Positions 1 through 64,000 of a stretch of DNA of 64,000 nucleotides are shown one piece after another. Every line of letters starts with the position of its first letter. The first letter of the stretch is position 1. The notes beneath the pieces are model-generated. The model ran no database searches. It was not told the origin of the DNA and saw only the letters and a list, made by a program, of their open reading frames with translations. A program made the translations under genes and the position numbers. Source of the DNA: Nitrospina sp. (GTDB lineage Bacteria; Nitrospinota; Nitrospinia; Nitrospinales; JACRGP01); NCBI GenBank assembly GCA_024648695.1, contig JACAVV010000030.1, forward strand, positions 1-64,000, written 5' to 3'.

Positions 1-52
1 TCCAAATCCACTTTTTATTTGCATCTTAAAGAGTGTGAGTTTAGGTTTAATC

Positions 53-72
53 ATAGAGATCAAGATCTCTAT
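53..72. repeat. Short perfect inverted repeat near the window start
   Basis: Nine-base arms (ATAGAGATC / GATCTCTAT) are separated by two bases. No U-run follows on either strand, so this is more like an operator or a chance palindrome than a terminator. Nothing else is visible in bases 1-263, which lie downstream of the minus-strand membrane protein gene. Confidence 0.3.
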
Positions 73-263
73 AAATTGCTACTAAAAATCATCAAAAAAC
101 GACCTCTTAACTAGTCTTGTACCTTAAAATAAATCTATAAATTTACTAAAGCGTTTCAAAAATGGAATCCAAAAGGCCGTATGAAACCACTCCTCAAAAA
201 ATTATGCAACGTTTCGGGGGTACATTTGGACCGCTTTTAATCCGGCGGGTTAATTTGAGTTCT

Positions 264-1229
264 TCAACGCTTGAGATAAACGGGAAGCAGGAAATAGGCG
301 TTGTAATTCAAACCTTTCAGGTTCGCTGTCACCTCCAGTTCCCAAATAATGCTGGGCCGTTCGGCGATTTGGGAATCGAAATCTTCGTCGGGAGGCAATT
401 CCCACTCAATGGCCAGTTCTCCACCATCGCCTAAAGTAACATCATCCACCGTACGTGAATCGCAATAAACCAGATAAGGAACCATTTGTTTGGTTTCTGC
501 GTTCTTGCCGCCAACCCATTCAAATTCCTCTTCAATGCATTTAAGCTTTAAATCCAGTTTTTGGATGGGTTTATCCACCGGCAATCCCCAAAGAACTAAT
601 GATATTTTTTCGCCCAAAAAAAACGGATACGTTTCGAACTGGAGAGAACTGTTACCGAATTTTTTAAATTGGACCAACAAATATATCAATCGGACCACAC
701 CCAAAGTTGGGATCAGATCGAAGAAAAGCACAATGCCTTCGATACCATCCCCCTCACCGGAAAAAAACGCCCAGTAATTAAAAGGGATCATGAAAATTAA
801 AACGATCAGGGTCAGAATCGTATGTTTGATCATGTGAATTTCTTTCTTTTCACGATAGCCCTCCGGTCCTTGAGGGTAATCCCATTCCCAGGGAGTGCTG
901 GATGCGTCCCGCTTTCCCCTTTTTATCTTTTTTTCCTCTTTGCGGCGTTGGAATCCGATAAGGATAAAAATAATGCCGGGAAGAAAAAACATTCCTCCAC
1001 CCACTCCCAGAACCCAGGGAGGCGCATTCATATCTTCCGGATCGTATTCGATCACACCCATAGACAGTAAAATGATCGCCAATCCGGCACAAAAGAAAGG
1101 GATGCCAAAGAAAAATGCGCCAAAGCTTTTGATGGCAACGTTAAATTGGGCGGTATGACTGTATGTGACAGAATGGGCACGCGAAATATTGCCGTCCTTC
1201 AGACTGAATTTAAGCATGGGTGTCCTCAT
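264..1229 (-). CDS. Membrane protein of unknown function
   Basis: I do not recognise this 321-residue protein. Two hydrophobic segments at about residues 36-60 and 72-92 form a probable hairpin. A basic linker (RRKEEKKIKRGKR) follows, then another hydrophobic pair at about 133-155 and 165-187. The C-terminal 130 residues are soluble and beta-rich with many acidic residues (PPDEDFD). The layout resembles small envelope proteins with a DUF3592-like membrane part, but I see no signature motif. It lies 37 bp downstream of queC on the same strand and is probably co-transcribed, though no link to queuosine is evident. The start could also be the second Met, five residues in. Confidence 0.7.
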   Translation of the reverse strand: MRTPMLKFSLKDGNISRAHSVTYSHTAQFNVAIKSFGAFFFGIPFFCAGLAIILLSMGVIEYDPEDMNAPPWVLGVGGGMFFLPGIIFILIGFQRRKEEKKIKRGKRDASSTPWEWDYPQGPEGYREKKEIHMIKHTILTLIVLIFMIPFNYWAFFSGEGDGIEGIVLFFDLIPTLGVVRLIYLLVQFKKFGNSSLQFETYPFFLGEKISLVLWGLPVDKPIQKLDLKLKCIEEEFEWVGGKNAETKQMVPYLVYCDSRTVDDVTLGDGGELAIEWELPPDEDFDSQIAERPSIIWELEVTANLKGLNYNAYFLLPVYLKR

Positions 1230-1266
1230 GAAAAAAATCCAGCCACAAACGCGCTGGAAAAATCCT

Positions 1267-1962
1267 TTAACTATTTACTTGATAAAGCAAAGGATCAAAA
1301 AATCCTGCCTCCTGAAATCCTTTTTTTCTCAACAGGCAACTATCGCAAACACCGCAGGCCATTCCTTCTTCATTAGGGTTGTAGCAACTGTGAGTGAGGC
1401 CATAGTCCAGTCCCAGCTCCATCCCCTGCTTGATGATCTGGGCTTTGGTCATCTGGATAAGAGGCGTGTGAATGGTGAACCGCGATCGACCCTCCACACC
1501 TGCCTTAGTGCCCAGATTGGCCGTTTTTTCAAAAGCTTCGATGTATTCGGGCCGGCAATCGGGGTAACCACTGTAATCCAGGGCATTGACACCGAGGAAC
1601 AGGTCTTCGGAACCGACCACTTCCGCATAGGCCAGGGCGTAGGATAAAAACAGGGTATTTCTAGCAGGTACGTAGGTTACGGGGATTTCGTGGCTCATGT
1701 CTGCTACAGAGCGGTGGGTGGGGACATCGATTGAATCTGTAAGGGCGGAACCGCCAAATTGTTTTAAGTCGACTTTAACTTCGCGGTGCTCCTCGGCATC
1801 GAACACCTTGGAAATCCTGCAGGCGCATTCCAATTCGACACGATGCCTTTGACCGTAATCGAAACTGAGCGTGAACAGCCGATAGCCTTGTTTTTTGGCA
1901 AGTACCAGAACTGTGGTAGAATCCAGACCTCCACTTAACAATATGATGGCTTTCTTCGTCAT
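1267..1962 (-). CDS. queC: 7-cyano-7-deazaguanine synthase QueC
   Basis: QueC converts 7-carboxy-7-deazaguanine to preQ0 using ATP and ammonia, in the queuosine tRNA-modification pathway in the cytosol. The N-terminal PP-loop SGGLDSTT (residues 10-17) binds ATP. The C-terminal zinc cluster Cys193, Cys203, Cys206 and Cys209 is complete. The length of 231 residues is normal for the family. No other que genes are in the window. The 211 bp separating it from the divergent ffh must hold promoters for both genes. I saw no preQ1 riboswitch in the leader. Confidence 0.95.
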
Positions 1963-2094
1963 ATTTCAATCAACTGTGTCTAAAAAAGTTTAAATTATGG
2001 AAAAGAGGATATATTAAACCCTTGACCTTTGTATGTCTCCCTGTAAAAAATGAATTGATCGCCAAAAACATTGATAATTGGTAAGAAACGAAAC

Positions 2095-2127
2095 TTGACA
2101 ACGGGTAACCAATAATATATGTATCAT
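2095..2127 (+). promoter_or_regulatory. Candidate sigma-70 promoter for ffh
   Basis: A consensus TTGACA -35 box lies at 2095-2100. It is followed at 17 bp by TATGTA and at 21 bp by TATCAT, so the -10 element is poor or ambiguous. The ffh start is about 50 bp further on. Only the -35 is convincing. Confidence 0.35.
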
Positions 2128-2173
2128 GTTATAAACCATTATTTTTATCTTATCCAGAGTAATTTCTAACAAT

Positions 2174-3526
2174 ATGTTCGAAAATTTATCCAATCGCCTG
2201 GAAGCGATTTATAAAAACCTCAAGGGCCGCGGCAAATTAAAAGAAGCCGATGTCGATGCCGCTCTGCGTGAAATTCGCATTGCCTTTATTGAAGCCGACG
2301 TCAGCTTGCCCGTCATAAAAGAATTTCTGGAAAAGGTCCGCGAAAAAGCAGTAGGCCATGAAGTATTAAAAAGTCTCACCCCTGGTCACCAGATGGTCAA
2401 AATCGTCAATGACGAATTAAAAGACCTGTTAGGGGAAGAAGGGGCCAAACTGCAAATGGCTTCCAACGAAACCACCATCGTTCTGATGGTAGGTCTGCAG
2501 GGTTCAGGTAAAACCACAACCGCCGGTAAACTGGCCAGGATGCTTAAGAAGGAAGGTAAAAAATGCATGCTGGTTCCAGCCGACGTTTACCGTCCTGCGG
2601 CTATTGATCAATTGAACGTTCTTGGTCAGGATCTGGAAGTGGATGTTTTTCAGGCAGAAGGTGAGAATGATCCGGTAAAAATTTGTAAAAATGCCGTGGC
2701 CGAAGCGGCACGAAGGATGTGCCAGGTAGCGATTCTCGATACCGCCGGACGGACTCAGGTGGACGAGGACCTCATGGAGGAAATCCGCAACATCAAAAAA
2801 GCGGTGAATCCCCATGAAGTGCTGTTTGTTGCCGATTCGATGATGGGGCAACAGGCAGTCGATGTCGCCAGGACCTTTCATGAAGCGGTTGGCATAGATG
2901 GTGTGGTGTTGACGAAAATGGATGGTGATGCCCGAGGCGGTGCGGCATTGTCCATTAAAACGGTTACTGGCAAACCCATCAAGTACATGGGTGTTGGAGA
3001 AAAACTGGAGGCCTTGGAACCCTTTCATCCTGACCGGGTGGCCTCTAGAATTTTGGGTAAAGGTGACGTTCTCTCCCTCATTGAAAAGGCGGAAGAAGCC
3101 TACGATCTTGAAGAGCAGGCCGAGCTTGAGAAAAAGTTTAAAAAGAACGCCTTCGATCTGGAAGATTTTCGCGACCAGCTCAAGCAGGTCAAAAAAATGG
3201 GATCCTTGCAACAATTGGTAGGAATGATCCCAGGCGCCTCCAAATTGATGAAAGGCGTGCAGGTCGATGATAGTGTGCTGGTAAAAACCGAGGCCATTAT
3301 CGATTCAATGACTCCTGTGGAGCGAAGTAAGCAGAATCTGATAAACGGAAGCAGAAAGCGGCGGATAGCCGCCGGAAGCGGAACGACGGTCAACGACATC
3401 AATAAATTGCTCAAGCAATTTGCTCAAATGAAAAAAATGATGAAAAAAATGTCCTCGGGTAAATTTAAAGGTGGTATGGACTTGTCCCAAATGATGGGAG
3501 GAGGTAGAGGTTTTCCACCTTTTTGA
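2174..3526 (+). CDS. ffh: Signal recognition particle protein Ffh (SRP54)
   Basis: Ffh is the GTPase of the signal recognition particle. It binds signal sequences of nascent inner-membrane and secreted proteins with 4.5S RNA and docks on FtsY. The N-terminal helical bundle covers about residues 1-90. The NG GTPase domain has the P-loop GLQGSGKTT (107-115), DTAGR (189-193) and TKMDGDARGG (247-256). The methionine-rich M domain covers about 325-450 and ends in MKKMMKKM and a GGGRG tail. The length of 450 residues is typical. It heads the run of ribosome-related genes that follows, the common order in many bacteria. Confidence 0.97.
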   Translation: MFENLSNRLEAIYKNLKGRGKLKEADVDAALREIRIAFIEADVSLPVIKEFLEKVREKAVGHEVLKSLTPGHQMVKIVNDELKDLLGEEGAKLQMASNETTIVLMVGLQGSGKTTTAGKLARMLKKEGKKCMLVPADVYRPAAIDQLNVLGQDLEVDVFQAEGENDPVKICKNAVAEAARRMCQVAILDTAGRTQVDEDLMEEIRNIKKAVNPHEVLFVADSMMGQQAVDVARTFHEAVGIDGVVLTKMDGDARGGAALSIKTVTGKPIKYMGVGEKLEALEPFHPDRVASRILGKGDVLSLIEKAEEAYDLEEQAELEKKFKKNAFDLEDFRDQLKQVKKMGSLQQLVGMIPGASKLMKGVQVDDSVLVKTEAIIDSMTPVERSKQNLINGSRKRRIAAGSGTTVNDINKLLKQFAQMKKMMKKMSSGKFKGGMDLSQMMGGGRGFPPF

Positions 3527-3571
3527 AAAAATTCGTGTTATTCTGTGTAAACTGGAATCAATCTAGCCCGA

Positions 3572-3577
3572 TATAAT
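3572..3577 (+). promoter_or_regulatory. Possible -10 element for the rpsP operon
   Basis: A perfect TATAAT lies in the 118 bp between ffh and rpsP, with no good -35 box at the expected spacing (AAACTG at 3549-3554). It could give the ribosomal protein operon its own promoter, separate from ffh. Confidence 0.3.
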
Positions 3578-3644
3578 AAACACGGTCGCTGTCCGGCGGC
3601 CTATTTGTATTTGTTACATTATATTAATCTAAGGAGAAACTATT

Positions 3645-3890
3645 TTGGTAGTGATCAGACTGTCCCGCCGAGGGTCAAAAAAACGTCCATTTTATCGGAT
3701 TGTGGCCATGGATTCGCGGTCGCCCCGTGATGGAAAATATTTGGAAAATTTAGGAACTTTTGATCCTTTGAAATCTGAAGATGGATGTAAGATTGATGCT
3801 GAAAAAGCCACGACTTGGCTCAAAAACGGAGCGCAACCCAGTAAACGGGTGGCAACTTTATTAAAACAATCTGGAATTGAATGTAACTAG
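3645..3890 (+). CDS. rpsP: 30S ribosomal protein S16
   Basis: S16 is a small-subunit assembly protein bound to 16S rRNA. The 81 residues match the family's usual length, with the signature start [19 protein letters not shown] and the internal [14 protein letters not shown]. The start is TTG at 3645, eight bases after a strong AAGGAG (3631-3636). A GTG two codons downstream is the only alternative. Gene order rpsP-khpA-rimM-trmD is the classic translation operon. Confidence 0.96.
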
Positions 3891-3997
3891 TCTTCTTACT
3901 TCTTGTGTTTCCCTGATTCGAACGCTCGAGCTGAATCTCCATCAACTTACCTCTCTTTCTAAAATTCAGGTGAACGCCCCCAGAGGAGGGTGGGTTT

Positions 3998-4228
3998 ATG
4001 AAAGAGCTCATTTTAATGATTGCAAAATCTTTGGTGGATAAGCCGGACGAGGTCGATTTAAAAGAGGTTGAGGGAGAAAAGACCACGGTTCTGGAACTTC
4101 GTGTCGCCAAAGACGACTTGGGCAAGGTGATTGGTAAGCAGGGAAAAACGGCTCGCGCAATGCGTACTATCCTGAATGCTACTGCCACCAAGTTGAGAAA
4201 ACGTGCTGTATTGGAAATTATTGAATAA
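3998..4228 (+). CDS. khpA: KH-domain RNA-binding protein KhpA
   Basis: This is a small single-KH-domain RNA-binding protein of the YlqC/KhpA family (76 residues), found next to rpsP in many bacteria. The KH loop is GKVIGKQGK (residues 42-50). In other bacteria KhpA pairs with KhpB and binds many transcripts. A GAGGAGG ribosome-binding site lies about 10 bases upstream. rimM starts three bases after its stop, so the two are translationally close. The 107-bp gap after rpsP shows no other gene. Confidence 0.93.
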
Positions 4229-4231
4229 CTT

Positions 4232-4750
4232 ATGGATTGGGTCCAGGTTGGTAAAATCACCAAAACGCATGGCTTGAAAGGTGAATTGAAATACCTGCCA
4301 CATTTTTCCGGCCCCGAATTTGATCTGGGTTCTCAACGTATTCTCCTTAAACACTCTGAATTGCAAGATACCGAGCAGGAGATCGAATGGGTTCGCGGTC
4401 ACGGCAAAAAATTGATCGTCAAGTTTCGCAATTGCGACTCCATCGAGCAGGCTCAGACCCTGGCAGGCTCCGCGCTTTACTTGAATGCGGGAGATTTGCC
4501 GCCTTTACCGCAAGGGGAATATTACTGGTTCGAGATTGAGGGACTGGAAGTTTTCGATGAGGACGGTAACCATTTTGGTCGCGTCACGGAAATTTTTTCC
4601 ACCGGTAGCAACGATGTCTATGTGGTGCGCGATGGCAATAAGGAATTGCTTCTGCCCATGATAGAGGATGTGGTCAAGTCCATCGATTTGAAAAAAGGAA
4701 CTTTGGTATTTCATGCAGTTGACGGACTCTTCCAGGACTCTCCGCTTTGA
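4232..4750 (+). CDS. rimM: Ribosome maturation factor RimM
   Basis: RimM assists 30S head assembly and binds S19. The N-terminal beta-barrel begins with VGKITKTHGLKGELK. The C-terminal PRC barrel contains the conserved GEYYWFEIEGLEVF stretch and ends near LLPMIEDVVKSIDL. The 172-residue length is usual. Its 3' end overlaps the trmD start by 38 bases, which implies translational coupling. Confidence 0.95.
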   Translation: MDWVQVGKITKTHGLKGELKYLPHFSGPEFDLGSQRILLKHSELQDTEQEIEWVRGHGKKLIVKFRNCDSIEQAQTLAGSALYLNAGDLPPLPQGEYYWFEIEGLEVFDEDGNHFGRVTEIFSTGSNDVYVVRDGNKELLLPMIEDVVKSIDLKKGTLVFHAVDGLFQDSPL

Positions 4751-5438
4751 TATCCTGACCCTGTTCCCAGGAATGTTTGAGGGATTTTTAAACGAAAGCC
4801 TGTTAAAAAAGGCCCGCGACAAAAACCTGTTAGACATTCGCATCCATAATATCCGGGATTACACACTCGATAAGCATAAACGGGTAGACGATTATCCATT
4901 CGGTGGCGGTGTGGGGATGATCATGAATGCCGAACCCATTGTCCGGACCCTGGAAACGGTAAAAGAAGGAAGGTCGCCCATTCGGACTATAATGATGTCG
5001 CCTTCGGGATTGCCTTTCAATCAGGAAAAAGCGAGGCAATTGGCACAGGAAGAAAATATAGTATTAGTGTGCGGGCGTTATGAAGGTGTCGATGAACGGG
5101 TCAACCAGCATTATGTAGACGAAGAGTTGTCGATCGGAGATTTTGTTCTTTCCGGCGGAGAGATTCCGGCCATGGCCGTGGTGGAAGCGGTAGCGCGGCT
5201 GGTTCCCGGTTTCATGGGAGATGAAGCCTCAGCTGAAGAGGAATCGTATACGGGGCATTTGCTGGAGTATCCGCAGTACACGCGGCCGCAGGAGTTTCGC
5301 GGCCATAAAGTGCCCGATGTTCTGCTGTGCGGCGACCCGAAAAAAATCAAACAATGGCAGTACGAAGAAGCATTGAAAAAAACCGCCGAACGCCGTCCCG
5401 ATTTACTGAAAAAGCGTGCGCGATCTAACAGTCCATAA
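4713..5438 (+). CDS. trmD: tRNA (guanine-N1)-methyltransferase TrmD
   Basis: TrmD is a SPOUT-class enzyme that methylates G37 of tRNAs reading CNN and some other codons, preventing frameshifts. The trefoil-knot motifs VCGRYEGVDERV and SIGDFVLSGGEIPAM are present, with GGGVGMIMNAEP upstream. The 241-residue length is typical. The start is ATG 4713, inside rimM. The family normally begins near RFDILTLFP, ten residues later, but no ATG or GTG is nearer, only a TTG at 4719. The N-terminus may therefore be slightly extended because of the overlap. Confidence 0.96.
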   Translation: MQLTDSSRTLRFDILTLFPGMFEGFLNESLLKKARDKNLLDIRIHNIRDYTLDKHKRVDDYPFGGGVGMIMNAEPIVRTLETVKEGRSPIRTIMMSPSGLPFNQEKARQLAQEENIVLVCGRYEGVDERVNQHYVDEELSIGDFVLSGGEIPAMAVVEAVARLVPGFMGDEASAEEESYTGHLLEYPQYTRPQEFRGHKVPDVLLCGDPKKIKQWQYEEALKKTAERRPDLLKKRARSNSP

Positions 5439-5455
5439 AGAAAATTCCCGAATCC

Positions 5456-6022
5456 TTGAACGATAATATTCACCTGGCACTGGTTCACTTTCCCGTTTAC
5501 AACAAAGCCGGGGATACCGTGACCTCTTCCGTCACCACCCTGGACATCCACGACATTTCGCGGATTTGCAGGACCTATGCACTCGGAACTTTTTTCATCA
5601 CCACGCCCCTGAAAACGCAGAGGCAACTGGTGGAACAGGTGACACGGCATTGGCGCGACGGCTATGGAGGCCAGTATAATCCCAGCCGGAAAGAAGCGCT
5701 CACCAACACCCGCGTCTGCAATCTTGTGGCGGAAGCTATTGGGACCATTGAAAGAGAAACGGGAGAGCGGCCGCAAACCATTGTTACGGATGCAAGAACA
5801 TTTCCCAACAGCATTGGCTATGGGGCCTTGCGGGAAACCCTGAAGAAGAAGGGACAATACCTTATACTTTTCGGGACGGGCTGGGGATTGGACAAGGAAA
5901 TTATGAACTCGGCGGATTACATTTTAGACCCCATTGCCGGTGTCGAAAAATTTAATCATTTGCCAGTTCGCTCAGCAATTGCTATTATACTTGACCGTCT
6001 TTTAGCTCCCGGCTCCCGATGA
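5456..6022 (+). CDS. SPOUT-like RNA methyltransferase (TM1570 family)
   Basis: This 188-residue protein belongs to the RNA methyltransferase family typified by Thermotoga TM1570 (Methyltrn_RNA_4), often encoded between trmD and rplS as here. Visible motifs are the N-terminal ALVHFPVYNK, the central YNPSRKEALTNTRV, and the C-terminal LFGTGWGL followed by DYILDPI and FNHLPVRSA, which form the knotted cofactor site. The RNA target is not established in this organism. The start appears to be TTG 5456 with a weak ribosome-binding site. It is 17 bases past the trmD stop, so it is co-transcribed. Confidence 0.85.
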   Translation: MNDNIHLALVHFPVYNKAGDTVTSSVTTLDIHDISRICRTYALGTFFITTPLKTQRQLVEQVTRHWRDGYGGQYNPSRKEALTNTRVCNLVAEAIGTIERETGERPQTIVTDARTFPNSIGYGALRETLKKKGQYLILFGTGWGLDKEIMNSADYILDPIAGVEKFNHLPVRSAIAIILDRLLAPGSR

Positions 6023-6110
6023 GGGATGGCGGAACTCAAATCAAGTTTGCTTTCAAATGAATTTTTTGAATTTTAAATAAATAAAACAGAGAAGAAGAGG
6101 AGAATGAGGA

Positions 6111-6524
6111 ATGAACCTGATTCAGCAAATCGAATCGCAATACATGAAAAAGGACGTGCCGGACATTCATCCCGGTGACACGGTCAAGGTGTCCGTGCGT
6201 ATCGTTGAAGGTGAAAAGGAACGCATTCAGGTGGTGGAAGGCGTGGTCATCCGTATCAGAGGTGGCGGAATTCGCAAAACCATCACCGTTCGAAAAGTTG
6301 CGTTCAACGTGGGAGTGGAGAGAATCTTTCCGGTACATTCACCGAAAGTGGAAAAAGTTGAAATCGTCAAGCGCGCCAAGGTGCGTCGCGCCAAATTGTA
6401 TTACCTGCGCGAACTGAGAGGAAAAGCCGCCCGCTTGAAAGAACTGAAGAAACCGACTCAGGCCGGCAAAAAGAAACGGACGCGGACAAGGCGCGCCAAA
6501 CCCAAAGCCGCCGCCAAAGCGTGA
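6111..6524 (+). CDS. rplS: 50S ribosomal protein L19
   Basis: L19 sits at the subunit interface. The core matches the family, with HPGDTVKV near residue 21, the run [13 protein letters not shown], and [15 protein letters not shown] near residue 96. At 137 residues it is about 20 longer than usual because of a C-terminal basic tail rich in Lys, Arg and Ala (residues about 110-137). An AGGAG-type ribosome-binding site directly precedes the ATG. It ends the operon and is followed by two hairpin terminators. Confidence 0.96.
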
Positions 6525-6682
6525 TGAGATTACGAGACCAGTAAAATCGCTTGCTAAATAAGCAAATAATGTAAAAATGTGAGCATATTTGTCTCAAAAT
6601 GAACAATTTTTTCCTTAACTGGACTACCTGAGAAACAGGGAAGGTGCTTTCAAAAGCATTAAAAAATAAGGACTTATTTAAG

Positions 6683-6706
6683 AAAATCTGGGCCCACCCA
6701 GGTTTT
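6683..6706 (+). terminator. Hairpin terminator after rplS
   Basis: A ten-base stem (AAAATCTGGG with CCCAGGTTTT, one U-G pair) has a four-base loop, with the U-run forming the 3' end of the stem. It lies about 160 bp past the rplS stop. Confidence 0.5.
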
Positions 6707-6770
6707 GGTCTGGAATTTGCTTTTTAAGAGTATTATACCTTCTCTCCTCCAAGTTAAGGTTTGAGTTTTA

Positions 6771-6802
6771 AGCCCCCGACTCGGGTCGGGGGCTATTTTT
6801 TT
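6771..6802 (+). terminator. Strong rho-independent terminator
   Basis: A perfect ten-base stem (AGCCCCCGAC / GTCGGGGGCT) with a TCGG tetraloop is followed by ATTTTTTT. It is the strongest terminator in the window and closes the ribosomal operon, or ends a short transcript arising in the 246 bp after rplS. Confidence 0.9.
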
Positions 6803-6857
6803 GTCGTTTTTCGGGAATCAATTTCCTCCCTCAACCCGAATTATGGATAAGAAATCA

Positions 6858-6915
6858 ACCTTTCTCCTGGAGAGAGAGGACTTAGGTGTGGAGCATAAAG
6901 GAGGCCAAAGGCCCA
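6858..6915. repeat. Dispersed intergenic palindromic repeat, copy A
   Basis: It begins CCTTTCTCCTGGAGAGAG and is followed by GGACTTAGGTGTGG and then GAGGCCAAAGGCCCA. The same order of blocks recurs at 35358-35417. See the finding on the repeat family. Confidence 0.55.
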
Positions 6916-7280
6916 CAATTTAGAGTCCTCAATGAGTTTTTTGAGCAATTTAAACGACTTTTTGGGTTTCCCCTTCATATCCAAAATTCGGCTTATCCAA
7001 GACGAAGACCTGAAAATGAAAAAACTTGAGCGCAAATGGTTAACTTTATAGTTATCAATTCATTAAGGTCGATTTCCGAAACCGCCAAAATCACCTCTTA
7101 AGTGAAAAAATGTCTTCACATTTTAAATTGTAAACATTATTATATTACATCCACAGTCATTTTTTATTATTAGTGTCCATGAATTTATTACGTGTTTGTC
7201 TGATTCCAGAATTGAGTTGTTTGAAATAACCCTATGGAAATTCGTTCCTGTTCGATCATTAAAATTTTAATATTTAAAAT

Positions 7281-10151
7281 ATGCGTTTAGCTGTTATGCC
7301 GACTCCAGCTTATTCCTCAAAAGAATCGTTCAATTCGCCGAAGATGGATACCTTTCTGTCGGGATCCATTAAATGGATTGTTGTTGGCTTGATCATGTTA
7401 ATCCTGTTTGGTTGGTTGGGGATCTCCACGGTTTCCTTTCAGATGAAAGACCGCCTTAGAGAGGAACTGAATACGGTATTAAAGGCCAACGTGGAGGCGA
7501 TCAAATTATGGATGGAACAGCAGAAAATCAATGTCAATAACTGGGCGCAAACTCCTGAAGTTTCAAAAAATATTGTTTCGCTATCCAAAAAACTTCAAAG
7601 CGGGCAATTGCTTCCCGAAGACCTGTTGTACTCCCCTGAGTTGGCGACCTTGCGTGCCTTGTTAAGACCGATTTGTGAGCATTATGGATTTATAGGATTT
7701 GTCGCTTTCGACTCTTCCGGAATGCAAGTTGCCGCATTGCTGGATGACCCCCTTGGCCAGTCCGAATTAATGAAGCGATCAGATTTTTTTGCAAGATCCC
7801 TTCAGGGTGAGACTTTGGTTTCGCTTCCGTTTCGGGGAGAAGTGCCTTTGCCGGATTCCAAAGGACAATGGAGGCTTAAATGGCCCACCATGTTTTCTTC
7901 AGCCCCGGTTAGAGATGAGTCGGGGAAGATCGTGGGTGTGTTTTCTTTTCGAATTCGTCCTGAAAAGGAATTCACCCGTTTTCTTGAAATTTCACGGTCC
8001 GGGAAAAGCGGGGAAACGTTTGCTTTTGATTCGAAAGGAACCCTTTTGTCTGACAGCCGGTTTTATGACAAGCTTGTCAGCCTCAAACTGATTGACCCGG
8101 AATTACATCCGCACGCCATTTTAAATATACAGTTGCGGGATCCCGGATCGCAATCATCAATAAAAAACCGCAGTCATCCCAGGGACCAAAATGAATGGCC
8201 ATTAACCCGTATGGCGGCCAGTGCTGTTTTAGGAAAGTCGGGAATTGAATTAGATGGTTACAATAGCTATCGAGGAACCATAGTCGTCGGCGCCTGGACC
8301 TGGTTGCCGGAGTACCATTTTGGAATTGCGACCGAACTGGATGTAAATGAGGCGTATCTCCCTTTGGTTACGCTCAATAAACTTTTCGTGCTGTTTATGG
8401 TTTTGCTGTGTTTGGTTTCCTTGCTTGCCTTGAATTGGAGACGCAGCCATTTCATTGAAGAGCGAAACCGACAGCTGGCCGAGCATTCCCTGAAAATGAG
8501 CGAACTTGAAAACCGGTCGATTCTGGCCAATGCACTGGACCCCATCATCAGTGTGAACTCGCAGGGCGTCATTGAAACGTTTAATAAGGCCGCCGAAAAT
8601 TGTTTTGGGTACAATCCCATTGAAATATTGGGAAAAAGCGTGCTCAATTTACTTACGGAAAATTACCGTCAGCGGTTTTCAGCCAATTCCAAATCTAATC
8701 TGGAATCCATCATTAATCAACTGTTGGGACAAACGGTTGAAATCACTGGGGTGAACAAAGTTGGTCTGGTTATTCCAATCGAGTTGCGTGTCAGTGAAAT
8801 GAATTTGGGGAATGAAAAGAAATACATCGGTATCTTCAGGGATATTTCCAGGCAAAAAGCCATTGACGAATCCTTAATGAAGAAAAACAGTTATGTGAAG
8901 CTGTTGCAAAATGTTGCGGTTGCGTCCAACGAAGCGAAAACGCTTGAAGGCGCGGCGCAGAGTTGTCTGGAATACATTTGCGATACGATTGATTGGCCTT
9001 TGGGCCATCTGGTTCTAAGCTCCAGACATAATCTGGATCAATTGGAATCGTCGAAAATATGGCTGGTCCGGGATTCTTTGACTTACCGGGATTTTATGAA
9101 CCAGTCGGAAAACAAGATTTTCAAAGTGGGGGAAGGCCTTCCGGGCCGGGTTTTGGAAAAGGGAAGTCCCGAATTCGTCTCCGACTTTTCCAGCAACCCG
9201 CAGTTAAATGAAATCCGCTTTCAATCTTCGCCTACCATTCGAGCGGGTTTGGCGTTTCCCGTTTTTGTCGGAAAGGAAATCGTTGCGGTCCTCGAATTTT
9301 TTTCTGACCAACCTATGGAATGCGATCCCCAGTTCCTCGAAGTGCTGGTTCATGCTAGCGCCCAATTGGGACGTGTGGTGGAAAGAATCCGTTCGGAAGA
9401 GGAACTGCGACACTATGCGTCCGACCTGGAAAGATCCAATCAGGAGTTGAAGGATTTCACTTTTGTCGTTTCGCATGATTTACAGGAACCGCTAAGAAAA
9501 ATCCAGACTTTTGGCGATCTGTTTTATCAAAAAATGAAATCTAAACTGGACGGTACCAGTTTGGCTTATTTGGAAAGAATGATGGATTCTTCCAGGCGGA
9601 TGCGGGACTTTATTAACGATTTTCTGGCTTACACTAAAATTACCAGCGACCCTTACGAAATGGGCACCCTGGATTTAAATGAAGTGGTTGGCTTGATTGT
9701 TAAAACCTTCCGGGACCAACTGGAGTCGGTTGAAGGAAACATAACGATGGAATCCTTGCCCCAAGTCAGGGCGGCTTCTTTTCAAATTGATCAATTATTC
9801 AAAAACCTGATTGGTAATGGAATCAAATACCGCCATCCTGAACGCCCCCTTGAAATAAGAATAAAAAGCAGGAACCTGAGCGCAGAGAGGGTCGAAATCG
9901 TTGTAGAAGACAATGGAATCGGTTTCGATCAACGCTTTAAATCAAGAATTTTCAAGCCCTTTCAAAGGCTTCATAGAAGGAAGGAAATTCCCGGCACGGG
10001 AATGGGCTTGACGGTCTGTCAAAAAATTGTGCAAATTTTGGGAGGAACTATCAGGGCGGAGGGAATCCCCAACCAGGGATCAAAGTTCATCCTAACCCTG
10101 CCGAAAATCATAGAAGACAATGAGGAAAGCCACCTGTACAATGAGATTTAA
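7281..10151 (+). CDS. Membrane sensor histidine kinase (Cache-PAS-GAF-HisKA-HATPase)
   Basis: This is a 956-residue hybrid-domain sensor kinase that senses periplasmic and cytosolic signals and phosphorylates an unknown regulator. TM1 is at about residues 31-52. A periplasmic dCache-like region spans about 55-360, with the typical FSSAPVRDESGKIVGVFSF turn. TM2 is at about 368-387. A PAS domain is at about 415-535 (ALDPIISVNSQG) and a GAF domain at about 545-700. The HisKA phospho-acceptor is His732 in VVSHDLQEPLRK. The ATPase has NLIGNGIKYRHP, VEDNGIGFD and GTGMGLTVC. The DHp/CA portion resembles bacteriophytochrome-type kinases. No receiver domain is fused and no cognate regulator is adjacent, so it is an orphan. 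Confidence 0.9.
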   Translation: MRLAVMPTPAYSSKESFNSPKMDTFLSGSIKWIVVGLIMLILFGWLGISTVSFQMKDRLREELNTVLKANVEAIKLWMEQQKINVNNWAQTPEVSKNIVSLSKKLQSGQLLPEDLLYSPELATLRALLRPICEHYGFIGFVAFDSSGMQVAALLDDPLGQSELMKRSDFFARSLQGETLVSLPFRGEVPLPDSKGQWRLKWPTMFSSAPVRDESGKIVGVFSFRIRPEKEFTRFLEISRSGKSGETFAFDSKGTLLSDSRFYDKLVSLKLIDPELHPHAILNIQLRDPGSQSSIKNRSHPRDQNEWPLTRMAASAVLGKSGIELDGYNSYRGTIVVGAWTWLPEYHFGIATELDVNEAYLPLVTLNKLFVLFMVLLCLVSLLALNWRRSHFIEERNRQLAEHSLKMSELENRSILANALDPIISVNSQGVIETFNKAAENCFGYNPIEILGKSVLNLLTENYRQRFSANSKSNLESIINQLLGQTVEITGVNKVGLVIPIELRVSEMNLGNEKKYIGIFRDISRQKAIDESLMKKNSYVKLLQNVAVASNEAKTLEGAAQSCLEYICDTIDWPLGHLVLSSRHNLDQLESSKIWLVRDSLTYRDFMNQSENKIFKVGEGLPGRVLEKGSPEFVSDFSSNPQLNEIRFQSSPTIRAGLAFPVFVGKEIVAVLEFFSDQPMECDPQFLEVLVHASAQLGRVVERIRSEEELRHYASDLERSNQELKDFTFVVSHDLQEPLRKIQTFGDLFYQKMKSKLDGTSLAYLERMMDSSRRMRDFINDFLAYTKITSDPYEMGTLDLNEVVGLIVKTFRDQLESVEGNITMESLPQVRAASFQIDQLFKNLIGNGIKYRHPERPLEIRIKSRNLSAERVEIVVEDNGIGFDQRFKSRIFKPFQRLHRRKEIPGTGMGLTVCQKIVQILGGTIRAEGIPNQGSKFILTLPKIIEDNEESHLYNEI

Positions 10152-10190
10152 GGATTTTTTTGTAGGGGAACCCAAGTTTTGGAAAACAAT

Positions 10191-10220
10191 TACCCTCTTC
10201 CTTTAGGGGAGAGAGTGGTT
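10191..10220. repeat. Dispersed palindromic repeat, copy B, between convergent genes
   Basis: TACCCTCTTCC and GGGGAGAGAGTGG form an imperfect palindrome in the 97 bp between the plus-strand kinase and the minus-strand pheS. It could act as a bidirectional terminator. Confidence 0.5.
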
Positions 10221-10248
10221 GCCTTAACTTAACGCCGTTGACACAAGC

Positions 10249-11262
10249 CTAGAATTGTTTCAGGAACCGAAGGTCATTGTCGAAAAAGAGACGAATGTCA
10301 TTGATGCCGAATTTCAACATCGCAATGCGTTCGATTCCAAGACCAAAAGCCAGCCCGGTCCATTTTCCAGGGTCATAGTTGACTGCTTGAAACACGGCGG
10401 GGTCGACGAGCCCTGCACCTAATATTTCCAACCAGCCCGTACTGGAACAAACGCGGCAACCTTTTCCTGAACAAATCACACACTGAATATCTACTTCGGC
10501 ACTGGGACAGGTGAACGGGAAAAAACTGGGTCGAAAACGCAATTCGGTTTTTTTTCCAAAAATTTCGTGGACGAAAATATCCATAATCCCTTTAAGATGG
10601 CCAAACGAGATGTCTTCATCCACCATCAAACCCTCAATCTGGTGGAACATCGGTGTGTGGCTGATATCGGAATCACAGCGATACACTTTTCCGGGAGCAA
10701 TGATTCTCAAAGGGGGTTCCCAGTCTTCCATGACGTGAATCTGTACCGGCGAGGTATGGGTTCTCAACACGGTCTCATCTTCCACATAAAACGTATCCTG
10801 CATATCCCTCGCAGGGTGATCTTTAGGAATGTTCAGCGCTTCAAAATTGTAGAAATCGGTTTCGATTTCCGGTCCCTCTTCCACAGAAAAGCCCAGGCTG
10901 AAAAACACGGAAATGATCTCATCCATCACCTGAGTGATCGGGTGCAAGGTTCCTGAGCGGTCGCCACGCCCTGGAAGCGTTATATCGAAATCGGATTCTC
11001 CTGTAGAGGATCCCGGACGGCTTTCAATCTCCTGCAACTTTTCTTTTAAGGAGTTCTCAATTTCGGTTTTGAATTCGTTGACCTGTTTGCCCGCAAGCCG
11101 TTTCTCTTCAGGGGATAATTCCCTGAGTTGCTTCATCATTTTGGGGAGGTGTCCTTTTTTCCCCAAAAACTCGGTGCGCAATTGATTCAGTTGATCGGGA
11201 TTCGAAACGGAGATGAGGCTTTTGGAATAAGCTTGTTTGAATTCCTGGATTTGTTCAATCAT
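10249..11262 (-). CDS. pheS: Phenylalanyl-tRNA synthetase alpha subunit
   Basis: PheS is the catalytic subunit of the alpha2-beta2 enzyme that charges tRNA-Phe. The N-terminal coiled coil includes LRTEFLGKKGHLPKM. Class II motif 2 contains VYRCDSDISHTPMFHQIEG, and motif 3 is GLAFGLGIERIAML. I place the start at 11262 (MIEQIQEF), which aligns with the family N-terminus. The frame stays open to 11322 but runs through a hairpin. It is the last gene of thrS-infC-rpmI-rplT-pheS. pheT, almost always next, is absent, and the following gene is convergent. Confidence 0.93.
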   Translation of the reverse strand: MIEQIQEFKQAYSKSLISVSNPDQLNQLRTEFLGKKGHLPKMMKQLRELSPEEKRLAGKQVNEFKTEIENSLKEKLQEIESRPGSSTGESDFDITLPGRGDRSGTLHPITQVMDEIISVFFSLGFSVEEGPEIETDFYNFEALNIPKDHPARDMQDTFYVEDETVLRTHTSPVQIHVMEDWEPPLRIIAPGKVYRCDSDISHTPMFHQIEGLMVDEDISFGHLKGIMDIFVHEIFGKKTELRFRPSFFPFTCPSAEVDIQCVICSGKGCRVCSSTGWLEILGAGLVDPAVFQAVNYDPGKWTGLAFGLGIERIAMLKFGINDIRLFFDNDLRFLKQF

Positions 11263-11304
11263 AAGAGGGGAACTGACACGGGGAGGAAAAATCAGGAACA
11301 TGGC

Positions 11305-11328
11305 AGAGGCGTGCGGGACCACGCCTCT
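11305..11328 (-). promoter_or_regulatory. Hairpin in the rplT-pheS spacer
   Basis: A perfect nine-base stem (AGAGGCGTG / CACGCCTCT) has a six-base loop. It sits 15 bases past the rplT stop and about 42 bases before the pheS start. No U-run follows on the minus strand, so it is more likely an attenuator or RNA-processing or stabilising structure than a full terminator. Confidence 0.6.
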
Positions 11329-11343
11329 CTAAAAATCGGTGGT

Positions 11344-11703
11344 TCACCCGTTAAGCTTGGATCTGGAGGTTTCTACCAGCACTCCAAACGAGTCTGCATG
11401 GAAAATTGCAATTTCCGACAAAACTTTTCTGTTGAGGAGAATATTCGCCCGCTTCAATCCACAAATGAACTGACTGTAAGTCATGCCGTGAGCCCTTACG
11501 GCGGCATTGATCCTGGCTATCCACAGCTTGCGGAAATCCCTCTTTCGGTTTCGGCGGTCGCGATAGGCGTAGCACAAGCCCTTTTCAACCGCTTCACGGG
11601 CTTTTTGAAAGGTCCGGCTACGAGACCCACGATAGCCTTTGGCCAGTTTGAGTATCTTTTTTCTTCGTCGTCTGGAAATGGTTCCGTTTACCGCTCTTGG
11701 CAT
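11344..11703 (-). CDS. rplT: 50S ribosomal protein L20
   Basis: L20 is an early 50S assembly protein binding 23S rRNA. In many bacteria it represses its own operon. The family start [19 protein letters not shown] is followed by [16 protein letters not shown] and [19 protein letters not shown]. At 119 residues it has the usual length. It lies 34 bp downstream of rpmI with a GGAG ribosome-binding site. Confidence 0.97.
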
Positions 11704-11737
11704 TCTAAACTCCTAATGGTCCTTGCCTGGCTATTTT

Positions 11738-11932
11738 CTAGTAAGGGAGCAATACCCGAACTCTTTTCGCTTCACCAGCTGGAAGGACTCTCGATTTTCT
11801 TAAGTTTCGTTTTCTTTTGGTTGTTTTGCTCGTCAAAATATGACTGGTATACGCACTATTTCGGAGAATTTTGCCCCGAGCGGTTTTTTTGAAACGCTTG
11901 GCGGCTCCCCTGTGGGTTTTGATCTTGGGCAT
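11738..11932 (-). CDS. rpmI: 50S ribosomal protein L35
   Basis: L35 is a small 50S protein. The 64 residues match the family, with [21 protein letters not shown] at the start and [17 protein letters not shown] in the middle. A GGAGT ribosome-binding site lies seven to eight bases upstream. It is the first gene after an apparent attenuator that separates it from infC. Confidence 0.96.
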
Positions 11933-12008
11933 CGTACAAAATACTCCTGTAACTGGATAAAAAGGAGAAATATTATAACAGATCGCAAAAGGAAAGGAAG
12001 CACAATTT

Positions 12009-12040
12009 AAAAAAACACCCCTCTTTTATGGATGAGAGTG
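12009..12040 (-). terminator. Intrinsic terminator/attenuator between infC and rpmI
   Basis: Read on the minus strand, CACTCTC and GAGGGGTG form a stem with U-G pairs and a ten-base loop, followed by seven U residues. Its place before rpmI-rplT fits the known L20-controlled attenuation of this operon, though the L20-binding fold itself cannot be shown by eye. Confidence 0.6.
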
Positions 12041-12098
12041 CCTCAAATACTTGTTTCCGATCCGTTTCTATAGAAATAAATCCCGGAACCGGGCTGAA

Positions 12099-12620
12099 TC
12101 ACGCTTTCTTTTTCTGGCCCTTTGGAGCCAAAATCATCACAAGAGTCCGGCCTTCCTGTTTCGACGCTTGTTCGATGGAGGCGATTTCTTCTGTGGCTTC
12201 GGCTACCCGTTTCAGGATTTTTTCACCATTTTCACGATGAATGATTTCCCGGCCTTTAAAGTAAATCAAAACCTTGGCCTTATCTCCCGCTTCGAGGAAA
12301 CGAACCACGTGTTTTAATTTGAAATCAAAATCATGCTGGTCCGTATTAGGTCGAAACTTGACCTCTTTGATATGCACTACTTTCTGGTTTTTCTTGGCCT
12401 CGTGCGCCCGTTTGCTTTGACGGTACTTGAATTTTCCATAGTCCATTATCCGACAAACGGGAGGATTCGCCGTTGGGGCCACTTCAACCAGGTCCATATT
12501 GTTGTCCTGGGCAATCGCCAGCGCTTCCTTGATTGGAAAGATACCGACGTTCTCGCCGTCTTCTCCAATCACATTTACTTCTTTAACGCGGATCATGTTA
12601 TTGACTCGTTGCTTCTTTAT
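12099..12620 (-). CDS. infC: Translation initiation factor IF-3, apparent AUA start
   Basis: IF-3 binds the 30S subunit, blocks premature joining with 50S and checks the start codon. The N-domain (VNVIGEDGENVGIFPIKEAL), the linker (FKYRQSKRAHEAKK) and the C-domain (IKEVKFRPNTDQHDFDFKLKH) are present. The first ATG (12594-12596) would truncate the conserved N-terminus and is 30 bases from the Shine-Dalgarno. The frame instead continues upstream as KKQRVNN, matching the family, to an ATA at 12618-12620. That codon is six bases after a near-perfect AGAAGGAGGA (12627-12636). Rare AUU, AUC or AUA starts are the known basis of IF-3 autoregulation. Confidence 0.93.
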   Translation of the reverse strand: MKKQRVNNMIRVKEVNVIGEDGENVGIFPIKEALAIAQDNNMDLVEVAPTANPPVCRIMDYGKFKYRQSKRAHEAKKNQKVVHIKEVKFRPNTDQHDFDFKLKHVVRFLEAGDKAKVLIYFKGREIIHRENGEKILKRVAEATEEIASIEQASKQEGRTLVMILAPKGQKKKA

Positions 12621-12659
12621 ATTTTGTCCTCCTTCTGAAAATTTGTCAGTGTAATTCGA

Positions 12660-14408
12660 TCAGTCCAGTGTTTTTTGATCGATTTTGTTTTTCATTTCGG
12701 CCATAAATTCAGCCAATGTCATCGTTCTGGTTTCTTTGGATTTCCGTTGCCTTACGGCAACTTGTCCGTTTTCGACTTCTTTATCTCCCAGAACGATCAT
12801 ATAGGGAATTTTCTGTAATTGCGCCTCCCTTATCTTGAACCCAATTTTCTCATTTCGCAAGTCTTTTTCTACCCGGTAACCTTCGTTTTTGAGTTGACTG
12901 GCTAATTCTTCCGTATAATCCATATGGGCATCGGTGATAGGTAAGAGAATTACCTGAACGGGAGCCAACCATAGTGGAAAGGCACCGGCATAATGTTCTA
13001 CCAGGCATCCGAAAAACCGTTCCACCGATCCCATCAGGGCACGATGCAACATGATGGGTTGATGCCGTTGACCGTCTTCTTCAATATAGCTGATGTTGAA
13101 TCTCTGCGGTAAATTGAAATCGACTTGCACCGTGGACACCTGCCAGAAGCGATTCAAACTGTCCTTGATTTTAATATCGATTTTAGGCCCGTAAAACACA
13201 CCCTCACCGGGGTCTTCTTCATAGTCCAGCTGAGTCTTTTCGAGTGCATTGGCCAAAGCCTGTGTCGCCTGCTCCCAATCGGAATCAGATCCCACATATT
13301 TATCTGGCCGGGTGCTGAGGTACACTTTGTATTCATGAAATCCAAACGATTGCAGAATAAACAAGATAAAGCGCAGAACTTCAGATATCTCGGCCTCGAT
13401 CTGGCTGGGGCGACAAAACAAATGAGCGTCGTCCTGAGTGAATCCGCGCACCCGCAACAAGCCATGTAGCACTCCGGAGCGTTCGTAGCGGTAAACCGTT
13501 CCAAACTCGGCCAATCGGACCGGCAGATCGCGATAACTTTTCAAACGGCTGTTGAATATCTGAATATGAAACGGGCAGTTCATCGGTTTCATCACATATT
13601 CTTTACCTTCGATATCCATCGGAGAGAAAATGTTTTCCCGATAAAACTCCATATGGCCACTGGTTTTCCACAGGTCGACCTTGGCGGCATGGGGGGTGTA
13701 GACCAGTTCGTAACCGTTTTTATAATGTTCGCTCTTCCAGAATTCCTCCATCAGGTAACGGATTCTCGATCCTTTGGGATGCCAGAGGATCAACCCCGGT
13801 CCAATATCATCGGAGATGTCAAACAATTCCAGTTCCTTGCCCAGTTTTCTGTGGTCCCTCTTTTTCGCTTCTTCCAGCCGGTGCAGGTAGGCGCGTAATT
13901 CCTTGTCGCTGTTCCATGCGGTGCCATAGATTCTTTGCAGAACCGGATTGCGTTCGTCTCCCCGCCAGTAGGCAGAGGAGGTATTCAACAATTTAAACGA
14001 TTTTAGGGCGGACGTATTTTCCACGTGGGGTCCCCGGCACAAGTCCGTAAATTCGCCCTGGCTGTATACCGAAATGGGATCGTTGTTATCGATTCCTTCG
14101 ATGATCTCAACTTTGAAAGTTTCACCCATTTCCTTGAACATTTTCACGGCTTCGTCCCTGGGCAGTTCCTGGCGGACCACATCCATGTTTTCTTTCGCCA
14201 GTGCTTTCATGGTTTCTTCAATTTTTTCCAGTTCTTCGGGAACGAAAGGATTCGGCCGGTCAAAATCGTAATAGAATCCATCTTCAATGACAGGACCTAT
14301 GGTAACTTTGGTTTCCGGATACAGGCGTTTGACCGCTTGAGCCATAAGATGGGCGGCGCTGTGTCGCAGGGTATTGAGATCGTATTGCTGTTTTTTCTTA
14401 TCGCTCAT
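12660..14408 (-). CDS. thrS: Threonyl-tRNA synthetase lacking the TGS domain
   Basis: ThrRS charges tRNA-Thr and edits mischarged serine. The editing domain starts almost at once (HSAAHLMAQAV, with the second-half GEFTDLCRGPHV). The class II core has MNCPFHIQIF, FGTVYRYERSGVLHGLLRVR, and the zinc ligands Cys in MNCPF and the later His residues. The anticodon-binding domain is C-terminal. At 582 residues it is about 60 shorter than E. coli ThrRS because the N-terminal TGS domain is missing. A TGA stop lies in frame directly before the ATG (14409-14411), so the domain is not hidden upstream. infC starts 39 bp downstream. Confidence 0.96.
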   Translation of the reverse strand: MSDKKKQQYDLNTLRHSAAHLMAQAVKRLYPETKVTIGPVIEDGFYYDFDRPNPFVPEELEKIEETMKALAKENMDVVRQELPRDEAVKMFKEMGETFKVEIIEGIDNNDPISVYSQGEFTDLCRGPHVENTSALKSFKLLNTSSAYWRGDERNPVLQRIYGTAWNSDKELRAYLHRLEEAKKRDHRKLGKELELFDISDDIGPGLILWHPKGSRIRYLMEEFWKSEHYKNGYELVYTPHAAKVDLWKTSGHMEFYRENIFSPMDIEGKEYVMKPMNCPFHIQIFNSRLKSYRDLPVRLAEFGTVYRYERSGVLHGLLRVRGFTQDDAHLFCRPSQIEAEISEVLRFILFILQSFGFHEYKVYLSTRPDKYVGSDSDWEQATQALANALEKTQLDYEEDPGEGVFYGPKIDIKIKDSLNRFWQVSTVQVDFNLPQRFNISYIEEDGQRHQPIMLHRALMGSVERFFGCLVEHYAGAFPLWLAPVQVILLPITDAHMDYTEELASQLKNEGYRVEKDLRNEKIGFKIREAQLQKIPYMIVLGDKEVENGQVAVRQRKSKETRTMTLAEFMAEMKNKIDQKTLD

Positions 14409-14547
14409 TCAGTAGGAACTTGAGTAAAGGATGGTTTTCTGGATTCAGGATTGAATTTCAATGGGGTTGCAAATTGATTGTAAAACAAAATAACAGGAGG
14501 TTCCACTCTTTCACGGCATCCCGGGATACAGGAATGCATTAAATAAA

Positions 14548-14619
14548 TAGGCACGGGCGGTTTCGAACCGCCGACCCCTTGCATGTCAAGCAAGTACTCT
14601 ACCCCTGAGCTACGCGCCT
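14548..14619 (-). tRNA. tRNA-Val (anticodon GAC)
   Basis: A full cloverleaf is visible on the minus strand. The acceptor stem AGGCGCG pairs with CGTGCCT (one G-U pair). The D arm is AGCTCAGGGGTAGAGT. The anticodon stem CTTGC/GCAAG holds the loop TTGACAT (anticodon GAC), and the T arm is GGCGGTTCGAAACCGCC. The discriminator is A, and CCA is not encoded. It lies 139 bp upstream of thrS on the same strand. Confidence 0.95.
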
Positions 14620-14640
14620 ATATAACGATTTTGTGTTGAA

Positions 14641-14669
14641 ATTATTGATTCGATTGCAGGTTTTGTCAA
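14641..14669 (-). promoter_or_regulatory. Sigma-70 promoter for tRNA-Val
   Basis: On the minus strand a consensus TTGACA is separated by exactly 17 bases from AATAAT, placing the transcription start about 15 bases before the mature tRNA end. This is one of the two best promoters visible in the window and could also drive thrS. Confidence 0.75.
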
Positions 14670-14754
14670 GGGAAAATGAGCTTGTAAACCGGGGTAAAAA
14701 CCTTTAGCCCAGCACGGTAATATTGAAACGGGTGCAGGACAAATGATGAAGCTT

Positions 14755-15141
14755 TCAAGTGGTGGGATTTGAAGCCAATGGTTTGTTTAACCAGGAATCC
14801 ACTTTATTTATCAGAGATTTGAAAAAAAGTGGCTTTGTGATGTAATCCTGTGCACCCAGGTCCAGAGTTTGAGCTTTCAGCTCTTCATTATAAGAGGCCG
14901 TTAATATCAGTATAGGAAATTCGTGACCCTGTTTTCGAATCGTTCTCAGGGTTTCCACTCCATCCATCACAGGCATTTTTAAATCCAGCATCATTAGATC
15001 CGGGACCTGTTGCCTGATAACGTCCAATGCCTCTTTTCCATTTTCGGCCGTTCTGCAACTATAATCGTGCATTTCGAGGAATCTTGTCAAAATCTCAATA
15101 TTGCCCGATTCGTCATCTACAACTAAAATATTCTTAGTCAT
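14755..15141 (-). CDS. Stand-alone response-regulator receiver protein
   Basis: This CheY-like single-domain regulator (128 residues) has no output domain. The acidic pair Asp9-Asp10, phospho-acceptor Asp53 (MLDLKMP), Thr81 and Lys103 are all in place, so it should be phosphorylated normally. The sensor kinase partner is not certain. The nearest kinases are the sensorless NarX-like protein 0.9 kb upstream and the orphan kinase at 7.3 kb. The 154 bp before the NarL-type gene's 3' end are very AT-rich. Confidence 0.92.
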   Translation of the reverse strand: MTKNILVVDDESGNIEILTRFLEMHDYSCRTAENGKEALDVIRQQVPDLMMLDLKMPVMDGVETLRTIRKQGHEFPILILTASYNEELKAQTLDLGAQDYITKPLFFKSLINKVDSWLNKPLASNPTT

Positions 15142-15295
15142 TTACATCGTAGCCTGCTTTTTAAGGAGTATACATATTATATTAAAATTTAATCAAATTT
15201 CCCATGATTTTTTTTAATAAATTTTAATTAAAGCATAATTATATTTACAGAAACTGTATTTTTTTAATTTATTTTCACCCTTTTTTAAATGAAAA

Positions 15296-15967
15296 TCAGG
15301 AAAAATCGATGATGAAATTTTTTATGCAGTAGTTTGTCAAACGGGCATTTGATTTCATTTTCATCTTTTTCAAAATACGGCTTCGATGGGTGCTGATGGT
15401 CTTGACGCTCAGGTTCAGTTCCTTTCCAATCTCAGATACAGTTTTTCCAGATGCGATCATGCACATCACCTGATACTCCCTGGTAGAGAGGCTTTTATGC
15501 GGTTGCGTTTTAAGCTGAACGGTGTCCAGGGCCACTTTTTGCGCAAGAAATGGGCTTATATAGGTTTCGCCTTTGCGCACTCGTCGAAAACTTTCCAGCA
15601 TTTGCTCGGGACTGTTGGATTTATGCACATATCCCGAAGCGCCCGCTTTCAGGAAATCAATGGCGAAACGTTCCTCGGGATAAATGCTCAACATCACCAC
15701 CGGCAATTCCGATTGCTTCTGTTTTACTTCTTTCAACAACTGCATTCCGCTGGCTCCGGGAATGGCAATATCCAGAAGCAGAAGGTCCCATGCGCGCTGA
15801 TTGATTTTATCCATCAATTCCTCGCCCGTATGGGCTTTTCCTGATAAAACCAGATCGGCAGTTTTTGATAATATTTTTTCGATTCCTTCACACACGATGG
15901 GGTGGTCATCGGCAATCAGGATCTCGGCTTTATCTTTTTGTGTCGTATTCATAACCTTTTCAGGCAC
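15296..15967 (-). CDS. NarL/LuxR-family response regulator
   Basis: This 223-residue regulator has an N-terminal receiver (phospho-acceptor Asp66 in LLLLDIAIP, Lys at SGYVHKS) and a C-terminal LuxR-type helix-turn-helix (LSTREYQVMCMIASGKTVSEIG, then VKTISTHRSRILKKM). It is predicted to bind DNA as a dimer and control transcription. Start choice is uncertain: GTG at 15967 or ATG five codons later. It pairs with the HisKA_3 kinase encoded 78 bp upstream on the same strand. Targets are unknown. Confidence 0.92.
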   Translation of the reverse strand: MPEKVMNTTQKDKAEILIADDHPIVCEGIEKILSKTADLVLSGKAHTGEELMDKINQRAWDLLLLDIAIPGASGMQLLKEVKQKQSELPVVMLSIYPEERFAIDFLKAGASGYVHKSNSPEQMLESFRRVRKGETYISPFLAQKVALDTVQLKTQPHKSLSTREYQVMCMIASGKTVSEIGKELNLSVKTISTHRSRILKKMKMKSNARLTNYCIKNFIIDFS

Positions 15968-16045
15968 CTCAATTTTTCACGTCTGAAAGGTGGGCGCTAT
16001 TGGCAATAGACGATAGTTTGTAAAACGCCTCGTGATTGTTCAAAT

Positions 16046-16663
16046 TTAAATGGCAAGTTTCAATTTAATCAAAGTCCCCTTTCCGGCCACTCCCTTAATC
16101 TTGAATTCTCCCCCAAGGTATTTCGCCCTGTCTTTCATGCCCAATATCCCGAAAGCTTTGCCATTTAGAGTGACTTTTGGGTCCATTCCCTTGCCATTGT
16201 CAGATATTTCCAGAATCAGGGTTGATTGCTCCAGAGACAAACGGACTTTCACCAGGCTTGCTCCCGAATGGCGGGCCACATTATTCAATGCCTCCAGAAC
16301 GATCCGGTACAAATGAGTGTTTTGCATGTTATCCAATTCTATAAAACACTCTTCCATCTGGCATTGGCAAGTAATGCCTGTTCTGCTTTCAAAATCCTGG
16401 GCATAACGCTCGATGGAATGGATCAGCCCCAACACTTCCAATGCGTCCGGGCGCAATTCGCTTACTATGCTCTGCATTTTGTCAAGCACTACCAATACAC
16501 GCGACCTCAAATGCTCAATAAGCTTGTGGCTTTGACGGTCCTCGCTGGATATAGATTCTTGTAAATGACTCAGCTCCAACTGCAAAGCCACCATTTCCTG
16601 ACTTAAGTCGTCGTGGATATTCCTTGCAATCCGCGCTCTCTCTTCGTCCAGAATGATGTCCAT
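16046..16663 (-). CDS. NarX-type histidine kinase without a sensor domain
   Basis: This 205-residue protein consists only of the HisKA_3 dimerisation domain (phospho-acceptor His17 in RIARNIHDDLSQEM) and the ATPase domain (ALNNVARHSGA, ISDNGKGMD, GILGMKDRAKYLGG). Family members usually carry 200-500 residues of sensing or membrane region first, and none is present here. The ATG has a TAGGA ribosome-binding site, and the frame is closed by a TGA about 15 codons upstream. It must take its signal from a separate protein, or it is a truncated gene. It pairs with the NarL-type regulator downstream. Confidence 0.88.
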   Translation of the reverse strand: MDIILDEERARIARNIHDDLSQEMVALQLELSHLQESISSEDRQSHKLIEHLRSRVLVVLDKMQSIVSELRPDALEVLGLIHSIERYAQDFESRTGITCQCQMEECFIELDNMQNTHLYRIVLEALNNVARHSGASLVKVRLSLEQSTLILEISDNGKGMDPKVTLNGKAFGILGMKDRAKYLGGEFKIKGVAGKGTLIKLKLAI

Positions 16664-17319
16664 ATTTTTCCTACAAACTAAAACCCAGGCATGGCCAGAA
16701 TCGAATCAATGGAAAATAAATAAATATCGGAAATCAAATTTTGCCTGACAGAAGCGTTGAGTGCCATGCAGTATTTACCGCCTATTTATCGGATTAAGCA
16801 AAAATATTATTGATTAGTGCCCCTGAGATTATCTAATATAAATATATTAATCCCTATCGATAATCCCATGTAATCTAATTTTTTGAAGATGGGTCTATCA
16901 GCGAATTCCTACTAAAAATTTCTGAAAATTAGCCTTTTAGAGCTTTTTTACAGATTAAAAACTTCCAGAAAAAAGGTTTTTTTAAAAAAAATCGCTACTA
17001 AAGATTTCGAAATTCAAGATTCGAGTTTTCCGGATTTTTATAGGGACTTCCTTAATTTACCTATTCCGAATAATATATCACCGGGCAGTCTCTTGTCTAT
17101 CGAATTCATAGGAAAATCAAAAAGTTTTGCTGAAAACACTCGCCCGGAAAAGCGTGGGCCATTAATTTTCAATTTGAGATACTTTTGTAAATTTAATGAT
17201 ATTTTTCGCCAGGAAGGCATATAGGGGCGGGGTTTATAAATTGTTCTTCTTTCTGAAAGGAAAACGTAATATGATATTCGTATCGTTTTTATAGGCTTAC
17301 CACAAAAAAAGGGGAAGAG
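16664..17319. other. 656-bp AT-rich intergenic stretch
   Basis: No convincing gene is visible. A 60-codon minus-strand frame at 17038-17220 has no ribosome-binding site or recognisable product. The stretch separates the divergent NarX-like kinase and the small plus-strand gene at 17320, so promoters for both should lie here. Confidence 0.45.
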
Positions 17320-17553
17320 ATGGATAAACGTTTTCAGTTTGTCACACTCAGAGGACCCGGTATGAGTTGGGATGGTTGGAATTTAGCAGACCAGGCGGCT
17401 CAACTTGAACCGATGGCTAAGCTTGCAATGGCTATTAAGGTTGATAACGAAAACAGGCCCATCATCTCGTCCGGTATAAAAGATCATGCCAGTGGTAGGA
17501 TCTATGAATTTTCTTTGGAAACCGGCTGGGCTCCCGGATTTGAAACTTTGTGA
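17320..17553 (+). CDS. Small hypothetical protein
   Basis: This 77-residue soluble protein is not recognised. It has no signal peptide or membrane segment. Tryptophan and glycine recur near both ends (MSWDGWN, ETGWAPGF). The ATG follows a GGGGAAGAG ribosome-binding site, which supports translation. It is a single plus-strand gene between two minus-strand signalling blocks. It could be a small regulator or a remnant; nothing in it decides. Confidence 0.5.
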   Translation: MDKRFQFVTLRGPGMSWDGWNLADQAAQLEPMAKLAMAIKVDNENRPIISSGIKDHASGRIYEFSLETGWAPGFETL

Positions 17554-17676
17554 CAGATTTTAAAGTTTCAATTTATCTTTATTTCTAATCCGTTCTCCAG
17601 GGCACGGCTTCTTTGACCGTGAACACTTCCCCAGATTCTCCGCCAATTCCAAACCATCTCTTACGGGTTTGCCTCC

Positions 17677-18366
17677 TCATTTCTCCGGTTTGTCGTACCG
17701 GTAACCGACGCCATGTATGGTGCGGATGATCCGGGGATTCTGTGGATCGTTTTCCACTAATTTTCTAAGCTTGGAAATGTGCTGGTCCAGGGTCCGGCTG
17801 TTAGGAAGGTAGTTTTGCCCCCAACATTGATCAAACAGAGTGTTTCGATCGACCACCTTGCCGGCTTCATTGAATAGCAGTTCCAGGATTTTCACATCCC
17901 GCGCACTCAAATCGATGACGTCTCCTTCCCGCCTCGCACGTAACTCCAAAGGAAATACTTCCAGGTCATCCATCTGAAATTGAGCGGCGCTGGATTTGGT
18001 TTTTCCGTGGATGCGTCGGCTGACCGCCCGAATGCGCGCTATGATTTCCCGCGTACCGAAGGGTTTCATGATGTAATCGTCTGCACCCAATTCCAGTCCA
18101 AGCACACGGTCGATTTCTTCTGATTTGGCGCTGAGAAAAATAACGGGAATGCTGTCATCCACCTTTCGAATCTCCCGGCAAACGGCGTATCCGTCCCGCT
18201 TGGGCATCATGATGTCCAAAATGACAAATTCCGGACCCTCTTCCCGAAAACATCGAATGGCTTCTTCGCCATCGGGAGCGGACAAGGTCTGAAATCCTTC
18301 AGAATCCAGTAAATCGATGAGGCCTTCACGAATATGACGATCATCTTCCGCGATCAGGATTTTCAT
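17677..18366 (-). CDS. OmpR/PhoB-family response regulator
   Basis: This 229-residue regulator has a receiver with Asp51 as phospho-acceptor (FVILDIMMPKRDGY) and Lys at DDYIMKPF. The winged-helix DNA-binding domain ends in RTIHGVGYRYDKPEK, with SRTLDQHISKLRKLVE in the recognition region. It overlaps the kinase gene upstream by four bases (ATGA), so the pair is translationally coupled. The target genes are unknown, but the next genes downstream of the kinase's own neighbours (VWA and TPR proteins) lie on the same strand and are candidates. Confidence 0.95.
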   Translation of the reverse strand: MKILIAEDDRHIREGLIDLLDSEGFQTLSAPDGEEAIRCFREEGPEFVILDIMMPKRDGYAVCREIRKVDDSIPVIFLSAKSEEIDRVLGLELGADDYIMKPFGTREIIARIRAVSRRIHGKTKSSAAQFQMDDLEVFPLELRARREGDVIDLSARDVKILELLFNEAGKVVDRNTLFDQCWGQNYLPNSRTLDQHISKLRKLVENDPQNPRIIRTIHGVGYRYDKPEK

Positions 18367-20009
18367 GGGGCTTTCTCCTCAATAGGAGTATGCAAACGCA
18401 ATTCGAAACAGGCTCCCTTTTCAGTTTCAATCAAAACCAGATCGCCACCGTGTAAATGGGCCAACTGCCGTGAAATGCTTAAACCGATCCCTGTTCCCGT
18501 AACGCCTTCGTTCAACGAGGAGCCGACTCGATAAAAGGGTTCGAATATGGATTGGCGGTCTTTTGCAGGAATTCCCGGTCCATGATCACTTACCCGGACG
18601 CGGGTCTGGTTTACGTTCTGAAGACTTTCTATTTTCATGAGTTTCCCCGAGGCTCCATATTTCTCGAGGTTGCTAAACAGATTGTTCAAAATTTGCTCCA
18701 CGATTTCCGGATCGACTTCCACCGGATTTTCTGCGGACAGGTGGGTTTCGATACGGACGCCCTTCGACTCCATAATGGGCTTGAACGCTTCCAGGGATTT
18801 AAAAATAATACCATCCACCGAATCGGTTCGCGGTTGAAACCTTAGCTGATCCTTGCGCGATTTGGAAAACATCAGTACATTGGATATCAGTCGCGACAGC
18901 CGTTGGCTTTCGGAGGTGATGACGTTCAGATAATGCCGCGGCTTGTTATCCTGGCCCTCTTCAAAACCGCTTTGTTCCAGTTTGCTTTCCAGAAGTTCGG
19001 CGTAAAGGCGAATATTGGTGAGAGGCGTTTTCAACTCATGCGACACCTGGTTGACAAAATTAACTCTCTGCTCCGCCGATTTCATCTCCCGGTTTTGTTC
19101 GCGATAAAGAAAATAGCCCAAACCTCCAATAAACAAACAAGCCATCGTCATCAAGGTGATCCATTGGATCAACATATACCCCGAACTTTCTTTTAATCCG
19201 GGACCGTAATATTCCAGGTTCCAGTTGCCCAGAGGAGGACTCAGTGGAAGCCGCTCCAAAGGGTCCTGCAACTTTTCCATTTCATACTTGCCCCATTGAT
19301 AAATGGGTGAGCCGTGCGCATCGAGCAAACGAATCCGATAATTTTCGGGCGTGTCCATTTCAAAATCCGTGGCTGGCAAGAGTGCGATCAAGTCAGACAA
19401 AAATCGTACCGAATCGAGTTCGAATCCCAGCACCCTGCCTGAATTGTCCCGCCGCCAAAAGATATGACTGATTCGGGTTCCGGACATCCAGCTGAACCAA
19501 CCCCTGGATTCCTCGGGCAAAACTTTCATGAAACCGGAAGGCTTCTTTGTCCCTGGAAAAATGCTCTCCTCTTCCGGCGGAGGGTTCGCCATCGATGTTT
19601 CCTCATTGGGCCTGGTGCGAGAAACGAATTGATCCCACACCGCCTGGGTCCGTTGCAAAAAAGCCTCTTCCTTGCGGGTGCGTTCGGCGTCGGAAGGAGG
19701 AAACATGCGTTGCCCGTCAGCTTCCAGTGCAAAAACCTGTCGCAAGGACCAGGCCTTACGATTAAACTCGCGCAGAGCCGTTGGATTCCATTTCAGTTCG
19801 CGGGATGATTTTAAAAACTGTTCTTCTTTTTCAGAAAAAATCTGGCCGATCAGGCGGTCGACGATAGCCAGCTGTGACTGTGTGAGGTCATGAAACAAAA
19901 GCGCCATGGTCTTGCGATCCTTGTTCATGATCTTCCAGCTTAGGAGTCCGAATGCCAGGATAGGAAAAATCACTAACATGATAAGAGGGATCAAAGCTTT
20001 TCGTTTCAT
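18363..20009 (-). CDS. Membrane sensor histidine kinase partner of the OmpR-type regulator
   Basis: This 548-residue kinase has TM1 at about residues 7-26, a periplasmic sensing region at about 27-280 and TM2 at about 283-302. The HisKA domain carries His324 (NQVSHELKTPLTNIRL). The ATPase has NLFSNLEKYG, VSDHGPGIP and GTGIGLSISRQLAHLHGG. The periplasmic part has no family I can name. The ATPase N box reads NLFSNLEKYG rather than NLLSNAIKY, a minor variation. A hairpin (20030-20072) lies in the 78-bp gap between it and the upstream VWA gene. Confidence 0.93.
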   Translation of the reverse strand: MKRKALIPLIMLVIFPILAFGLLSWKIMNKDRKTMALLFHDLTQSQLAIVDRLIGQIFSEKEEQFLKSSRELKWNPTALREFNRKAWSLRQVFALEADGQRMFPPSDAERTRKEEAFLQRTQAVWDQFVSRTRPNEETSMANPPPEEESIFPGTKKPSGFMKVLPEESRGWFSWMSGTRISHIFWRRDNSGRVLGFELDSVRFLSDLIALLPATDFEMDTPENYRIRLLDAHGSPIYQWGKYEMEKLQDPLERLPLSPPLGNWNLEYYGPGLKESSGYMLIQWITLMTMACLFIGGLGYFLYREQNREMKSAEQRVNFVNQVSHELKTPLTNIRLYAELLESKLEQSGFEEGQDNKPRHYLNVITSESQRLSRLISNVLMFSKSRKDQLRFQPRTDSVDGIIFKSLEAFKPIMESKGVRIETHLSAENPVEVDPEIVEQILNNLFSNLEKYGASGKLMKIESLQNVNQTRVRVSDHGPGIPAKDRQSIFEPFYRVGSSLNEGVTGTGIGLSISRQLAHLHGGDLVLIETEKGACFELRLHTPIEEKAP

Positions 20010-20029
20010 AAACTCCAGTTCCAGTAGTT

Positions 20030-20072
20030 ACCTTCCCCACCGTGCGGCCAAGTGCCGTCTGGTGGGGAAGGT
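20030..20072. promoter_or_regulatory. Long hairpin between the VWA and kinase genes
   Basis: Twelve-base perfect arms (ACCTTCCCCACC / GGTGGGGAAGGT) enclose a second stem (CGGC / GCCG). On the minus strand no U-run follows. It may reduce read-through from the VWA gene into the two-component genes or protect the upstream mRNA end. Confidence 0.6.
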
Positions 20073-20087
20073 ATTGTTTTTCGAATG

Positions 20088-21416
20088 TCAGTACATTTGC
20101 TGACGTTCGCGTTTGAACTGTCTTGCCTTCATGCTTTTGCGTTTTTGGTTTACATTGGAATCATCCAGTTCCATAACATCTTGCCGCATCTCCTGCTCCA
20201 TTTCACGAAGGGCGGGAGATTGCAATGTTTGAGCGTTCTTTTTAAGAAAACGGGCGCTTTCATCAAGTACTTCCTTGGCCTTTGACAAGTTGCCGGAATC
20301 CATATATCGCAGGGCGTCTTTGCTCATCTCATTGGCGGTCTGTTCGACAGCCGATTCCATAACACGCTGATCCTTGAATTTTTCTACCTTGTTGGCAGAC
20401 TTTGTATATTCGATAAAAACAGAATCGTTTAAAGAGTCTTCCCGTTTGCTTTTAAGATCACGGTACGAAACATCCACGGAAGCCAGGTTCGTTTTTTGCC
20501 CCTCATGGCCCGGTGGAACTTCGACTTCCAGAATGACAAACTTTTCCTGTCCGCCGCTCAACTGGTTCAAAGGCACCCGGACGGTCCGACCCAGAATTTC
20601 GCCCTCCCGTCCCAGCAAACGCAGTGGGCGAATTCCATCCGCACAATGGATGATGACGATCAGTTCTTTCGCTACCACCGACAGGGCGCTATCGAATTCT
20701 TTGCGAAAAATATCTTCCAGGTCGCCTGCGTACTGGGCGAAGTAATGGTTGCCGTCGCTATAACCCGCAAGCCGGGTCATCAGGTCTTCATTGTACCCTA
20801 AACCCAGGCCGATGGTGGTGACGCTGATTCCTTCACGTCCGAGAGATGATCCTAACTGCCCCAACTCTTGCGGACTGCTGGGTCCGATGTTGGCCTGTCC
20901 GTCTGATAGCAGGATGACGCGGTTGATTTTGTTCCTGCTGAGAAACTTGCGCACCTCATGCGCACCTTTGCTGACGCCTGCGAACAGGGCGGTACTTCCA
21001 TCGGCAGGAATTCTGCGGATTTTTTTGGTGATTTCATAAATGTCCGTCAATTTGGTGGCCGGGACGATCACCTGTACCACGCTGTCGTATGAAATGACCG
21101 AAACGATATCGCGCGAATGCAACATTTCGATGGCGCGAATAGCCGCCTCTTTAGCGCGCCGCAGTTTTTCGCCTTTCATGGAACCGGACTTGTCCAACAC
21201 CACGGCAACATTTAAAGGAGATCGGTCTTCATTGAGAGGGACGTCGTATCCCTTGAGTGAAATTTTTAGAAAAGTTTTCTGAATGATCCCTGCCTGTACC
21301 ACCGGGTTGCCGAGATTCACATCCAACTGAACCTGACGAGCGAAAACCTGCGATGGCGGTTGCAAAAACAGGGTGAGAATTAATATAAAGGAAAGAAAAT
21401 ATCGTGATGGTTTCAT
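20088..21416 (-). CDS. Secreted von Willebrand factor A domain protein
   Basis: This 442-residue protein has an N-terminal signal peptide (about residues 1-26, ending VFA-RQ), so it acts in the periplasm or at the envelope. The VWA domain carries the metal-ion adhesion site DKSGSMKG (Asp75, Ser77, Ser79) with later GSTALFAGV and LLSDGQANIG. The C-terminal third is helical and ends in a basic stretch. The domain order matches Ca-activated-chloride-channel-like YfbK-type VWA proteins, which bind other proteins. Its substrate is unknown. It lies upstream of the OmpR-type pair on the same strand. Confidence 0.88.
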   Translation of the reverse strand: MKPSRYFLSFILILTLFLQPPSQVFARQVQLDVNLGNPVVQAGIIQKTFLKISLKGYDVPLNEDRSPLNVAVVLDKSGSMKGEKLRRAKEAAIRAIEMLHSRDIVSVISYDSVVQVIVPATKLTDIYEITKKIRRIPADGSTALFAGVSKGAHEVRKFLSRNKINRVILLSDGQANIGPSSPQELGQLGSSLGREGISVTTIGLGLGYNEDLMTRLAGYSDGNHYFAQYAGDLEDIFRKEFDSALSVVAKELIVIIHCADGIRPLRLLGREGEILGRTVRVPLNQLSGGQEKFVILEVEVPPGHEGQKTNLASVDVSYRDLKSKREDSLNDSVFIEYTKSANKVEKFKDQRVMESAVEQTANEMSKDALRYMDSGNLSKAKEVLDESARFLKKNAQTLQSPALREMEQEMRQDVMELDDSNVNQKRKSMKARQFKRERQQMY

Positions 21417-21446
21417 GTCCGTGCTCCTGAAATTCGGGTTTGATAG

Positions 21447-21482
21447 ATTCAGGGACCCGCGAGCCGGTCGCTGTCCCTGAAT
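21447..21482. promoter_or_regulatory. Perfect ten-base inverted repeat upstream of the VWA gene
   Basis: ATTCAGGGAC and GTCCCTGAAT are separated by 16 bases, 31 bases before the VWA start codon and about 90 bases past the TPR gene stop. There is no U-run, so it could be a leader hairpin or an operator. Confidence 0.5.
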
Positions 21483-21570
21483 ACTACTGTAAAACCTTAG
21501 CCTCTTCCAGGGGTCAGACAGATTTAAAAGAATTGTAAAAAATTTGTAAGCGCCAACAATCGCGTTTACA

Positions 21571-22062
21571 TCAAGGCATCTGGTTGATGGGATTGGAACC
21601 CTCTGACTGGGGAGAATACTTCTGAGACAAATGTTCCAATCTCCTCCCGCCCCGGTACACGGCGTTCATGTCCATCCGGTCGGTGTATCTTTGCAGGGAT
21701 TGTTTCCCAAATTTAATGGCTTGAGAGCCGTCTCCTAAAGATTCGCTGATTATGCTCATATTGAAATAGGATTCTGCGGCGTAAGGATGATCGGGTTCTA
21801 ACTCAAGTCCTCGTTGGTAGGACTGGATGGCTTCCGGATAACGTTCCAGTTGTTGCAGGCTAAAAGCCAATTGCAAATGGCCGTCGGGGTTTTCGGGGTC
21901 TTCTTGAACGATCTTTTTAAACAAGTCCAACGCTTGTTGGTATTCACCTTTTGAATTCAGGTGGGACGCTTGCGACATTAAATCATCAGGAGATTTCGCA
22001 AAATATACAGCGATTCCGGCGAGAGTAATAAATAATGCAATAGCTAAAGTTTTCTTTTTCAC
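21571..22062 (-). CDS. Membrane-anchored TPR protein
   Basis: This 163-residue protein has a signal anchor or uncleaved signal at about residues 5-22 followed by at least two tetratricopeptide repeats (SKGEYQQALDLFKKIVQEDP and LERYPEAIQSYQRGLELEPD) and a weaker third. TPRs mediate protein-protein contacts, and the domain faces the periplasm if the anchor is as predicted. It starts 48 bp past the egtD stop, so the two may share a transcript, though no functional tie is evident. Confidence 0.82.
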   Translation of the reverse strand: MKKKTLAIALFITLAGIAVYFAKSPDDLMSQASHLNSKGEYQQALDLFKKIVQEDPENPDGHLQLAFSLQQLERYPEAIQSYQRGLELEPDHPYAAESYFNMSIISESLGDGSQAIKFGKQSLQRYTDRMDMNAVYRGGRRLEHLSQKYSPQSEGSNPINQMP

Positions 22063-22110
22063 GATAATGATTCCCTGTCAATTTCAGGGGCTTCGGTTTA
22101 TGCTTTGGTT

Positions 22111-23109
22111 CTATTTTATCACCTGCCAGACGGAATCCACAAAATGTTGTTTTTCATCGAACAGGTGTTCGACAATTTTGAATCCGTTGCCCGCCGCCAG
22201 AGCTTCTATTTCCGGAAGAGTGTATTTATAGGAGTGTTCGGTTTGCATGCTTTCCCACAAACCGAAATGGAACTTGCGGTTCAGCGCCTGAAAATCGACC
22301 GTCTGGTTGCGTGTGCTGTAGATGTGGCTTTCCACCGCACGCGAGCGCCAATTGTAGTGGCCCTGTTGAACGAATTGGGATTTGTCGAAATTGGCGCCGA
22401 GTTTCTGGTTCAACCCATCCAGTAAATGCAAATTGAACGTTTCGAACACACCACCGGGATCATTATATGCCTTGTATAAAATTTTCGGATTTTTCATCAG
22501 GTCGAATCCGATCATCACCCAGTCGCCCGCATTGAGCGTATCGTGAAGGCGCGCCAGAAAAGTCTCTGCGTTGGGCAGAGTCCGGTTGCCGAGGGTCGAC
22601 CCGAGAAAGCAGACAAAGTTTTTCCTCGCTGAATCGTGAGGAATGTTTTCCAAACCTTCGAAGTAATCCCCCGCGATGCCGGTGGCAGGCAGGCTTGCTT
22701 CACCAAATTCCGAATCCAGGGTGGCCAGAAGATTCTTCACCGCACCTTCTGAGATGTCGATGGGGATAAAATGAATATCCAGTCCGCGTTCCAGAAAATA
22801 TTTCAGCAACACACGAGTCTTGCGGGCGTCTCCCGACCCGAGATCGATGATTTGAACGGCCTGCCCTGAAAGCACTTCCGCAATACGCGCTTTGTGATTA
22901 TGGAAAATTTCGAACTCCGACATCGCAGGCTGGTAGTCTTTCAACTCTGTAATTTTTTGAAACAGGTCACTTCCCTTATCATCGAAGATCAACCAGGAAG
23001 GCAAAACCTTGGGACTTCGCGACAGGCCGTCAATAACCGCCTTTGCAAAAAATTGATCGTTCAAGTCACCCGATTCCTGTGGGCTCAGATTTATGAGCTT
23101 ATAGGGCAT
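22111..23109 (-). CDS. egtD: L-histidine N-alpha-methyltransferase (EgtD family)
   Basis: EgtD trimethylates histidine to hercynine, the first step of ergothioneine synthesis. The protein has the family's SAM-binding motif IIDLGSGDARKTR, the N-terminal YKLINL and PKVLPSWLIFDDKGSDLF region, the motif ELKDYQPAMSE for substrate contact and the FLGSTLGN loop. The 332-residue length is normal. I choose the ATG at 23109, which follows GGAGGA at close spacing; the frame opens four codons earlier with a TTG inside that site. EgtB is not nearby, so the ergothioneine pathway is either split or ends at hercynine. Confidence 0.9.
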   Translation of the reverse strand: MPYKLINLSPQESGDLNDQFFAKAVIDGLSRSPKVLPSWLIFDDKGSDLFQKITELKDYQPAMSEFEIFHNHKARIAEVLSGQAVQIIDLGSGDARKTRVLLKYFLERGLDIHFIPIDISEGAVKNLLATLDSEFGEASLPATGIAGDYFEGLENIPHDSARKNFVCFLGSTLGNRTLPNAETFLARLHDTLNAGDWVMIGFDLMKNPKILYKAYNDPGGVFETFNLHLLDGLNQKLGANFDKSQFVQQGHYNWRSRAVESHIYSTRNQTVDFQALNRKFHFGLWESMQTEHSYKYTLPEIEALAAGNGFKIVEHLFDEKQHFVDSVWQVIK

Positions 23110-23334
23110 GCATCCTCCCAAACATCTTCTTTATGGACGTCGCGGTTTGAGGTATGCCGCGTGTTTTGTTATAGTAAGTAATCATCTAAAGTCTCATTGT
23201 TATGTATTTTCCTGCCAATTTTTGAAAAACCGTTTTGTTCATCGTTTGTTGGCATGGTATCACAGCAAGTACAGGGGCTCCTGACCCCCAAGCGTAGCCT
23301 GCTGAAAAATCACACAAATTTTAAGGGAAGTCAA

Positions 23335-24402
23335 ATGCCGTTTAATTTAAATTCCTCTGTGACCACGCCGCCCATCGACTATGCGGTTCTCGAAAACAAG
23401 TTTGCCGAATTGATCCGGTTGCAAGACCTGGATGCCAAAATTGACGACAATCCAGCCTGGAAAGAGTCTTTTGAGGATATTCTGGAGGCGGCGTTTGTTG
23501 AGGCCTTTGACTCGGAGGAAGGCGAACCGGAAAGCATGCTGTTTTTGCAAAGAACCCTGTACCGCATCAATCGCATGAAATTTTTCTGGTATGACGACCT
23601 GGACAATTACAACAACGAAAACTCGCGGTTTTTGTTTGAAGTCCAAAGCCGAATCGAGTCGGCCTGGCAGGAGTGGGAAGCAGACCACGTGTACACCGGT
23701 CCGGTTTCGGCGCAGGAAGTAACAGCCCGCTTGCAGGAAAAAGTGGCTGAGGATCTTGATCCCGACCCCTCCGAACGCGATCTCTATTTTCGAAATGAAA
23801 CGAGCAAGACCGGGTACCGTCATTTGCTCGCCATCGCATCCATCGACGGACTGGTCGAGGCCAGCCAGATGTCACGTGTGCTGGGCGGTGTGTCCAACGA
23901 AATTCACGCCAGGCTTACCAAAATTTTTCTGGAGGAGTATGGGAACGGCAACCTGTCCCGCAAACACTCCTCGTTTTTCAAGAGTATGCTGGAAGAGCTG
24001 GACATGAAAACCCGTCCCGAAGCCTATTTCGAGTTAGCGCCCTGGCAGGTGCTTGCTAACATCAATCACAGTTTTTTTCTGTGCGAACAAAAGCGCAATT
24101 TTTTGCAGTACATCGGAGCCTTACTGTTTTTCGAAGTATCCGTTCCCGCGTCCTTTAAGAACTATCAGCTTGCAGGAGAACGTCTGGGATTGAGTCCTGA
24201 AGCGGTCGATTACTGGCGATTGCATATCAAGGAAGACGAACGTCATGGCCGATGGATGCTGGATGATGTGGCCCTTCCTCTAGTAGATTTTTATCCCTCA
24301 GCCGCCTGGGAGATTGTGCGTGGATACGATCAGCAGAGATTCATCAGCGCCCGCGCGGGGCAAGCCGTTTTCGAGTCGGTGCGCCAGGCGGAACGCGGTT
24401 AA
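23335..24402 (+). CDS. Haem-oxygenase-like diiron (HDO) family protein
   Basis: This 355-residue protein has a C-terminal domain of the iron-containing redox/haem-oxygenase-like superfamily. The signature FLEEYGNGNLSRKHSSFF carries metal-ligand candidates, and HIKEDERHGRWMLDD supplies further Glu, Asp and His. Related HDO enzymes (UndA, SznF, CADD) oxidise small substrates with a diiron centre. The N-terminal 110 residues are acidic and unassigned. I place the start at ATG 23335 after AAGGGA; the frame opens upstream at 23197, but that segment lacks family character. It is divergent from egtD and convergent with the Nfu gene. Confidence 0.72.
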   Translation: MPFNLNSSVTTPPIDYAVLENKFAELIRLQDLDAKIDDNPAWKESFEDILEAAFVEAFDSEEGEPESMLFLQRTLYRINRMKFFWYDDLDNYNNENSRFLFEVQSRIESAWQEWEADHVYTGPVSAQEVTARLQEKVAEDLDPDPSERDLYFRNETSKTGYRHLLAIASIDGLVEASQMSRVLGGVSNEIHARLTKIFLEEYGNGNLSRKHSSFFKSMLEELDMKTRPEAYFELAPWQVLANINHSFFLCEQKRNFLQYIGALLFFEVSVPASFKNYQLAGERLGLSPEAVDYWRLHIKEDERHGRWMLDDVALPLVDFYPSAAWEIVRGYDQQRFISARAGQAVFESVRQAERG

Positions 24403-24426
24403 GCAGAATTTTCCCCTTCAAAAATG

Positions 24427-25119
24427 TTAAACCGATTGCACTTTAAGCTCTGGATGCAAATGCTCCTTCAGGAGACCTTCAATGTATTGCAGGGTTCCCG
24501 TCTGCGAACTGGGGCAGGTGCCGCAAGCACCGTGGTATTGAATTTCCACCACTGTCCCGTCTACGGCCATTAACGTCAGGCCGCCGCCATCTTTGGCCAG
24601 AGCAGGCCGAATGGAGTATTCAAACAGAATGTCGATGATCTGCCTTTTTTGATCGTTGCTGAAATTTATAAATTCTTCTGGCGTGAACTCTTTAAGATCA
24701 GGACTCAAGTCCAGGTCTGAAGATTCTGTCTCGGAAGTATTGGTTGCCGGTTGCGGAACCTGAGATTCGATAATTTTAATCACTTCCTGCTGAAGTTGTC
24801 CCCACCCGACGATGGGCGACTTGGTCACCGACACAAAATTATCTTTCAGAAACACATTTTCAACACCGAACAATGCAAACAAAGCCATCGCTAAAGGATT
24901 TTGCTGGGCTTCTTCCTGTGAGGCAAACGACTGCGCGCCTTTTGCGCTTGACGACCGATTCAAAACAAATTGAAGTGCATCGGGATTAGGCGTCGTCTGA
25001 GTTTCGGTCACTTTCAAAAGAGGCGTCCCACTGACGGCGGCCTCATCAGCGGTGTTTTCCATTTGAACCCGTCCCAGCTTTGCCAGCAGGTTTTTAATAG
25101 TATCAACAATAGGAAACAC
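24427..25119 (-). CDS. Nfu-type iron-sulfur cluster carrier
   Basis: This 230-residue scaffold/carrier delivers Fe-S clusters to target enzymes. The N-terminal Nfu_N domain (TQTTPNPDALQFVLNR, with FGVENVFLKDNFVSVTK) is joined by an acidic linker to a C-terminal NifU domain. That domain has the cluster-binding pair Cys199 and Cys202 (HGACGTCPSS), preceded by RPALAKDGGGL. It starts in an AT-rich region and converges on the HDO gene with a 24-bp gap. Such carriers support radical SAM enzymes, of which one lies at 40 kb. Confidence 0.9.
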   Translation of the reverse strand: MFPIVDTIKNLLAKLGRVQMENTADEAAVSGTPLLKVTETQTTPNPDALQFVLNRSSSAKGAQSFASQEEAQQNPLAMALFALFGVENVFLKDNFVSVTKSPIVGWGQLQQEVIKIIESQVPQPATNTSETESSDLDLSPDLKEFTPEEFINFSNDQKRQIIDILFEYSIRPALAKDGGGLTLMAVDGTVVEIQYHGACGTCPSSQTGTLQYIEGLLKEHLHPELKVQSV

Positions 25120-25374
25120 GCGGTATTTAGCTCATTCTGCAGGGTGAATGGAATAGTAACTATAGAATAAATTCTAACTTTAAGCTGATGGCAAGTCAAT
25201 GAGCCCTATGGCCCTTTATCAAAAACGTTTTTAGTCTTTTCTATTTTTCAACAAGGTCTATTATTACCTATTAGTGGTTGAGTTGCCAGGTATCGGGTTT
25301 GCTAACGCGCAATATTCTGCTTTACTATAGGTTGCATTTTCGCCGCTACCGCACAATGCCCCCTTATTTTGCCA

Positions 25375-25544
25375 GAAAATACAGGGTAATTTCCGCAAAT
25401 TGCTTCACTGCGCTGGCGGGTGTATCATTTTTCTGGAAATCACAAGAATATTTGGTGTAAAACTAAATCTGGCAATCGGCGAATAATCCTCATAAGAAAA
25501 ACGAAGGAATTATTGACTTTTTTAATTTTGAAGATTATCACTAA
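25375..25544 (+). pseudogene. higB: Decayed HigB-type toxin remnant
   Basis: Three fragments in shifted frames resemble the HigB/RelE mRNA interferase. ALAGVSFFW corresponds to the central region, GNHKNIWCKTKSGNRRII (from 25435) matches the conserved KG(D/N)RKG...SGNWRI region, and the terminal NFEDYH before TAA at 25542 matches the family's terminal YEDYH. Several frameshifts mean no functional toxin is made. The order toxin then antitoxin matches normal higBA. Confidence 0.6.
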
Positions 25545-25570
25545 TGGATAATCAATCCATCAACCTTGGA

Positions 25571-25790
25571 ATGAAGCCACCGGTCCCGGTGGGTTTATCA
25601 AAACCGGGGTTATGGAAAAGCCGGGCCTTGGCGTGACGAAAGCCGCAGAAATTCCGGGAGTTCACCGGACAATCCTGTCTGATTTGCTCAATGAAAAAGC
25701 TGTCCTGCTCACCAGAAATTGCATTAAGGGTGGAAAAAGCTTTTGGCCTGAATATGGAAAAGCTTCAAAGAGGCAAGCCTGATAAGATGG
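25571..25790 (+). pseudogene. higA: Decayed HigA-type antitoxin remnant
   Basis: The remnant opens with MKPP and reads in shifted frames as GLGVTKAAEIPGVHRTIL, SDLLNEKA and PEIALRVEKAFGLNMEKLQ. These are the XRE helix-turn-helix and signature of the HigA/VapI antidote family. At least two frameshifts and a disrupted HPG motif show decay. It lies 27 bp after the higB remnant, as in a true toxin-antitoxin operon. Confidence 0.7.
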
Positions 25791-26023
25791 ATATGAAATG
25801 CGTCACATCTCCGAAAAATCTATGTTCCTTCTCGAGTTTTGACGAAAAGGCGGGTTGATTATAAAAGACAATCAATTCTCCACAGTTTGTTGGAGAGAAT
25901 TTTGAATCATCTTTTAAAGAGAAATCATCTAAACCTTACCTTGCAATAAGGTGGGGTTACATATATAAGTTATTGTTGTAAAAAGTGATACTTTTTAAGC
26001 CAAAAAAACCGAAGGTGTAACCC

Positions 26024-26650
26024 ATGCCCACTAGCGAGGAAAAAGCCCGGGAACAACAACTGGTTGACGAATTAAAAGCAGGCAATCTCGAAGCTTTTGA
26101 CGAAATTGTCAACCTGTTTCAAAAGAAAATTTATTCCCTCGGCTTTAATCTGACACGTAACCAAATGGACGCACAGGACATCGCGCAAGATGTCTTGTTG
26201 ACCATTTACCGGAAAATCGACACGTTTCAGGGCAAATCTGCGTTTTCAAGCTGGGTCTACCGGATCACGCTGAACGCGGCTTACATGAAGTTGAGGAGCA
26301 AGAAAAAGGAACAGTTTGTATCTCTGGACGATGCCTTTCCGGCTTTCAATGGTTCGGGGTATCATCAGGAGAAAATTCGGGATTGGTCCGAAAGCACCGA
26401 TTCGTTATTGTTTTCCAACGAAACCAAGGACGTGATCAATAAAGCGGTCGATCAACTTCCCGAGAAAGAAAAAGTGGTATTTATTTTGAGGGATGTCGAC
26501 GGCTTGTCCACAGAAAAGGTGGGGGAAATCCTGGAATTATCAATCCCTGCCGTAAAATCCCGGTTGCATAGAGCACGCTTGTTTTTACGGAAAAAACTGT
26601 CCAATTATTTTGATGAATTTTATGCAAAAAAGGAAGCGAAAAAGCCATGA
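26024..26650 (+). CDS. ECF-type RNA polymerase sigma factor
   Basis: This 208-residue sigma-70 family factor has region 2 (FQKKIYSLGFNLTRNQMDAQ, then DIAQDVLLTIYRKIDTF and SSWVYRITLNAAY) and region 4 (LPEKEKVVFILRDVDGLS, then IPAVKSRLHRARLFLRKKL). It directs RNA polymerase to a small regulon, usually of stress or envelope genes. It overlaps the downstream zinc-finger anti-sigma gene by four bases (ATGA), the standard arrangement for release by signal. The ribosome-binding site is GGTG-like and weak. The regulon cannot be read from this window. Confidence 0.93.
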   Translation: MPTSEEKAREQQLVDELKAGNLEAFDEIVNLFQKKIYSLGFNLTRNQMDAQDIAQDVLLTIYRKIDTFQGKSAFSSWVYRITLNAAYMKLRSKKKEQFVSLDDAFPAFNGSGYHQEKIRDWSESTDSLLFSNETKDVINKAVDQLPEKEKVVFILRDVDGLSTEKVGEILELSIPAVKSRLHRARLFLRKKLSNYFDEFYAKKEAKKP

Positions 26651-26889
26651 TTTGCTGTAAAGAGTGCCTGGATTTGCTATGTGACTATCTGGAAGGGACC
26701 CTGGACCCGGAAATTGCCGCACAACTGGAAGAGCATTTCGAAGATTGCCCACCCTGCATCTCGTTTTTAAAAACTTATAAATCCACATCCAAGTTGTGTC
26801 GGCAAACCATGTCCCAGGAGGAGATTCCGGATTTTGTCAAATCTCGATTGAAGGATTTTTTAAATAAAAATATTCGAAAACCGTCCTGA
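26647..26889 (+). CDS. Zinc-finger anti-sigma factor
   Basis: This 80-residue protein has a putative zinc-finger (zf-HC2) start, CCKECLDLLCDYLEGTLDP, then HFEDCPPCISFL. It gives the HxxxCxxC pattern of ZAS-domain anti-sigma factors. It lacks a membrane segment, so it is a soluble, possibly redox-responsive repressor that binds the adjacent sigma factor. Its short length leaves only the anti-sigma domain plus a basic C-terminus. Confidence 0.88.
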   Translation: MICCKECLDLLCDYLEGTLDPEIAAQLEEHFEDCPPCISFLKTYKSTSKLCRQTMSQEEIPDFVKSRLKDFLNKNIRKPS

Positions 26890-27021
26890 TCCTTTCAGCT
26901 GGAATCTTCGCTTGTGAGCCCATAAGGCCAACTCGAAAAGGATAAAGTCACTTTGGAAAAGTGTTAAATCAACCTTGAAGCCAGGGGGGAGTTAAACCCG
27001 GGGGGCCAAATCAAAACTTGA

Positions 27022-27050
27022 TTGACAAAAGCCCGGTTTAACCTTATTTT
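27022..27050 (+). promoter_or_regulatory. Sigma-70 promoter for the bifunctional nuclease and NAD kinase genes
   Basis: TTGACA and TATTTT are separated by exactly 17 bases, about 85 bases before the start codon of the next gene. Confidence 0.7.
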
Positions 27051-27135
27051 AAAAAGAGACCCAATTAAATTGAAAATTCATCAGGTTAGCCGTTGTTGGA
27101 ATTCTAGCTGACCCCACATTGTTCGAGGTTCTATT

Positions 27136-27639
27136 TTGGTTGAGATGAAAGTTGAGGGCCTGACGCTGGATCCTCTCACAAATATGCCCATTATCATTCT
27201 GAAGGATTTGGAAGGAGCGAAAGCTCTCCCAATCTGGGTGGGATTTTTTGAAGCCAACGCTATTGCGCTGGAAATCGAGAAAATTTCCACTCCCCGGCCT
27301 ATGACCCATGACCTGCTAAAGAGCATGATTCAGAATCTGAAGGCCGAAGTGAACCATATTTTAGTAAGCGACCTCAAGGACAACACCTTTTACGCCATAA
27401 TCTCGTTAGCGTTCGGGGGAACCACCCTGAATATCGACTCGCGGCCAAGTGATGCCATCGCCCTGGCCCTAAGGGCCAAAGCGCCTATCTTTGTTGAAGA
27501 AAAAGTGATTGATGCTGCCAAAAGCCTGGAAATCCCCACCCAAGGTTCAGAAAAAGGAAAACCGGATAAGGATGAAAAACGGCAGTGGAAGGATTGGCTG
27601 GAAAATATCAAACCTCAGGATTTTGGCAACCTGCAGTAA
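27136..27639 (+). CDS. Bifunctional nuclease family (DUF151) protein
   Basis: This 167-residue protein belongs to the bifunctional nuclease (BFN/DUF151) family, whose plant and archaeal members cut RNA and DNA; its role in bacteria is poorly known. Conserved features are MKVEGLTLDPLTNMPIIILKD, IWVGFFEANAIAL and the DSRPSDAIALALRAKAPI block. The start is taken as TTG 27136 because a GAGG site lies seven bases upstream; ATG 27145 is the alternative. A polar tail (KPDKDEKRQWKDWL) follows the domain. nadK starts 44 bp after the stop, so they form an operon. Confidence 0.9.
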   Translation: MVEMKVEGLTLDPLTNMPIIILKDLEGAKALPIWVGFFEANAIALEIEKISTPRPMTHDLLKSMIQNLKAEVNHILVSDLKDNTFYAIISLAFGGTTLNIDSRPSDAIALALRAKAPIFVEEKVIDAAKSLEIPTQGSEKGKPDKDEKRQWKDWLENIKPQDFGNLQ

Positions 27640-27683
27640 TCTCCCGATAATCCATTGCACAAACCCTTCTAAGGAGAACCTTC

Positions 27684-28544
27684 TTGGGGGATGCTAAAGC
27701 GGTAGGCGTTTTTTGCAAGAAAAAACCCGCTATCAGCAGTCAAGTTTTGGCCGAACTGGTGGAATGGCTGAGAGCCCGCCAATGCCGGGTCCTTCTCGAC
27801 GAAGATAATGCCAATATCATCGGGGAAGAGCCCACCTGCAAAACGGGGCATATTCCTGCTATTGCCGATTTAATAATTGTCTTGGGCGGCGACGGCACCC
27901 TTCTCAATATCTCCCACATCACCCACCCCTTCGATGTTCCGACCCTGGCCGTTAATTTAGGCAGTCTGGGGTTTCTGACGGAAATCACCTTACCCGAACT
28001 TTACGACACCCTGGAACGAGTTTTTCGCGGCGAATACTCCATCGAACCGCGCATGCTTTTAAAACCCTGCCTTTGGCGCGACGGTCAAAAGGTGGATGAA
28101 GATTATGTGCTGAACGATGTGGTGATCAACAAAGGCGGGCTGGCGCGAATCGTCGATCTGGAAGTGCATGTAAATGATCAGTACATGACCTCCTATCGCG
28201 CCGACGGGTTGATCATTTCAACGCCCACAGGGTCGACCGCCTATTCCCTGTCTGCAGGCGGACCGATCATCCATCCCAGTATGCAAGCGCTGGTGCTGAG
28301 TCCCATTTGCCCATTCACACTCACCAACCGGTCCATACTTGTACCCGACCAATCGGTTATCCAGGTGCGTCTGACCACCTCTAACGAAGATGTCCACATC
28401 ACCCTGGACGGTCAAAAGTCGATGAACATGACGCATGGTGACGTTCTGGAAATCAAAAAGGCCGATTCGACGTTCAAGTTGATTCAGGCACCCGGCAAAA
28501 ATTATTATCAAACGCTAAGAAAAAAACTCCACTGGGGCCGATAA
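27684..28544 (+). CDS. nadK: NAD kinase
   Basis: NadK phosphorylates NAD+ to NADP+ in the cytosol. The GGDGTLLNIS motif, the following NLGSLGFLTE and the TPTGSTAYSLSAGGPI loop identify the family, with LNDVVINKG as the second NAD-contacting segment. The 286-residue length is typical. The start is TTG 27684, seven bases past AAGGAG. It is the second gene after the promoter at 27022. Confidence 0.95.
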   Translation: MGDAKAVGVFCKKKPAISSQVLAELVEWLRARQCRVLLDEDNANIIGEEPTCKTGHIPAIADLIIVLGGDGTLLNISHITHPFDVPTLAVNLGSLGFLTEITLPELYDTLERVFRGEYSIEPRMLLKPCLWRDGQKVDEDYVLNDVVINKGGLARIVDLEVHVNDQYMTSYRADGLIISTPTGSTAYSLSAGGPIIHPSMQALVLSPICPFTLTNRSILVPDQSVIQVRLTTSNEDVHITLDGQKSMNMTHGDVLEIKKADSTFKLIQAPGKNYYQTLRKKLHWGR

Positions 28545-28650
28545 CCGTCCAGAAGCAGGTTCAGATATGCGGGAATAAGGTTGATCAATTTCTTCATCTC
28601 GAAAACCCTCATGAACAAAAAATTAAAGTTTTAATTTTTATCCCCAAATA

Positions 28651-28659
28651 TGCTAGAAT
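28651..28659 (+). promoter_or_regulatory. Extended -10 candidate promoter for the pagL-like gene
   Basis: TGCTAGAAT has the extended TGN motif and a near-consensus TAGAAT hexamer, 52 bases before the ATG. There is no good -35. Confidence 0.4.
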
Positions 28660-28711
28660 ATCCAACGTCTTTTCAAAAATTCATCCGTATAACTCCTTAA
28701 TAATCAATTAT

Positions 28712-29377
28712 ATGAGAATCTTGTTGCTGGTTTTTGTATTGCTGGGTTTGGGTTCTTCCGTGGTACAGGAATCCTGGGCGGCTTCTGCAAAAAAGGGAAA
28801 TATCAGGGTCAAAAGAAAAGCGGTGGCTATTGACCCGATCAAACATAATCAGTTCAAACGATTTCAAAAGGGCTACAAGGATTTTGGAATTAATCTGGGC
28901 TACGGTTTTACGGATAATATTCCGCCGGGCTCTGATCGCACGGACTGGAATTTCGTTAGCATTTTTCCGTACTTTAAATATAATTTGACGGGTCCAATTG
29001 GGCGCTCGTTTTATAAGGGCAGTTTGTCCTGGTTCGTCGATGCGGGGGCCGCAATTTCTCATAGTCCTGAGGTGGGCTATGTGCTGGGATTCACACCGAT
29101 TCAGGGGGAATACAAGTTTTTGTGGTCCAATGTCGATTGGGCGCCCTACATTAATTTGGGTGCCGGGTTTGCTTATACGGACTGGACCAAAAGGGGTCGG
29201 GAATTGGGAAGCGATTTCGAGTTTCTTCTCAATGGAGGAGCGGGTATCGAGTTTTATAAAACCCGCGAAGGAGCTTTTAATCTGAATTACAAGTTCTGGC
29301 ATATTTCCAACGCGGGAATCAAACGCCCCAATATCGGACTGAATACCCACGTTTTCTCCATAGGCTATTCCTTCTAA
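28712..29377 (+). CDS. Outer-membrane lipid A deacylase, PagL family
   Basis: This 221-residue protein has a signal peptide (residues 1-22, ending SWA-A) and a beta-barrel of alternating hydrophobic strands ending in Phe221, as outer-membrane proteins do. The C-terminal motif WHISNAGI...PNIGLNTH contains the PagL catalytic pair His197 and Ser199 and the conserved Asn residues. PagL removes the 3-O acyl chain of lipid A, and the acyloxyacyl-hydrolase-like name is also used for this family. A small hairpin (29378-29392) starts right after its stop codon. The downstream RND exporter also acts on envelope lipids. Confidence 0.85.
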   Translation: MRILLLVFVLLGLGSSVVQESWAASAKKGNIRVKRKAVAIDPIKHNQFKRFQKGYKDFGINLGYGFTDNIPPGSDRTDWNFVSIFPYFKYNLTGPIGRSFYKGSLSWFVDAGAAISHSPEVGYVLGFTPIQGEYKFLWSNVDWAPYINLGAGFAYTDWTKRGRELGSDFEFLLNGGAGIEFYKTREGAFNLNYKFWHISNAGIKRPNIGLNTHVFSIGYSF

Positions 29378-29392
29378 CCGGGCAACGCCCGG
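29378..29392 (+). terminator. Short hairpin after the pagL-like stop codon
   Basis: CCGGGC and GCCCGG with a three-base loop begin one base after the stop. No U-run follows, so termination would be weak; it may mark a processed mRNA end. Confidence 0.4.
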
Positions 29393-29594
29393 GAGAAGCA
29401 CCGGCCTAAAAAGGGTGAATTTTTGCGATATGCTACTGGCCGGGGAATGCAGGAGCCTTATCAATAATAACGGTGTGGCTGGGGTCGCTTCGCTTCCGCG
29501 CCACGGGTTGATTTTTTGATATCTTTTTTTTGGAATTTTACGGTTTGTATATTTCTGTTTTTCCATTTCTTGTTAAGTCCATCCACAACAATTA

Positions 29595-32339
29595 ATGGAC
29601 CGTCCTGCTTCTGATCATTCCAAGCCAAACTCCCCGCCCATTTCCTGGCTGGATCATTTCTTTTTAAAAATAGAATCATTAGCCTATCACCGGCCCTGGC
29701 AGGTCCTGATCGTTTGCGTCGTGATGGCCGGCTTGTCGCTTTGGTATACGGCTAATAACCTCGAATTCAATACCAGTCGACGCGACCTCATTGCAAAAGA
29801 CCTTCCCTACGAAACTCTCTATGAACGTTACCGGGAACTGTTCAAAGATTTTGATGGCTTGACGGTCGTGGTCGAGGGCGATAAACCGGAACCGATGAAA
29901 CGGTTCACCGAGGCCCTGGCGCTCAAATTGAAATCCCTGCCTCACCTGTTTTCCGAAATTTTTTATAAAGTCGATATCGAATACTTCAAGGACAAGGTCC
30001 TCCTGTATATGTCGCCCGATGAGTTGGAGGACCTGATCGACAAACTGGAATCCCATCAAACTTTTCTGGAAACCATCAACGCAAGTCCGGGTTTAAACCA
30101 GATCCTTCAAGCCATCAACCATGAGATCAGTTCGGGCATGGTGGATTCCCTGATGTCTGGCTTCCTTGGTACCGAATCTGAAAAAGAAGAAGGCACGGAT
30201 GATCAGGCGGATTTGCAATTGCTGATAACGCTTTTTAAAGCAATGCACGCCCAGTTGAAAGGAGACACGGTGTACCGCTCTCCCTGGAGAAGCTTGTTCA
30301 CCGATAGCGAGGAATCTTTGCAGGAAGAAGGTTATCTGGTTTCGGATGATGAACGCTTACTGTTTATTCTGATGAGCCCAAAGGAGGATCAAAACGATTT
30401 TGCAGGATCAAAAGGAGCCATTCAGTCGGTCCGCGATCTCATTGCGGAACTGAAAACGGAGTATCCGGAAATCCAGGTCGGGGTTACTGGCGGAGATGTT
30501 ATTGCCTCAGATGAAATGGTGGCCACCAAAGACGATGTCACGCACGCGTCGATTCTGGCTCTCGTGGGCGTGGCAGTTTTGTTTATTGGAATTTATCGTG
30601 GGGTGGTGCGGCCTTTACTGGCGGTGTTTTGCCTGCTGGTCGCCCTGGGATGGTCTATGGGTTACACCACTCTGGTGGTGGGGCATTTGAATATCCTCAC
30701 CGTTGTGTTCACAACCATTCTCATTGGACTGGGCATTGATTTCGGAATCCATGTTATTGAACGCTACCGGGAAGAACGGGCCGGAGAAAAAAGCGTCCTG
30801 GAGGCCTTGGAAAAAACTCTGAGAGGAACAGGACGTGGCAATCTGGCGGGAGCCATCACCACGGCCATCGCCTTTGGCGCGATGACGCTTACGGATTTCC
30901 TGGGTATTGCGGAACTGGGCTGGATCGCGGGGGGCGGCATCCTGCTTTGTCTCCTGGCCATGATCCTTCTGCTCCCCGCTTTGATAATGATTGAAGAGAG
31001 GTTGTTTCCCAATAAAAAACCCAAACCGGTAGCCGTCCACCGTGCCAGAGTTTCCATTGAGTCCTGTTTTGAACACTACAGGATGATCATTGGCATCAGC
31101 CTGTTTGCCACCGTTCTCGCCGGAATCGCTTTTAAAAATTTGCAATTCGACTACAACCTGCTCAATCTTCAGGTGAAGGAAACCGAAGCGGTGGAATACG
31201 AGTTGAAAATTCTGGAAAACGCCAAACGTTCCACCTGGTACGCGGCGATCATTTCCGATTCCTATGCAGATGCGCTTAAAAAACTGCAACAGGTTAAATC
31301 CATTCCCAGCGTTGGAAAAGTGGAGAGTATTCTATCCGTACTCCCGGAGCATCAGGAGGAAAACCTGAAGCTCATTCCTGACTTGCAACCCTTGCTGGGA
31401 GACATGGAAATCGAACCGGATGACGAGTTGTTTTCATTACAGCGTTTGAAAAAGACCTTAAAGAAAATCCGCTTCAAACTGAGAGGGCGCGAGTCCGGCA
31501 AGGAGGATGAGGTTGCCGAGACGGGCCGTTGGGCTCAGAAGGTTATTGAGGCGATAGAAAACCAGGATCCGGCATCCGCGAAAACCCGCCTCCAAAACTT
31601 TTCCAGAAATCTGACGCAGGATTACCGCGACAAGCTGGAAAGCCTGAGGAAAGGTCTGAAAGCCGAAAAGGTAAAAGTGGAAAACCTTCCGAAAGATTTA
31701 AAAAGCCGTTTCATGAGCACACAGGGCCACTTTTTGATTCTGGCGTTTCCCAACATCAATATCTGGGAACGTGAGTCGATGGAACAGTTTCTTGCAAGCA
31801 TGCGGGAAATCGACCCGGATGTTACCGGCAACGCAGTGCATATGTTCGAGTCGAGCCAACTGATGAAAATGGGTTACCTGACCGGCGGCCTGTACGCCAT
31901 GTGCGCGATCATCCTCTTTTTATTTCTGTCGTTCAAGCGACCCGGAACCGTGTTATTGATCCTTTTGCCCACCTGGATCGGTACCGTTTGGACAGTGGGA
32001 ATCATGGAACTGACAGGGGTCCGCTTCAATCTGGCGAACCTGGTGATCCTTCCTCTGATTATAGGCATCGGCGTGGTCAATGGAATTCATATCGTGCACC
32101 GGTTTCGGGAAGAAGGCGGCAAAGAAGACACCGTCCTTTCCAAAAGCACCGGTCAGGCGGTGATATTGAGTTCCCTGACAACCATGATCGGGTTTGGAAG
32201 CCTGATGGTAGCCAACCATCAGGGAATCTTCAGCTTAGGCCTCGTCCTGACCCTCGGCGTCGGCAATTCCCTGCTCGCGTCCATCACATTACTTCCCGCC
32301 TTACTGAAAATGTGCACAGTTCGTCAATGGCGGGTGTAA
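29595..32339 (+). CDS. RND/MMPL-family exporter, HpnN-like
   Basis: This 914-residue inner-membrane transporter of the MMPL/RND superfamily resembles HpnN, which moves hopanoids to the outer membrane. TM1 is at about residues 36-55. A periplasmic loop runs to about 310. A five-helix block with GVTGGDVIASDEM before it and GLGIDFGIHVIERYREER inside it spans about 315-460. A second copy starts near 495, with a loop to about 755 and a final block with IGIGVVNGIHIVHRFREEGG. The repeated GxGxxxGIHxxxRxREE in both halves shows internal duplication, and the Asp in the first copy is the likely proton relay. No hpn or shc genes are in the window. Confidence 0.85.
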   Translation: MDRPASDHSKPNSPPISWLDHFFLKIESLAYHRPWQVLIVCVVMAGLSLWYTANNLEFNTSRRDLIAKDLPYETLYERYRELFKDFDGLTVVVEGDKPEPMKRFTEALALKLKSLPHLFSEIFYKVDIEYFKDKVLLYMSPDELEDLIDKLESHQTFLETINASPGLNQILQAINHEISSGMVDSLMSGFLGTESEKEEGTDDQADLQLLITLFKAMHAQLKGDTVYRSPWRSLFTDSEESLQEEGYLVSDDERLLFILMSPKEDQNDFAGSKGAIQSVRDLIAELKTEYPEIQVGVTGGDVIASDEMVATKDDVTHASILALVGVAVLFIGIYRGVVRPLLAVFCLLVALGWSMGYTTLVVGHLNILTVVFTTILIGLGIDFGIHVIERYREERAGEKSVLEALEKTLRGTGRGNLAGAITTAIAFGAMTLTDFLGIAELGWIAGGGILLCLLAMILLLPALIMIEERLFPNKKPKPVAVHRARVSIESCFEHYRMIIGISLFATVLAGIAFKNLQFDYNLLNLQVKETEAVEYELKILENAKRSTWYAAIISDSYADALKKLQQVKSIPSVGKVESILSVLPEHQEENLKLIPDLQPLLGDMEIEPDDELFSLQRLKKTLKKIRFKLRGRESGKEDEVAETGRWAQKVIEAIENQDPASAKTRLQNFSRNLTQDYRDKLESLRKGLKAEKVKVENLPKDLKSRFMSTQGHFLILAFPNINIWERESMEQFLASMREIDPDVTGNAVHMFESSQLMKMGYLTGGLYAMCAIILFLFLSFKRPGTVLLILLPTWIGTVWTVGIMELTGVRFNLANLVILPLIIGIGVVNGIHIVHRFREEGGKEDTVLSKSTGQAVILSSLTTMIGFGSLMVANHQGIFSLGLVLTLGVGNSLLASITLLPALLKMCTVRQWRV

Positions 32340-32366
32340 AAGTAAAAATCTCTTCATAGATTAAAC

Positions 32367-32403
32367 ACACCCCCTCCCCCCACCGCGGGAGAGGGGGTGG
32401 GGT
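32367..32403. repeat. Dispersed palindromic repeat, copy C
   Basis: CCCCCTCCCCCCACC is followed by GCGGGAGAGGGGGTGGGG, a GC-rich palindrome between the convergent exporter and SYLF genes. It is probably also a terminator. Confidence 0.55.
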
Positions 32404-32494
32404 CATCACAACCTAAAATGGGGTTCAAATCCAAACGTTCTGCATCCTTGTTTATCCGGGATTTGTTGCGTTGGTCCTGTTATAGAAATTCCTA

Positions 32495-33226
32495 CTAATC
32501 CAGATAAATCTCTCCGGAGGGAGTTGCCGATTCATTGGTCTTTTCGGGTGGGGCCAGGAGGTTGAGTCGTTTCAGGAAACGGCGACCCGACTCCGGCATG
32601 GCCAGAACTTTTTCTGAAAACAGGATTTCTTTGGGACTCGCCGGTTGACCGTAAAATATTTCGTTCGATTCTTCGTCGAAGGATATGGCGGTTCCTTTGA
32701 GCGAAACACCTGCAAACGCTCCTTTACTTCTTGAGTATGAATATATCTCGCCCTGCGCCAGTATGTCGGTCGCCGCTTCTGCGTGCCGCCCTATCGGTCC
32801 TGCCGCGACTCCGGCGTCGGCGCCCAGGTTGAATTGTCCCTTCATCAATCCTTCAATCCCGCGATGCGACATCACCACTAAAATCAGGTCCACTGCGGTT
32901 CCGCCGATCTGGAATCCGAAACTGCCTCCGAATGTCGTTAAAAATGCAGGGGGACCCCACAGACCTGTATCCGGCGAGCGAACGGTGGCGACACCTTTGC
33001 CGAATCGGGCGGCGAAAATGAAACCGCCTTTGACCATGGTGGGAAACACGATGATCGCCTTGGCCTTTTTCAATAAGGTTGATGGGATGTTTTCGTCAGG
33101 TGAGCTCAGGATCTCATCCAGAACGGAAGCCGCATTGTTCAGGGTCTTTCTTTGTTTTTCGGTGGCGGCTTGCGCGTTGACAGTGAATAATACAATGAGG
33201 GTCAGGATGGTGATGAAACGTTTCAT
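32495..33226 (-). CDS. SYLF-domain (Ysc84-like) lipid-binding protein
   Basis: This 243-residue exported protein has a signal peptide (MKRFITILTLIVLFTVNAQA-A) and a SYLF/Ysc84 actin-binding-like domain, which in bacteria is linked to phospholipid binding. Landmarks are KKAKAIIVFPTMVKGGFIF, GGSFGFQIGGTAVDLILVVM and the GADAGVAAGPIGR loop followed by YSRSKGAFAGVSL. The start is ATG 33226, seven bases after GGAG; the frame extends 11 codons further without a better site. It is convergent with the exporter upstream. Confidence 0.9.
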   Translation of the reverse strand: MKRFITILTLIVLFTVNAQAATEKQRKTLNNAASVLDEILSSPDENIPSTLLKKAKAIIVFPTMVKGGFIFAARFGKGVATVRSPDTGLWGPPAFLTTFGGSFGFQIGGTAVDLILVVMSHRGIEGLMKGQFNLGADAGVAAGPIGRHAEAATDILAQGEIYSYSRSKGAFAGVSLKGTAISFDEESNEIFYGQPASPKEILFSEKVLAMPESGRRFLKRLNLLAPPEKTNESATPSGEIYLD

Positions 33227-33407
33227 GGGATTCTCCAAAGGCGAGGTGGGAGCGTCCAAAGGAAGGGGTCAGCGAAGCTGAAATTCCTTTCTGGACCGGA
33301 AACTTTCTTTTTCTGTTAATATAATGAATTTCTTTTAAAGGGTCAATGTCGATTTTGAATTATTCTTTATATATCAATAATTTATGAGTTCCAACGGAGT
33401 GGAAGGA

Positions 33408-35354
33408 ATGCTGGGTGCGGGGGGCCGTTTGTCCTCTTCGATGGCGTCGTATGAATTCCGTCCGCAACAATTACACATGTCGCAGGCGGTGGGGTCCGCC
33501 CTCGAACAGGCGCATCATTTGATGGTGGAAGCGGGCACCGGCACCGGGAAAAGTCTGGCTTATTTAATTCCTGCCGTGCAGTGGGCGGTCCGGCATGGCA
33601 AACGGGTGGTGGTGTCCACCTACACCAAAACTTTGCAACAGCAAATCCTCAATCAGGACCTGCCCATCATTCGTGAACAACTGGGCCTGGAGTTTCGCCA
33701 TTCGCTTTGTGTGGGACACGAAAATTATTTATCGCTGAGGCGATTGAAACGCGCGGGCCAGACCGGCCTGTTCACTCTGGAAAGCGATGAGGAACAATTC
33801 CGCGAAATCATGCAGTGGGCGGGTGCGACATCGACCGGCATAAGGAACGAATTGCCCTTCGAGGTGTCTCCGGGAGTGTGGGAGGATCTTGGACGGCAAA
33901 GTGATTTGTGCATGGGGAAAAATTGCGAGACTTATTCGGTGTGCTTTTATTTCAAGGAACGGCGCAAACGCTTTTCCGCGCATATTCTGGTGGTGAACCA
34001 TCATTTGTTTTTCGCCAATGTTGCCAATAACGGCGCGGTCCTGCCGCGGTTCGACGCGGTGATTTTCGACGAGGCGCAGAATCTGGAGGAGGTGGCGACG
34101 TCTTTTCTGGGACTGGAGATCACCAATTCAGGCCTGTATTACTTTTTGGACCGCCTCTACAATGGACGGACCAAACGCGGAACTTTGAGCCGGATCGACC
34201 ACCCTGTGCCCCTGCATTTGTACCGCAAGGTGGATCAGGTTCGCCAAAAAGCTCTCCAGTTTTTCGGCAATGTTCTGGATGAAATGGGAAGCAAATCCCG
34301 TACTCTGCGTTTTTATCAACCGCCACCCTGGAACAATCTTCTCTACGAACCGCTGGAAGATTTGCATCAGTCGCTAAAAATTTTGCAGAGTGATCTGCGT
34401 CTGGATGAAGACATCCTGGAAATTGAAGCGGCGGCCAATCGGGTTTTTGAGTTTCAAAATACGCTCAACGCCTACCTCAACCATCATATGGAAGACTATG
34501 TGTACTGGATCGATATTGCCGAGAAGAAACGCGGACCGAGAATCAGTTTGAAAGGAGTGCCAATCAACGTTGCGAGCGCGATGGAGGAGCAGGTTTTTCG
34601 AAAAATCCCGCGCGTGGTGTTGACCTCTGCAACCCTCACCACGGATCGCAGTTTCGAGTTCATGAAAAACCGGATCGGTTACGATCCGAAAGAAGAGTTG
34701 GTTCTGGATTCCCCTTTCGATTTTGCCAGTCAGGCGGCGCTCTACTTACCTGAAGACATCCCGGAACCTTCGGATGAAGCGGGACGTCATCTACCGATGC
34801 TTACCGCTCGAATCCGCGACCTGATTATGATTTCGGGAGGAAAGACTTTTGTGTTGTTTACCAGTTACCAGTCCATGAACCAGGTGTTCCAGGGTCTCGA
34901 AGATTTAAGCCGGCTTTTCCCGTTGCTCCGTCAGGGTGAATTGTCCACAGGAAAAATGATCGAGCAGTTCAAGGAAAAACCGTCGGTGATTTTTGGAACG
35001 CATACCTTCTGGCAGGGCGTGGATATCCCCGGTGACGCATTGAAAAGCGTGATCATCACCAAACTCCCGTTCGATGTGCCCAAGGAGCCGCTTATTGAAG
35101 CGAGGATTGAGGAATTAAAAAGGAAATCGATCAATCCTTTCAAGCATTACCAGATTCCCCGCGCCATCATTCAGTTGAAACAGGGTTTTGGGAGGTTGAT
35201 CCGGAAAAAAACCGATACCGGTCTGGTTTCCATTCTGGATTCAAGAGTGGTGCACCGTTTTTACGGCAAACGGTTTATAGAGTCCCTGCCTCCGTGCCGT
35301 TTGCTGGAAGACTGGAAGGCGGTAGAATCCTATTGGAAAGAAAACAATGGGTAG
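33408..35354 (+). CDS. DinG/YoaA-type ATP-dependent DNA helicase
   Basis: This 648-residue superfamily 2 helicase of the XPD/DinG group unwinds 5'-tailed DNA and R-loops. Motif I is AGTGTGKS and motif II is DEAQ (family DEAH/DEAQ). The Fe-S cluster cysteines are HSLCVG and later SDLCMGKNCETYSVC. Later motifs are VLTSATLTTD, FGTHTFWQGVDIPG and FGRLIRKKTDTG. I choose ATG 33408, preceded by GGAG eight bases upstream, because the family start LGAGGRLS...YEFRPQQ aligns there. ATG 33384 in the same frame is the alternative. It has no exonuclease domain, unlike the Gram-positive DinG. Confidence 0.92.
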   Translation: MLGAGGRLSSSMASYEFRPQQLHMSQAVGSALEQAHHLMVEAGTGTGKSLAYLIPAVQWAVRHGKRVVVSTYTKTLQQQILNQDLPIIREQLGLEFRHSLCVGHENYLSLRRLKRAGQTGLFTLESDEEQFREIMQWAGATSTGIRNELPFEVSPGVWEDLGRQSDLCMGKNCETYSVCFYFKERRKRFSAHILVVNHHLFFANVANNGAVLPRFDAVIFDEAQNLEEVATSFLGLEITNSGLYYFLDRLYNGRTKRGTLSRIDHPVPLHLYRKVDQVRQKALQFFGNVLDEMGSKSRTLRFYQPPPWNNLLYEPLEDLHQSLKILQSDLRLDEDILEIEAAANRVFEFQNTLNAYLNHHMEDYVYWIDIAEKKRGPRISLKGVPINVASAMEEQVFRKIPRVVLTSATLTTDRSFEFMKNRIGYDPKEELVLDSPFDFASQAALYLPEDIPEPSDEAGRHLPMLTARIRDLIMISGGKTFVLFTSYQSMNQVFQGLEDLSRLFPLLRQGELSTGKMIEQFKEKPSVIFGTHTFWQGVDIPGDALKSVIITKLPFDVPKEPLIEARIEELKRKSINPFKHYQIPRAIIQLKQGFGRLIRKKTDTGLVSILDSRVVHRFYGKRFIESLPPCRLLEDWKAVESYWKENNG

Positions 35355-35357
35355 CCG

Positions 35358-35417
35358 TTACCCTCTCTTCTGGGGCGAGTGGACCAGGGGAACGGGATAA
35401 ATGAGGCCGAAGGCCCA
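35358..35417. repeat. Dispersed palindromic repeat, copy D
   Basis: TACCCTCTCTTCTGGGGCG is followed by AGTGGACCAGGGG and ATGAGGCCGAAGGCCCA. This is the same block order as copy A at 6858-6915. Confidence 0.55.
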
Positions 35418-35533
35418 TATTAAGAGGAGCGATGCCATCCGTATGGTTAGTAAAGGAAGTTCCTGGAATTTTTTGGTCGGTGGAATTTAGGCAGAGGTTC
35501 ATCTGGTCTCGACTGGAGCTTCTTGCCTCGGCC

Positions 35534-35761
35534 TTAAGGTCGGCCAGGGGGACGGAAGAGGGGGAGGTCGAGGATCCATTCGATGTCCCAGACTTCGCCG
35601 ATGGTGCCCAGGGCGAGCAGGGCGACGTAGATCACAAGAACGGTTAAGCCTATTTGAGCTTGGTTGCGTTTGCCCCAGTCCTTAATGCCCTGGAGAAAAC
35701 CTGGCTTGGCGGCTTGTTTTTCGGTTTCTGTGGTTTCAGTAGTATCTGCCTGTTCGGACAT
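35534..35761 (-). CDS. Small single-pass membrane protein
   Basis: This 75-residue protein is unrecognised. A polar, Thr/Glu-rich N-terminus (about residues 1-33) precedes one membrane span at about 36-56 (QIGLTVLVIYVALLALGTIG) and a short tail. No convincing ribosome-binding site is seen, but codon usage fits neighbours. It lies between the helicase gene and the minus-strand sugar cluster. Confidence 0.55.
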   Translation of the reverse strand: MSEQADTTETTETEKQAAKPGFLQGIKDWGKRNQAQIGLTVLVIYVALLALGTIGEVWDIEWILDLPLFRPPGRP

Positions 35762-35857
35762 ATTTTTGATTGCCTTTGATATGCTATGGAGTTTTAAATG
35801 CTTTTTTGAAAATTTGAGATGAGGGACTTCGACCTTAATGATAAGTAAGGAATCATC

Positions 35858-35891
35858 TCCCTCACCTCTCCCGCGGTGGGGAGAGGGGGAA
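35858..35891. repeat. Dispersed palindromic repeat, copy E
   Basis: CTCCCTCACCTCTCCC is followed by GCGGTGGGGAGAGGGGG, with perfect eight-base arms CCTCTCCC / GGGAGAGG interrupted by a few bases. It lies downstream of the sugar cluster. Confidence 0.55.
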
Positions 35892-35969
35892 TTTCATTCA
35901 AAAGCTGGAACTAGCTTAACGCAAAATATGGAGAATTGCTCATACTTTATGCTGAAATTTTTATACGAA

Positions 35970-36977
35970 TCAACTCATCTGAGAGAAGGCTTTGAAAATA
36001 GCTTCGGCGCCTTCGAATTTCATTTTAAACCGTTCGGGTTGCAATGCATCAATTTGGGCAAACTTTTCTCGAAGGCTGTTTTTTTTGAATTCCTGTTGAA
36101 ATCCCAAATACTGGGCCATTCCCTTATCGTGATAAAACTGACAGCGCGCAATTTGATGCTTGGCCACGGCGATCAACAGGGCGCGGGTGTGGGTGGCCAT
36201 CAGTTCGGTACAGGTGAGTCCCCCGGTTCCAATGGCCGCATCGCAGGCGAGGTACTCAGGGAACAGATCGGTCAAACCGGTTTTGATTTCGTAGTCCAGT
36301 GACGTCGTCAATAACGTTTGCTGGAGTCTTTCGATGAAGGTGTAACCTGGTCCCAGCACAACCGTCAAATGCAGGTCGAGGTTCTCCTGGACGATTTGCT
36401 GGACGACATCGGACACGATATCGATTTTATCTGCCCCCCCCATTGTGATCAGGACGTTCTTAATGGGCGAAGCGTATCTTCTGGCTTTGATAGCTTCCCG
36501 GTCAAATGTGTCGGGCAGAATCACATATTCGGGTCCGATGAGAAACCGTGCTTTCGGATACCGGTCTCTGGGATAATCCGCCGTTCCCTTGATATTCCAG
36601 TTCACGATCAGATCCCAGTCGGAGGGAACCACACCATCTCCATTGATACAACCCTTTTTGGGTTTAGGGTCCAGGAGGGAATAGGGCGACAGGTTCCAGC
36701 GCGTGACGGCACAAAAGAAATGCGTGAAGTTTTTATCTCTAATCACCTCGTTGATTGCATCCACTTCCTCTTCCACGGTCTTCTCCGCGGGAATCCAAAA
36801 AACGTTTTCGAGGTTTCTTTGCGTAACGGTTTTGCGGGCGGTGGGATGGTCGCGAACCATGAAACATGTATCGAACCCGTTCCTTAGAAAGGTTTTGGAC
36901 AGATAGGACAGCGCAACCAGGTCTCCTGTTCCCAGGCCAGGTTCGGCGTCGGCGCGAAAAAGAATTTTATAAGTCAT
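35970..36977 (-). CDS. PseG-like GT-B fold protein, catalytic His replaced
   Basis: This 335-residue protein belongs to the SpsG/PseG group. PseG removes UDP from UDP-2,4-diacetamido-trideoxy-altropyranose in pseudaminic acid synthesis. The N-terminal motif LFRADAEPGLGTGD aligns with PseG's FR(S/A)D...GxGH, but Asp19 stands where the catalytic His would be. The C-terminal nucleotide site keeps VLITMGGAD and GTGGLTCTELMA. The change argues against ordinary PseG hydrolysis. It is the last gene of the minus-strand cluster, 27 bp after asnB. No pseudaminic acid synthase (PseI) is present. Confidence 0.72.
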   Translation of the reverse strand: MTYKILFRADAEPGLGTGDLVALSYLSKTFLRNGFDTCFMVRDHPTARKTVTQRNLENVFWIPAEKTVEEEVDAINEVIRDKNFTHFFCAVTRWNLSPYSLLDPKPKKGCINGDGVVPSDWDLIVNWNIKGTADYPRDRYPKARFLIGPEYVILPDTFDREAIKARRYASPIKNVLITMGGADKIDIVSDVVQQIVQENLDLHLTVVLGPGYTFIERLQQTLLTTSLDYEIKTGLTDLFPEYLACDAAIGTGGLTCTELMATHTRALLIAVAKHQIARCQFYHDKGMAQYLGFQQEFKKNSLREKFAQIDALQPERFKMKFEGAEAIFKAFSQMS

Positions 36978-37004
36978 TACAAACTGAGTTCTTGCAAAGG
37001 AGGG

Positions 37005-38666
37005 TCAAGCCACTCCGAAGACTTTTTTCCAATCTTCGAGGACCATGTTGCGGTAGACACTGCGGTTGTATTTTCCATGCTGGTCCCAGCCGAACCAGCG
37101 ATTGACCGGCGCGCTGAACCCGCGTTTATCGGTACGTTCTACGATGGCTTTGGGAATGAATTGACCCGCGATGTCTTTCAAAATCCATTTCGTGATACCG
37201 TCGCGGATTTTGAACGACGACGGCATGCTGTAAGCATATTGGATGAGCCGGTAATCCAGAAAGGGCGACCGGTTTTCGATGGAGAAAGCCATGGTCATGC
37301 GATCGGACATCTGAAGCAGGACTTGCATAGTGCTGTAAAAATCGCACAGGCCCATACTGTGAACCACATCGTCGCTTCCATGATTGAAGTACTGCCCCAC
37401 GTTTTTCAGCAGATACTCACCGACTTCCCTGTCATAAATATTGTCGCATCGGTTGACCAGTTTGGCGTAGCGTTCTATGGGCGACCCGTAATACTTGTTG
37501 ATGAGGTATTGATACTCCTCCATCGCTTTCAATTTATGTATCTGCTCATCATGATTCAGCAGGTGGTAACGATGATAACCGGAAAAAATTTCGTCCGCTC
37601 CATCTCCCGCCATAACGACTTTGATGTCTTGCCTGGCTCGCTCCAACAGCATCCACAAGCTGAAACTCGTCCAGGTGCACGGCGTGTCCAGGTGAAATGC
37701 GATGTCCTCACGCACCCGTGTGAAGTCGTCCGGACCGGGTTCCACCACCACCAGTTCCCGGCCGATATGTTTTGCGACCATTTGGGCGTATTGTAGCTCG
37801 TCGAATTCGGGTCCAAGATTATAATGGCAGGTGTAGATAAAATCCGGTTTGGCAATGCAGGCGACGAGGGCGCTGTCGACACCTCCGCTCACAAAACAGC
37901 CGTATTGATGCGCACAGTTTTTGGTTCGCAGTAATATCGCGTCTTCCAGAAGTTCAGTGAGGTCCTTGCGAACCCGGTTCAGATCGTCGCCCGTATCTAT
38001 CAGGTGTTCCCAGACTTTCCAGTAGGAACGCACCTCCAGCCTGCCATCTTTTATCTTGAGGTAGTCTCCGGGTTCCAGCTGATAGATGCCTTTAAACAAG
38101 GTTGCCTTACCCACGCTGAACTCATAGGCCCGGTAACTGATTTCCTCGGAATTCAACTGTGGTTCGACCAGTTCGAGAAGGGATTTGATTTCGCTGGCAA
38201 AGGCAATGAAGTCGGGACCCTCAGTATAGTAAACGGGTTTCTCGCCTGCCTTGTCACGAATCACATAGGTGCAATCGTCCACCCGGTCGTGAAGAGCGAT
38301 GGCGTACATGCCATTTAAATCGTCTAAAAATGAGATGCCTTTTTTCAGATAGGCGTAAAGCAGGGTCTCTGCATCGGAGTCGGTGTCGAAGCGGCAATCC
38401 GAACCCAGCCCCGCGCGTATGTCTTCGTGATTATAAATCTCGCCATTGAAGACCAGAGTCACACGGCCTTCGCGGTCTTCGTAAGGAATTGTGTGCTGTG
38501 CGGTATCGACAATACTCAGCCGCGCCATCCCGAGAGTGGTGTGGTCGTAGGATTTCACGCCCGACTGGTCAGGACCCCGATAGCCTGATTTGGCAATCAT
38601 CTTCTTTACCAGAGAGGCACCCGCATGTTCAGGATTCAGGGAATGGAATCCGGCTATACCGCACAT
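37005..38666 (-). CDS. asnB: Asparagine synthetase (glutamine-hydrolysing), AsnB family
   Basis: This 553-residue enzyme has an N-terminal glutaminase (Cys2 nucleophile, SGYRGPDQSG, FNGEIYNHEDIR) and a C-terminal synthetase with PP-loop FVSGGVDSALVA and the GDGADEIFSGYHRY region. It transfers glutamine amide nitrogen to an activated carboxylate. Its position between sugar-modifying genes suggests it amidates a sugar acid, as the WbpS-like LPS enzymes do, rather than making free asparagine; this is inference. The gap to the upstream gene is 37 bp. Confidence 0.88.
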   Translation of the reverse strand: MCGIAGFHSLNPEHAGASLVKKMIAKSGYRGPDQSGVKSYDHTTLGMARLSIVDTAQHTIPYEDREGRVTLVFNGEIYNHEDIRAGLGSDCRFDTDSDAETLLYAYLKKGISFLDDLNGMYAIALHDRVDDCTYVIRDKAGEKPVYYTEGPDFIAFASEIKSLLELVEPQLNSEEISYRAYEFSVGKATLFKGIYQLEPGDYLKIKDGRLEVRSYWKVWEHLIDTGDDLNRVRKDLTELLEDAILLRTKNCAHQYGCFVSGGVDSALVACIAKPDFIYTCHYNLGPEFDELQYAQMVAKHIGRELVVVEPGPDDFTRVREDIAFHLDTPCTWTSFSLWMLLERARQDIKVVMAGDGADEIFSGYHRYHLLNHDEQIHKLKAMEEYQYLINKYYGSPIERYAKLVNRCDNIYDREVGEYLLKNVGQYFNHGSDDVVHSMGLCDFYSTMQVLLQMSDRMTMAFSIENRSPFLDYRLIQYAYSMPSSFKIRDGITKWILKDIAGQFIPKAIVERTDKRGFSAPVNRWFGWDQHGKYNRSVYRNMVLEDWKKVFGVA

Positions 38667-38703
38667 AATGGTTAAATTGGAAGGGTTATAAAGTCAAAGT
38701 GGA

Positions 38704-40011
38704 TTACTTCAGAATCTGGATTCGCCCGTCACCGACTTGATGGTACTGGGCGTGCTGGAAACGGTAGTAAGAAAAAATCCCGGTGTTGTCGACGATCAGT
38801 TTGATATTTGGGTGGAGCCATTCATCCAGGCATTCCTGCGCCAGGCATTTGTATTGAATGTGAGGCGACATCACGATCAAGGCATCGACATCCGCGGGAA
38901 GCGCTTCAAGTTTTGCCGGCGTGCAAAAGGGCATCAATGTTTTCAACTCTTCGCTCGAAAACTGGGGATCGTTCAGGTACACCGTCAGGCCCCGGGAATT
39001 CAGGTTTTCCGCCATCGCCAAAGAAGGCGAAATGGCAATGAGATCCTTCTGGTTTTCCAGGTTGGTGACCCCCCAGATCATAACCGACCGGTAACCATGC
39101 CGCGCGAGGTATTCACTATACGACAACACGGTGGAAAAATTGACCGCTTCCGCTTCCTTCAAAATGCTCATCGTCTCCGGAAATTCGCTTCCGGCCATCA
39201 GGGCGTCGACCGAAAACGGCATGCGGTATCCCCCGGCACCGATCTTGAGGTTGAAGCCGTTCACCGGCGCGTCTTTCGCCAGGCCATTGGCAATTTTCTG
39301 AAAGTCGATATCGGGATAACCGAGCGACAACTGATTGATCAGCGCGGTCGTCGTGTAGGCGATGGCATTTCGGGAGTTCTCATAAACTTCCGCTTCCTTA
39401 ATGGAACCCAGATACTGATGCGAAACCTTAAGCAGATCAAGAAACATCGACGTGTGTTCCAAAGCTTGCGGATTGTTTCCGGCAATCATTTGAAGGCTCG
39501 ATTGGGCCTGGTATTCTTCCCACATCCAGTCGCTTCGAAACGCGACACCCACCGAGCAGGAAATGTCAGCTTGCTGAAGCGGTTTGCAAAACTGTTCCTC
39601 GATTTGACCTGGTATGCCCACAGACTGGAATAAAATCAGAGGCTCCCCCTTGACATGTTTGATGAATAACTGGGCCAGTTTTTCGAGGTTGAGTCCTTTG
39701 GCTTTGCCCTTGTCGCGTATAGGAAACGAGATTACATGGACGGCACTGGTTTCAAAGAGGCCTTCGGGTTCCTTATATAATTCCAGCAGGTCGGGGTTGA
39801 GGTCCGGAATCGAATGGTGGCGCGACCAGTCCATGCGTTGCCGAGGCCCAGGGTAATCCCCTTTAAGAAAGGCGTCGAAGCGCCGTGACTCAAAGTCGAA
39901 AACGCGAGTACGGAATCCGAGTTCCTGCACCTTGAGGATTGCGAAGTAACCCAGGTAGCCAAAGCCCCAAATGGAAACAGTTTTGTTTTTTAAAATATCG
40001 TCGCGGGTCAT
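38704..40011 (-). CDS. UDP-sugar dehydrogenase-like protein without catalytic Cys/Lys
   Basis: This 435-residue protein has the three-part fold of UDP-glucose/GDP-mannose dehydrogenases. The N-terminal Rossmann motif is VSIWGFGYLG (residues 12-21). The central helix has ENSRNAIAYTTTALINQLS, and the C-terminal domain has MIWGVTNLENQKD. The catalytic block GFGGSCFPKD reads GAGGYRMPFS (258-267): Arg263 replaces the Cys, and Phe and Ser replace Lys and Asp. The second catalytic Lys is Glu211, though Asn215 is kept. It probably binds a nucleotide sugar but cannot do the usual two-step oxidation. The start is ATG 40011; the frame extends 85 codons upstream into the radical SAM gene without family similarity. 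Confidence 0.8.
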   Translation of the reverse strand: MTRDDILKNKTVSIWGFGYLGYFAILKVQELGFRTRVFDFESRRFDAFLKGDYPGPRQRMDWSRHHSIPDLNPDLLELYKEPEGLFETSAVHVISFPIRDKGKAKGLNLEKLAQLFIKHVKGEPLILFQSVGIPGQIEEQFCKPLQQADISCSVGVAFRSDWMWEEYQAQSSLQMIAGNNPQALEHTSMFLDLLKVSHQYLGSIKEAEVYENSRNAIAYTTTALINQLSLGYPDIDFQKIANGLAKDAPVNGFNLKIGAGGYRMPFSVDALMAGSEFPETMSILKEAEAVNFSTVLSYSEYLARHGYRSVMIWGVTNLENQKDLIAISPSLAMAENLNSRGLTVYLNDPQFSSEELKTLMPFCTPAKLEALPADVDALIVMSPHIQYKCLAQECLDEWLHPNIKLIVDNTGIFSYYRFQHAQYHQVGDGRIQILK

Positions 40012-40031
40012 AGTAATCCAAGGAGAGAGTG

Positions 40032-40943
40032 TCAGGTCCCTTTCGCCGCCTGTTCGATGACCTGTCCCGTACCCTGCACGCCCACAACCGGATACCAGGA
40101 ATCGCATTTCGAACACACGGGATCGGTGATCTGCAAAGTACTGTGTTGTTCCCTGAGATTTATATAATTGTCGTTCATCCAGATTTCCTTGATCGTATTG
40201 ACGTTGACATCGCCCATCGGTGGCCCGTCCCAATCGTGGTTGCATCGGCCGGTTTTGCCGTCGCAATAGATCAGCATTTCATAGATCGGCATCATGCAGG
40301 GCTTGCGCGGCCAGCGTCCTCCGCGAATCGACCCGAAAGCGCCGTCGCTGGAATGTTCCTGGTAGATGCGCACGCGGTCCACCTTTCCCGTCCAGAATTC
40401 CTGAAACACTGTCAAATCGTCAGGCCGCGTGCTATCGGTTTGCACCATGGAAACCTGCGTACGCACTTCGCCCTGGTTCATATCCAGAAAGTTTAGAATT
40501 TTTTTTTCGACCGAATCGTATTTCGCCGGCAAACGCGTTTCGTTGAAGCGGTCAGGCACATCAATGCTGAAGGAGATGAAATCGAGGCATTCGATTATCG
40601 CGCGGTTTTTTTTCTCCGTCATCGGCGTGACGTTGGTAGCGATTTGCACTTCCTTGAACTTGCCCTTGATGTACTCCAGGCACTCCACAAATTGCGGATG
40701 CAGTAAACTCTCACCGCGCCGATGCAGGGCCACAGCAAGGTCCGGATAGGGCGTCATCTCGTCGATCAACCGTTTGAACAAATCAAAATCGATGTACTTG
40801 GTGAGATCGTTCACAAAGTGGCGCGGACAATACACGCATTCCAGGTTGCAGTCGCTCACCAGTTCCAGCTCGATGCGGCTGGGAAATTCCGGGATGGGTA
40901 TGGATTCGTATTCTGTGTTCGATCCGGTCATATAAGTGTTCAA
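40032..40943 (-). CDS. Radical SAM/SPASM enzyme
   Basis: This 303-residue radical SAM protein has the cluster motif CNLECVYC (Cys32, Cys36, Cys39) and a C-terminal SPASM/Twitch-like set of cysteines (KPCMMP, YCDGKTGRC, DPVCSKCDSW). SPASM enzymes modify peptides, proteins or sugars by radical chemistry. Its place between an aminotransferase and sugar enzymes suggests a carbohydrate or carbohydrate-linked substrate. It overlaps the upstream aminotransferase by four bases (ATGA), so the two are coupled. Confidence 0.9.
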   Translation of the reverse strand: MNTYMTGSNTEYESIPIPEFPSRIELELVSDCNLECVYCPRHFVNDLTKYIDFDLFKRLIDEMTPYPDLAVALHRRGESLLHPQFVECLEYIKGKFKEVQIATNVTPMTEKKNRAIIECLDFISFSIDVPDRFNETRLPAKYDSVEKKILNFLDMNQGEVRTQVSMVQTDSTRPDDLTVFQEFWTGKVDRVRIYQEHSSDGAFGSIRGGRWPRKPCMMPIYEMLIYCDGKTGRCNHDWDGPPMGDVNVNTIKEIWMNDNYINLREQHSTLQITDPVCSKCDSWYPVVGVQGTGQVIEQAAKGT

Positions 40944-42100
40944 TCCCTGGATGTGGTTTCGAAAAAGCGGAATAAGGTGTCGATGATTCTATCTACATCG
41001 GCAGAGCTCAGGCCGGGGTAAATGGGCAGTGAAACGATATTTTTGAATACCTTCTCCACCTCGGGAAAATCACCCGGTTTCCATCCCCAGGCGTCCTGAT
41101 AATAACTGAATAAATGCAAGGGAATGAAATGGACGCTGGACCCGATTTGCCGTTCCCCCAAAAACTCAATAAGCGATTCTCGCGTTTTGGACGTCTTGTC
41201 CAAAAGGATCGGAAACAAATGCCAGTTGTGCTTGCAATCGGCTCGCTCTGGCGGAAAGGAGATATGTTCCTCAAGTCCTTTCAGGCGCGATTTGAATTCC
41301 TCGGCGATTTCCGACCGCCGCGCGTTGAATGCGTCCAGGCGTTTCAATTGGACCCGCCCGATGGCCGCGAGCACATCGGACATATTGTACTTGTAGCCAG
41401 GAAGGATTATATCATATTGCCAGGATTGTTTTTTGCCGTAGCGTTCCCAGACCTCTTTATTGATGCCGAAGAATGCAAATTTGCGAATGCGCTCGGCCAG
41501 TTTGGCGTTGTTGGTCGTCACCATGCCGCCTTCGCCGGTGGTCATATTTTTGGTCGGGTAAAAACTGAAGACCGTCGAGTCGCCGAATGTCCCTACCCTC
41601 TTGTTCTTGTACTCCGAGCCTACCGCATGGGCCGCATCCTCGATGACGGCCAGGTTATGACGTTTTGCGATATCCAGGATGCGGTCCATGTCGCAGGGCA
41701 AACCGGCGAAATGCACCGGCATGATGGCCTTAGTACGCGGCGTGATCGCCGATTCAATCTTTTGCGGATCGATATTAAACGTATTTGGATCAATATCCAC
41801 CAGCACGGGTTTCGCGCCAGTCCACACGATCACGTGACCGGTAGCTACAAACGTGAGCGGCGTGGTGATCACCTCATCCCCTTCGCCGATGTCCAAAGCC
41901 GAGAGCGAACAATGCAGTCCGCCGGTACACGAGTTCAAAGCGATGGCGTGCTCGCAACCGATGTATTCCTTGAACTCAGATTCGAATCCGGCAACATTCG
42001 GACCCGTTGTCAGCCAACCCGATTCAATAACTTTTTCGACGACACTGGCTTCTTCTTCAGAAAGGCTCGCGCGGCAAAATTGGATGAAAGGATCGGTCAT
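40940..42100 (-). CDS. DegT/DnrJ/EryC1/StrS-type sugar aminotransferase
   Basis: This 386-residue PLP-dependent aminotransferase acts on nucleotide-linked keto-sugars. The PLP lysine is Lys184 (SFYPTKNMTTGEGG), with Asp155 in VIEDAAHAVGS and ALNSCTGGLH contacting the cofactor phosphate. The length and the C-terminal FIPLHLFSYY segment are typical. The family makes aminosugars for surface polysaccharides or glycosylated products. It is the first gene of the five-gene minus-strand cluster; its promoter must lie in the 775 bp before the AT-rich glycosyltransferase. Confidence 0.92.
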   Translation of the reverse strand: MTDPFIQFCRASLSEEEASVVEKVIESGWLTTGPNVAGFESEFKEYIGCEHAIALNSCTGGLHCSLSALDIGEGDEVITTPLTFVATGHVIVWTGAKPVLVDIDPNTFNIDPQKIESAITPRTKAIMPVHFAGLPCDMDRILDIAKRHNLAVIEDAAHAVGSEYKNKRVGTFGDSTVFSFYPTKNMTTGEGGMVTTNNAKLAERIRKFAFFGINKEVWERYGKKQSWQYDIILPGYKYNMSDVLAAIGRVQLKRLDAFNARRSEIAEEFKSRLKGLEEHISFPPERADCKHNWHLFPILLDKTSKTRESLIEFLGERQIGSSVHFIPLHLFSYYQDAWGWKPGDFPEVEKVFKNIVSLPIYPGLSSADVDRIIDTLFRFFETTSRD

Positions 42101-42875
42101 GGAGGGTCCGGTAAGAGATTGGGAGATGACACATGGAATTGGGTCAAAGACAGAATAAAGCCTTTGAAGTCAATTCACTTGCCATTATACGCAGGAGGCT
42201 TTGTGGGTGTCAATCAAGCAGGGAAAGTCTTTTTTGCAGGTTTGCTTTGAGGGAATCAAACATTCAGTAATACAATGAAAAATGGTAAATGGCGAAACAT
42301 TGGGCAAGATAGAAAAAACAGTTTTATGGGGGAAACTACGCACTATACCGACGTAAAAAAGCACGAGAACTGTTTGGTCTGGCGGTTGCACAGGAAAGAG
42401 GAAAAGTTAATCCTACCCGTATTATTGAGGCCTTTAGAGTATATATGGATCATGAGGCTACCTTGTTACGCGCGCTCAATTTGAGCAGAATATTGAAGTA
42501 AAATTACAGGATCCAATATTTTCAGCCGATATAGAACCGCTTCTCGCTGATGGTAATACCTGGGACATTAAGGCCGTAGCAACAAGCGTATCAATCGGAC
42601 TCATCGAACTTCTTCCGGGTGATCCGTGGAAGGGTAAAGGATAATTTCACTTTCTGAGGTTCGAAAACTATGGCCCTGCAAGTTAAAACTGCTATTGATT
42701 GTATTTCTCAAGGTTGCAAGCGTCTTCATACCGAAGTATACCGAACGAAATCATTAGATCAGGTTATTTTTCGGGGCGATCAATTTTTTAATTTAATGTC
42801 AAAAATAAATAAACATTTTTAACCCGTGGGAGGCTGAAAAAGATCCAGAAAGTCGGTAAAATTTTTAAATCTCCG
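42101..42875. other. 775-bp gap with a decayed AbiEii fragment
   Basis: Apart from the AbiEii remnant there is a 50-codon plus-strand frame at 42670-42822 (MALQVKTAIDCIS...) with no ribosome-binding site and no recognised family. It is more likely debris than a gene. The rest is AT-rich. Confidence 0.45.
42349..42644 (+). pseudogene. Remnant of an AbiEii-type nucleotidyltransferase toxin
   Basis: The 3' end of a type IV toxin gene is recognisable: KARELFGLAVAQERG, NPTRIIEAFRVYMDHEA, then in a shifted frame QFEQNIEVKLQDPIF, ADIEPLLADGNTWD and ELLPGDPWKGKG before TAA at 42642. These match the C-terminus of the AbiEii/AbiGii family, where the run GRDLF...RI...F..Y is typical. One frameshift lies near 42470. 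No 5' nucleotidyltransferase domain and no AbiEi antitoxin are visible. Confidence 0.65.
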
Positions 42876-44375
42876 CTAATCCGCTTTCCCGTTTTGGTCA
42901 GGTTCGAACCAAATGAGTTGAGTCCTCTCGCTAATTTTTTCAGTTTTTTTAATTTTCAAGCCCTGCTTTTTTAAACCCTTATTAGAAATTAATTCAAAAT
43001 TATAAAATGCACTTTGTAGAGGGCGCATATCATCAGGGGAAAAAACAGCTACATGTATGTCTTCCTTTTTGAAATCACTTTTTTTTTGGAATATCCTCCT
43101 AAAAGAAATCAATTGAATCCTCTCTCTTTTATCGATCAAATAGTAGGTTAATAAAGAATGCCGGATTCCGGGGGATACCAATTTAAGTTTTTTAACGTTT
43201 GAAATCTCTTTCTTTAAAATTTTTGCGACTTTTAGGGAATCTTTATTGAAGCCCGCATGAAACCTAAGAACGCGATCTGTTATATTCTGAACTTTTAAAT
43301 TGAAACTTAAGGCCAGGAAGGCAATTGGAATAACAAGTTTAATCAATTTAATTGAAGTAGTGTGGAATGGAGACTCTTCGATTTTTTTATATACATCAAA
43401 AAATAATAGAATAGTAAAAAGAAGAAGAAAAATATACACAGGCCAAAAGTGGCGTTCCATAAAAATTATTTTGAAATAGGCCAATCCCCAAAAACCCATC
43501 ACGAAAAAAATAAAAAAATTATATAAAAAAATAAAATTTTTTAACTTTGGCAGGAAATATAAGATAGCGAAAAGCGCGATACACAAGGCTAAAGGGTTAA
43601 AATAGAATTGGGTCATATAATTCCAAAATTGTAATGGAAAGTCCCAAGCGTCTACCTGCCAACCATAATTTATTGCAAAGCTTTTTGTTCGAGTGAGTCC
43701 CCACAGCCAGTTTTTTTTTATTAATAAATTCATCCCCACCCAAATTATTGGGGCCAGGCTTAAAATAAAAACACAATAAAAAGCCTTTTGAATGGCTAAG
43801 CGTTTTTTATAGGTTTCGTAAAAAAGGAAAACAATGATTGGAGCAATCAAGACAGTGGGTTCCGGCCGGCTTAACCCTGCAAAAAGAATCCAAATACACC
43901 CTGGTTTAAGTTTTCCCAGATCAAAAAAATATAAAGCCCCTAAAACAAAAAAGGTGGAGTAAAGAACGCTATTACACGTCAATACCAAATGATAGAGCAT
44001 GGGAGAAATCAATAATATCACCCAGGCCAGCAAAGCCCACATTTCGCTCTTGATGGTTTGTTTCACTAATAAGTAAAAAATGAAACAGGTTCCCGCCCCA
44101 AATGCTATCGACAAGGACACGAATAAAATGGGGGCGTCGAAATAAGCGACGCCTAATCCAAAAATAAAAGCCAGGAATTTGTTTGAGTCTCCATACCAAC
44201 CGGGGGTCAGCAGGTTTAATTTGCTATTGACCAGAATTCCCCACTCATCCGGGTCAATGGATAAGGGATATTGAAGGGTACGAAAAACCAGATAAATTAT
44301 GGAAAAAAAGGCAAGGAAAAAAAGAACGGGAATCGATAAACAAGACTTTTCGGGAATCTCCTTTGGGTCAGTCAT
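42876..44375 (-). CDS. AT-rich multi-spanning membrane glycosyltransferase-like protein
   Basis: This 499-residue protein has about ten hydrophobic spans, starting at residues 14-32 and continuing to about 360, followed by a soluble lysine-rich C-terminus. The acidic motif DPDEWGILVNSK after TM1 resembles the first-loop acidic motif of GT39/ArnT/PMT-type lipid-linked sugar transferases, a fold seen in polysaccharide and lipid A loci. The sequence is visibly richer in A and T than the surrounding genes, suggesting recent transfer. It may serve the adjacent sugar cluster, though it lies outside its operon. Confidence 0.7.
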   Translation of the reverse strand: MTDPKEIPEKSCLSIPVLFFLAFFSIIYLVFRTLQYPLSIDPDEWGILVNSKLNLLTPGWYGDSNKFLAFIFGLGVAYFDAPILFVSLSIAFGAGTCFIFYLLVKQTIKSEMWALLAWVILLISPMLYHLVLTCNSVLYSTFFVLGALYFFDLGKLKPGCIWILFAGLSRPEPTVLIAPIIVFLFYETYKKRLAIQKAFYCVFILSLAPIIWVGMNLLIKKNWLWGLTRTKSFAINYGWQVDAWDFPLQFWNYMTQFYFNPLALCIALFAILYFLPKLKNFIFLYNFFIFFVMGFWGLAYFKIIFMERHFWPVYIFLLLFTILLFFDVYKKIEESPFHTTSIKLIKLVIPIAFLALSFNLKVQNITDRVLRFHAGFNKDSLKVAKILKKEISNVKKLKLVSPGIRHSLLTYYLIDKRERIQLISFRRIFQKKSDFKKEDIHVAVFSPDDMRPLQSAFYNFELISNKGLKKQGLKIKKTEKISERTQLIWFEPDQNGKAD

Positions 44376-44806
44376 AATTGGGCGGGCGTAAGATTGAAGG
44401 TTGTGGAATTTTGAATTCGATTAATGCTGGCATCGTGGAAAATAAAGGATCACAGGCACAAAATTTTTTATGAAATTCTAATCCTGTCAGCGTGATTTCC
44501 ATTTCAATGGAATAATTGAATCACCTGCGATTTTTATAGCTGATGTTATTTTCATTTTCCACCTTTTAATTTCCCCCACACCTGCCTCTGCCGCCGGGGG
44601 AAAGGGGTAGCTTATTTTCTTCAGCAAGCTTGTAAAAAGGTTTTGTTAATAAAAAGATGATCTATTTTTAATATGCCTTTAAAATAGACAGTCCTTATGA
44701 ACCTGATGTTCGGAATTATAGCTCATGCTTCAAGAAATACTCAGGAATAGCCGTCTCGGTATACGGGCTCAGCGAGGCTGACAAAAAACTTTACTCAGGG
44801 TGATCG
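44376..44806. other. 431-bp intergenic stretch before the T6SS locus
   Basis: It contains one copy of the dispersed palindrome (44571-44613) and an AT-rich near-perfect inverted repeat (CTATTTTTAA / TTTAAAATAG at 44662-44687) 120 bp before the phosphatase start that could be an operator. No gene or sigma-54 promoter motif was seen. Confidence 0.5.
44571..44613. repeat. Dispersed palindromic repeat, copy F
   Basis: TTTCCCCCACACCTGCC is followed by GCCGGGGGAAAGGGG. It is the most divergent copy and is only tentatively included. Confidence 0.4.
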
Positions 44807-45688
44807 GTGAATGATTTTGAATTGAATTCGGATCTGTCGGCAAACAAGATTCTTATCGCCGAAGTGTCGACCAGTCCGGGTCCGCGTAAATCCTTCGACA
44901 ACCGTTCAGCAGAGGCTAACGATCCAGAATTAGGCGAGGACAGCGGAGGAGCTCTGCTCGTCGGGGGCACACATGCGTTCGCCTGGGTGGCTGATGGTAC
45001 CAGTGATCAGGCTAATGTCGGACCTTTCAATTCGCGTCGCTTGGCGCAGGATTTGTGTCGGTTGTTTTCATCCTGCGTTATGGAATCATGGAGCGACTTT
45101 CATCGGGACCCACCCTCGGCAGGGGATGCCTTGACACGGTGGATGAATGATTCCATCATTCAGGTGTTGAAGGATTGGCAAAGACAATCGGCAAAGCAGG
45201 AACCTGTGCGCGAAACCCTGCTCACGCATTGGTCCGATCTGGAATCCGCTCAACAGGACGATCCGGCCAGACAATTGTTTTTCGAATTTTCAACGACCTT
45301 TTCTACCGCTCATATGGCGTCCAATGGGGATTTCCATGCTTGCAGTATCGGCGATTCTTTTTTGCTTCTGCACGGAACGTCCCAAACGGTGTGCTACGGA
45401 ATGGATCCGGTCAGCGTGACGTTTCGTCTTAAAATGGAAGAGGGCCGGGCGGAATGGAAACATTTTATCCCTTCGCCCCAGAATATCAACAGCACCGGTG
45501 TGGAGTTGGCCTTGCTCTCTACAGACGGGTCGCGTGACACCATACGTTTTCTTTACGAAACCCTGCAACGCGAAACGCCGGTCAATCGAAACCATTACCT
45601 GAACATCAAAAAGAACCTGCCCAAAATCAAACCCAAAACCCAGGACGACAAAACCCTGGCCCTGTTAGCGCGCTGGAATGAAAGTTAA
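44807..45688 (+). CDS. PP2C-type protein phosphatase at the head of the T6SS locus
   Basis: This 293-residue soluble phosphatase has the PP2C metal-binding pattern: EDSGGA near residue 45, WVADGTSD (Asp of the DG motif), CSIGDSFLLL, LLSTDGSRD and a final QDDKTLALL. It should remove phosphate from Ser or Thr. In other T6SS loci, a PppA phosphatase opposes the kinase PpkA on the Fha protein. Here the partner kinase is the next gene, which starts 11 bases before this stop, so the two are coupled. The start is GTG 44807. No Fha (FHA-domain) protein is in the window. Confidence 0.85.
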   Translation: MNDFELNSDLSANKILIAEVSTSPGPRKSFDNRSAEANDPELGEDSGGALLVGGTHAFAWVADGTSDQANVGPFNSRRLAQDLCRLFSSCVMESWSDFHRDPPSAGDALTRWMNDSIIQVLKDWQRQSAKQEPVRETLLTHWSDLESAQQDDPARQLFFEFSTTFSTAHMASNGDFHACSIGDSFLLLHGTSQTVCYGMDPVSVTFRLKMEEGRAEWKHFIPSPQNINSTGVELALLSTDGSRDTIRFLYETLQRETPVNRNHYLNIKKNLPKIKPKTQDDKTLALLARWNES

Positions 45689-46610
45689 GATCGGCTGGAA
45701 AACGCACCATTTCGACCCGGAAAGCATCGCCTGGCGACACCGCTCCTCCACACAAAGCCAGTTCGGCTTCTGGAAACCGGATGCCTCCTCCTTTTTCGTA
45801 AAACGGTTCCAAGGCACGCCCACGGGATGGAAATTGATCCGCTATTTGAGCCAATCGCCTATGCCGAACACTCCAAAAGTCCTGTTCGTAGCTGTGGACG
45901 GCCCCTTTTTCTACATATTCTCCGAACAATTGCATGGAGAAACCTTCGACCGGCTTTTGAACGCACAAAACGCCAAATTTCACACCGACCTGCTTTCCAG
46001 AGACAACCGCATCGCCCTGTTCTCTTCGGTGTTTGCTGTATTGCGCCTGCTCAACCGGCGCGGATTCTGGTACCCGGACCTGGATTTTTCCAACATATTT
46101 CTGGTACCCCATAAAACCGGGTACCACACCCACCTCATCGACCTCGACAGCGCGGTGGCCCACGACACCCCCTTTTGTCCCGACTTGGTCGCGCAAACCT
46201 TTTGGGAAGGCCTGGCCAGCACGTATCGGAAAATGGATATAAAATTCATCAAGAAAGAAGGGTCCCCTTTCTCCGTGCTGGTGCCCCACGGGGAGGCGCT
46301 CAACCAATCCATGCTGATTCTGCTCGCCTATGCCCTGCAGAGACTGGGTAAAGTGCCAATGAATGTTTCCCTGTACGATCCCCTGGTGCACCCGAAAAAC
46401 CCGAATTCCGCCGTGGTTTCTCAAATTCACCAGGACTTGGCGGATAATAAAAACTGCTGGGATCTGGTGCTGGAATGCTGTTCTTACCTGTTAAAAATCA
46501 ATACTTTAGATTTGAAAAAAAACATTCGGCAAAAAATGGCAGAACCCCTTCAAGGCCGGGGAAAACTCGGAAGGTGGCTGGATTCCATCTTCCGCCGACC
46601 CGTTGCCTGA
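45678..46610 (+). CDS. Divergent protein-kinase-like protein
   Basis: This 310-residue protein shows the core of an eukaryotic-type protein kinase: a beta-strand Lys at residue 42 (FFVKRF), then WYPDLDFSNIF with Asp134 and Asn139 of the catalytic loop, and LIDLDSA with Asp155/Asp157 in the metal-binding position. The catalytic loop has YPD instead of HRD and the DFG motif reads DLD, as in lipopolysaccharide-type (Kdo/RIO-like) kinases. A glycine-rich loop is not apparent. Pairing with a PP2C gene supports a regulatory role, perhaps on the T6SS. The substrate is unknown and a carbohydrate-kinase-like activity cannot be excluded. Confidence 0.7.
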   Translation: MKVKIGWKTHHFDPESIAWRHRSSTQSQFGFWKPDASSFFVKRFQGTPTGWKLIRYLSQSPMPNTPKVLFVAVDGPFFYIFSEQLHGETFDRLLNAQNAKFHTDLLSRDNRIALFSSVFAVLRLLNRRGFWYPDLDFSNIFLVPHKTGYHTHLIDLDSAVAHDTPFCPDLVAQTFWEGLASTYRKMDIKFIKKEGSPFSVLVPHGEALNQSMLILLAYALQRLGKVPMNVSLYDPLVHPKNPNSAVVSQIHQDLADNKNCWDLVLECCSYLLKINTLDLKKNIRQKMAEPLQGRGKLGRWLDSIFRRPVA

Positions 46611-46932
46611 ACCTCTTGAGAAGGCCATTTCAAGCCCCAAAAGCTTTTTCTTATTATTTTTACATTGGGTGTTATGCCTATAAAGGCGAAAAAAATAATC
46701 ATTTTTTTGCTATCAAATCCTTCCTGAGAAACATTCTCAATTTTGCCCGTTTTGACCTTTTATTTGAATTTCTGCAAGCAAAACTCAAATAAATTGAATG
46801 AGTTAATAAAAATGGAGAATTTTATTATGTTCAAAAATTTGTTTAAATTTGATGAAAAAGGTGCTATATTTTCAGAACATTAAAATCCATTTAAATTAAT
46901 ATCTTTAAACTTTCACCCCAAACGGGAACATC
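46611..46932 (+). other. 322-bp gap before tssL
   Basis: AT-rich DNA with a nine-base inverted repeat (TTTATTTGA / TCAAATAAA, 46759-46793) of operator type. I see no gene. A promoter for the structural T6SS genes probably lies here, but no clear sigma-70 pair is visible. Confidence 0.4.
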
Positions 46933-47712
46933 ATGACTTCCACAATTACTGGAGAGTCCCTGCTGGTGGCCCAGTTTCGAGAGTTTTACAACGAACTCAT
47001 TCGTATGAAGAAAATGGGCCAATTGACCGTTGCTCCGAAGAAGCTGAGTCTTGCGGATGCGGAAGAAGCCGATTCCGAGGCGGCGCGTTCGATCCGTACC
47101 ATCTGGCAGAGGTTGATGACGGTGCTCGAACAGCAGGAAATTGATGCCAATCGCCTGACTGGCGACTACTTGTTCGAATATTACAAGGATGTCCAGTTCA
47201 TTCTGGCTTCGCTGGCGGATGAGATTTTTCTGCATCTTGACTGGACGGGTAAGGATTTCTGGCAGAACAACCTGCTGGAGACGAAGTTGTTCAACAGTCA
47301 TAGTGCCGGCGACATTTTTTTCGAAAAGCTCGATAAATTGTTGCAGACGCGGGATCCGATTCACACGGAACTGGCGAAAGTTTACCTGCTCGCGCTCGCC
47401 CTGGGCTTTGAAGGCAAGTACCGGGGCAAGGAAGGGGCTCAGGAATACGAGCTCAACCACTACCGCGCCCAGTTGTTCGAATTCATCACACAAAGAAAAT
47501 CAAAAATAGGCACCCACGAGTTTCAATTGTTTCCCAGGTCTTACGCGAACACGCTGGACAAGGGGAAACAGAAAAAACTGCCCCACCCCAGAGCCTGGGT
47601 CTGGGGCTTGATTATTTTGGGCATCACCCTGCTGGGCTTGTCCCATCTGGTTTGGCTGGACACGACGTTTGATCTGAAGCTGGTATTGGAAGAAATCAAT
47701 TCTCTCAAGTAG
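46933..47712 (+). CDS. tssL: T6SS inner-membrane protein TssL (DotU/IcmH)
   Basis: TssL forms the T6SS membrane complex with TssM and anchors the baseplate. The 259 residues contain the DotU core (KDVQFILASLADEIFLH, WQNNLLETKLFNSHSAGDIFF, KVYLLALALGFEGKYRG) and one C-terminal membrane span (about residues 221-243). There is no peptidoglycan-binding domain, so cell-wall anchoring must come from elsewhere. It is 13 bp before tssM. The kinase gene ends 322 bp upstream, so the structural genes may have a separate promoter. Confidence 0.93.
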   Translation: MTSTITGESLLVAQFREFYNELIRMKKMGQLTVAPKKLSLADAEEADSEAARSIRTIWQRLMTVLEQQEIDANRLTGDYLFEYYKDVQFILASLADEIFLHLDWTGKDFWQNNLLETKLFNSHSAGDIFFEKLDKLLQTRDPIHTELAKVYLLALALGFEGKYRGKEGAQEYELNHYRAQLFEFITQRKSKIGTHEFQLFPRSYANTLDKGKQKKLPHPRAWVWGLIILGITLLGLSHLVWLDTTFDLKLVLEEINSLK

Positions 47713-47725
47713 ATAGGATTCCTTA

Positions 47726-50700
47726 ATGGACGTTCTTTACAGAATGGTGTCGTCGATCTCTTCGTACATGCCCTATTTCTTTGTCACGCTCGCCTTCACC
47801 GTCCTCATGATCGTGGGCTATATCCTGTTGATGGTCCGGTCTTCCAAAAAGAAGGCGGCCAAGGAGGCGGCTGATAAACCGGAAGAAACGCCCTCACCAG
47901 CAGAACCCGTCGCAGAAAAATCCAGAAAACAAAAAAGCAGAAAAGCGGTTAAAGGCGGAAAACTGGCCCGCTCTTTCAGTCACGCGGTCAGCGATTTAAA
48001 AAGCGCCATTCCCGGCAAAGATGCGTTGTATCAGGTGCCCTGGTTCCTGATGCTGGGCGAAACGGGGTGCGGAAAAACCACGGCGCTCAACAACCTGCCC
48101 CTCTCCCTGCCCCTGGGCAAACCGATTGGAGACGATTTCGAAAGCAGGGATGGTGTTCATTGGTGGTTCTACGATAAAGGCGTGGTCCTCGATGTCGACG
48201 GTCAATATATTCTGGATCCGCAAACGCTGGCTTCCGATGAAAAGGGATGGGACACGCTGATTCAGCTCCTTAAAAAGCATCGCCCGGAACGGCCTTTGGA
48301 CGGGGTCATTCTCACCCTGTCGATGGAGGATTTTTCGGGTCCACGGGAAGAATTGAACCTGCGCTCCATGCAGGCGGCAGAAAAAGCGAAAATCCTCTAC
48401 AACAAATTATGGACATTGCAAAGGGCTACCGGCATCTGTTTTCCGGTTTACCTGCTGGTGACCAAATCGGACCAAGTGACCGGATTTTCCAGCTTTGCGA
48501 ATGAAATTCCCGTAGACCAGCAAAACGGTATATTTGGCTGGTCCAGTCCTTACGGCCTCGATGTCAACTACACGCCTGAATGGGCAGACACGGCACTGTC
48601 TGAATTGTTCATGAACACTTATCAGGGCCAAATCGAACTCATCACCGACGGTATTCAGGTCGAGGACAAGGATGATTTTTTCATTTTTCCCTCGGAGTTT
48701 GAGGAGGTCGGCCATCCTTTAAAGATATTTTTGAATCACCTGTTTCAGGAAAGTGTGTATCACGACACTTTCTTCTTTCGCGGAGTGTATTTCACCGGTA
48801 ACGGGAATATAGAAACCACGTCGGATCAAAGACCGCAACCGGTTCCGGTGTCACCTCCGGCGGTGGACGAACCGCCACCTCTGGGACCTCCGGGAACGGA
48901 TCTGGAAGCGCCACCACTCGGGCCGCCCGGTTCGGATTTGGAGGAACCGCCCCTGGGGCCCCCAGGTTCCCCTATGGGTAGCCCTGCAGGTCCGCAACAA
49001 GGCGACGGACCCGAAACGGTGCCAACGTTTTGGGCAAAAACCCCACCCAGGCTACCAGCGGCGCCTCAGCCTCCTTTGCAGGAGGTGGCGATGCCTATGC
49101 CGATCAAACCGGCGGGCAAAGTGGTCCCGTTTTTCCTTAAAGACTTGTTTGACACAAAAATATTCAACGAAAAAAATCTGGCCCGACCGGTTGAAAAACG
49201 GTTCTTGTCCTTAAATCGCACCATCGTGATCGCACAGATCCTGTTGGTCCTGATGGTTTTGGTTGGCGGATTGGGACTGATCACCAGTTTCAATAATTTG
49301 ACCGCAAGTAAAGAATCACTGACACCGGTTCTGAGGCGGTCACTCAACGATCTGCATCAGGCCAAGGTGTACATCAAAAAAGGTGGGGAAGCGGAGCATA
49401 ATTTTTTCAATAACAGCGCCCTGAATTTGCTTGAGGGCATGACCAATATCAACACCAACACCTTCAAGTCGATTTTTATTCCCACTTCCTGGTTCGACAC
49501 CATTAACGAAGATATTCGGCGTGCGATGGCAGTGGCATACAACCGGATTATTTTGAAGTCCTTGTACTTCGAATTGAAAGAAAAAACGGAAGACCTGTTG
49601 GCGGAAAGCGAGTCCTTTTATCCGGGTTCCTCAGACGTGCCCGGTAATGTGGTCTATCTGGCGCAAATTCCCGAGTTTATCCAGCTTAAGCGCACTGTGG
49701 CCGAATTCATGGACATCGAGCGCAATGCCATTATGTACAACGGATTGCGAAGCTCGAAAAATTTAAAGGATCTGGGCTCGGTAGTGAACTTTCTTTATGG
49801 CGTCGAATTGCCTGCTGAGTTTTTTACCAACGCCATGCTATACCATCAGGCGCTCGACAAAACCACGTACAAAGTATTCACACCTCAGGAATACAAAGAC
49901 CGTTCCATTCCTATGATCCAGCGCATCGTGGCGCGCTTGTACGACCAGTTGTTCCGGGCCAATCCGCTGGAACGGCAACTGCAAAAACTGGCATACAAAA
50001 TCGATCAGCTACGAAGCGGGCAAATTAAGTCCTGGCCGGTCAGCACCACCCTTCGGGAGTTTCAAAATGTGGTGGACGCCATCGATCGCGAGGAAGACCT
50101 GCTGGCAAATCCGGAATACGCCTGGCTCACCCGCACCAAACTGGATTTGGGAAGCGAATACAAACATGTCCTGACTGCTATTCAAAAATCAGAATTTTTC
50201 GGCGAGGAACTGCGTTCGGATATTGAAGACATCGGCCAAAATGCCTTTCAGATTCTGAGAGGAGAATTGACCAGCAAACAGGCCTCTCTGACCGGTCCCT
50301 TATTAAAAAAGGGAACCTCCTTTTTTAACGGTCAGCTCGCCAGTGATCCGGTTTCAAGCAAATTCAAAAAAGAACTGGCGAGTAAAAAGAGCGATCTGGG
50401 TTTTCCCGGCAAAAACGCCAATCCTTTGAGTGTGCGCCTGGAACTGTCTCCCCGTGTCATGAACCTGAAATCGGCGCTGAGCAATTTTCTGGACCAGCCC
50501 TTCATCACTCTGGAGCTTCCGAGCAAAACATTCGTCACCGAACTTCCGCAGGGAGCGCAATTGTTTTGGGACCGGAAGTTTCTCGTCGAGGCCGCCGATC
50601 TGTACGAACAATATGTCCTTTTTGAACAAGCGGGCCTTGTTGAGTTTCCGGCTTTGCTGAAGAAACTGATACAAACCGTGGCGCTGAAAAAACTTGAGCA

Positions 50701-52258
50701 GAACATGTTCCGCCTGGTCAGCCAGAGCCAGAACTACAAACCGGCAGAAAAGGGATTCAGCTTCATCGGACTCGATGGGGATATCGGACCCGAGGTCACC
50801 AATTTCAAGGAGGCGTCGAATCATTTGGGGTTGTTGATCGACATTTTCAACAAACTGGATTTCATCGAATCGTCCTGGTCGCTCTCGGAGGTGTTGACTT
50901 CCCAGGCGGGTAACCTCTTACATACAGTCGATCAGGTATTGGAAGAGGAGGGCTTTTACGCTTATCAGGAAGGCACTTTCGCCTGGTGGGACGGTGTGTC
51001 GCCGGTATCCCTCACCGCCTTTGAAGCACGTAATTCGAAGGAGCTGGAATATTACCTGGACATTCAACGCACCCGGATCAAACATCTCGCCACCGATTAC
51101 GCGACGCCGATCATTCGCTTTCTGGTGGATCGCACGATGATGGAAGGATCCGACACACAACCCTTGATGGCAAAATGGCAGGCTCTCATTATGGAGCTCA
51201 AACGTTACGACGCGCGCAAAGCCGGCAATTCGGTGACCCTGCTGGAAAAATTCATTTTGTTCGATATGGACAAGATCGCTCCCGACCAGCGGTGCCAGAG
51301 TCCGGCACTGCCCGAAATGCGCGATCCGTCGGGAGATTTCTTTCTGGAAAAAATGTTCCGCCTGCGAAGTGAGATTCTCAGTCAGTGCAAGGTGCTCATC
51401 AATGATGAGGTATTGACCGATTATTCGGTGCTGGAAGCGTATTTCAATCGCAATCTCGCAGGCAAGTTTCCGTTTGCTCCGGTCAGTCTGGACCAGGTTT
51501 TTACCGAAGCCAGTCCGGAAGCGATTCGCGAATTTTACATTTTGCTGGATGAATACAAAAAAAACAGTATGCCTTTGTTAGAAAAAAGCGTGCGGTTCGG
51601 CTTGTCATCGGAGAAGGCCCTCGATTTTATGGATCAAATGGAAGAAATCCGGGATTTCTTTTCGACCTTCGTGGGTAAAGGCAAAGCCAACCGCCAGCCT
51701 CAATACGCCCTGGAAATTGATTTCAGGGTCAATCAGGCCTTTGAAAGAGGGGCCAACCAGATCATCGACTGGAACCTGAGAGTGGGACAGGATCAGTTCA
51801 ATTTTCGGTCGCCCAAACGAGCGGTAACCTGGACTTACGGAGACCCCATCAAGCTTTCGCTCCGTTGGGCCAAGGATTCCCAATACCAGCCGCTGGATTT
51901 CACGACGGCGAATGCGAAGGTGACCAATCGGGTGGTGACGTACGAGTTCAACAACCGCTGGTCGCTTATCAGCCTGTTGCGGTTGTATAAGAGCCAGCCC
52001 GAGGATTTCGAACGGTTGGTCGATCCCAAGCCACATACGCTCAAGTTTGAAATCGGTACTTCCAAGCGGGAATCGGTGATTGAATCGATTCAGGAGGCAC
52101 CGGATGAAGAGGTCTGGATGCGGGAAAACCTGGTGCGCTTTTTCGTGCGTACCGTGGTGATGAATCGCGAAAAGAATGAGATCAAGTTTTTGCCGGAGTT
52201 TCCGGTGGTAGCGCCAGGATTGAAAGAGAATTATGCCTCGGCACGATTCCGAAACTGA
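47726..52258 (+). CDS. tssM: T6SS membrane-complex protein TssM (IcmF)
   Basis: This 1,510-residue IcmF-family protein is clearly longer than the usual 1,100-1,200. The N-terminus has a membrane hairpin at about residues 15-37. It carries a P-loop GETGCGKT (111-118) in an NTPase-like domain with DGVILTLSMEDFSG and VYLLVTKSDQVTGF. A proline-rich insert at about 372-455 has repeats of PPLGPPG. A third membrane span is at about 497-520, followed by a long periplasmic C-terminal region. TssM spans the envelope, contacts TssL and, in canonical systems, the lipoprotein TssJ. It probably couples sheath firing to the envelope. Confidence 0.93.
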   Translation: MDVLYRMVSSISSYMPYFFVTLAFTVLMIVGYILLMVRSSKKKAAKEAADKPEETPSPAEPVAEKSRKQKSRKAVKGGKLARSFSHAVSDLKSAIPGKDALYQVPWFLMLGETGCGKTTALNNLPLSLPLGKPIGDDFESRDGVHWWFYDKGVVLDVDGQYILDPQTLASDEKGWDTLIQLLKKHRPERPLDGVILTLSMEDFSGPREELNLRSMQAAEKAKILYNKLWTLQRATGICFPVYLLVTKSDQVTGFSSFANEIPVDQQNGIFGWSSPYGLDVNYTPEWADTALSELFMNTYQGQIELITDGIQVEDKDDFFIFPSEFEEVGHPLKIFLNHLFQESVYHDTFFFRGVYFTGNGNIETTSDQRPQPVPVSPPAVDEPPPLGPPGTDLEAPPLGPPGSDLEEPPLGPPGSPMGSPAGPQQGDGPETVPTFWAKTPPRLPAAPQPPLQEVAMPMPIKPAGKVVPFFLKDLFDTKIFNEKNLARPVEKRFLSLNRTIVIAQILLVLMVLVGGLGLITSFNNLTASKESLTPVLRRSLNDLHQAKVYIKKGGEAEHNFFNNSALNLLEGMTNINTNTFKSIFIPTSWFDTINEDIRRAMAVAYNRIILKSLYFELKEKTEDLLAESESFYPGSSDVPGNVVYLAQIPEFIQLKRTVAEFMDIERNAIMYNGLRSSKNLKDLGSVVNFLYGVELPAEFFTNAMLYHQALDKTTYKVFTPQEYKDRSIPMIQRIVARLYDQLFRANPLERQLQKLAYKIDQLRSGQIKSWPVSTTLREFQNVVDAIDREEDLLANPEYAWLTRTKLDLGSEYKHVLTAIQKSEFFGEELRSDIEDIGQNAFQILRGELTSKQASLTGPLLKKGTSFFNGQLASDPVSSKFKKELASKKSDLGFPGKNANPLSVRLELSPRVMNLKSALSNFLDQPFITLELPSKTFVTELPQGAQLFWDRKFLVEAADLYEQYVLFEQAGLVEFPALLKKLIQTVALKKLEQNMFRLVSQSQNYKPAEKGFSFIGLDGDIGPEVTNFKEASNHLGLLIDIFNKLDFIESSWSLSEVLTSQAGNLLHTVDQVLEEEGFYAYQEGTFAWWDGVSPVSLTAFEARNSKELEYYLDIQRTRIKHLATDYATPIIRFLVDRTMMEGSDTQPLMAKWQALIMELKRYDARKAGNSVTLLEKFILFDMDKIAPDQRCQSPALPEMRDPSGDFFLEKMFRLRSEILSQCKVLINDEVLTDYSVLEAYFNRNLAGKFPFAPVSLDQVFTEASPEAIREFYILLDEYKKNSMPLLEKSVRFGLSSEKALDFMDQMEEIRDFFSTFVGKGKANRQPQYALEIDFRVNQAFERGANQIIDWNLRVGQDQFNFRSPKRAVTWTYGDPIKLSLRWAKDSQYQPLDFTTANAKVTNRVVTYEFNNRWSLISLLRLYKSQPEDFERLVDPKPHTLKFEIGTSKRESVIESIQEAPDEEVWMRENLVRFFVRTVVMNREKNEIKFLPEFPVVAPGLKENYASARFRN

Positions 52259-52339
52259 GTTGGATTTTTTATTGGAAACAATACCCCAACAATTACTGAT
52301 GCAATTCAGAAACTAACAAGGATTCTGTAAGATTAACAG

Positions 52340-53473
52340 ATGGCTTCTTCAAAAACATTGACGGTCGATATGGAACAGTTGATGGCACCCATCGCGGACG
52401 GACAACCCACCGGGGAGTCTCTGCGCTATGAGGGCACCTACGACGAAATCAAAAAGTTCCGCGAAGAAGATGACCCTAATCTGGATCAGGGAATCTGGCA
52501 GACTAAATTAAAAAAAGCCGATTGGGAGTCGATCGAGAAAACCTGTCTGGCATCGTTGAAAAGCAAGTCCAAGGATTTGCAGGTCGCCGCCTGGTTGATG
52601 GAAGCCTGGGTGCACATATACGGGTTCACCGGCATCAATCGCGGACTCCAGTTACTGTTTAGTTTATGCGACACCTTTTGGGAAGACCTGTATCCAGAAA
52701 TCATGGAAGGCGATCTGGAACTACGGCTATCGCCCTTTTTCTGGATCAACGAAAAACTGTCCATCCGTGTGGCGCTCATTCCCATCACGCAACCGGAGAC
52801 GGGTGACCCGAATTGCTATTCGCTGGTGGATTGGGAAAACGCCAGCCGAATGGAGAACCTGGTCAAGCGGGAAACCGGTAAGGAAAGCCCGGACCTGTCA
52901 AAACTCGAACTGACGCTGGATCACATCCGGGCCAATGCGTCATTGACTCCCGTTGACCGGTTAAGGACGATTTACAAGGAATTGGAAGAGTCGCTGAAAC
53001 ATCTGGACACGCTTGGAACCTTTTTGGACGAACAATGTCAAAACGATTCACCAAGCCTGAGCCGATTCAAGGAAACACTGGAAAAAATTCAACGCTTAAT
53101 CGTGGAGTTTGGAGGCGCCCCAATGGATGAACCCAAGGCCGAAACGGAAGAACACGCGGAACAACAACCGGCAGAAGGAGATGCCGTGGCGCAGGCCGAA
53201 TCCAAACCCGGTTCCGGTTCCGCAATGGCCATGGCCAAAGCCCCCTATTCCGGATCTATTCAGAATCGTGCCGAAGCATATCGCGCGCTCAGCGACGCCG
53301 CGGAATACCTCATGCGTACCGAACCGCACAGCCCGGTTCCTTATCTGGTCAAGCGTGCGGTGAGCTGGGGCAATTTGCCACTGACTGAACTATTGCAACA
53401 ATTGGTGCAGGATCCAAATTACCTTAACTGGATATATGACTTATTAGGAATGAATGACTCGGAAACCAAATAG
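52340..53473 (+). CDS. tssA: T6SS assembly protein TssA (ImpA family)
   Basis: This 377-residue protein has an N-terminal ImpA domain (GESLRYEGTYDEIKKFREED, then DLQVAAWLMEAWVHIYGF) and a variable acidic/alanine-rich middle (residues about 255-300: EEHAEQQPAEGDAVAQ). The C-terminal helical region is RAEAYRALSDAAEYLMRTEPH. TssA nucleates sheath/tube assembly at the baseplate and stays at the distal end in some systems. It lies 81 bp after tssM, and a 292-bp gap separates it from tssB. Confidence 0.9.
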   Translation: MASSKTLTVDMEQLMAPIADGQPTGESLRYEGTYDEIKKFREEDDPNLDQGIWQTKLKKADWESIEKTCLASLKSKSKDLQVAAWLMEAWVHIYGFTGINRGLQLLFSLCDTFWEDLYPEIMEGDLELRLSPFFWINEKLSIRVALIPITQPETGDPNCYSLVDWENASRMENLVKRETGKESPDLSKLELTLDHIRANASLTPVDRLRTIYKELEESLKHLDTLGTFLDEQCQNDSPSLSRFKETLEKIQRLIVEFGGAPMDEPKAETEEHAEQQPAEGDAVAQAESKPGSGSAMAMAKAPYSGSIQNRAEAYRALSDAAEYLMRTEPHSPVPYLVKRAVSWGNLPLTELLQQLVQDPNYLNWIYDLLGMNDSETK

Positions 53474-53598
53474 TTAATCCTGAAACTTTGAGGAGGACAC
53501 AACCAGCACCATTTAGTGAGATGGAGAAGTTTAAAGTATGTTTTAAAAAGTATCATCATTTGGAGTAAATGGTGATCAGGTTTTTTTAGAAGTAGAAC

Positions 53599-53617
53599 CC
53601 ATTCAATGTTTGAATGG
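53599..53617. promoter_or_regulatory. Inverted repeat in the tssA-tssB gap
   Basis: Eight-base arms CCATTCAA / TTGAATGG enclose TGT, 149 bp before tssB. It could be a protein-binding site. The rest of the 292-bp gap (53474-53765) shows no gene. Confidence 0.45.
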
Positions 53618-53765
53618 CGTTCCATTAATTTACAGTTGGCGGCGTTTCAGGATAGAGCCAAACCGGAGTGCCATCGGGTCAAACCTTATCGCATACTGGT
53701 CCCAGGCCTCGCCTGGCATTCGGAACGTTGCCTGATTTTAACTTTAAAAAGGAAGGAGGGGAAAC

Positions 53766-54302
53766 ATGGGCGAAAGCACTCAGCATAAATTGAGCCGCAT
53801 CCGTCCCCCCAGAGTACAGATCACATATGATGTGGAAATTGGGGATGCAATCCAAATGAAAGAACTGCCTTTTGTCGCAGGCATCATGGCCGATCTTTCT
53901 GGTAAACCCGAAGAACCGCTTCCCAAACTGATTGACCGAAAGTTTGTGGAAATCGATCGGGATAACTTCAACGACATTCTGGAGTCCATTGAGCCGCGCC
54001 TGACGTATCAGGTCGAAAACAGGCTGGCTGATGACGACACCAAATTCAACGTTGAATTAAAGTTCAAGAACATCGACGATTTTGGTCCGGTGGAAGTACT
54101 CTCTCAGGTGGAGCCTTTGCGCAAATTGTTCGAAGCCCGCCAGAAGTTGAGTGACATGCTGACCAAGCTCGACGGCAACGACGACCTGGAACGTTTGTTG
54201 GGCGAAGTTGTTGAAAACACTGATGGCTTGAATGAACTTAAAACCGCTACCCAGAAAGAAGAAGGTGGGGACGATGCCCCGGCTGAGGAAGGAGGAGAAT
54301 AA
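53766..54302 (+). CDS. tssB: T6SS sheath small subunit TssB (VipA)
   Basis: TssB pairs with TssC to form the contractile sheath. The 178 residues have the family start (HKLSRIRPPRVQITYDVEIGDAI), GIMADLSGKPEEPLPKLIDR and KFVEIDRDNFNDILESIEPRLT. The C-terminal acidic tail ends DDAPAEEGGE. The ATG has a strong GGAAGGAGGGG ribosome-binding site. Its last base overlaps the tssC start (TAATG), giving 1:1 coupling. Confidence 0.96.
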   Translation: MGESTQHKLSRIRPPRVQITYDVEIGDAIQMKELPFVAGIMADLSGKPEEPLPKLIDRKFVEIDRDNFNDILESIEPRLTYQVENRLADDDTKFNVELKFKNIDDFGPVEVLSQVEPLRKLFEARQKLSDMLTKLDGNDDLERLLGEVVENTDGLNELKTATQKEEGGDDAPAEEGGE

Positions 54303-55777
54303 TGGCTGAAGAAACTGCTGCTGAAGGTGGAGCCGCAACGGCCGAACTGAGTCTGCTCGACCGTATCATTCAGGAAGGTAAAATGATCCGTGACGAATCC
54401 CAAACGGAATTCGCCAAGGACCTGATCAACGAATTCGTCACCCAGATCCTGGAAGGCACCATGACCGTGAGTAACGACACGGTTGCCATGATCAATGCGC
54501 GAATCGCGCAAATCGACGAGTTGTTGAGCAAACAATTGAACGAGGTCATGCACCATCCGGACTTTCAGAAAATGGAAGGTTCCTGGAAAGGTTTGCACTA
54601 CCTGGTCATGAATACGGAAACCGGAACCCAGCTTAAACTCCGGCTCCTGAACGTGACGCAAAAGGAACTGTTGACCGATCTCGAAAAGGCAACGGAATTT
54701 GACCAAAGCCAGCTCTTCAAGAAAATCTACGAAGAGGAATATGGAACGTTCGGGGGCAATCCCTACTCCATGCTGGTGGCGGATTACGAATTCGGTCGCC
54801 ATCCGCAGGACATGGCCCTGGTCGAAAAGTTGTCTAACGTGGCCGCCGCGGCGCATGCGCCTTTGATCGCCGCCGCCGGTGCAAAACTGTTCGACATGGG
54901 TTCCTTCACCGAACTGGGTGTGCCGCGCGACCTCGCCAAGATGTTCGAATCGCTTGAACTCATCAAATGGCGTTCGTTCCGCGACAGTGAAGATTCCCGC
55001 TATGTCACCCTGACGATTCCGCATATTCTGATGCGTCTGCCTTACGGACCCGAAACGGTTCCGGTGGAAGGCTTCGATTTTGTGGAAGATGTGGACGGCA
55101 GGGACCACAGCAAATACCTGTGGGCCAATTCCTCCTGGGCGTTGGCACAACGGATCACCAACGCGTTCTCCCTGCATGGCTGGTGCGCCGCCATGCGTGG
55201 TGTGGAAGGCGGCGGTTTGGTGGAAGGGCTTCCCGCTCATACCTTTAAAACGGATGAAGGGGATATCGCTCTCAAATGCCCGACGGAAATCGCCATCACG
55301 GACCGTCGCGAGAAAGAGTTGTCGGACCTCGGTTTCATCACCCTCGTGCACTGCAAGGGAACTGATTACGCGGCCTTTTTCGGTGGGCAGACAACCAACA
55401 AGCCCAAGGTGTATAATACCAACGAGGCGAATGCCAATGCCCGCATTTCGGCACAGCTTCCCTACTTGTTGGCGGCCTCACGTTTCGCCCACTACCTGAA
55501 AGTTATCATGCGCGACAAGATTGGTAGCTTCATGACCCGTGAGAATGTGGAAGTCTACCTCAACAACTGGATTTCGAATTACGTCCTGTTGAGTGACGAC
55601 GCCGCACAAAACACCAAAGCCAAGTATCCTCTGCGCGAAGCCCGCGTGGATGTGGCGGACATTCCGGGCAAACCAGGTTGTTACAAAGCTGTGGTCTTCC
55701 TCAAGCCGCATTTCCAGCTTGAAGAACTCACCGCTTCCATCCGGCTCGTGGCCGAATTACCGCCGCCTGCCGGTTAA
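54302..55777 (+). CDS. tssC: T6SS sheath large subunit TssC (VipB)
   Basis: TssC is the main sheath protein. The 491 residues match the family: FQKMEGSWKGLHYLVMNTETG, DYEFGRHPQDMALV, RMPYGPETV-like LRLPYGPETVPVEGFDF, and the C-terminal YPLREARVDVADIPGKPG ending with FQLEELTASIRLVAELP. The sheath contracts on firing and is taken apart by ClpV. It is followed by a 198-bp gap with two hairpins before hcp. Confidence 0.97.
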   Translation: MAEETAAEGGAATAELSLLDRIIQEGKMIRDESQTEFAKDLINEFVTQILEGTMTVSNDTVAMINARIAQIDELLSKQLNEVMHHPDFQKMEGSWKGLHYLVMNTETGTQLKLRLLNVTQKELLTDLEKATEFDQSQLFKKIYEEEYGTFGGNPYSMLVADYEFGRHPQDMALVEKLSNVAAAAHAPLIAAAGAKLFDMGSFTELGVPRDLAKMFESLELIKWRSFRDSEDSRYVTLTIPHILMRLPYGPETVPVEGFDFVEDVDGRDHSKYLWANSSWALAQRITNAFSLHGWCAAMRGVEGGGLVEGLPAHTFKTDEGDIALKCPTEIAITDRREKELSDLGFITLVHCKGTDYAAFFGGQTTNKPKVYNTNEANANARISAQLPYLLAASRFAHYLKVIMRDKIGSFMTRENVEVYLNNWISNYVLLSDDAAQNTKAKYPLREARVDVADIPGKPGCYKAVVFLKPHFQLEELTASIRLVAELPPPAG

Positions 55778-55866
55778 ACATTTAATACCTGCATAAGTAT
55801 TCGGTGGAAAATCTAAATGATTTCCAAAAGAGTTTCGAAAACTTGTGCAACTGGCTTTACAAATCC

Positions 55867-55945
55867 TCGGGCTGGCCTCAGGGTCGGCCCGATGTAAGAT
55901 TTTCAATATTTCATTTGCCGTTGGAATCGGCGCCATCGATTCCAA
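55867..55945 (+). promoter_or_regulatory. Paired hairpins between tssC and hcp
   Basis: Hairpin 1 (55867-55892) has an 11-base stem, TCGGGCTGGCC with GGTCGGCCCGA, including two G-U pairs and a TCAG loop. Hairpin 2 (55921-55945) has perfect nine-base arms TTGGAATCG / CGATTCCAA with a seven-base loop. The AAAGGAAG site of hcp follows 19 bases later. Hairpin 1 resembles a partial terminator; together they could set hcp level or mRNA stability. Confidence 0.6.
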
Positions 55946-55975
55946 TTCAAAAACTGCTAAAGAAAGGAAGCAACT

Positions 55976-56461
55976 ATGGCAATTGACATGTTCATCAAGA
56001 TTGACGGGATCCAGGGTGAAAGTACCGATTCGAAGCATAAAAACGAAATCGAAGTGCTTTCCTACAACCATGGAGTTTCCCAAATGGCTTCGATGACACG
56101 AAGCTCCACGGGTAGTGGTACCGCTGAACGGGTATCGCATCAGGAGTTCGTTTTCTCCAAGGAAATGGACAAATCCACTCCCGTATTCAACAAGTTCGTG
56201 TGTGTGGGCGATCATATCCCCACCATTCACTTTTACTGCCGCCGCGCAAAGGGGGATTCACCGGTCGATTTCATGACTTATGAATTGAAAGACACGGTCA
56301 TCACCTCCTACTCCGTCTCCGGAGGCTCAGGCGTTCCCACGGAAACGATTTCGCTGAACTACGGTGAAATCAAATGGACCTATGTGGAAACCGACGATTC
56401 GGATGCCACTAAAGGTAACGTGGAACATGGATGGAGTATTATCGACAACAAACTCCTGTAA
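55976..56461 (+). CDS. hcp: T6SS tube protein Hcp (TssD)
   Basis: Hcp hexamers stack into the inner tube that is fired with VgrG and effectors. This 161-residue protein has the family features (MFIKIDGIQGESTDS, DKSTPVFNKFVCVGDHIP, EIKWTYVETD). It is secreted, so it needs high expression. The start has AAAGGAAG nine bases upstream. tssE begins six bases after its stop. Confidence 0.95.
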   Translation: MAIDMFIKIDGIQGESTDSKHKNEIEVLSYNHGVSQMASMTRSSTGSGTAERVSHQEFVFSKEMDKSTPVFNKFVCVGDHIPTIHFYCRRAKGDSPVDFMTYELKDTVITSYSVSGGSGVPTETISLNYGEIKWTYVETDDSDATKGNVEHGWSIIDNKLL

Positions 56462-56467
56462 CGCTCC

Positions 56468-56950
56468 ATGGCCAGGAAACACAATAGTGAAAGCGCTAGG
56501 GCTACGCTCCTGGATCGTCTGGTTGATCTTCAACCAGACGTGTCCAGGGAACCCCGCCCTTTGAGAACTCTGGACCGCGCGGCCCTAAGGCAGTCGGTCC
56601 GCCGCGAATTGCTCCGCCTGTTAAATACCCGTTGCTCCCAAAGGCCAGACGTCGTAAACTCTCAGGAACGTACTGTGGTCAATTACGGTATCCCCGACTT
56701 TTCGCACCTGACTCCGCAAAACCTGGAAGACCATAAAATTCTTTCCAGGGACCTTGCCCGCACCATCGCCGCTTACGAACCTCGACTTCAGGATATTCAC
56801 GTCATCATCGAAGAATACAATAAAGACAAAAAATCTCTGATCGCCAGAATCAACGCCCTGATCGTTGTAGAATCCATTCGGGAAGCCGTTTCGTTTCCAT
56901 TTATGATCCAACTCAAAGATAGGGATTTTGACCTCAATGCCACTCGATAA
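56468..56950 (+). CDS. tssE: T6SS baseplate protein TssE (gp25-like)
   Basis: TssE resembles phage T4 gp25 and starts sheath polymerisation at the baseplate. The 160 residues have the typical SVRRELLRLLNTR and VVNYGIPDFS, and a C-terminal region ending FPFMIQLKDRDF. It is the short component that contacts TssF and TssG. Its end overlaps the tssF start by 14 bases, which couples the two. Confidence 0.93.
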   Translation: MARKHNSESARATLLDRLVDLQPDVSREPRPLRTLDRAALRQSVRRELLRLLNTRCSQRPDVVNSQERTVVNYGIPDFSHLTPQNLEDHKILSRDLARTIAAYEPRLQDIHVIIEEYNKDKKSLIARINALIVVESIREAVSFPFMIQLKDRDFDLNATR

Positions 56951-58748
56951 TTATGAAGAACTGCTTCCGTATTACGAAAGGGAACTGACCTATCTGCGCA
57001 AGATGGGTTCTGCGTTCGCAAGCCGCTACCCGAAAATTGCCAGCCGTCTGGAACTGGGTATGGACCATTGTCCCGACCCCAATGTGGAACGCCTGATCGA
57101 ATCGTTCGCGTTTCTTACCGGCAGACTGCAACACAATATCGACAGCCAGTTTCCTGAAATCTCTTCGGCTTTGCTCGGCATCCTGTACCCGCATTTTTTG
57201 AATCCGGTACCCTCGATGTCGATCGCGCAATTTGCGGCCGATCCCGATCAAATGAACCTGACGGGTGGATTTAATATAAAAAAGAACACGCCCTTATCGA
57301 CGCAGAATGAACAAGGGCAAACGGTCCGGTTCAAAACCTGCTATCCGGTAACACTGTGGCCGGTACGTGTGACCTACGCCGGGTTTGAATCTACGGACCA
57401 GTTTGATTTTCTCGACCAGACTTCGAATGTGGTCACGGTCTTGCGATTGCGCCTGCAGACCACGGCTGAAAATTTTGCCGAGGCCGGGCTGACCGATTTG
57501 CGATTCTATTTGCACGGAGAAGGTGCGTTGCCGCTCATTCTTTATGAACTGCTTTTCTGCAACCTCATCGACGTGGTTCTGTTGCCGGACAAAAAATCGC
57601 CGCCGGTGTATTTGCCGAAAGACGCCGTTCAACCGGTTGGATTCGGAACGGATGAGGATGTGCTTCCTTATCACAAGTTTTCACATCCGGGCTACCGCTT
57701 ACTTCAGGAATATTTTACCTTCGAAGACAAGTTTTTATTTTTCGATCTCAAACACCTCAATCGGCACGGATCGGACAAGTCGTTCGACGTGCTGATTTTG
57801 CTGGACCAGAGACCGCGCAACAACCTGGTGCTGGATGAGGACACGTTTTCTTTAGGCTGTACACCCATCATCAATCTGTTTTCAAAAACATCGGAACCGA
57901 TCCGTTGGGACCACCGGCAGACGGAATACCAGTTGATTCCGGACATTCGCCGTGAACGGACCACAGAGATCCATTCGGTATTAAAAGTATCGGGAACTTC
58001 GGATCCGAGCGACGAGACTCAGGTGTATCAACCATTTTATTCCTTCACTCACGAGATGGAGCAGGGCGATCATCAGGCTTTCTGGCATGCGCGCCGCGAC
58101 CATACAGGAAAAAAGAATTTCCCCGGAACGGATATGTTCCTGACGTTTCTGGATTTGCAATTCAAGCCCACGCAACCTCCGAAAGAAGCTATTTATGCGC
58201 ACACCCTCTGCACTAATCGGGATCTTGCTGAGCAGTTGCCTGAACGGGCGATACTGAAACCGGAAGAGGCGGCGCCGGTCACCAACATAACCACCCTGAC
58301 CAAACCGACCCGGCAATTGATGCCGCCGTTATCGGGTGCGGCGCAGTGGCGTCTGATTTCGCATTTATCACTCAACTTTTTATCGCTCAATAATGAGAAG
58401 GCGGGATTGAAAGCTTTTCATGAAATCCTGGGTTTGTACGGATTCGCCAAGCGCCGCTCCACCACCCAGCAAATTCTGGGCATTCGCGAAATGGAATCGC
58501 GCAAAGTAGTACGCCGAATCGGCCAAAGCGCCTGGAAAGGATTTTCCCGTGGCGTGGAGGTGACACTCACGTTTGATGAAAGCGTTTATGGCGGCAATAG
58601 CGCATTCCTGCTGGCCTCGGTTTTGAACCACTTTTTACCTCTTTATGCATCCTTGAACACTTTCACTCAGCTTGTCATTAAAAGCCATCAACGCGAAGGG
58701 ATCTGGAAACAATGGCCACCCATGGTTGGGGAACAGATCATCCTCTAA
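56937..58748 (+). CDS. tssF: T6SS baseplate protein TssF
   Basis: TssF makes the baseplate wedge with TssG and TssE. The 603 residues begin MPLDNYEELLPYYERELTYL, then FASRYPKIASRLEL and DPNVERLIESFAFLTGRLQ, and end near LNHFLPLYASLNTFTQLVI. The start is ATG 56937; a TTG three codons earlier is in frame but less likely. It overlaps tssE upstream and tssG downstream (37 bases), so tssE, tssF and tssG form a coupled unit. Confidence 0.95.
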   Translation: MPLDNYEELLPYYERELTYLRKMGSAFASRYPKIASRLELGMDHCPDPNVERLIESFAFLTGRLQHNIDSQFPEISSALLGILYPHFLNPVPSMSIAQFAADPDQMNLTGGFNIKKNTPLSTQNEQGQTVRFKTCYPVTLWPVRVTYAGFESTDQFDFLDQTSNVVTVLRLRLQTTAENFAEAGLTDLRFYLHGEGALPLILYELLFCNLIDVVLLPDKKSPPVYLPKDAVQPVGFGTDEDVLPYHKFSHPGYRLLQEYFTFEDKFLFFDLKHLNRHGSDKSFDVLILLDQRPRNNLVLDEDTFSLGCTPIINLFSKTSEPIRWDHRQTEYQLIPDIRRERTTEIHSVLKVSGTSDPSDETQVYQPFYSFTHEMEQGDHQAFWHARRDHTGKKNFPGTDMFLTFLDLQFKPTQPPKEAIYAHTLCTNRDLAEQLPERAILKPEEAAPVTNITTLTKPTRQLMPPLSGAAQWRLISHLSLNFLSLNNEKAGLKAFHEILGLYGFAKRRSTTQQILGIREMESRKVVRRIGQSAWKGFSRGVEVTLTFDESVYGGNSAFLLASVLNHFLPLYASLNTFTQLVIKSHQREGIWKQWPPMVGEQIIL

Positions 58749-59767
58749 AAGATTTTCTTTTTGACGAGACCTACCGTTTTGATTTTTTCCAGGCGGTAAA
58801 ACTTCTCGAAATCATCTATTCTGAAAGAACGCCGGTCGGCACGCAACCGGATCCGCTGAAGGAAACGGTGATGTTCAAGTCGCGGGTGAGCGCCGGTTTT
58901 CCAGCATCGGAAGTGCAAATGCTGGAAGGGCCGGATAATGGCTACCCGGCGCAAATGGTGGTCAATTTCATGGGGCTTGCAGGTGCCAATTCGCCTTTGC
59001 CCGCATCTTACACCGAATTATTGCTGGAACGGGTATCGCGCAAGGATTTTTCCCTGCTCGAGTTTTTGAATATATTCAATCACCGCCTGGTTTCCCTGAT
59101 GTACCGCATTCGCAAGAAGTATCACATCGGGTTCGAATTCGCTCCACCTTATGAAGACCATATAGCCGAGTTCCTGTATTCCCTGGTGGGGCTTGGGACG
59201 GACGGATTGCAACAGCGCATGCGGGTGAAGGACCGGGCGCTGGTTTTCTATACGGGATTGTTCAATCAGAAACCACATTCCATGATAGGATTGGAATGTA
59301 TCCTGAGTCACTATTTCCAGTTTCGGGTGAAAGGGGAACAGTATCACGGGCACTGGTATCCTCTGGAACCGGATCAATACACCCTTATTGGCCGGACCGG
59401 GCAAAACCAGTTGCTGGGACAGGATGTGGTTTTGGGAACGCGCGTCTGGGATATTCAGGGACGGTTCCGTCTTCATCTGGGCCCCTTGAATCTCAGGCAG
59501 TTTTTGGATATTTTACCTATTGGCACCGGCTACGCTCCCCTGTGCGAACTGACACGATATTACGTCGGCCAGGAATTCGAATTCGACTTTCAACTCACTC
59601 TCAATGCGGAGGAAGTTCCTGCTTCACAGCTGGGAGGGGAATTGGGTCCCCGCCTGGGCTGGACTGCTTATTTGAAAACCCGGGATTTCACAAAGAACGA
59701 TTCGCAGGTCAAACTGACTCTCCAATCAGGAGCTTTTCTCAACATCGCTCACAAGGAATTTGAATAA
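58712..59767 (+). CDS. tssG: T6SS baseplate protein TssG
   Basis: TssG completes the baseplate wedge with two TssF. The 351 residues carry the family start (FDETYRFDFFQAVKLLEII), then VNFMGLAGANSPLPASYTELL and FNHRLVSLMYRIRKKY. They end KLTLQSGAFLNIAHKEFE. The last 56 bases of the gene region are copied, imperfectly, 79 bases downstream before clpV. Confidence 0.95.
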   Translation: MATHGWGTDHPLKDFLFDETYRFDFFQAVKLLEIIYSERTPVGTQPDPLKETVMFKSRVSAGFPASEVQMLEGPDNGYPAQMVVNFMGLAGANSPLPASYTELLLERVSRKDFSLLEFLNIFNHRLVSLMYRIRKKYHIGFEFAPPYEDHIAEFLYSLVGLGTDGLQQRMRVKDRALVFYTGLFNQKPHSMIGLECILSHYFQFRVKGEQYHGHWYPLEPDQYTLIGRTGQNQLLGQDVVLGTRVWDIQGRFRLHLGPLNLRQFLDILPIGTGYAPLCELTRYYVGQEFEFDFQLTLNAEEVPASQLGGELGPRLGWTAYLKTRDFTKNDSQVKLTLQSGAFLNIAHKEFE

Positions 59768-59849
59768 TAGCTTGGTCATCTAAAACTTCATATTGACTCT
59801 CCAATCGGGAGCCTTCCTGAACATCACTCACAAGGAATTTCTATAATGG
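59715..59849 (+). repeat. Imperfect direct repeat of the tssG 3' end
   Basis: Copy 1 (59715-59770, inside tssG and its stop) and copy 2 (59794-59849) are each 56 bases long, 79 bases apart, with eight mismatches by eye. Copy 2 contains AAGGA at 59832-59836 and the clpV start codon at 59846. Confidence 0.85.
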
Positions 59850-62509
59850 ATTCGGAATTAAAAACCCTCATTGGCAAACTCAATCCCACCTGCCATCAGG
59901 GACTCGAAGAGGCCGCCGGGCTGTGTGTGGCGCAAACCAATTACGCCGTCGAAATAGAACACCTTCTCCTGAAGCTGTTGGAAGGTTCGGATACGGACCT
60001 GCACCGCCTACTGCGCTATTACGAAATAAGTGCTACGGACCTTGAAACCGAATTGACTCAGGCCATCGATCGATTGAAACGCGGCAACACGCGAACGCCA
60101 AGTTTATCGCCGCATATTTTGAGTCTGCTTCAGGAAGCCTGGGTGTTCAGTTCCCTGCAATTCAAGGAGTCCCAGATTCGCAGTGCTTCGCTTTTGCTGG
60201 CTCTGCTGAACCACAATCTGTTACGCGGTATCGCGCTGGAATCGTCGCGCTCCCTGCGCCGCATTCCGAGACAAACTTTGAAAAAAGATGCCTTCGAAAT
60301 CATTCGCGGGTCCAAGGAAGATTCCAACGGTTACACCCCTATTCCGGGAGACGATTCAAATGAGGTTTCCAACGACTCCAACGGCAGAAAAGGAACCCCG
60401 AGAGTTACCAAGACTCCGGCGCTCGACCAGTTCACCATCAACCTCACCCAGCAGGCGCGGGCGGGCAAGATCGATCCGATCACGGGACGCGATTTTGAAA
60501 TCCGGCAAGTGGTCGACATACTCACCCGGCGGCGCCAGAACAATCCGATTCTGGTGGGAGAGGCGGGTGTGGGTAAAACGGCCATTGTGGAAGGTTTCGC
60601 ACAACGCATTGTTGACGAGGATGTTCCGCCACCGCTGAAAAACATTTGTGTCCGCATTCTGGATCTCGGCCTGTTGCAAGCGGGAGCGGGGGTGCGGGGA
60701 GAATTTGAAAACCGCCTGAAATCTGTGATCAAGGAAGTGCGGGCATCGGTCCAGCCCATCATATTGTTCATCGACGAAGCGCATACGATGATCGGTACCG
60801 GCGCTTCCACGGGACAAGGCGATGCGGCCAATTTATTGAAACCCGCCCTGGCGCGCGGCGAACTGCGCACCATTGCCGCAACCACCTGGTCAGAATATAA
60901 AAAATACTTTGAAAAGGATCCCGCGCTCACGCGCCGCTTTCAAGTCGTTAAGGTTGACGAACCCGACGAACCGACAGCGGTTCAAATGTTGCGCGGCACG
61001 GTGGCGCATCTGGAGCGTCATCATAAAGTGCGCATCCTCGACGAAGCGGTGAAGGAAGCAGTTCGGTTGTCGCACCGGTTCATCAGCGGCAGGCAACTTC
61101 CGGACAAGGCGATCAGTGTGCTCGACACGGCATCCGCGCGCGTGGCCCTGGGCCAGAACGGCACGCCCGCGCCTATGGAGGACACGCTGAAAACTATCCA
61201 GCAAATGGAACTGGAGCTGGAAATATTAAAACGCGAACAATCCACCGGCACCGATCATGAGGACCGTATTCGTCATTTAAGCCGGCAGTTGAAAAAGAAA
61301 GAAGCGGAAAAAAGAAATCTGGATCATAAGTGGAAAAAAGAAAACGATCTGGTTCAAAAAATTCATGATCTGCAAAAAGAGCTTGAAGGAGAGGATGCCT
61401 TAAAACCGGCTCACAGGAAAGCTTTGCATGGCAAACTGGGCCGCAATAAAAACCGTCTTGAAAAAGTTCAGGACGCATTGCCCCTGGTTCCGGTTTGTGT
61501 CGATGCCAACGCGATTGCGATGGTGATTTCGGGCTGGACGGGTATTCCTGTTGGAAAGATGATGACTGATGATATTGAACAGGTGCTGGCTCTGAAGGAT
61601 AATCTGGAAGAACGGGTGGTCGGGCAATCGCAGGCGTTGGACACCATTTGCCAGCGCATCCGCACCTCCAAAGCGTCTATGGACGATCCCGGCAAACCGG
61701 TGGGCGTGTTCCTTCTGTTGGGACCGAGTGGGATCGGCAAAACGGAGACCGCGCACGCGCTGGCGGATTTACTTTATGGCGGCGAAAAAAATATGATCCG
61801 GGTTAACATGTCCGAATTTCAGGAAGCGCATACGGTTTCCGGGCTAAAAGGTTCGCCTCCCGGCTACGTGGGGTTTGGCCAGGGTGGAGTTCTGACCGAA
61901 GCAGTGCGGCGCACGCCGTATTCGGTGGTTCTTCTGGACGAGGTGGAAAAGGCGCATCCGGATGTGATGGAATTGTTCTATCAGGTGTTCGATAAGGGAA
62001 TCATGGAAGATGCGGAAGGACTGGAAATCGATTTCAAAAATACGATCATTCTGCTGACCTCCAATCTGGGCACCGACGAAATCATGGCATTTACAAAAAA
62101 GTTTGGCCAGCGCAAAGATTCCAAAATTCTGGTCGATCAGTTACGACCGGTTTTGTTGAAACGTTTTCCACCGGCTTTTCTGGGCCGCTTATTCATCACG
62201 CCTTATTACCCGCTGGGCGGCCAGGAGATGAAGAATATCGTTCAGTTGAAACTGGAAAAAATCAAGACACGCTTTCTGGAAAACCATAACGCCGAGCTTG
62301 TGTTCGCCAAAGACCTGGCGGCGGCCATCGCGCTTCGTTGCAAGGAGGTGGAAAGCGGGGCACGCAACATCGACCATATATTGACTCAATCGTTTCTTCC
62401 GGAATTGTCCGAAGAAGTTTTGGAATGGATGGCTGAAGGCAAAACGTTCACTCGCGTTCGGGCTTCCCTGGACCGTTCCGGAAAGTTTAAATTTAAATTT
62501 CGCGGATAA
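59846..62509 (+). CDS. clpV: T6SS sheath-recycling ATPase ClpV (TssH)
   Basis: ClpV is an AAA+ unfoldase of the ClpB type that disassembles contracted sheaths. The 887 residues include an N-domain (LNPTCHQGLEEAAGLC). The first ATPase has P-loop GEAGVGKTA near residue 238, FIDEAHTMIGTG and TTWSEYKKYFEKDPALTRRF. A middle coiled coil lies at about 445-530. The second ATPase has GPSGIGKTE near 626, SPPGYVGFGQGG and LLDEVEKAHPDV. The starting AAGGA lies in a duplicated piece of tssG. The gap to vgrG is about 120 bp. Confidence 0.96.
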   Translation: MDSELKTLIGKLNPTCHQGLEEAAGLCVAQTNYAVEIEHLLLKLLEGSDTDLHRLLRYYEISATDLETELTQAIDRLKRGNTRTPSLSPHILSLLQEAWVFSSLQFKESQIRSASLLLALLNHNLLRGIALESSRSLRRIPRQTLKKDAFEIIRGSKEDSNGYTPIPGDDSNEVSNDSNGRKGTPRVTKTPALDQFTINLTQQARAGKIDPITGRDFEIRQVVDILTRRRQNNPILVGEAGVGKTAIVEGFAQRIVDEDVPPPLKNICVRILDLGLLQAGAGVRGEFENRLKSVIKEVRASVQPIILFIDEAHTMIGTGASTGQGDAANLLKPALARGELRTIAATTWSEYKKYFEKDPALTRRFQVVKVDEPDEPTAVQMLRGTVAHLERHHKVRILDEAVKEAVRLSHRFISGRQLPDKAISVLDTASARVALGQNGTPAPMEDTLKTIQQMELELEILKREQSTGTDHEDRIRHLSRQLKKKEAEKRNLDHKWKKENDLVQKIHDLQKELEGEDALKPAHRKALHGKLGRNKNRLEKVQDALPLVPVCVDANAIAMVISGWTGIPVGKMMTDDIEQVLALKDNLEERVVGQSQALDTICQRIRTSKASMDDPGKPVGVFLLLGPSGIGKTETAHALADLLYGGEKNMIRVNMSEFQEAHTVSGLKGSPPGYVGFGQGGVLTEAVRRTPYSVVLLDEVEKAHPDVMELFYQVFDKGIMEDAEGLEIDFKNTIILLTSNLGTDEIMAFTKKFGQRKDSKILVDQLRPVLLKRFPPAFLGRLFITPYYPLGGQEMKNIVQLKLEKIKTRFLENHNAELVFAKDLAAAIALRCKEVESGARNIDHILTQSFLPELSEEVLEWMAEGKTFTRVRASLDRSGKFKFKFRG

Positions 62510-62551
62510 AGTTGTTTTATTAATTAACGATGATTCCTGAATTAGTAATAT

Positions 62552-62580
62552 TCCACCCTCTCCCTAAAAGGAGGAGAGTG
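62552..62580. repeat. Dispersed palindromic repeat, copy G, between clpV and vgrG
   Basis: CCACCCTCTCCC and GGAGGAGAGTGG form an imperfect palindrome 52 bp before the vgrG start. It could also act as a hairpin in the clpV-vgrG transcript. Confidence 0.5.
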
Positions 62581-62631
62581 GCTTCTTATCCATAACTGGG
62601 GTTAACTATAAAAAAATAACCGGAGCGGATT

Positions 62632-64000
62632 ATGGCAGAGGTAACCAAAGAACTCAACCTGTCTCTCACCACCCCTTTGGGCGAAGACTCCCTCAAAATT
62701 CAAAAAATTCATGGCGAGGAACGGATCTCCAGTTTGTACCGCTACACCCTGGCTATGACCTCTACGGATAACAGCCTGGATTTTGATTCCATCGTTGGCG
62801 AAAACGTAACCGTCTCCATGAGCTACGGAGACGGCCAAACCCGATACTTCAACGGCGTGGTGGGCCGGTTTGTCCAATCGGGTAGCGACCAGTGGTTTAC
62901 AACTTATTATGCAGAGATCTACCCCTGGTTCTGGCTCCTCACTTTTTACAAAGACAGCCGTATCTTCCAGAATAAATCGGTGCCGGACATCATCACCGAG
63001 TTGTGTTCCGAACTGGGTTTCACCGATTATCGTGACGACACGACGGGGACCTACACGGCACGGGAATATTGCGTCCAGTATCAGGAAACCACTTTCGATT
63101 TTTTGTCGCGCCTGATGGAAGAAGAAGGCATTTTCTATTTCTTTGAGCATACGGATGGAGTGAATACCCTGGTGCTGGGAGACGATGCTTCCAATCACGC
63201 CGCCCTTACGGGACTGGCCACAGCGCGGTTGGGCCGGTCCGACTCTCCCATTCAGGAAGAGGATATCATCCTCCACTGCACATTGGAAAAACGCGTCACC
63301 ACCGGAAAGTATGCCGTGGACGATTTCAATTTCGAGACACCGTCTACCGATCTCATAACCACATCGGATGGAACCAATTCCTACCGGGTGTATGAATATC
63401 CCGGTGGATTCACAACCTCCTCCGAAGGAGAAGGCATTGCCGACAAGCGGTTGCAGGCGCAGGAACAACCCGCAAAAATGTTAAGAGGGGACAGCCTGTG
63501 TCGGGCCTTCACCGCAGGTTATAAATTCGATATCGACGAACATGACCGCACCGATATCAATTCCACCTATATCATCCAGCAATTGTCGGTGAATGCATCA
63601 CAGGACGGGTACCGGAATTCTTTTCTTGCGTTTCCTTCCACAGTGCCCTTTCGGCCTGCGCGAACGACGCCCAAGCCAAGGGTTTACGGCACGCAATCGG
63701 CCATCGTGGTGGGGGCAAGTGGAGAAGAGATTTATACAGACGAGTACGGCAGAATCAAGGTTCAGTTTCATTGGGACCAGGAGGGACAGAATGACGAAAA
63801 CAGTTCCTGCTGGATTCGAGTGGCTCACGGCTGGGCAGGCAAAGCCTGGGGGCAAATTTTTATTCCAAGGATCGGCCAGGAAGTACTAGTCAGCTATTTG
63901 AACGGCGATCCGGATTGCCCCATTGTCACAGGCTGTGTGTACAATGCGGAACAAACGGTTCCCTACACGCTTCCGGATGATAAAACCAAGAGCACGATCA
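62632..64000 (+). CDS. vgrG: T6SS spike protein VgrG (partial)
   Basis: VgrG trimers form the spike tip on the Hcp tube and carry effectors. From ATG 62632 (GGAGCGG seven bases before) the frame stays open for 456 codons to the window edge. The gp27-like region (LKIQKIHGEERISSLYRYTL, YYAEIYPWFWLL, EYCVQYQETTFDFLSRLMEE) is followed by the gp5/OB-fold block (TDEYGRIKVQFHWDQ, SSCWIRVAHGWAGKAWGQIF, GDPDCPIVTGCVYN). Whether an effector domain is fused at the C-terminus cannot be seen. Confidence 0.95.
   Translation, partial: MAEVTKELNLSLTTPLGEDSLKIQKIHGEERISSLYRYTLAMTSTDNSLDFDSIVGENVTVSMSYGDGQTRYFNGVVGRFVQSGSDQWFTTYYAEIYPWFWLLTFYKDSRIFQNKSVPDIITELCSELGFTDYRDDTTGTYTAREYCVQYQETTFDFLSRLMEEEGIFYFFEHTDGVNTLVLGDDASNHAALTGLATARLGRSDSPIQEEDIILHCTLEKRVTTGKYAVDDFNFETPSTDLITTSDGTNSYRVYEYPGGFTTSSEGEGIADKRLQAQEQPAKMLRGDSLCRAFTAGYKFDIDEHDRTDINSTYIIQQLSVNASQDGYRNSFLAFPSTVPFRPARTTPKPRVYGTQSAIVVGASGEEIYTDEYGRIKVQFHWDQEGQNDENSSCWIRVAHGWAGKAWGQIFIPRIGQEVLVSYLNGDPDCPIVTGCVYNAEQTVPYTLPDDKTKSTI

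Follow-up and report, generated by a model that had tools for sequence, protein, structure and literature searches.

A vWA-like, PP2C-like and divergent kinase gene triad associated with type VI secretion in Nitrospinota, a candidate portable phosphorylation switch

The stretch of DNA analysed here (the window, 64,000 nucleotides, positions 1-64000 of contig C19 in the 4.2 Mb, 97% complete draft genome G000) contains a type VI secretion system (T6SS) cluster headed by two overlapping genes for a PP2C-like phosphatase and a divergent kinase. Together with a zinc-finger/vWA-like (vWA-Zn) gene outside the window, these make up a conserved triad that, in the family to which the window belongs, is split between two T6SS loci. 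On balance, and by a small margin, we favour the view that this triad controls assembly or firing of the T6SS by reversible phosphorylation, replacing PpkA/PppA/Fha and working without Fha. A broader proposal, for which we would claim slightly less than even chances, is that a previously undescribed and portable triad of vWA-Zn protein, PP2C and YPD/DLD kinase serves unrelated machines in Nitrospinota, the T6SS and the magnetosome, and provides the sole kinase-phosphatase control of T6SS in the lineage of the window, without PpkA or Fha. To our knowledge, phosphorylation control of T6SS is known essentially from the proteobacterial PpkA/PppA/Fha pathway; in Nitrospinota, a triad of soluble proteins that includes a divergent kinase would, if the proposal is true, represent a second route to such a switch, and the triad reading offers named residues and substrates for testing.

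Both genes of the pair were located as the sequence-only reading had described them, overlapping by 11 bases and lying upstream of tssL. The features of the locus are as follows.

44807-45688, + strand: gene for a protein phosphatase-like protein of PP2C type (293 aa, GTG start), which opens the + strand cluster
44939-44995, + strand: PP2C motifs ED (Asp45) and VADG (Asp63), expected metal-binding aspartates; E44, D45, D63 and G64 invariant in the alignment
45524-45649, + strand: PP2C motifs TDG (Asp240) and DDK (Asp281), expected metal-binding aspartates; D240, G241, D280, D281 and K282 invariant
45678-45688, + strand: 11-bp stop/start overlap of the PP2C-like and kinase-like genes, ATGAAAGTTAA; same 11 bp in seven genomes, 4 bp in G062
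45678-46610, + strand: divergent protein-kinase-superfamily gene, 310 aa, ATG start, no predicted membrane span
45801-45803, + strand: codon of Lys42 (VAIK-type lysine, FVK), invariant in eight homologues
46068-46100, + strand: catalytic loop WYPDLDFSNIF (Asp134 and Asn139, equivalent to HRD...N); W131, Y132, P133, D134, L135, D136 and N139 invariant
46140-46148, + strand: DLD (Asp155, equivalent to the metal-binding Asp of DFG; IDxDS); D155 and D157 invariant
46933-47712, + strand: tssL (DotU family), PF09850 E 6.2e-31; candidate substrate or partner
47726-52258, + strand: tssM (IcmF), PF14331 E 5.1e-47, TIGR03348 E 1.1e-61
52340-53473, + strand: tssA, TIGR03363 E 1.1e-96
53766-56461, + strand: tssB, tssC and hcp, with VipA, VipB and HCP Pfam matches
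56468-62509, + strand: tssE, tssF, tssG and tssH/clpV, with TIGR03357, PF05947, TIGR03347 and TIGR03345 matches

Since the upstream gene (42876-44375), which has no Pfam match, is encoded on the opposite strand, the pair heads the + strand cluster. The start of tssL follows 322 bp 3' of the kinase-like gene, and the order then continues with tssM, A, B, C, hcp, E, F, G, clpV and vgrG. A promoter-like match at 46842-46870 falls between the kinase-like gene and tssL, although such matches are hardly above chance. In each of the seven T6SS-linked pairs of orthologues the overlap has the same length of exactly 11 bp, indicating conservation rather than an ORF artefact arising by chance, and its presence implies probable translational coupling of the two genes. 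Two further observations concern the T6SS genes themselves. TssM (47726-52258) has an insertion at about residues 378-425 that is rich in proline and carries near-repeats of PPLGPPGSDLE type. Just past the window end on the same contig, vgrG is followed by a gene for a MORN-repeat protein (L035:4766-5800), possibly an effector, adaptor or immunity gene, and relatives encode similar repeat proteins 3' of vgrG (L019:368-1291, L028:9951-10796).

The PP2C-like protein of the window matches Pfam PP2C_2 with an E-value of 6.1e-5 and 23.1 bits, about one bit short of the cut-off of 24, and the same model matches six of eight orthologues, with a best E-value of 1.3e-7. In the alignment, all eight homologues keep the motifs ED, ADG, GD, DG and DDK, among whose residues are the aspartates expected to bind metal. 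A PDB search with the family profile retrieved no PP2C structure, and the AlphaFold model, calculated from a three-sequence alignment, has a mean pLDDT of 37, too low for use.

For the kinase-like protein, the Pfam Pkinase score is 13.8 bits (cut-off 31.7). A profile of its eight homologues, however, retrieved protein kinases from the PDB with an E-value of 1.9e-6 and the WbdD kinase with 1.5e-5 and, the catalytic residues being invariant in all eight, the earlier assignment to the kinase fold stands. Single-sequence phmmer matches of the window proteins in the PDB turned out to be spurious, making family profiles necessary. Across the family, the Pkinase model matches seven of eight members and the Kdo/WaaP model six of eight, about equally well; the best Kdo/WaaP match has an E-value of 1.5e-4, one orthologue reaches 17.8 bits where the cut-off is 21.3, and there is a weak KdkA match, but the window protein itself has no Kdo (PF06293) match at E 1. 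An AlphaFold model from a three-sequence alignment (pLDDT 47) is informative for the N-lobe, where strands and helix follow one another in kinase order, but poor in the remainder, so that it cannot decide the kinase type; kinases rank first in a Foldseek search with this model, which at TM-scores of about 0.25 counts as weak support for a kinase fold. No segment of the protein is strongly hydrophobic (the highest Kyte-Doolittle mean over 19 residues is 1.11), in keeping with the initial observation that it has no membrane span.

That reading had also noted the loss of the HRD and DFG signatures. It was right in that YPD and DLD stand in their place, but the catalytic set is nevertheless present, with Lys42, Asp134, Asn139 and Asp155 invariant in 8/8 homologues. 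Exchanges of the H to Y and of F/G occur in active kinase-like families such as Kdo/WaaP. With all four of the presumed catalytic residues in place, 'divergent kinase' is a safer label than 'pseudokinase' for a protein that, judged by these residues, is not clearly dead.

The pair had been proposed as the functional unit and is indeed conserved, but the unit is larger: the vWA-Zn gene, located outside the window, is found in exactly the eight genomes that have the kinase-like gene. Five genomes (G006, G007, G009, G021 and G062) have the three genes in the contiguous order vWA-Zn, PP2C, kinase, while G000, G003 and probably G001 have them distributed over the loci of tssK and tssL. In the window's genome, tssK resides on contig C23, directly followed by the vWA-Zn gene (G000:C23:180382-181410); the two genes are likewise neighbours in G003, and in G001 both are located at contig ends. 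The encoded protein has a Cys-rich, zinc-finger-like N-terminus followed by a DGSxS motif (DTSGS in G062), a candidate metal-binding (MIDAS) site, and it is on this N-terminus and the DxSxS-like motif that its provisional description as vWA-like rests; neither a Pfam VWA match nor a PDB vWA profile match was obtained.

The operon of G006, G007, G009 and G021 comprises, in this order, tssK, a vWA gene, a full PP2C, a right-handed beta-helix protein, a canonical Ser/Thr kinase (STK), vWA-Zn, PP2C-like and kinase-like genes. These four relatives thus have a second, canonical vWA-PP2C-Ser/Thr kinase set with its beta-helix protein directly after tssK (L018:2847-8974, L027:4479-10848), the kinase of which ends in a C-terminus that looks FHA-like by eye. 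The canonical vWA and STK of this set were not found in G000, G001 and G003.

The distribution of the genes follows that of the T6SS closely. Among 61 genomes of the order, the PP2C-like and kinase-like genes occur in the same seven, all of which belong to the eight with a T6SS sheath gene, and neither was found in the 53 relatives of the same order without a sheath gene. Across 77 Nitrospinota genomes, the kinase-like gene is present in eight, the seven close T6SS-bearing genomes and the distant G062 (a 39-residue match in G028, E 7.5e-4, was discounted for a stop inside it), and the VipB sheath gene in nine; both are found in seven, a co-occurrence with a Fisher p of ~1e-7 if shared ancestry is ignored. 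The check proposed at the outset, a search for the pair beside T6SS genes of other genomes, gave strong co-occurrence and synteny for 7/7 close orthologues: the PP2C-like gene precedes the kinase-like gene in each, within the order the pair always lies inside T6SS operons, and in six of the seven it is placed ~8-9 kb upstream of the sheath gene tssC. G007 differs: here the pair and tssK are in one operon, and the block from tssK to the kinase-like gene is 377 kb away from tssL-vgrG. The genes upstream of the pair vary, with T6SS and kinase genes in G006, G007, G009 and G021 and cytochrome genes in G001. Pairwise distances of the kinase-like and PP2C-like proteins correlate with r 0.98, and those of both with TssL and TssA with r 0.91-0.97, as expected for co-inheritance. 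This synteny could, on the other hand, be operon heritage within one lineage.

The pair had been expected to remain at T6SS loci, which holds for all seven close orthologues, but not for G062. In this genome, which has no VipB match, contiguous vWA-Zn, PP2C and kinase genes are found on the minus strand between mamB and mamA (L066:12318-15979), with mamM, mamE, mamO, mamP and mamK as further neighbours; most of the mam matches score below NCBIfam cut-offs, but they are mutually consistent. The cluster lies at L066:10871-18122 and L067:373-9770 (contig C70). The location of the triad in a magnetosome cluster of a genome without VipB indicates that the module is portable rather than T6SS-specific, and its embedding in a dedicated mam cluster suggests that it was recruited to serve the host machine. 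All clusters in which the triad was found serve to assemble a large machine or an organelle. This agrees with a portable control module, with a single case on the non-T6SS side; the position of that triad between mamB and mamA suggests that phosphorylation may control magnetosome formation too.

Kinase-phosphatase control of T6SS has precedents. In Agrobacterium, PpkA-dependent phosphorylation of TssL at Thr14 switches the system (PMC3953482); phosphorylation of TssL as a T6SS switch, as well as T6SSs lacking a complete PpkA-Fha-PppA set, are also described in PMC10482370. As in the PpkA/PppA/Fha pathway of threonine phosphorylation, a kinase and a PP2C phosphatase are here encoded among T6SS core genes, the PppA feature being represented by a PP2C with a PP2C_2 match of E 6.1e-5 and metal-binding motifs in eight homologues. 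PpkA, however, is a Hanks-type Ser/Thr kinase with a membrane span, whereas the kinase of the window is divergent, soluble and below the Pkinase cut-off, and the 11-bp overlap of phosphatase and kinase genes is a further difference. While PpkA of P. aeruginosa has been described with a vWA domain (PMC3224232), the vWA-like region in our case belongs to a separate zinc-finger protein whose gene lies near tssK, so that each of the three domain classes found in PpkA and PppA seems to be represented here by a separate soluble protein.

Fha had been reported missing from the locus, and this extends to the T6SS genes of the genome: the only FHA-domain gene found in G000 is on contig C42, near clpP-clpX-lon. 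The same contig contains an ORF of repeated PTHVGVF/SPRTWGCFF peptides (L099:399-677), probably a translated CRISPR repeat array. No PF00069 (Pkinase) match over the cut-off was found anywhere in G000, so that we rejected the idea of a canonical STK module elsewhere in the genome, and none in G003; the single weak Pkinase match in G000, on contig C7, resembles what we take to be UbiB-type proteins. With neither a membrane-spanning Hanks kinase nor a T6SS-linked Fha, the triad is placed by us outside the PpkA/PppA/Fha pathway, as a variant form of the kinase-phosphatase control already known for T6SS.

Triads of vWA, PP2C and STK genes are also known from the TerY-P type, which accompanies tellurite and stress genes. 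TerY-P triads consist of three adjacent genes, as is likewise the case in G006, G007, G009, G021 and G062, but the triad described here differs in its linkage to T6SS or a magnetosome cluster and in its highly divergent kinase and PP2C. Pfam found no TerY_C domain in the vWA-like proteins, nor did annotation of the neighbourhoods reveal tellurium genes. Our search of the open-access literature brought up no report of TerY-type triads occurring with T6SS, nor any of the present triad in a magnetosome cluster.

For the mechanism, we infer kinase activity, a substrate, the direction of the switch and a role for the vWA-like protein as follows. The divergent cytoplasmic kinase would phosphorylate a component of the membrane complex or of the baseplate, with TssL, TssM or TssK as candidates by position; the co-translated PP2C would strip the phosphate from the target of the kinase; and the vWA-Zn protein, encoded beside tssK, could recruit the enzymes to the baseplate as their sensor or scaffold. 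The suggestion of an alternative T6SS switch, first made for the pair, is partly supported: its link to T6SS is strengthened by co-occurrence and synteny for 7/7 close orthologues, and neither a T6SS-linked Fha nor a canonical Ser/Thr kinase over the Pfam cut-off was found in the genome of the window. It has to be amended in two respects, as the switch would be a triad and is not exclusive to T6SS.

Other explanations are conceivable for the same genes. The kinase-like protein may be a pseudokinase that binds nucleotide or only its partners and regulates or scaffolds an active PP2C, while another kinase adds the phosphate. The replacement of HRD and DFG would agree with this, as would the canonical STK in the same operon of G006, G007, G009 and G021, which could supply the phosphate; yet all eight homologues share the VAIK lysine, the catalytic Asp and Asn and the metal-binding Asp without exception, including those of G000 and G003, in which no STK over the cut-off was found, and the exchanged positions are ones at which active Kdo/WaaP-like families tolerate change. 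We consider this explanation unlikely, at perhaps one chance in several. Only a shade less probable is that the triad constitutes a general signalling module with TerY-P-like logic, which travels with T6SS operons but targets other than T6SS proteins. The distant G062 triad, in its magnetosome setting, and the company that TerY-P triads keep with stress genes speak for such a module, but the triad is absent from the 53 relatives of the order without a sheath gene, it always resides in T6SS operons within the order, split clusters retain its parts with tssK or tssL, and even the G062 copy occupies a dedicated cluster.

The possibility of a carbohydrate kinase, raised at the outset, takes the form of a small-molecule or lipopolysaccharide kinase of Kdo/WaaP type acting on surface glycans, with the pair belonging to the polysaccharide genes upstream. 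The profiles are of little help in this matter, as Kdo/WaaP and protein-kinase models match about equally. Kdo/WaaP and WbdD-type kinases are part of the kinase superfamily, with sub-threshold similarity to the kinase-like protein; the WbdD kinase is among the best PDB matches, and genes of glycan type do lie upstream of the pair in the window. Gene context, however, argues against this assignment, since the upstream genes are different in every relative, the association with lipopolysaccharide genes is not consistent, the kinase-like gene is coupled to a protein phosphatase, and it is missing from relatives that have no T6SS, even though surface glycans are a general feature. A glycan kinase is therefore, in our estimate, quite improbable, well behind the two explanations above. 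We also rejected a toxin-immunity or effector role, given the lack of effector features, the core-like conservation and the co-inheritance.

Returning to the triad as a portable control module, a single GTDB pattern scan for relatives yielded Nitrospinaceae only, and searches of plasmid and viral contigs found no relatives, giving no sign of carriage by plasmids or phages; the triad matches no defence system in PADLOC. Two further T6SS genomes of the phylum, G052 and G067, are without the triad; in the stretches annotated near their T6SS genes (the G067 contig is short), no relative of either PP2C or kinase was recognised. With T6SS but no triad in G052 and G067, and a triad but no VipB in G062, neither strictly requires the other.

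As a separate observation, the system of G052 (L033:3065-7908) belongs to another T6SS subtype: it includes genes for an eCIS-core domain protein, DUF3540 and pentapeptide repeats, together with an ORF of 730 aa that matches TssC, and contig C25 of G007 contains a second system that resembles it in having DUF3540 and a long TssC-matching ORF.
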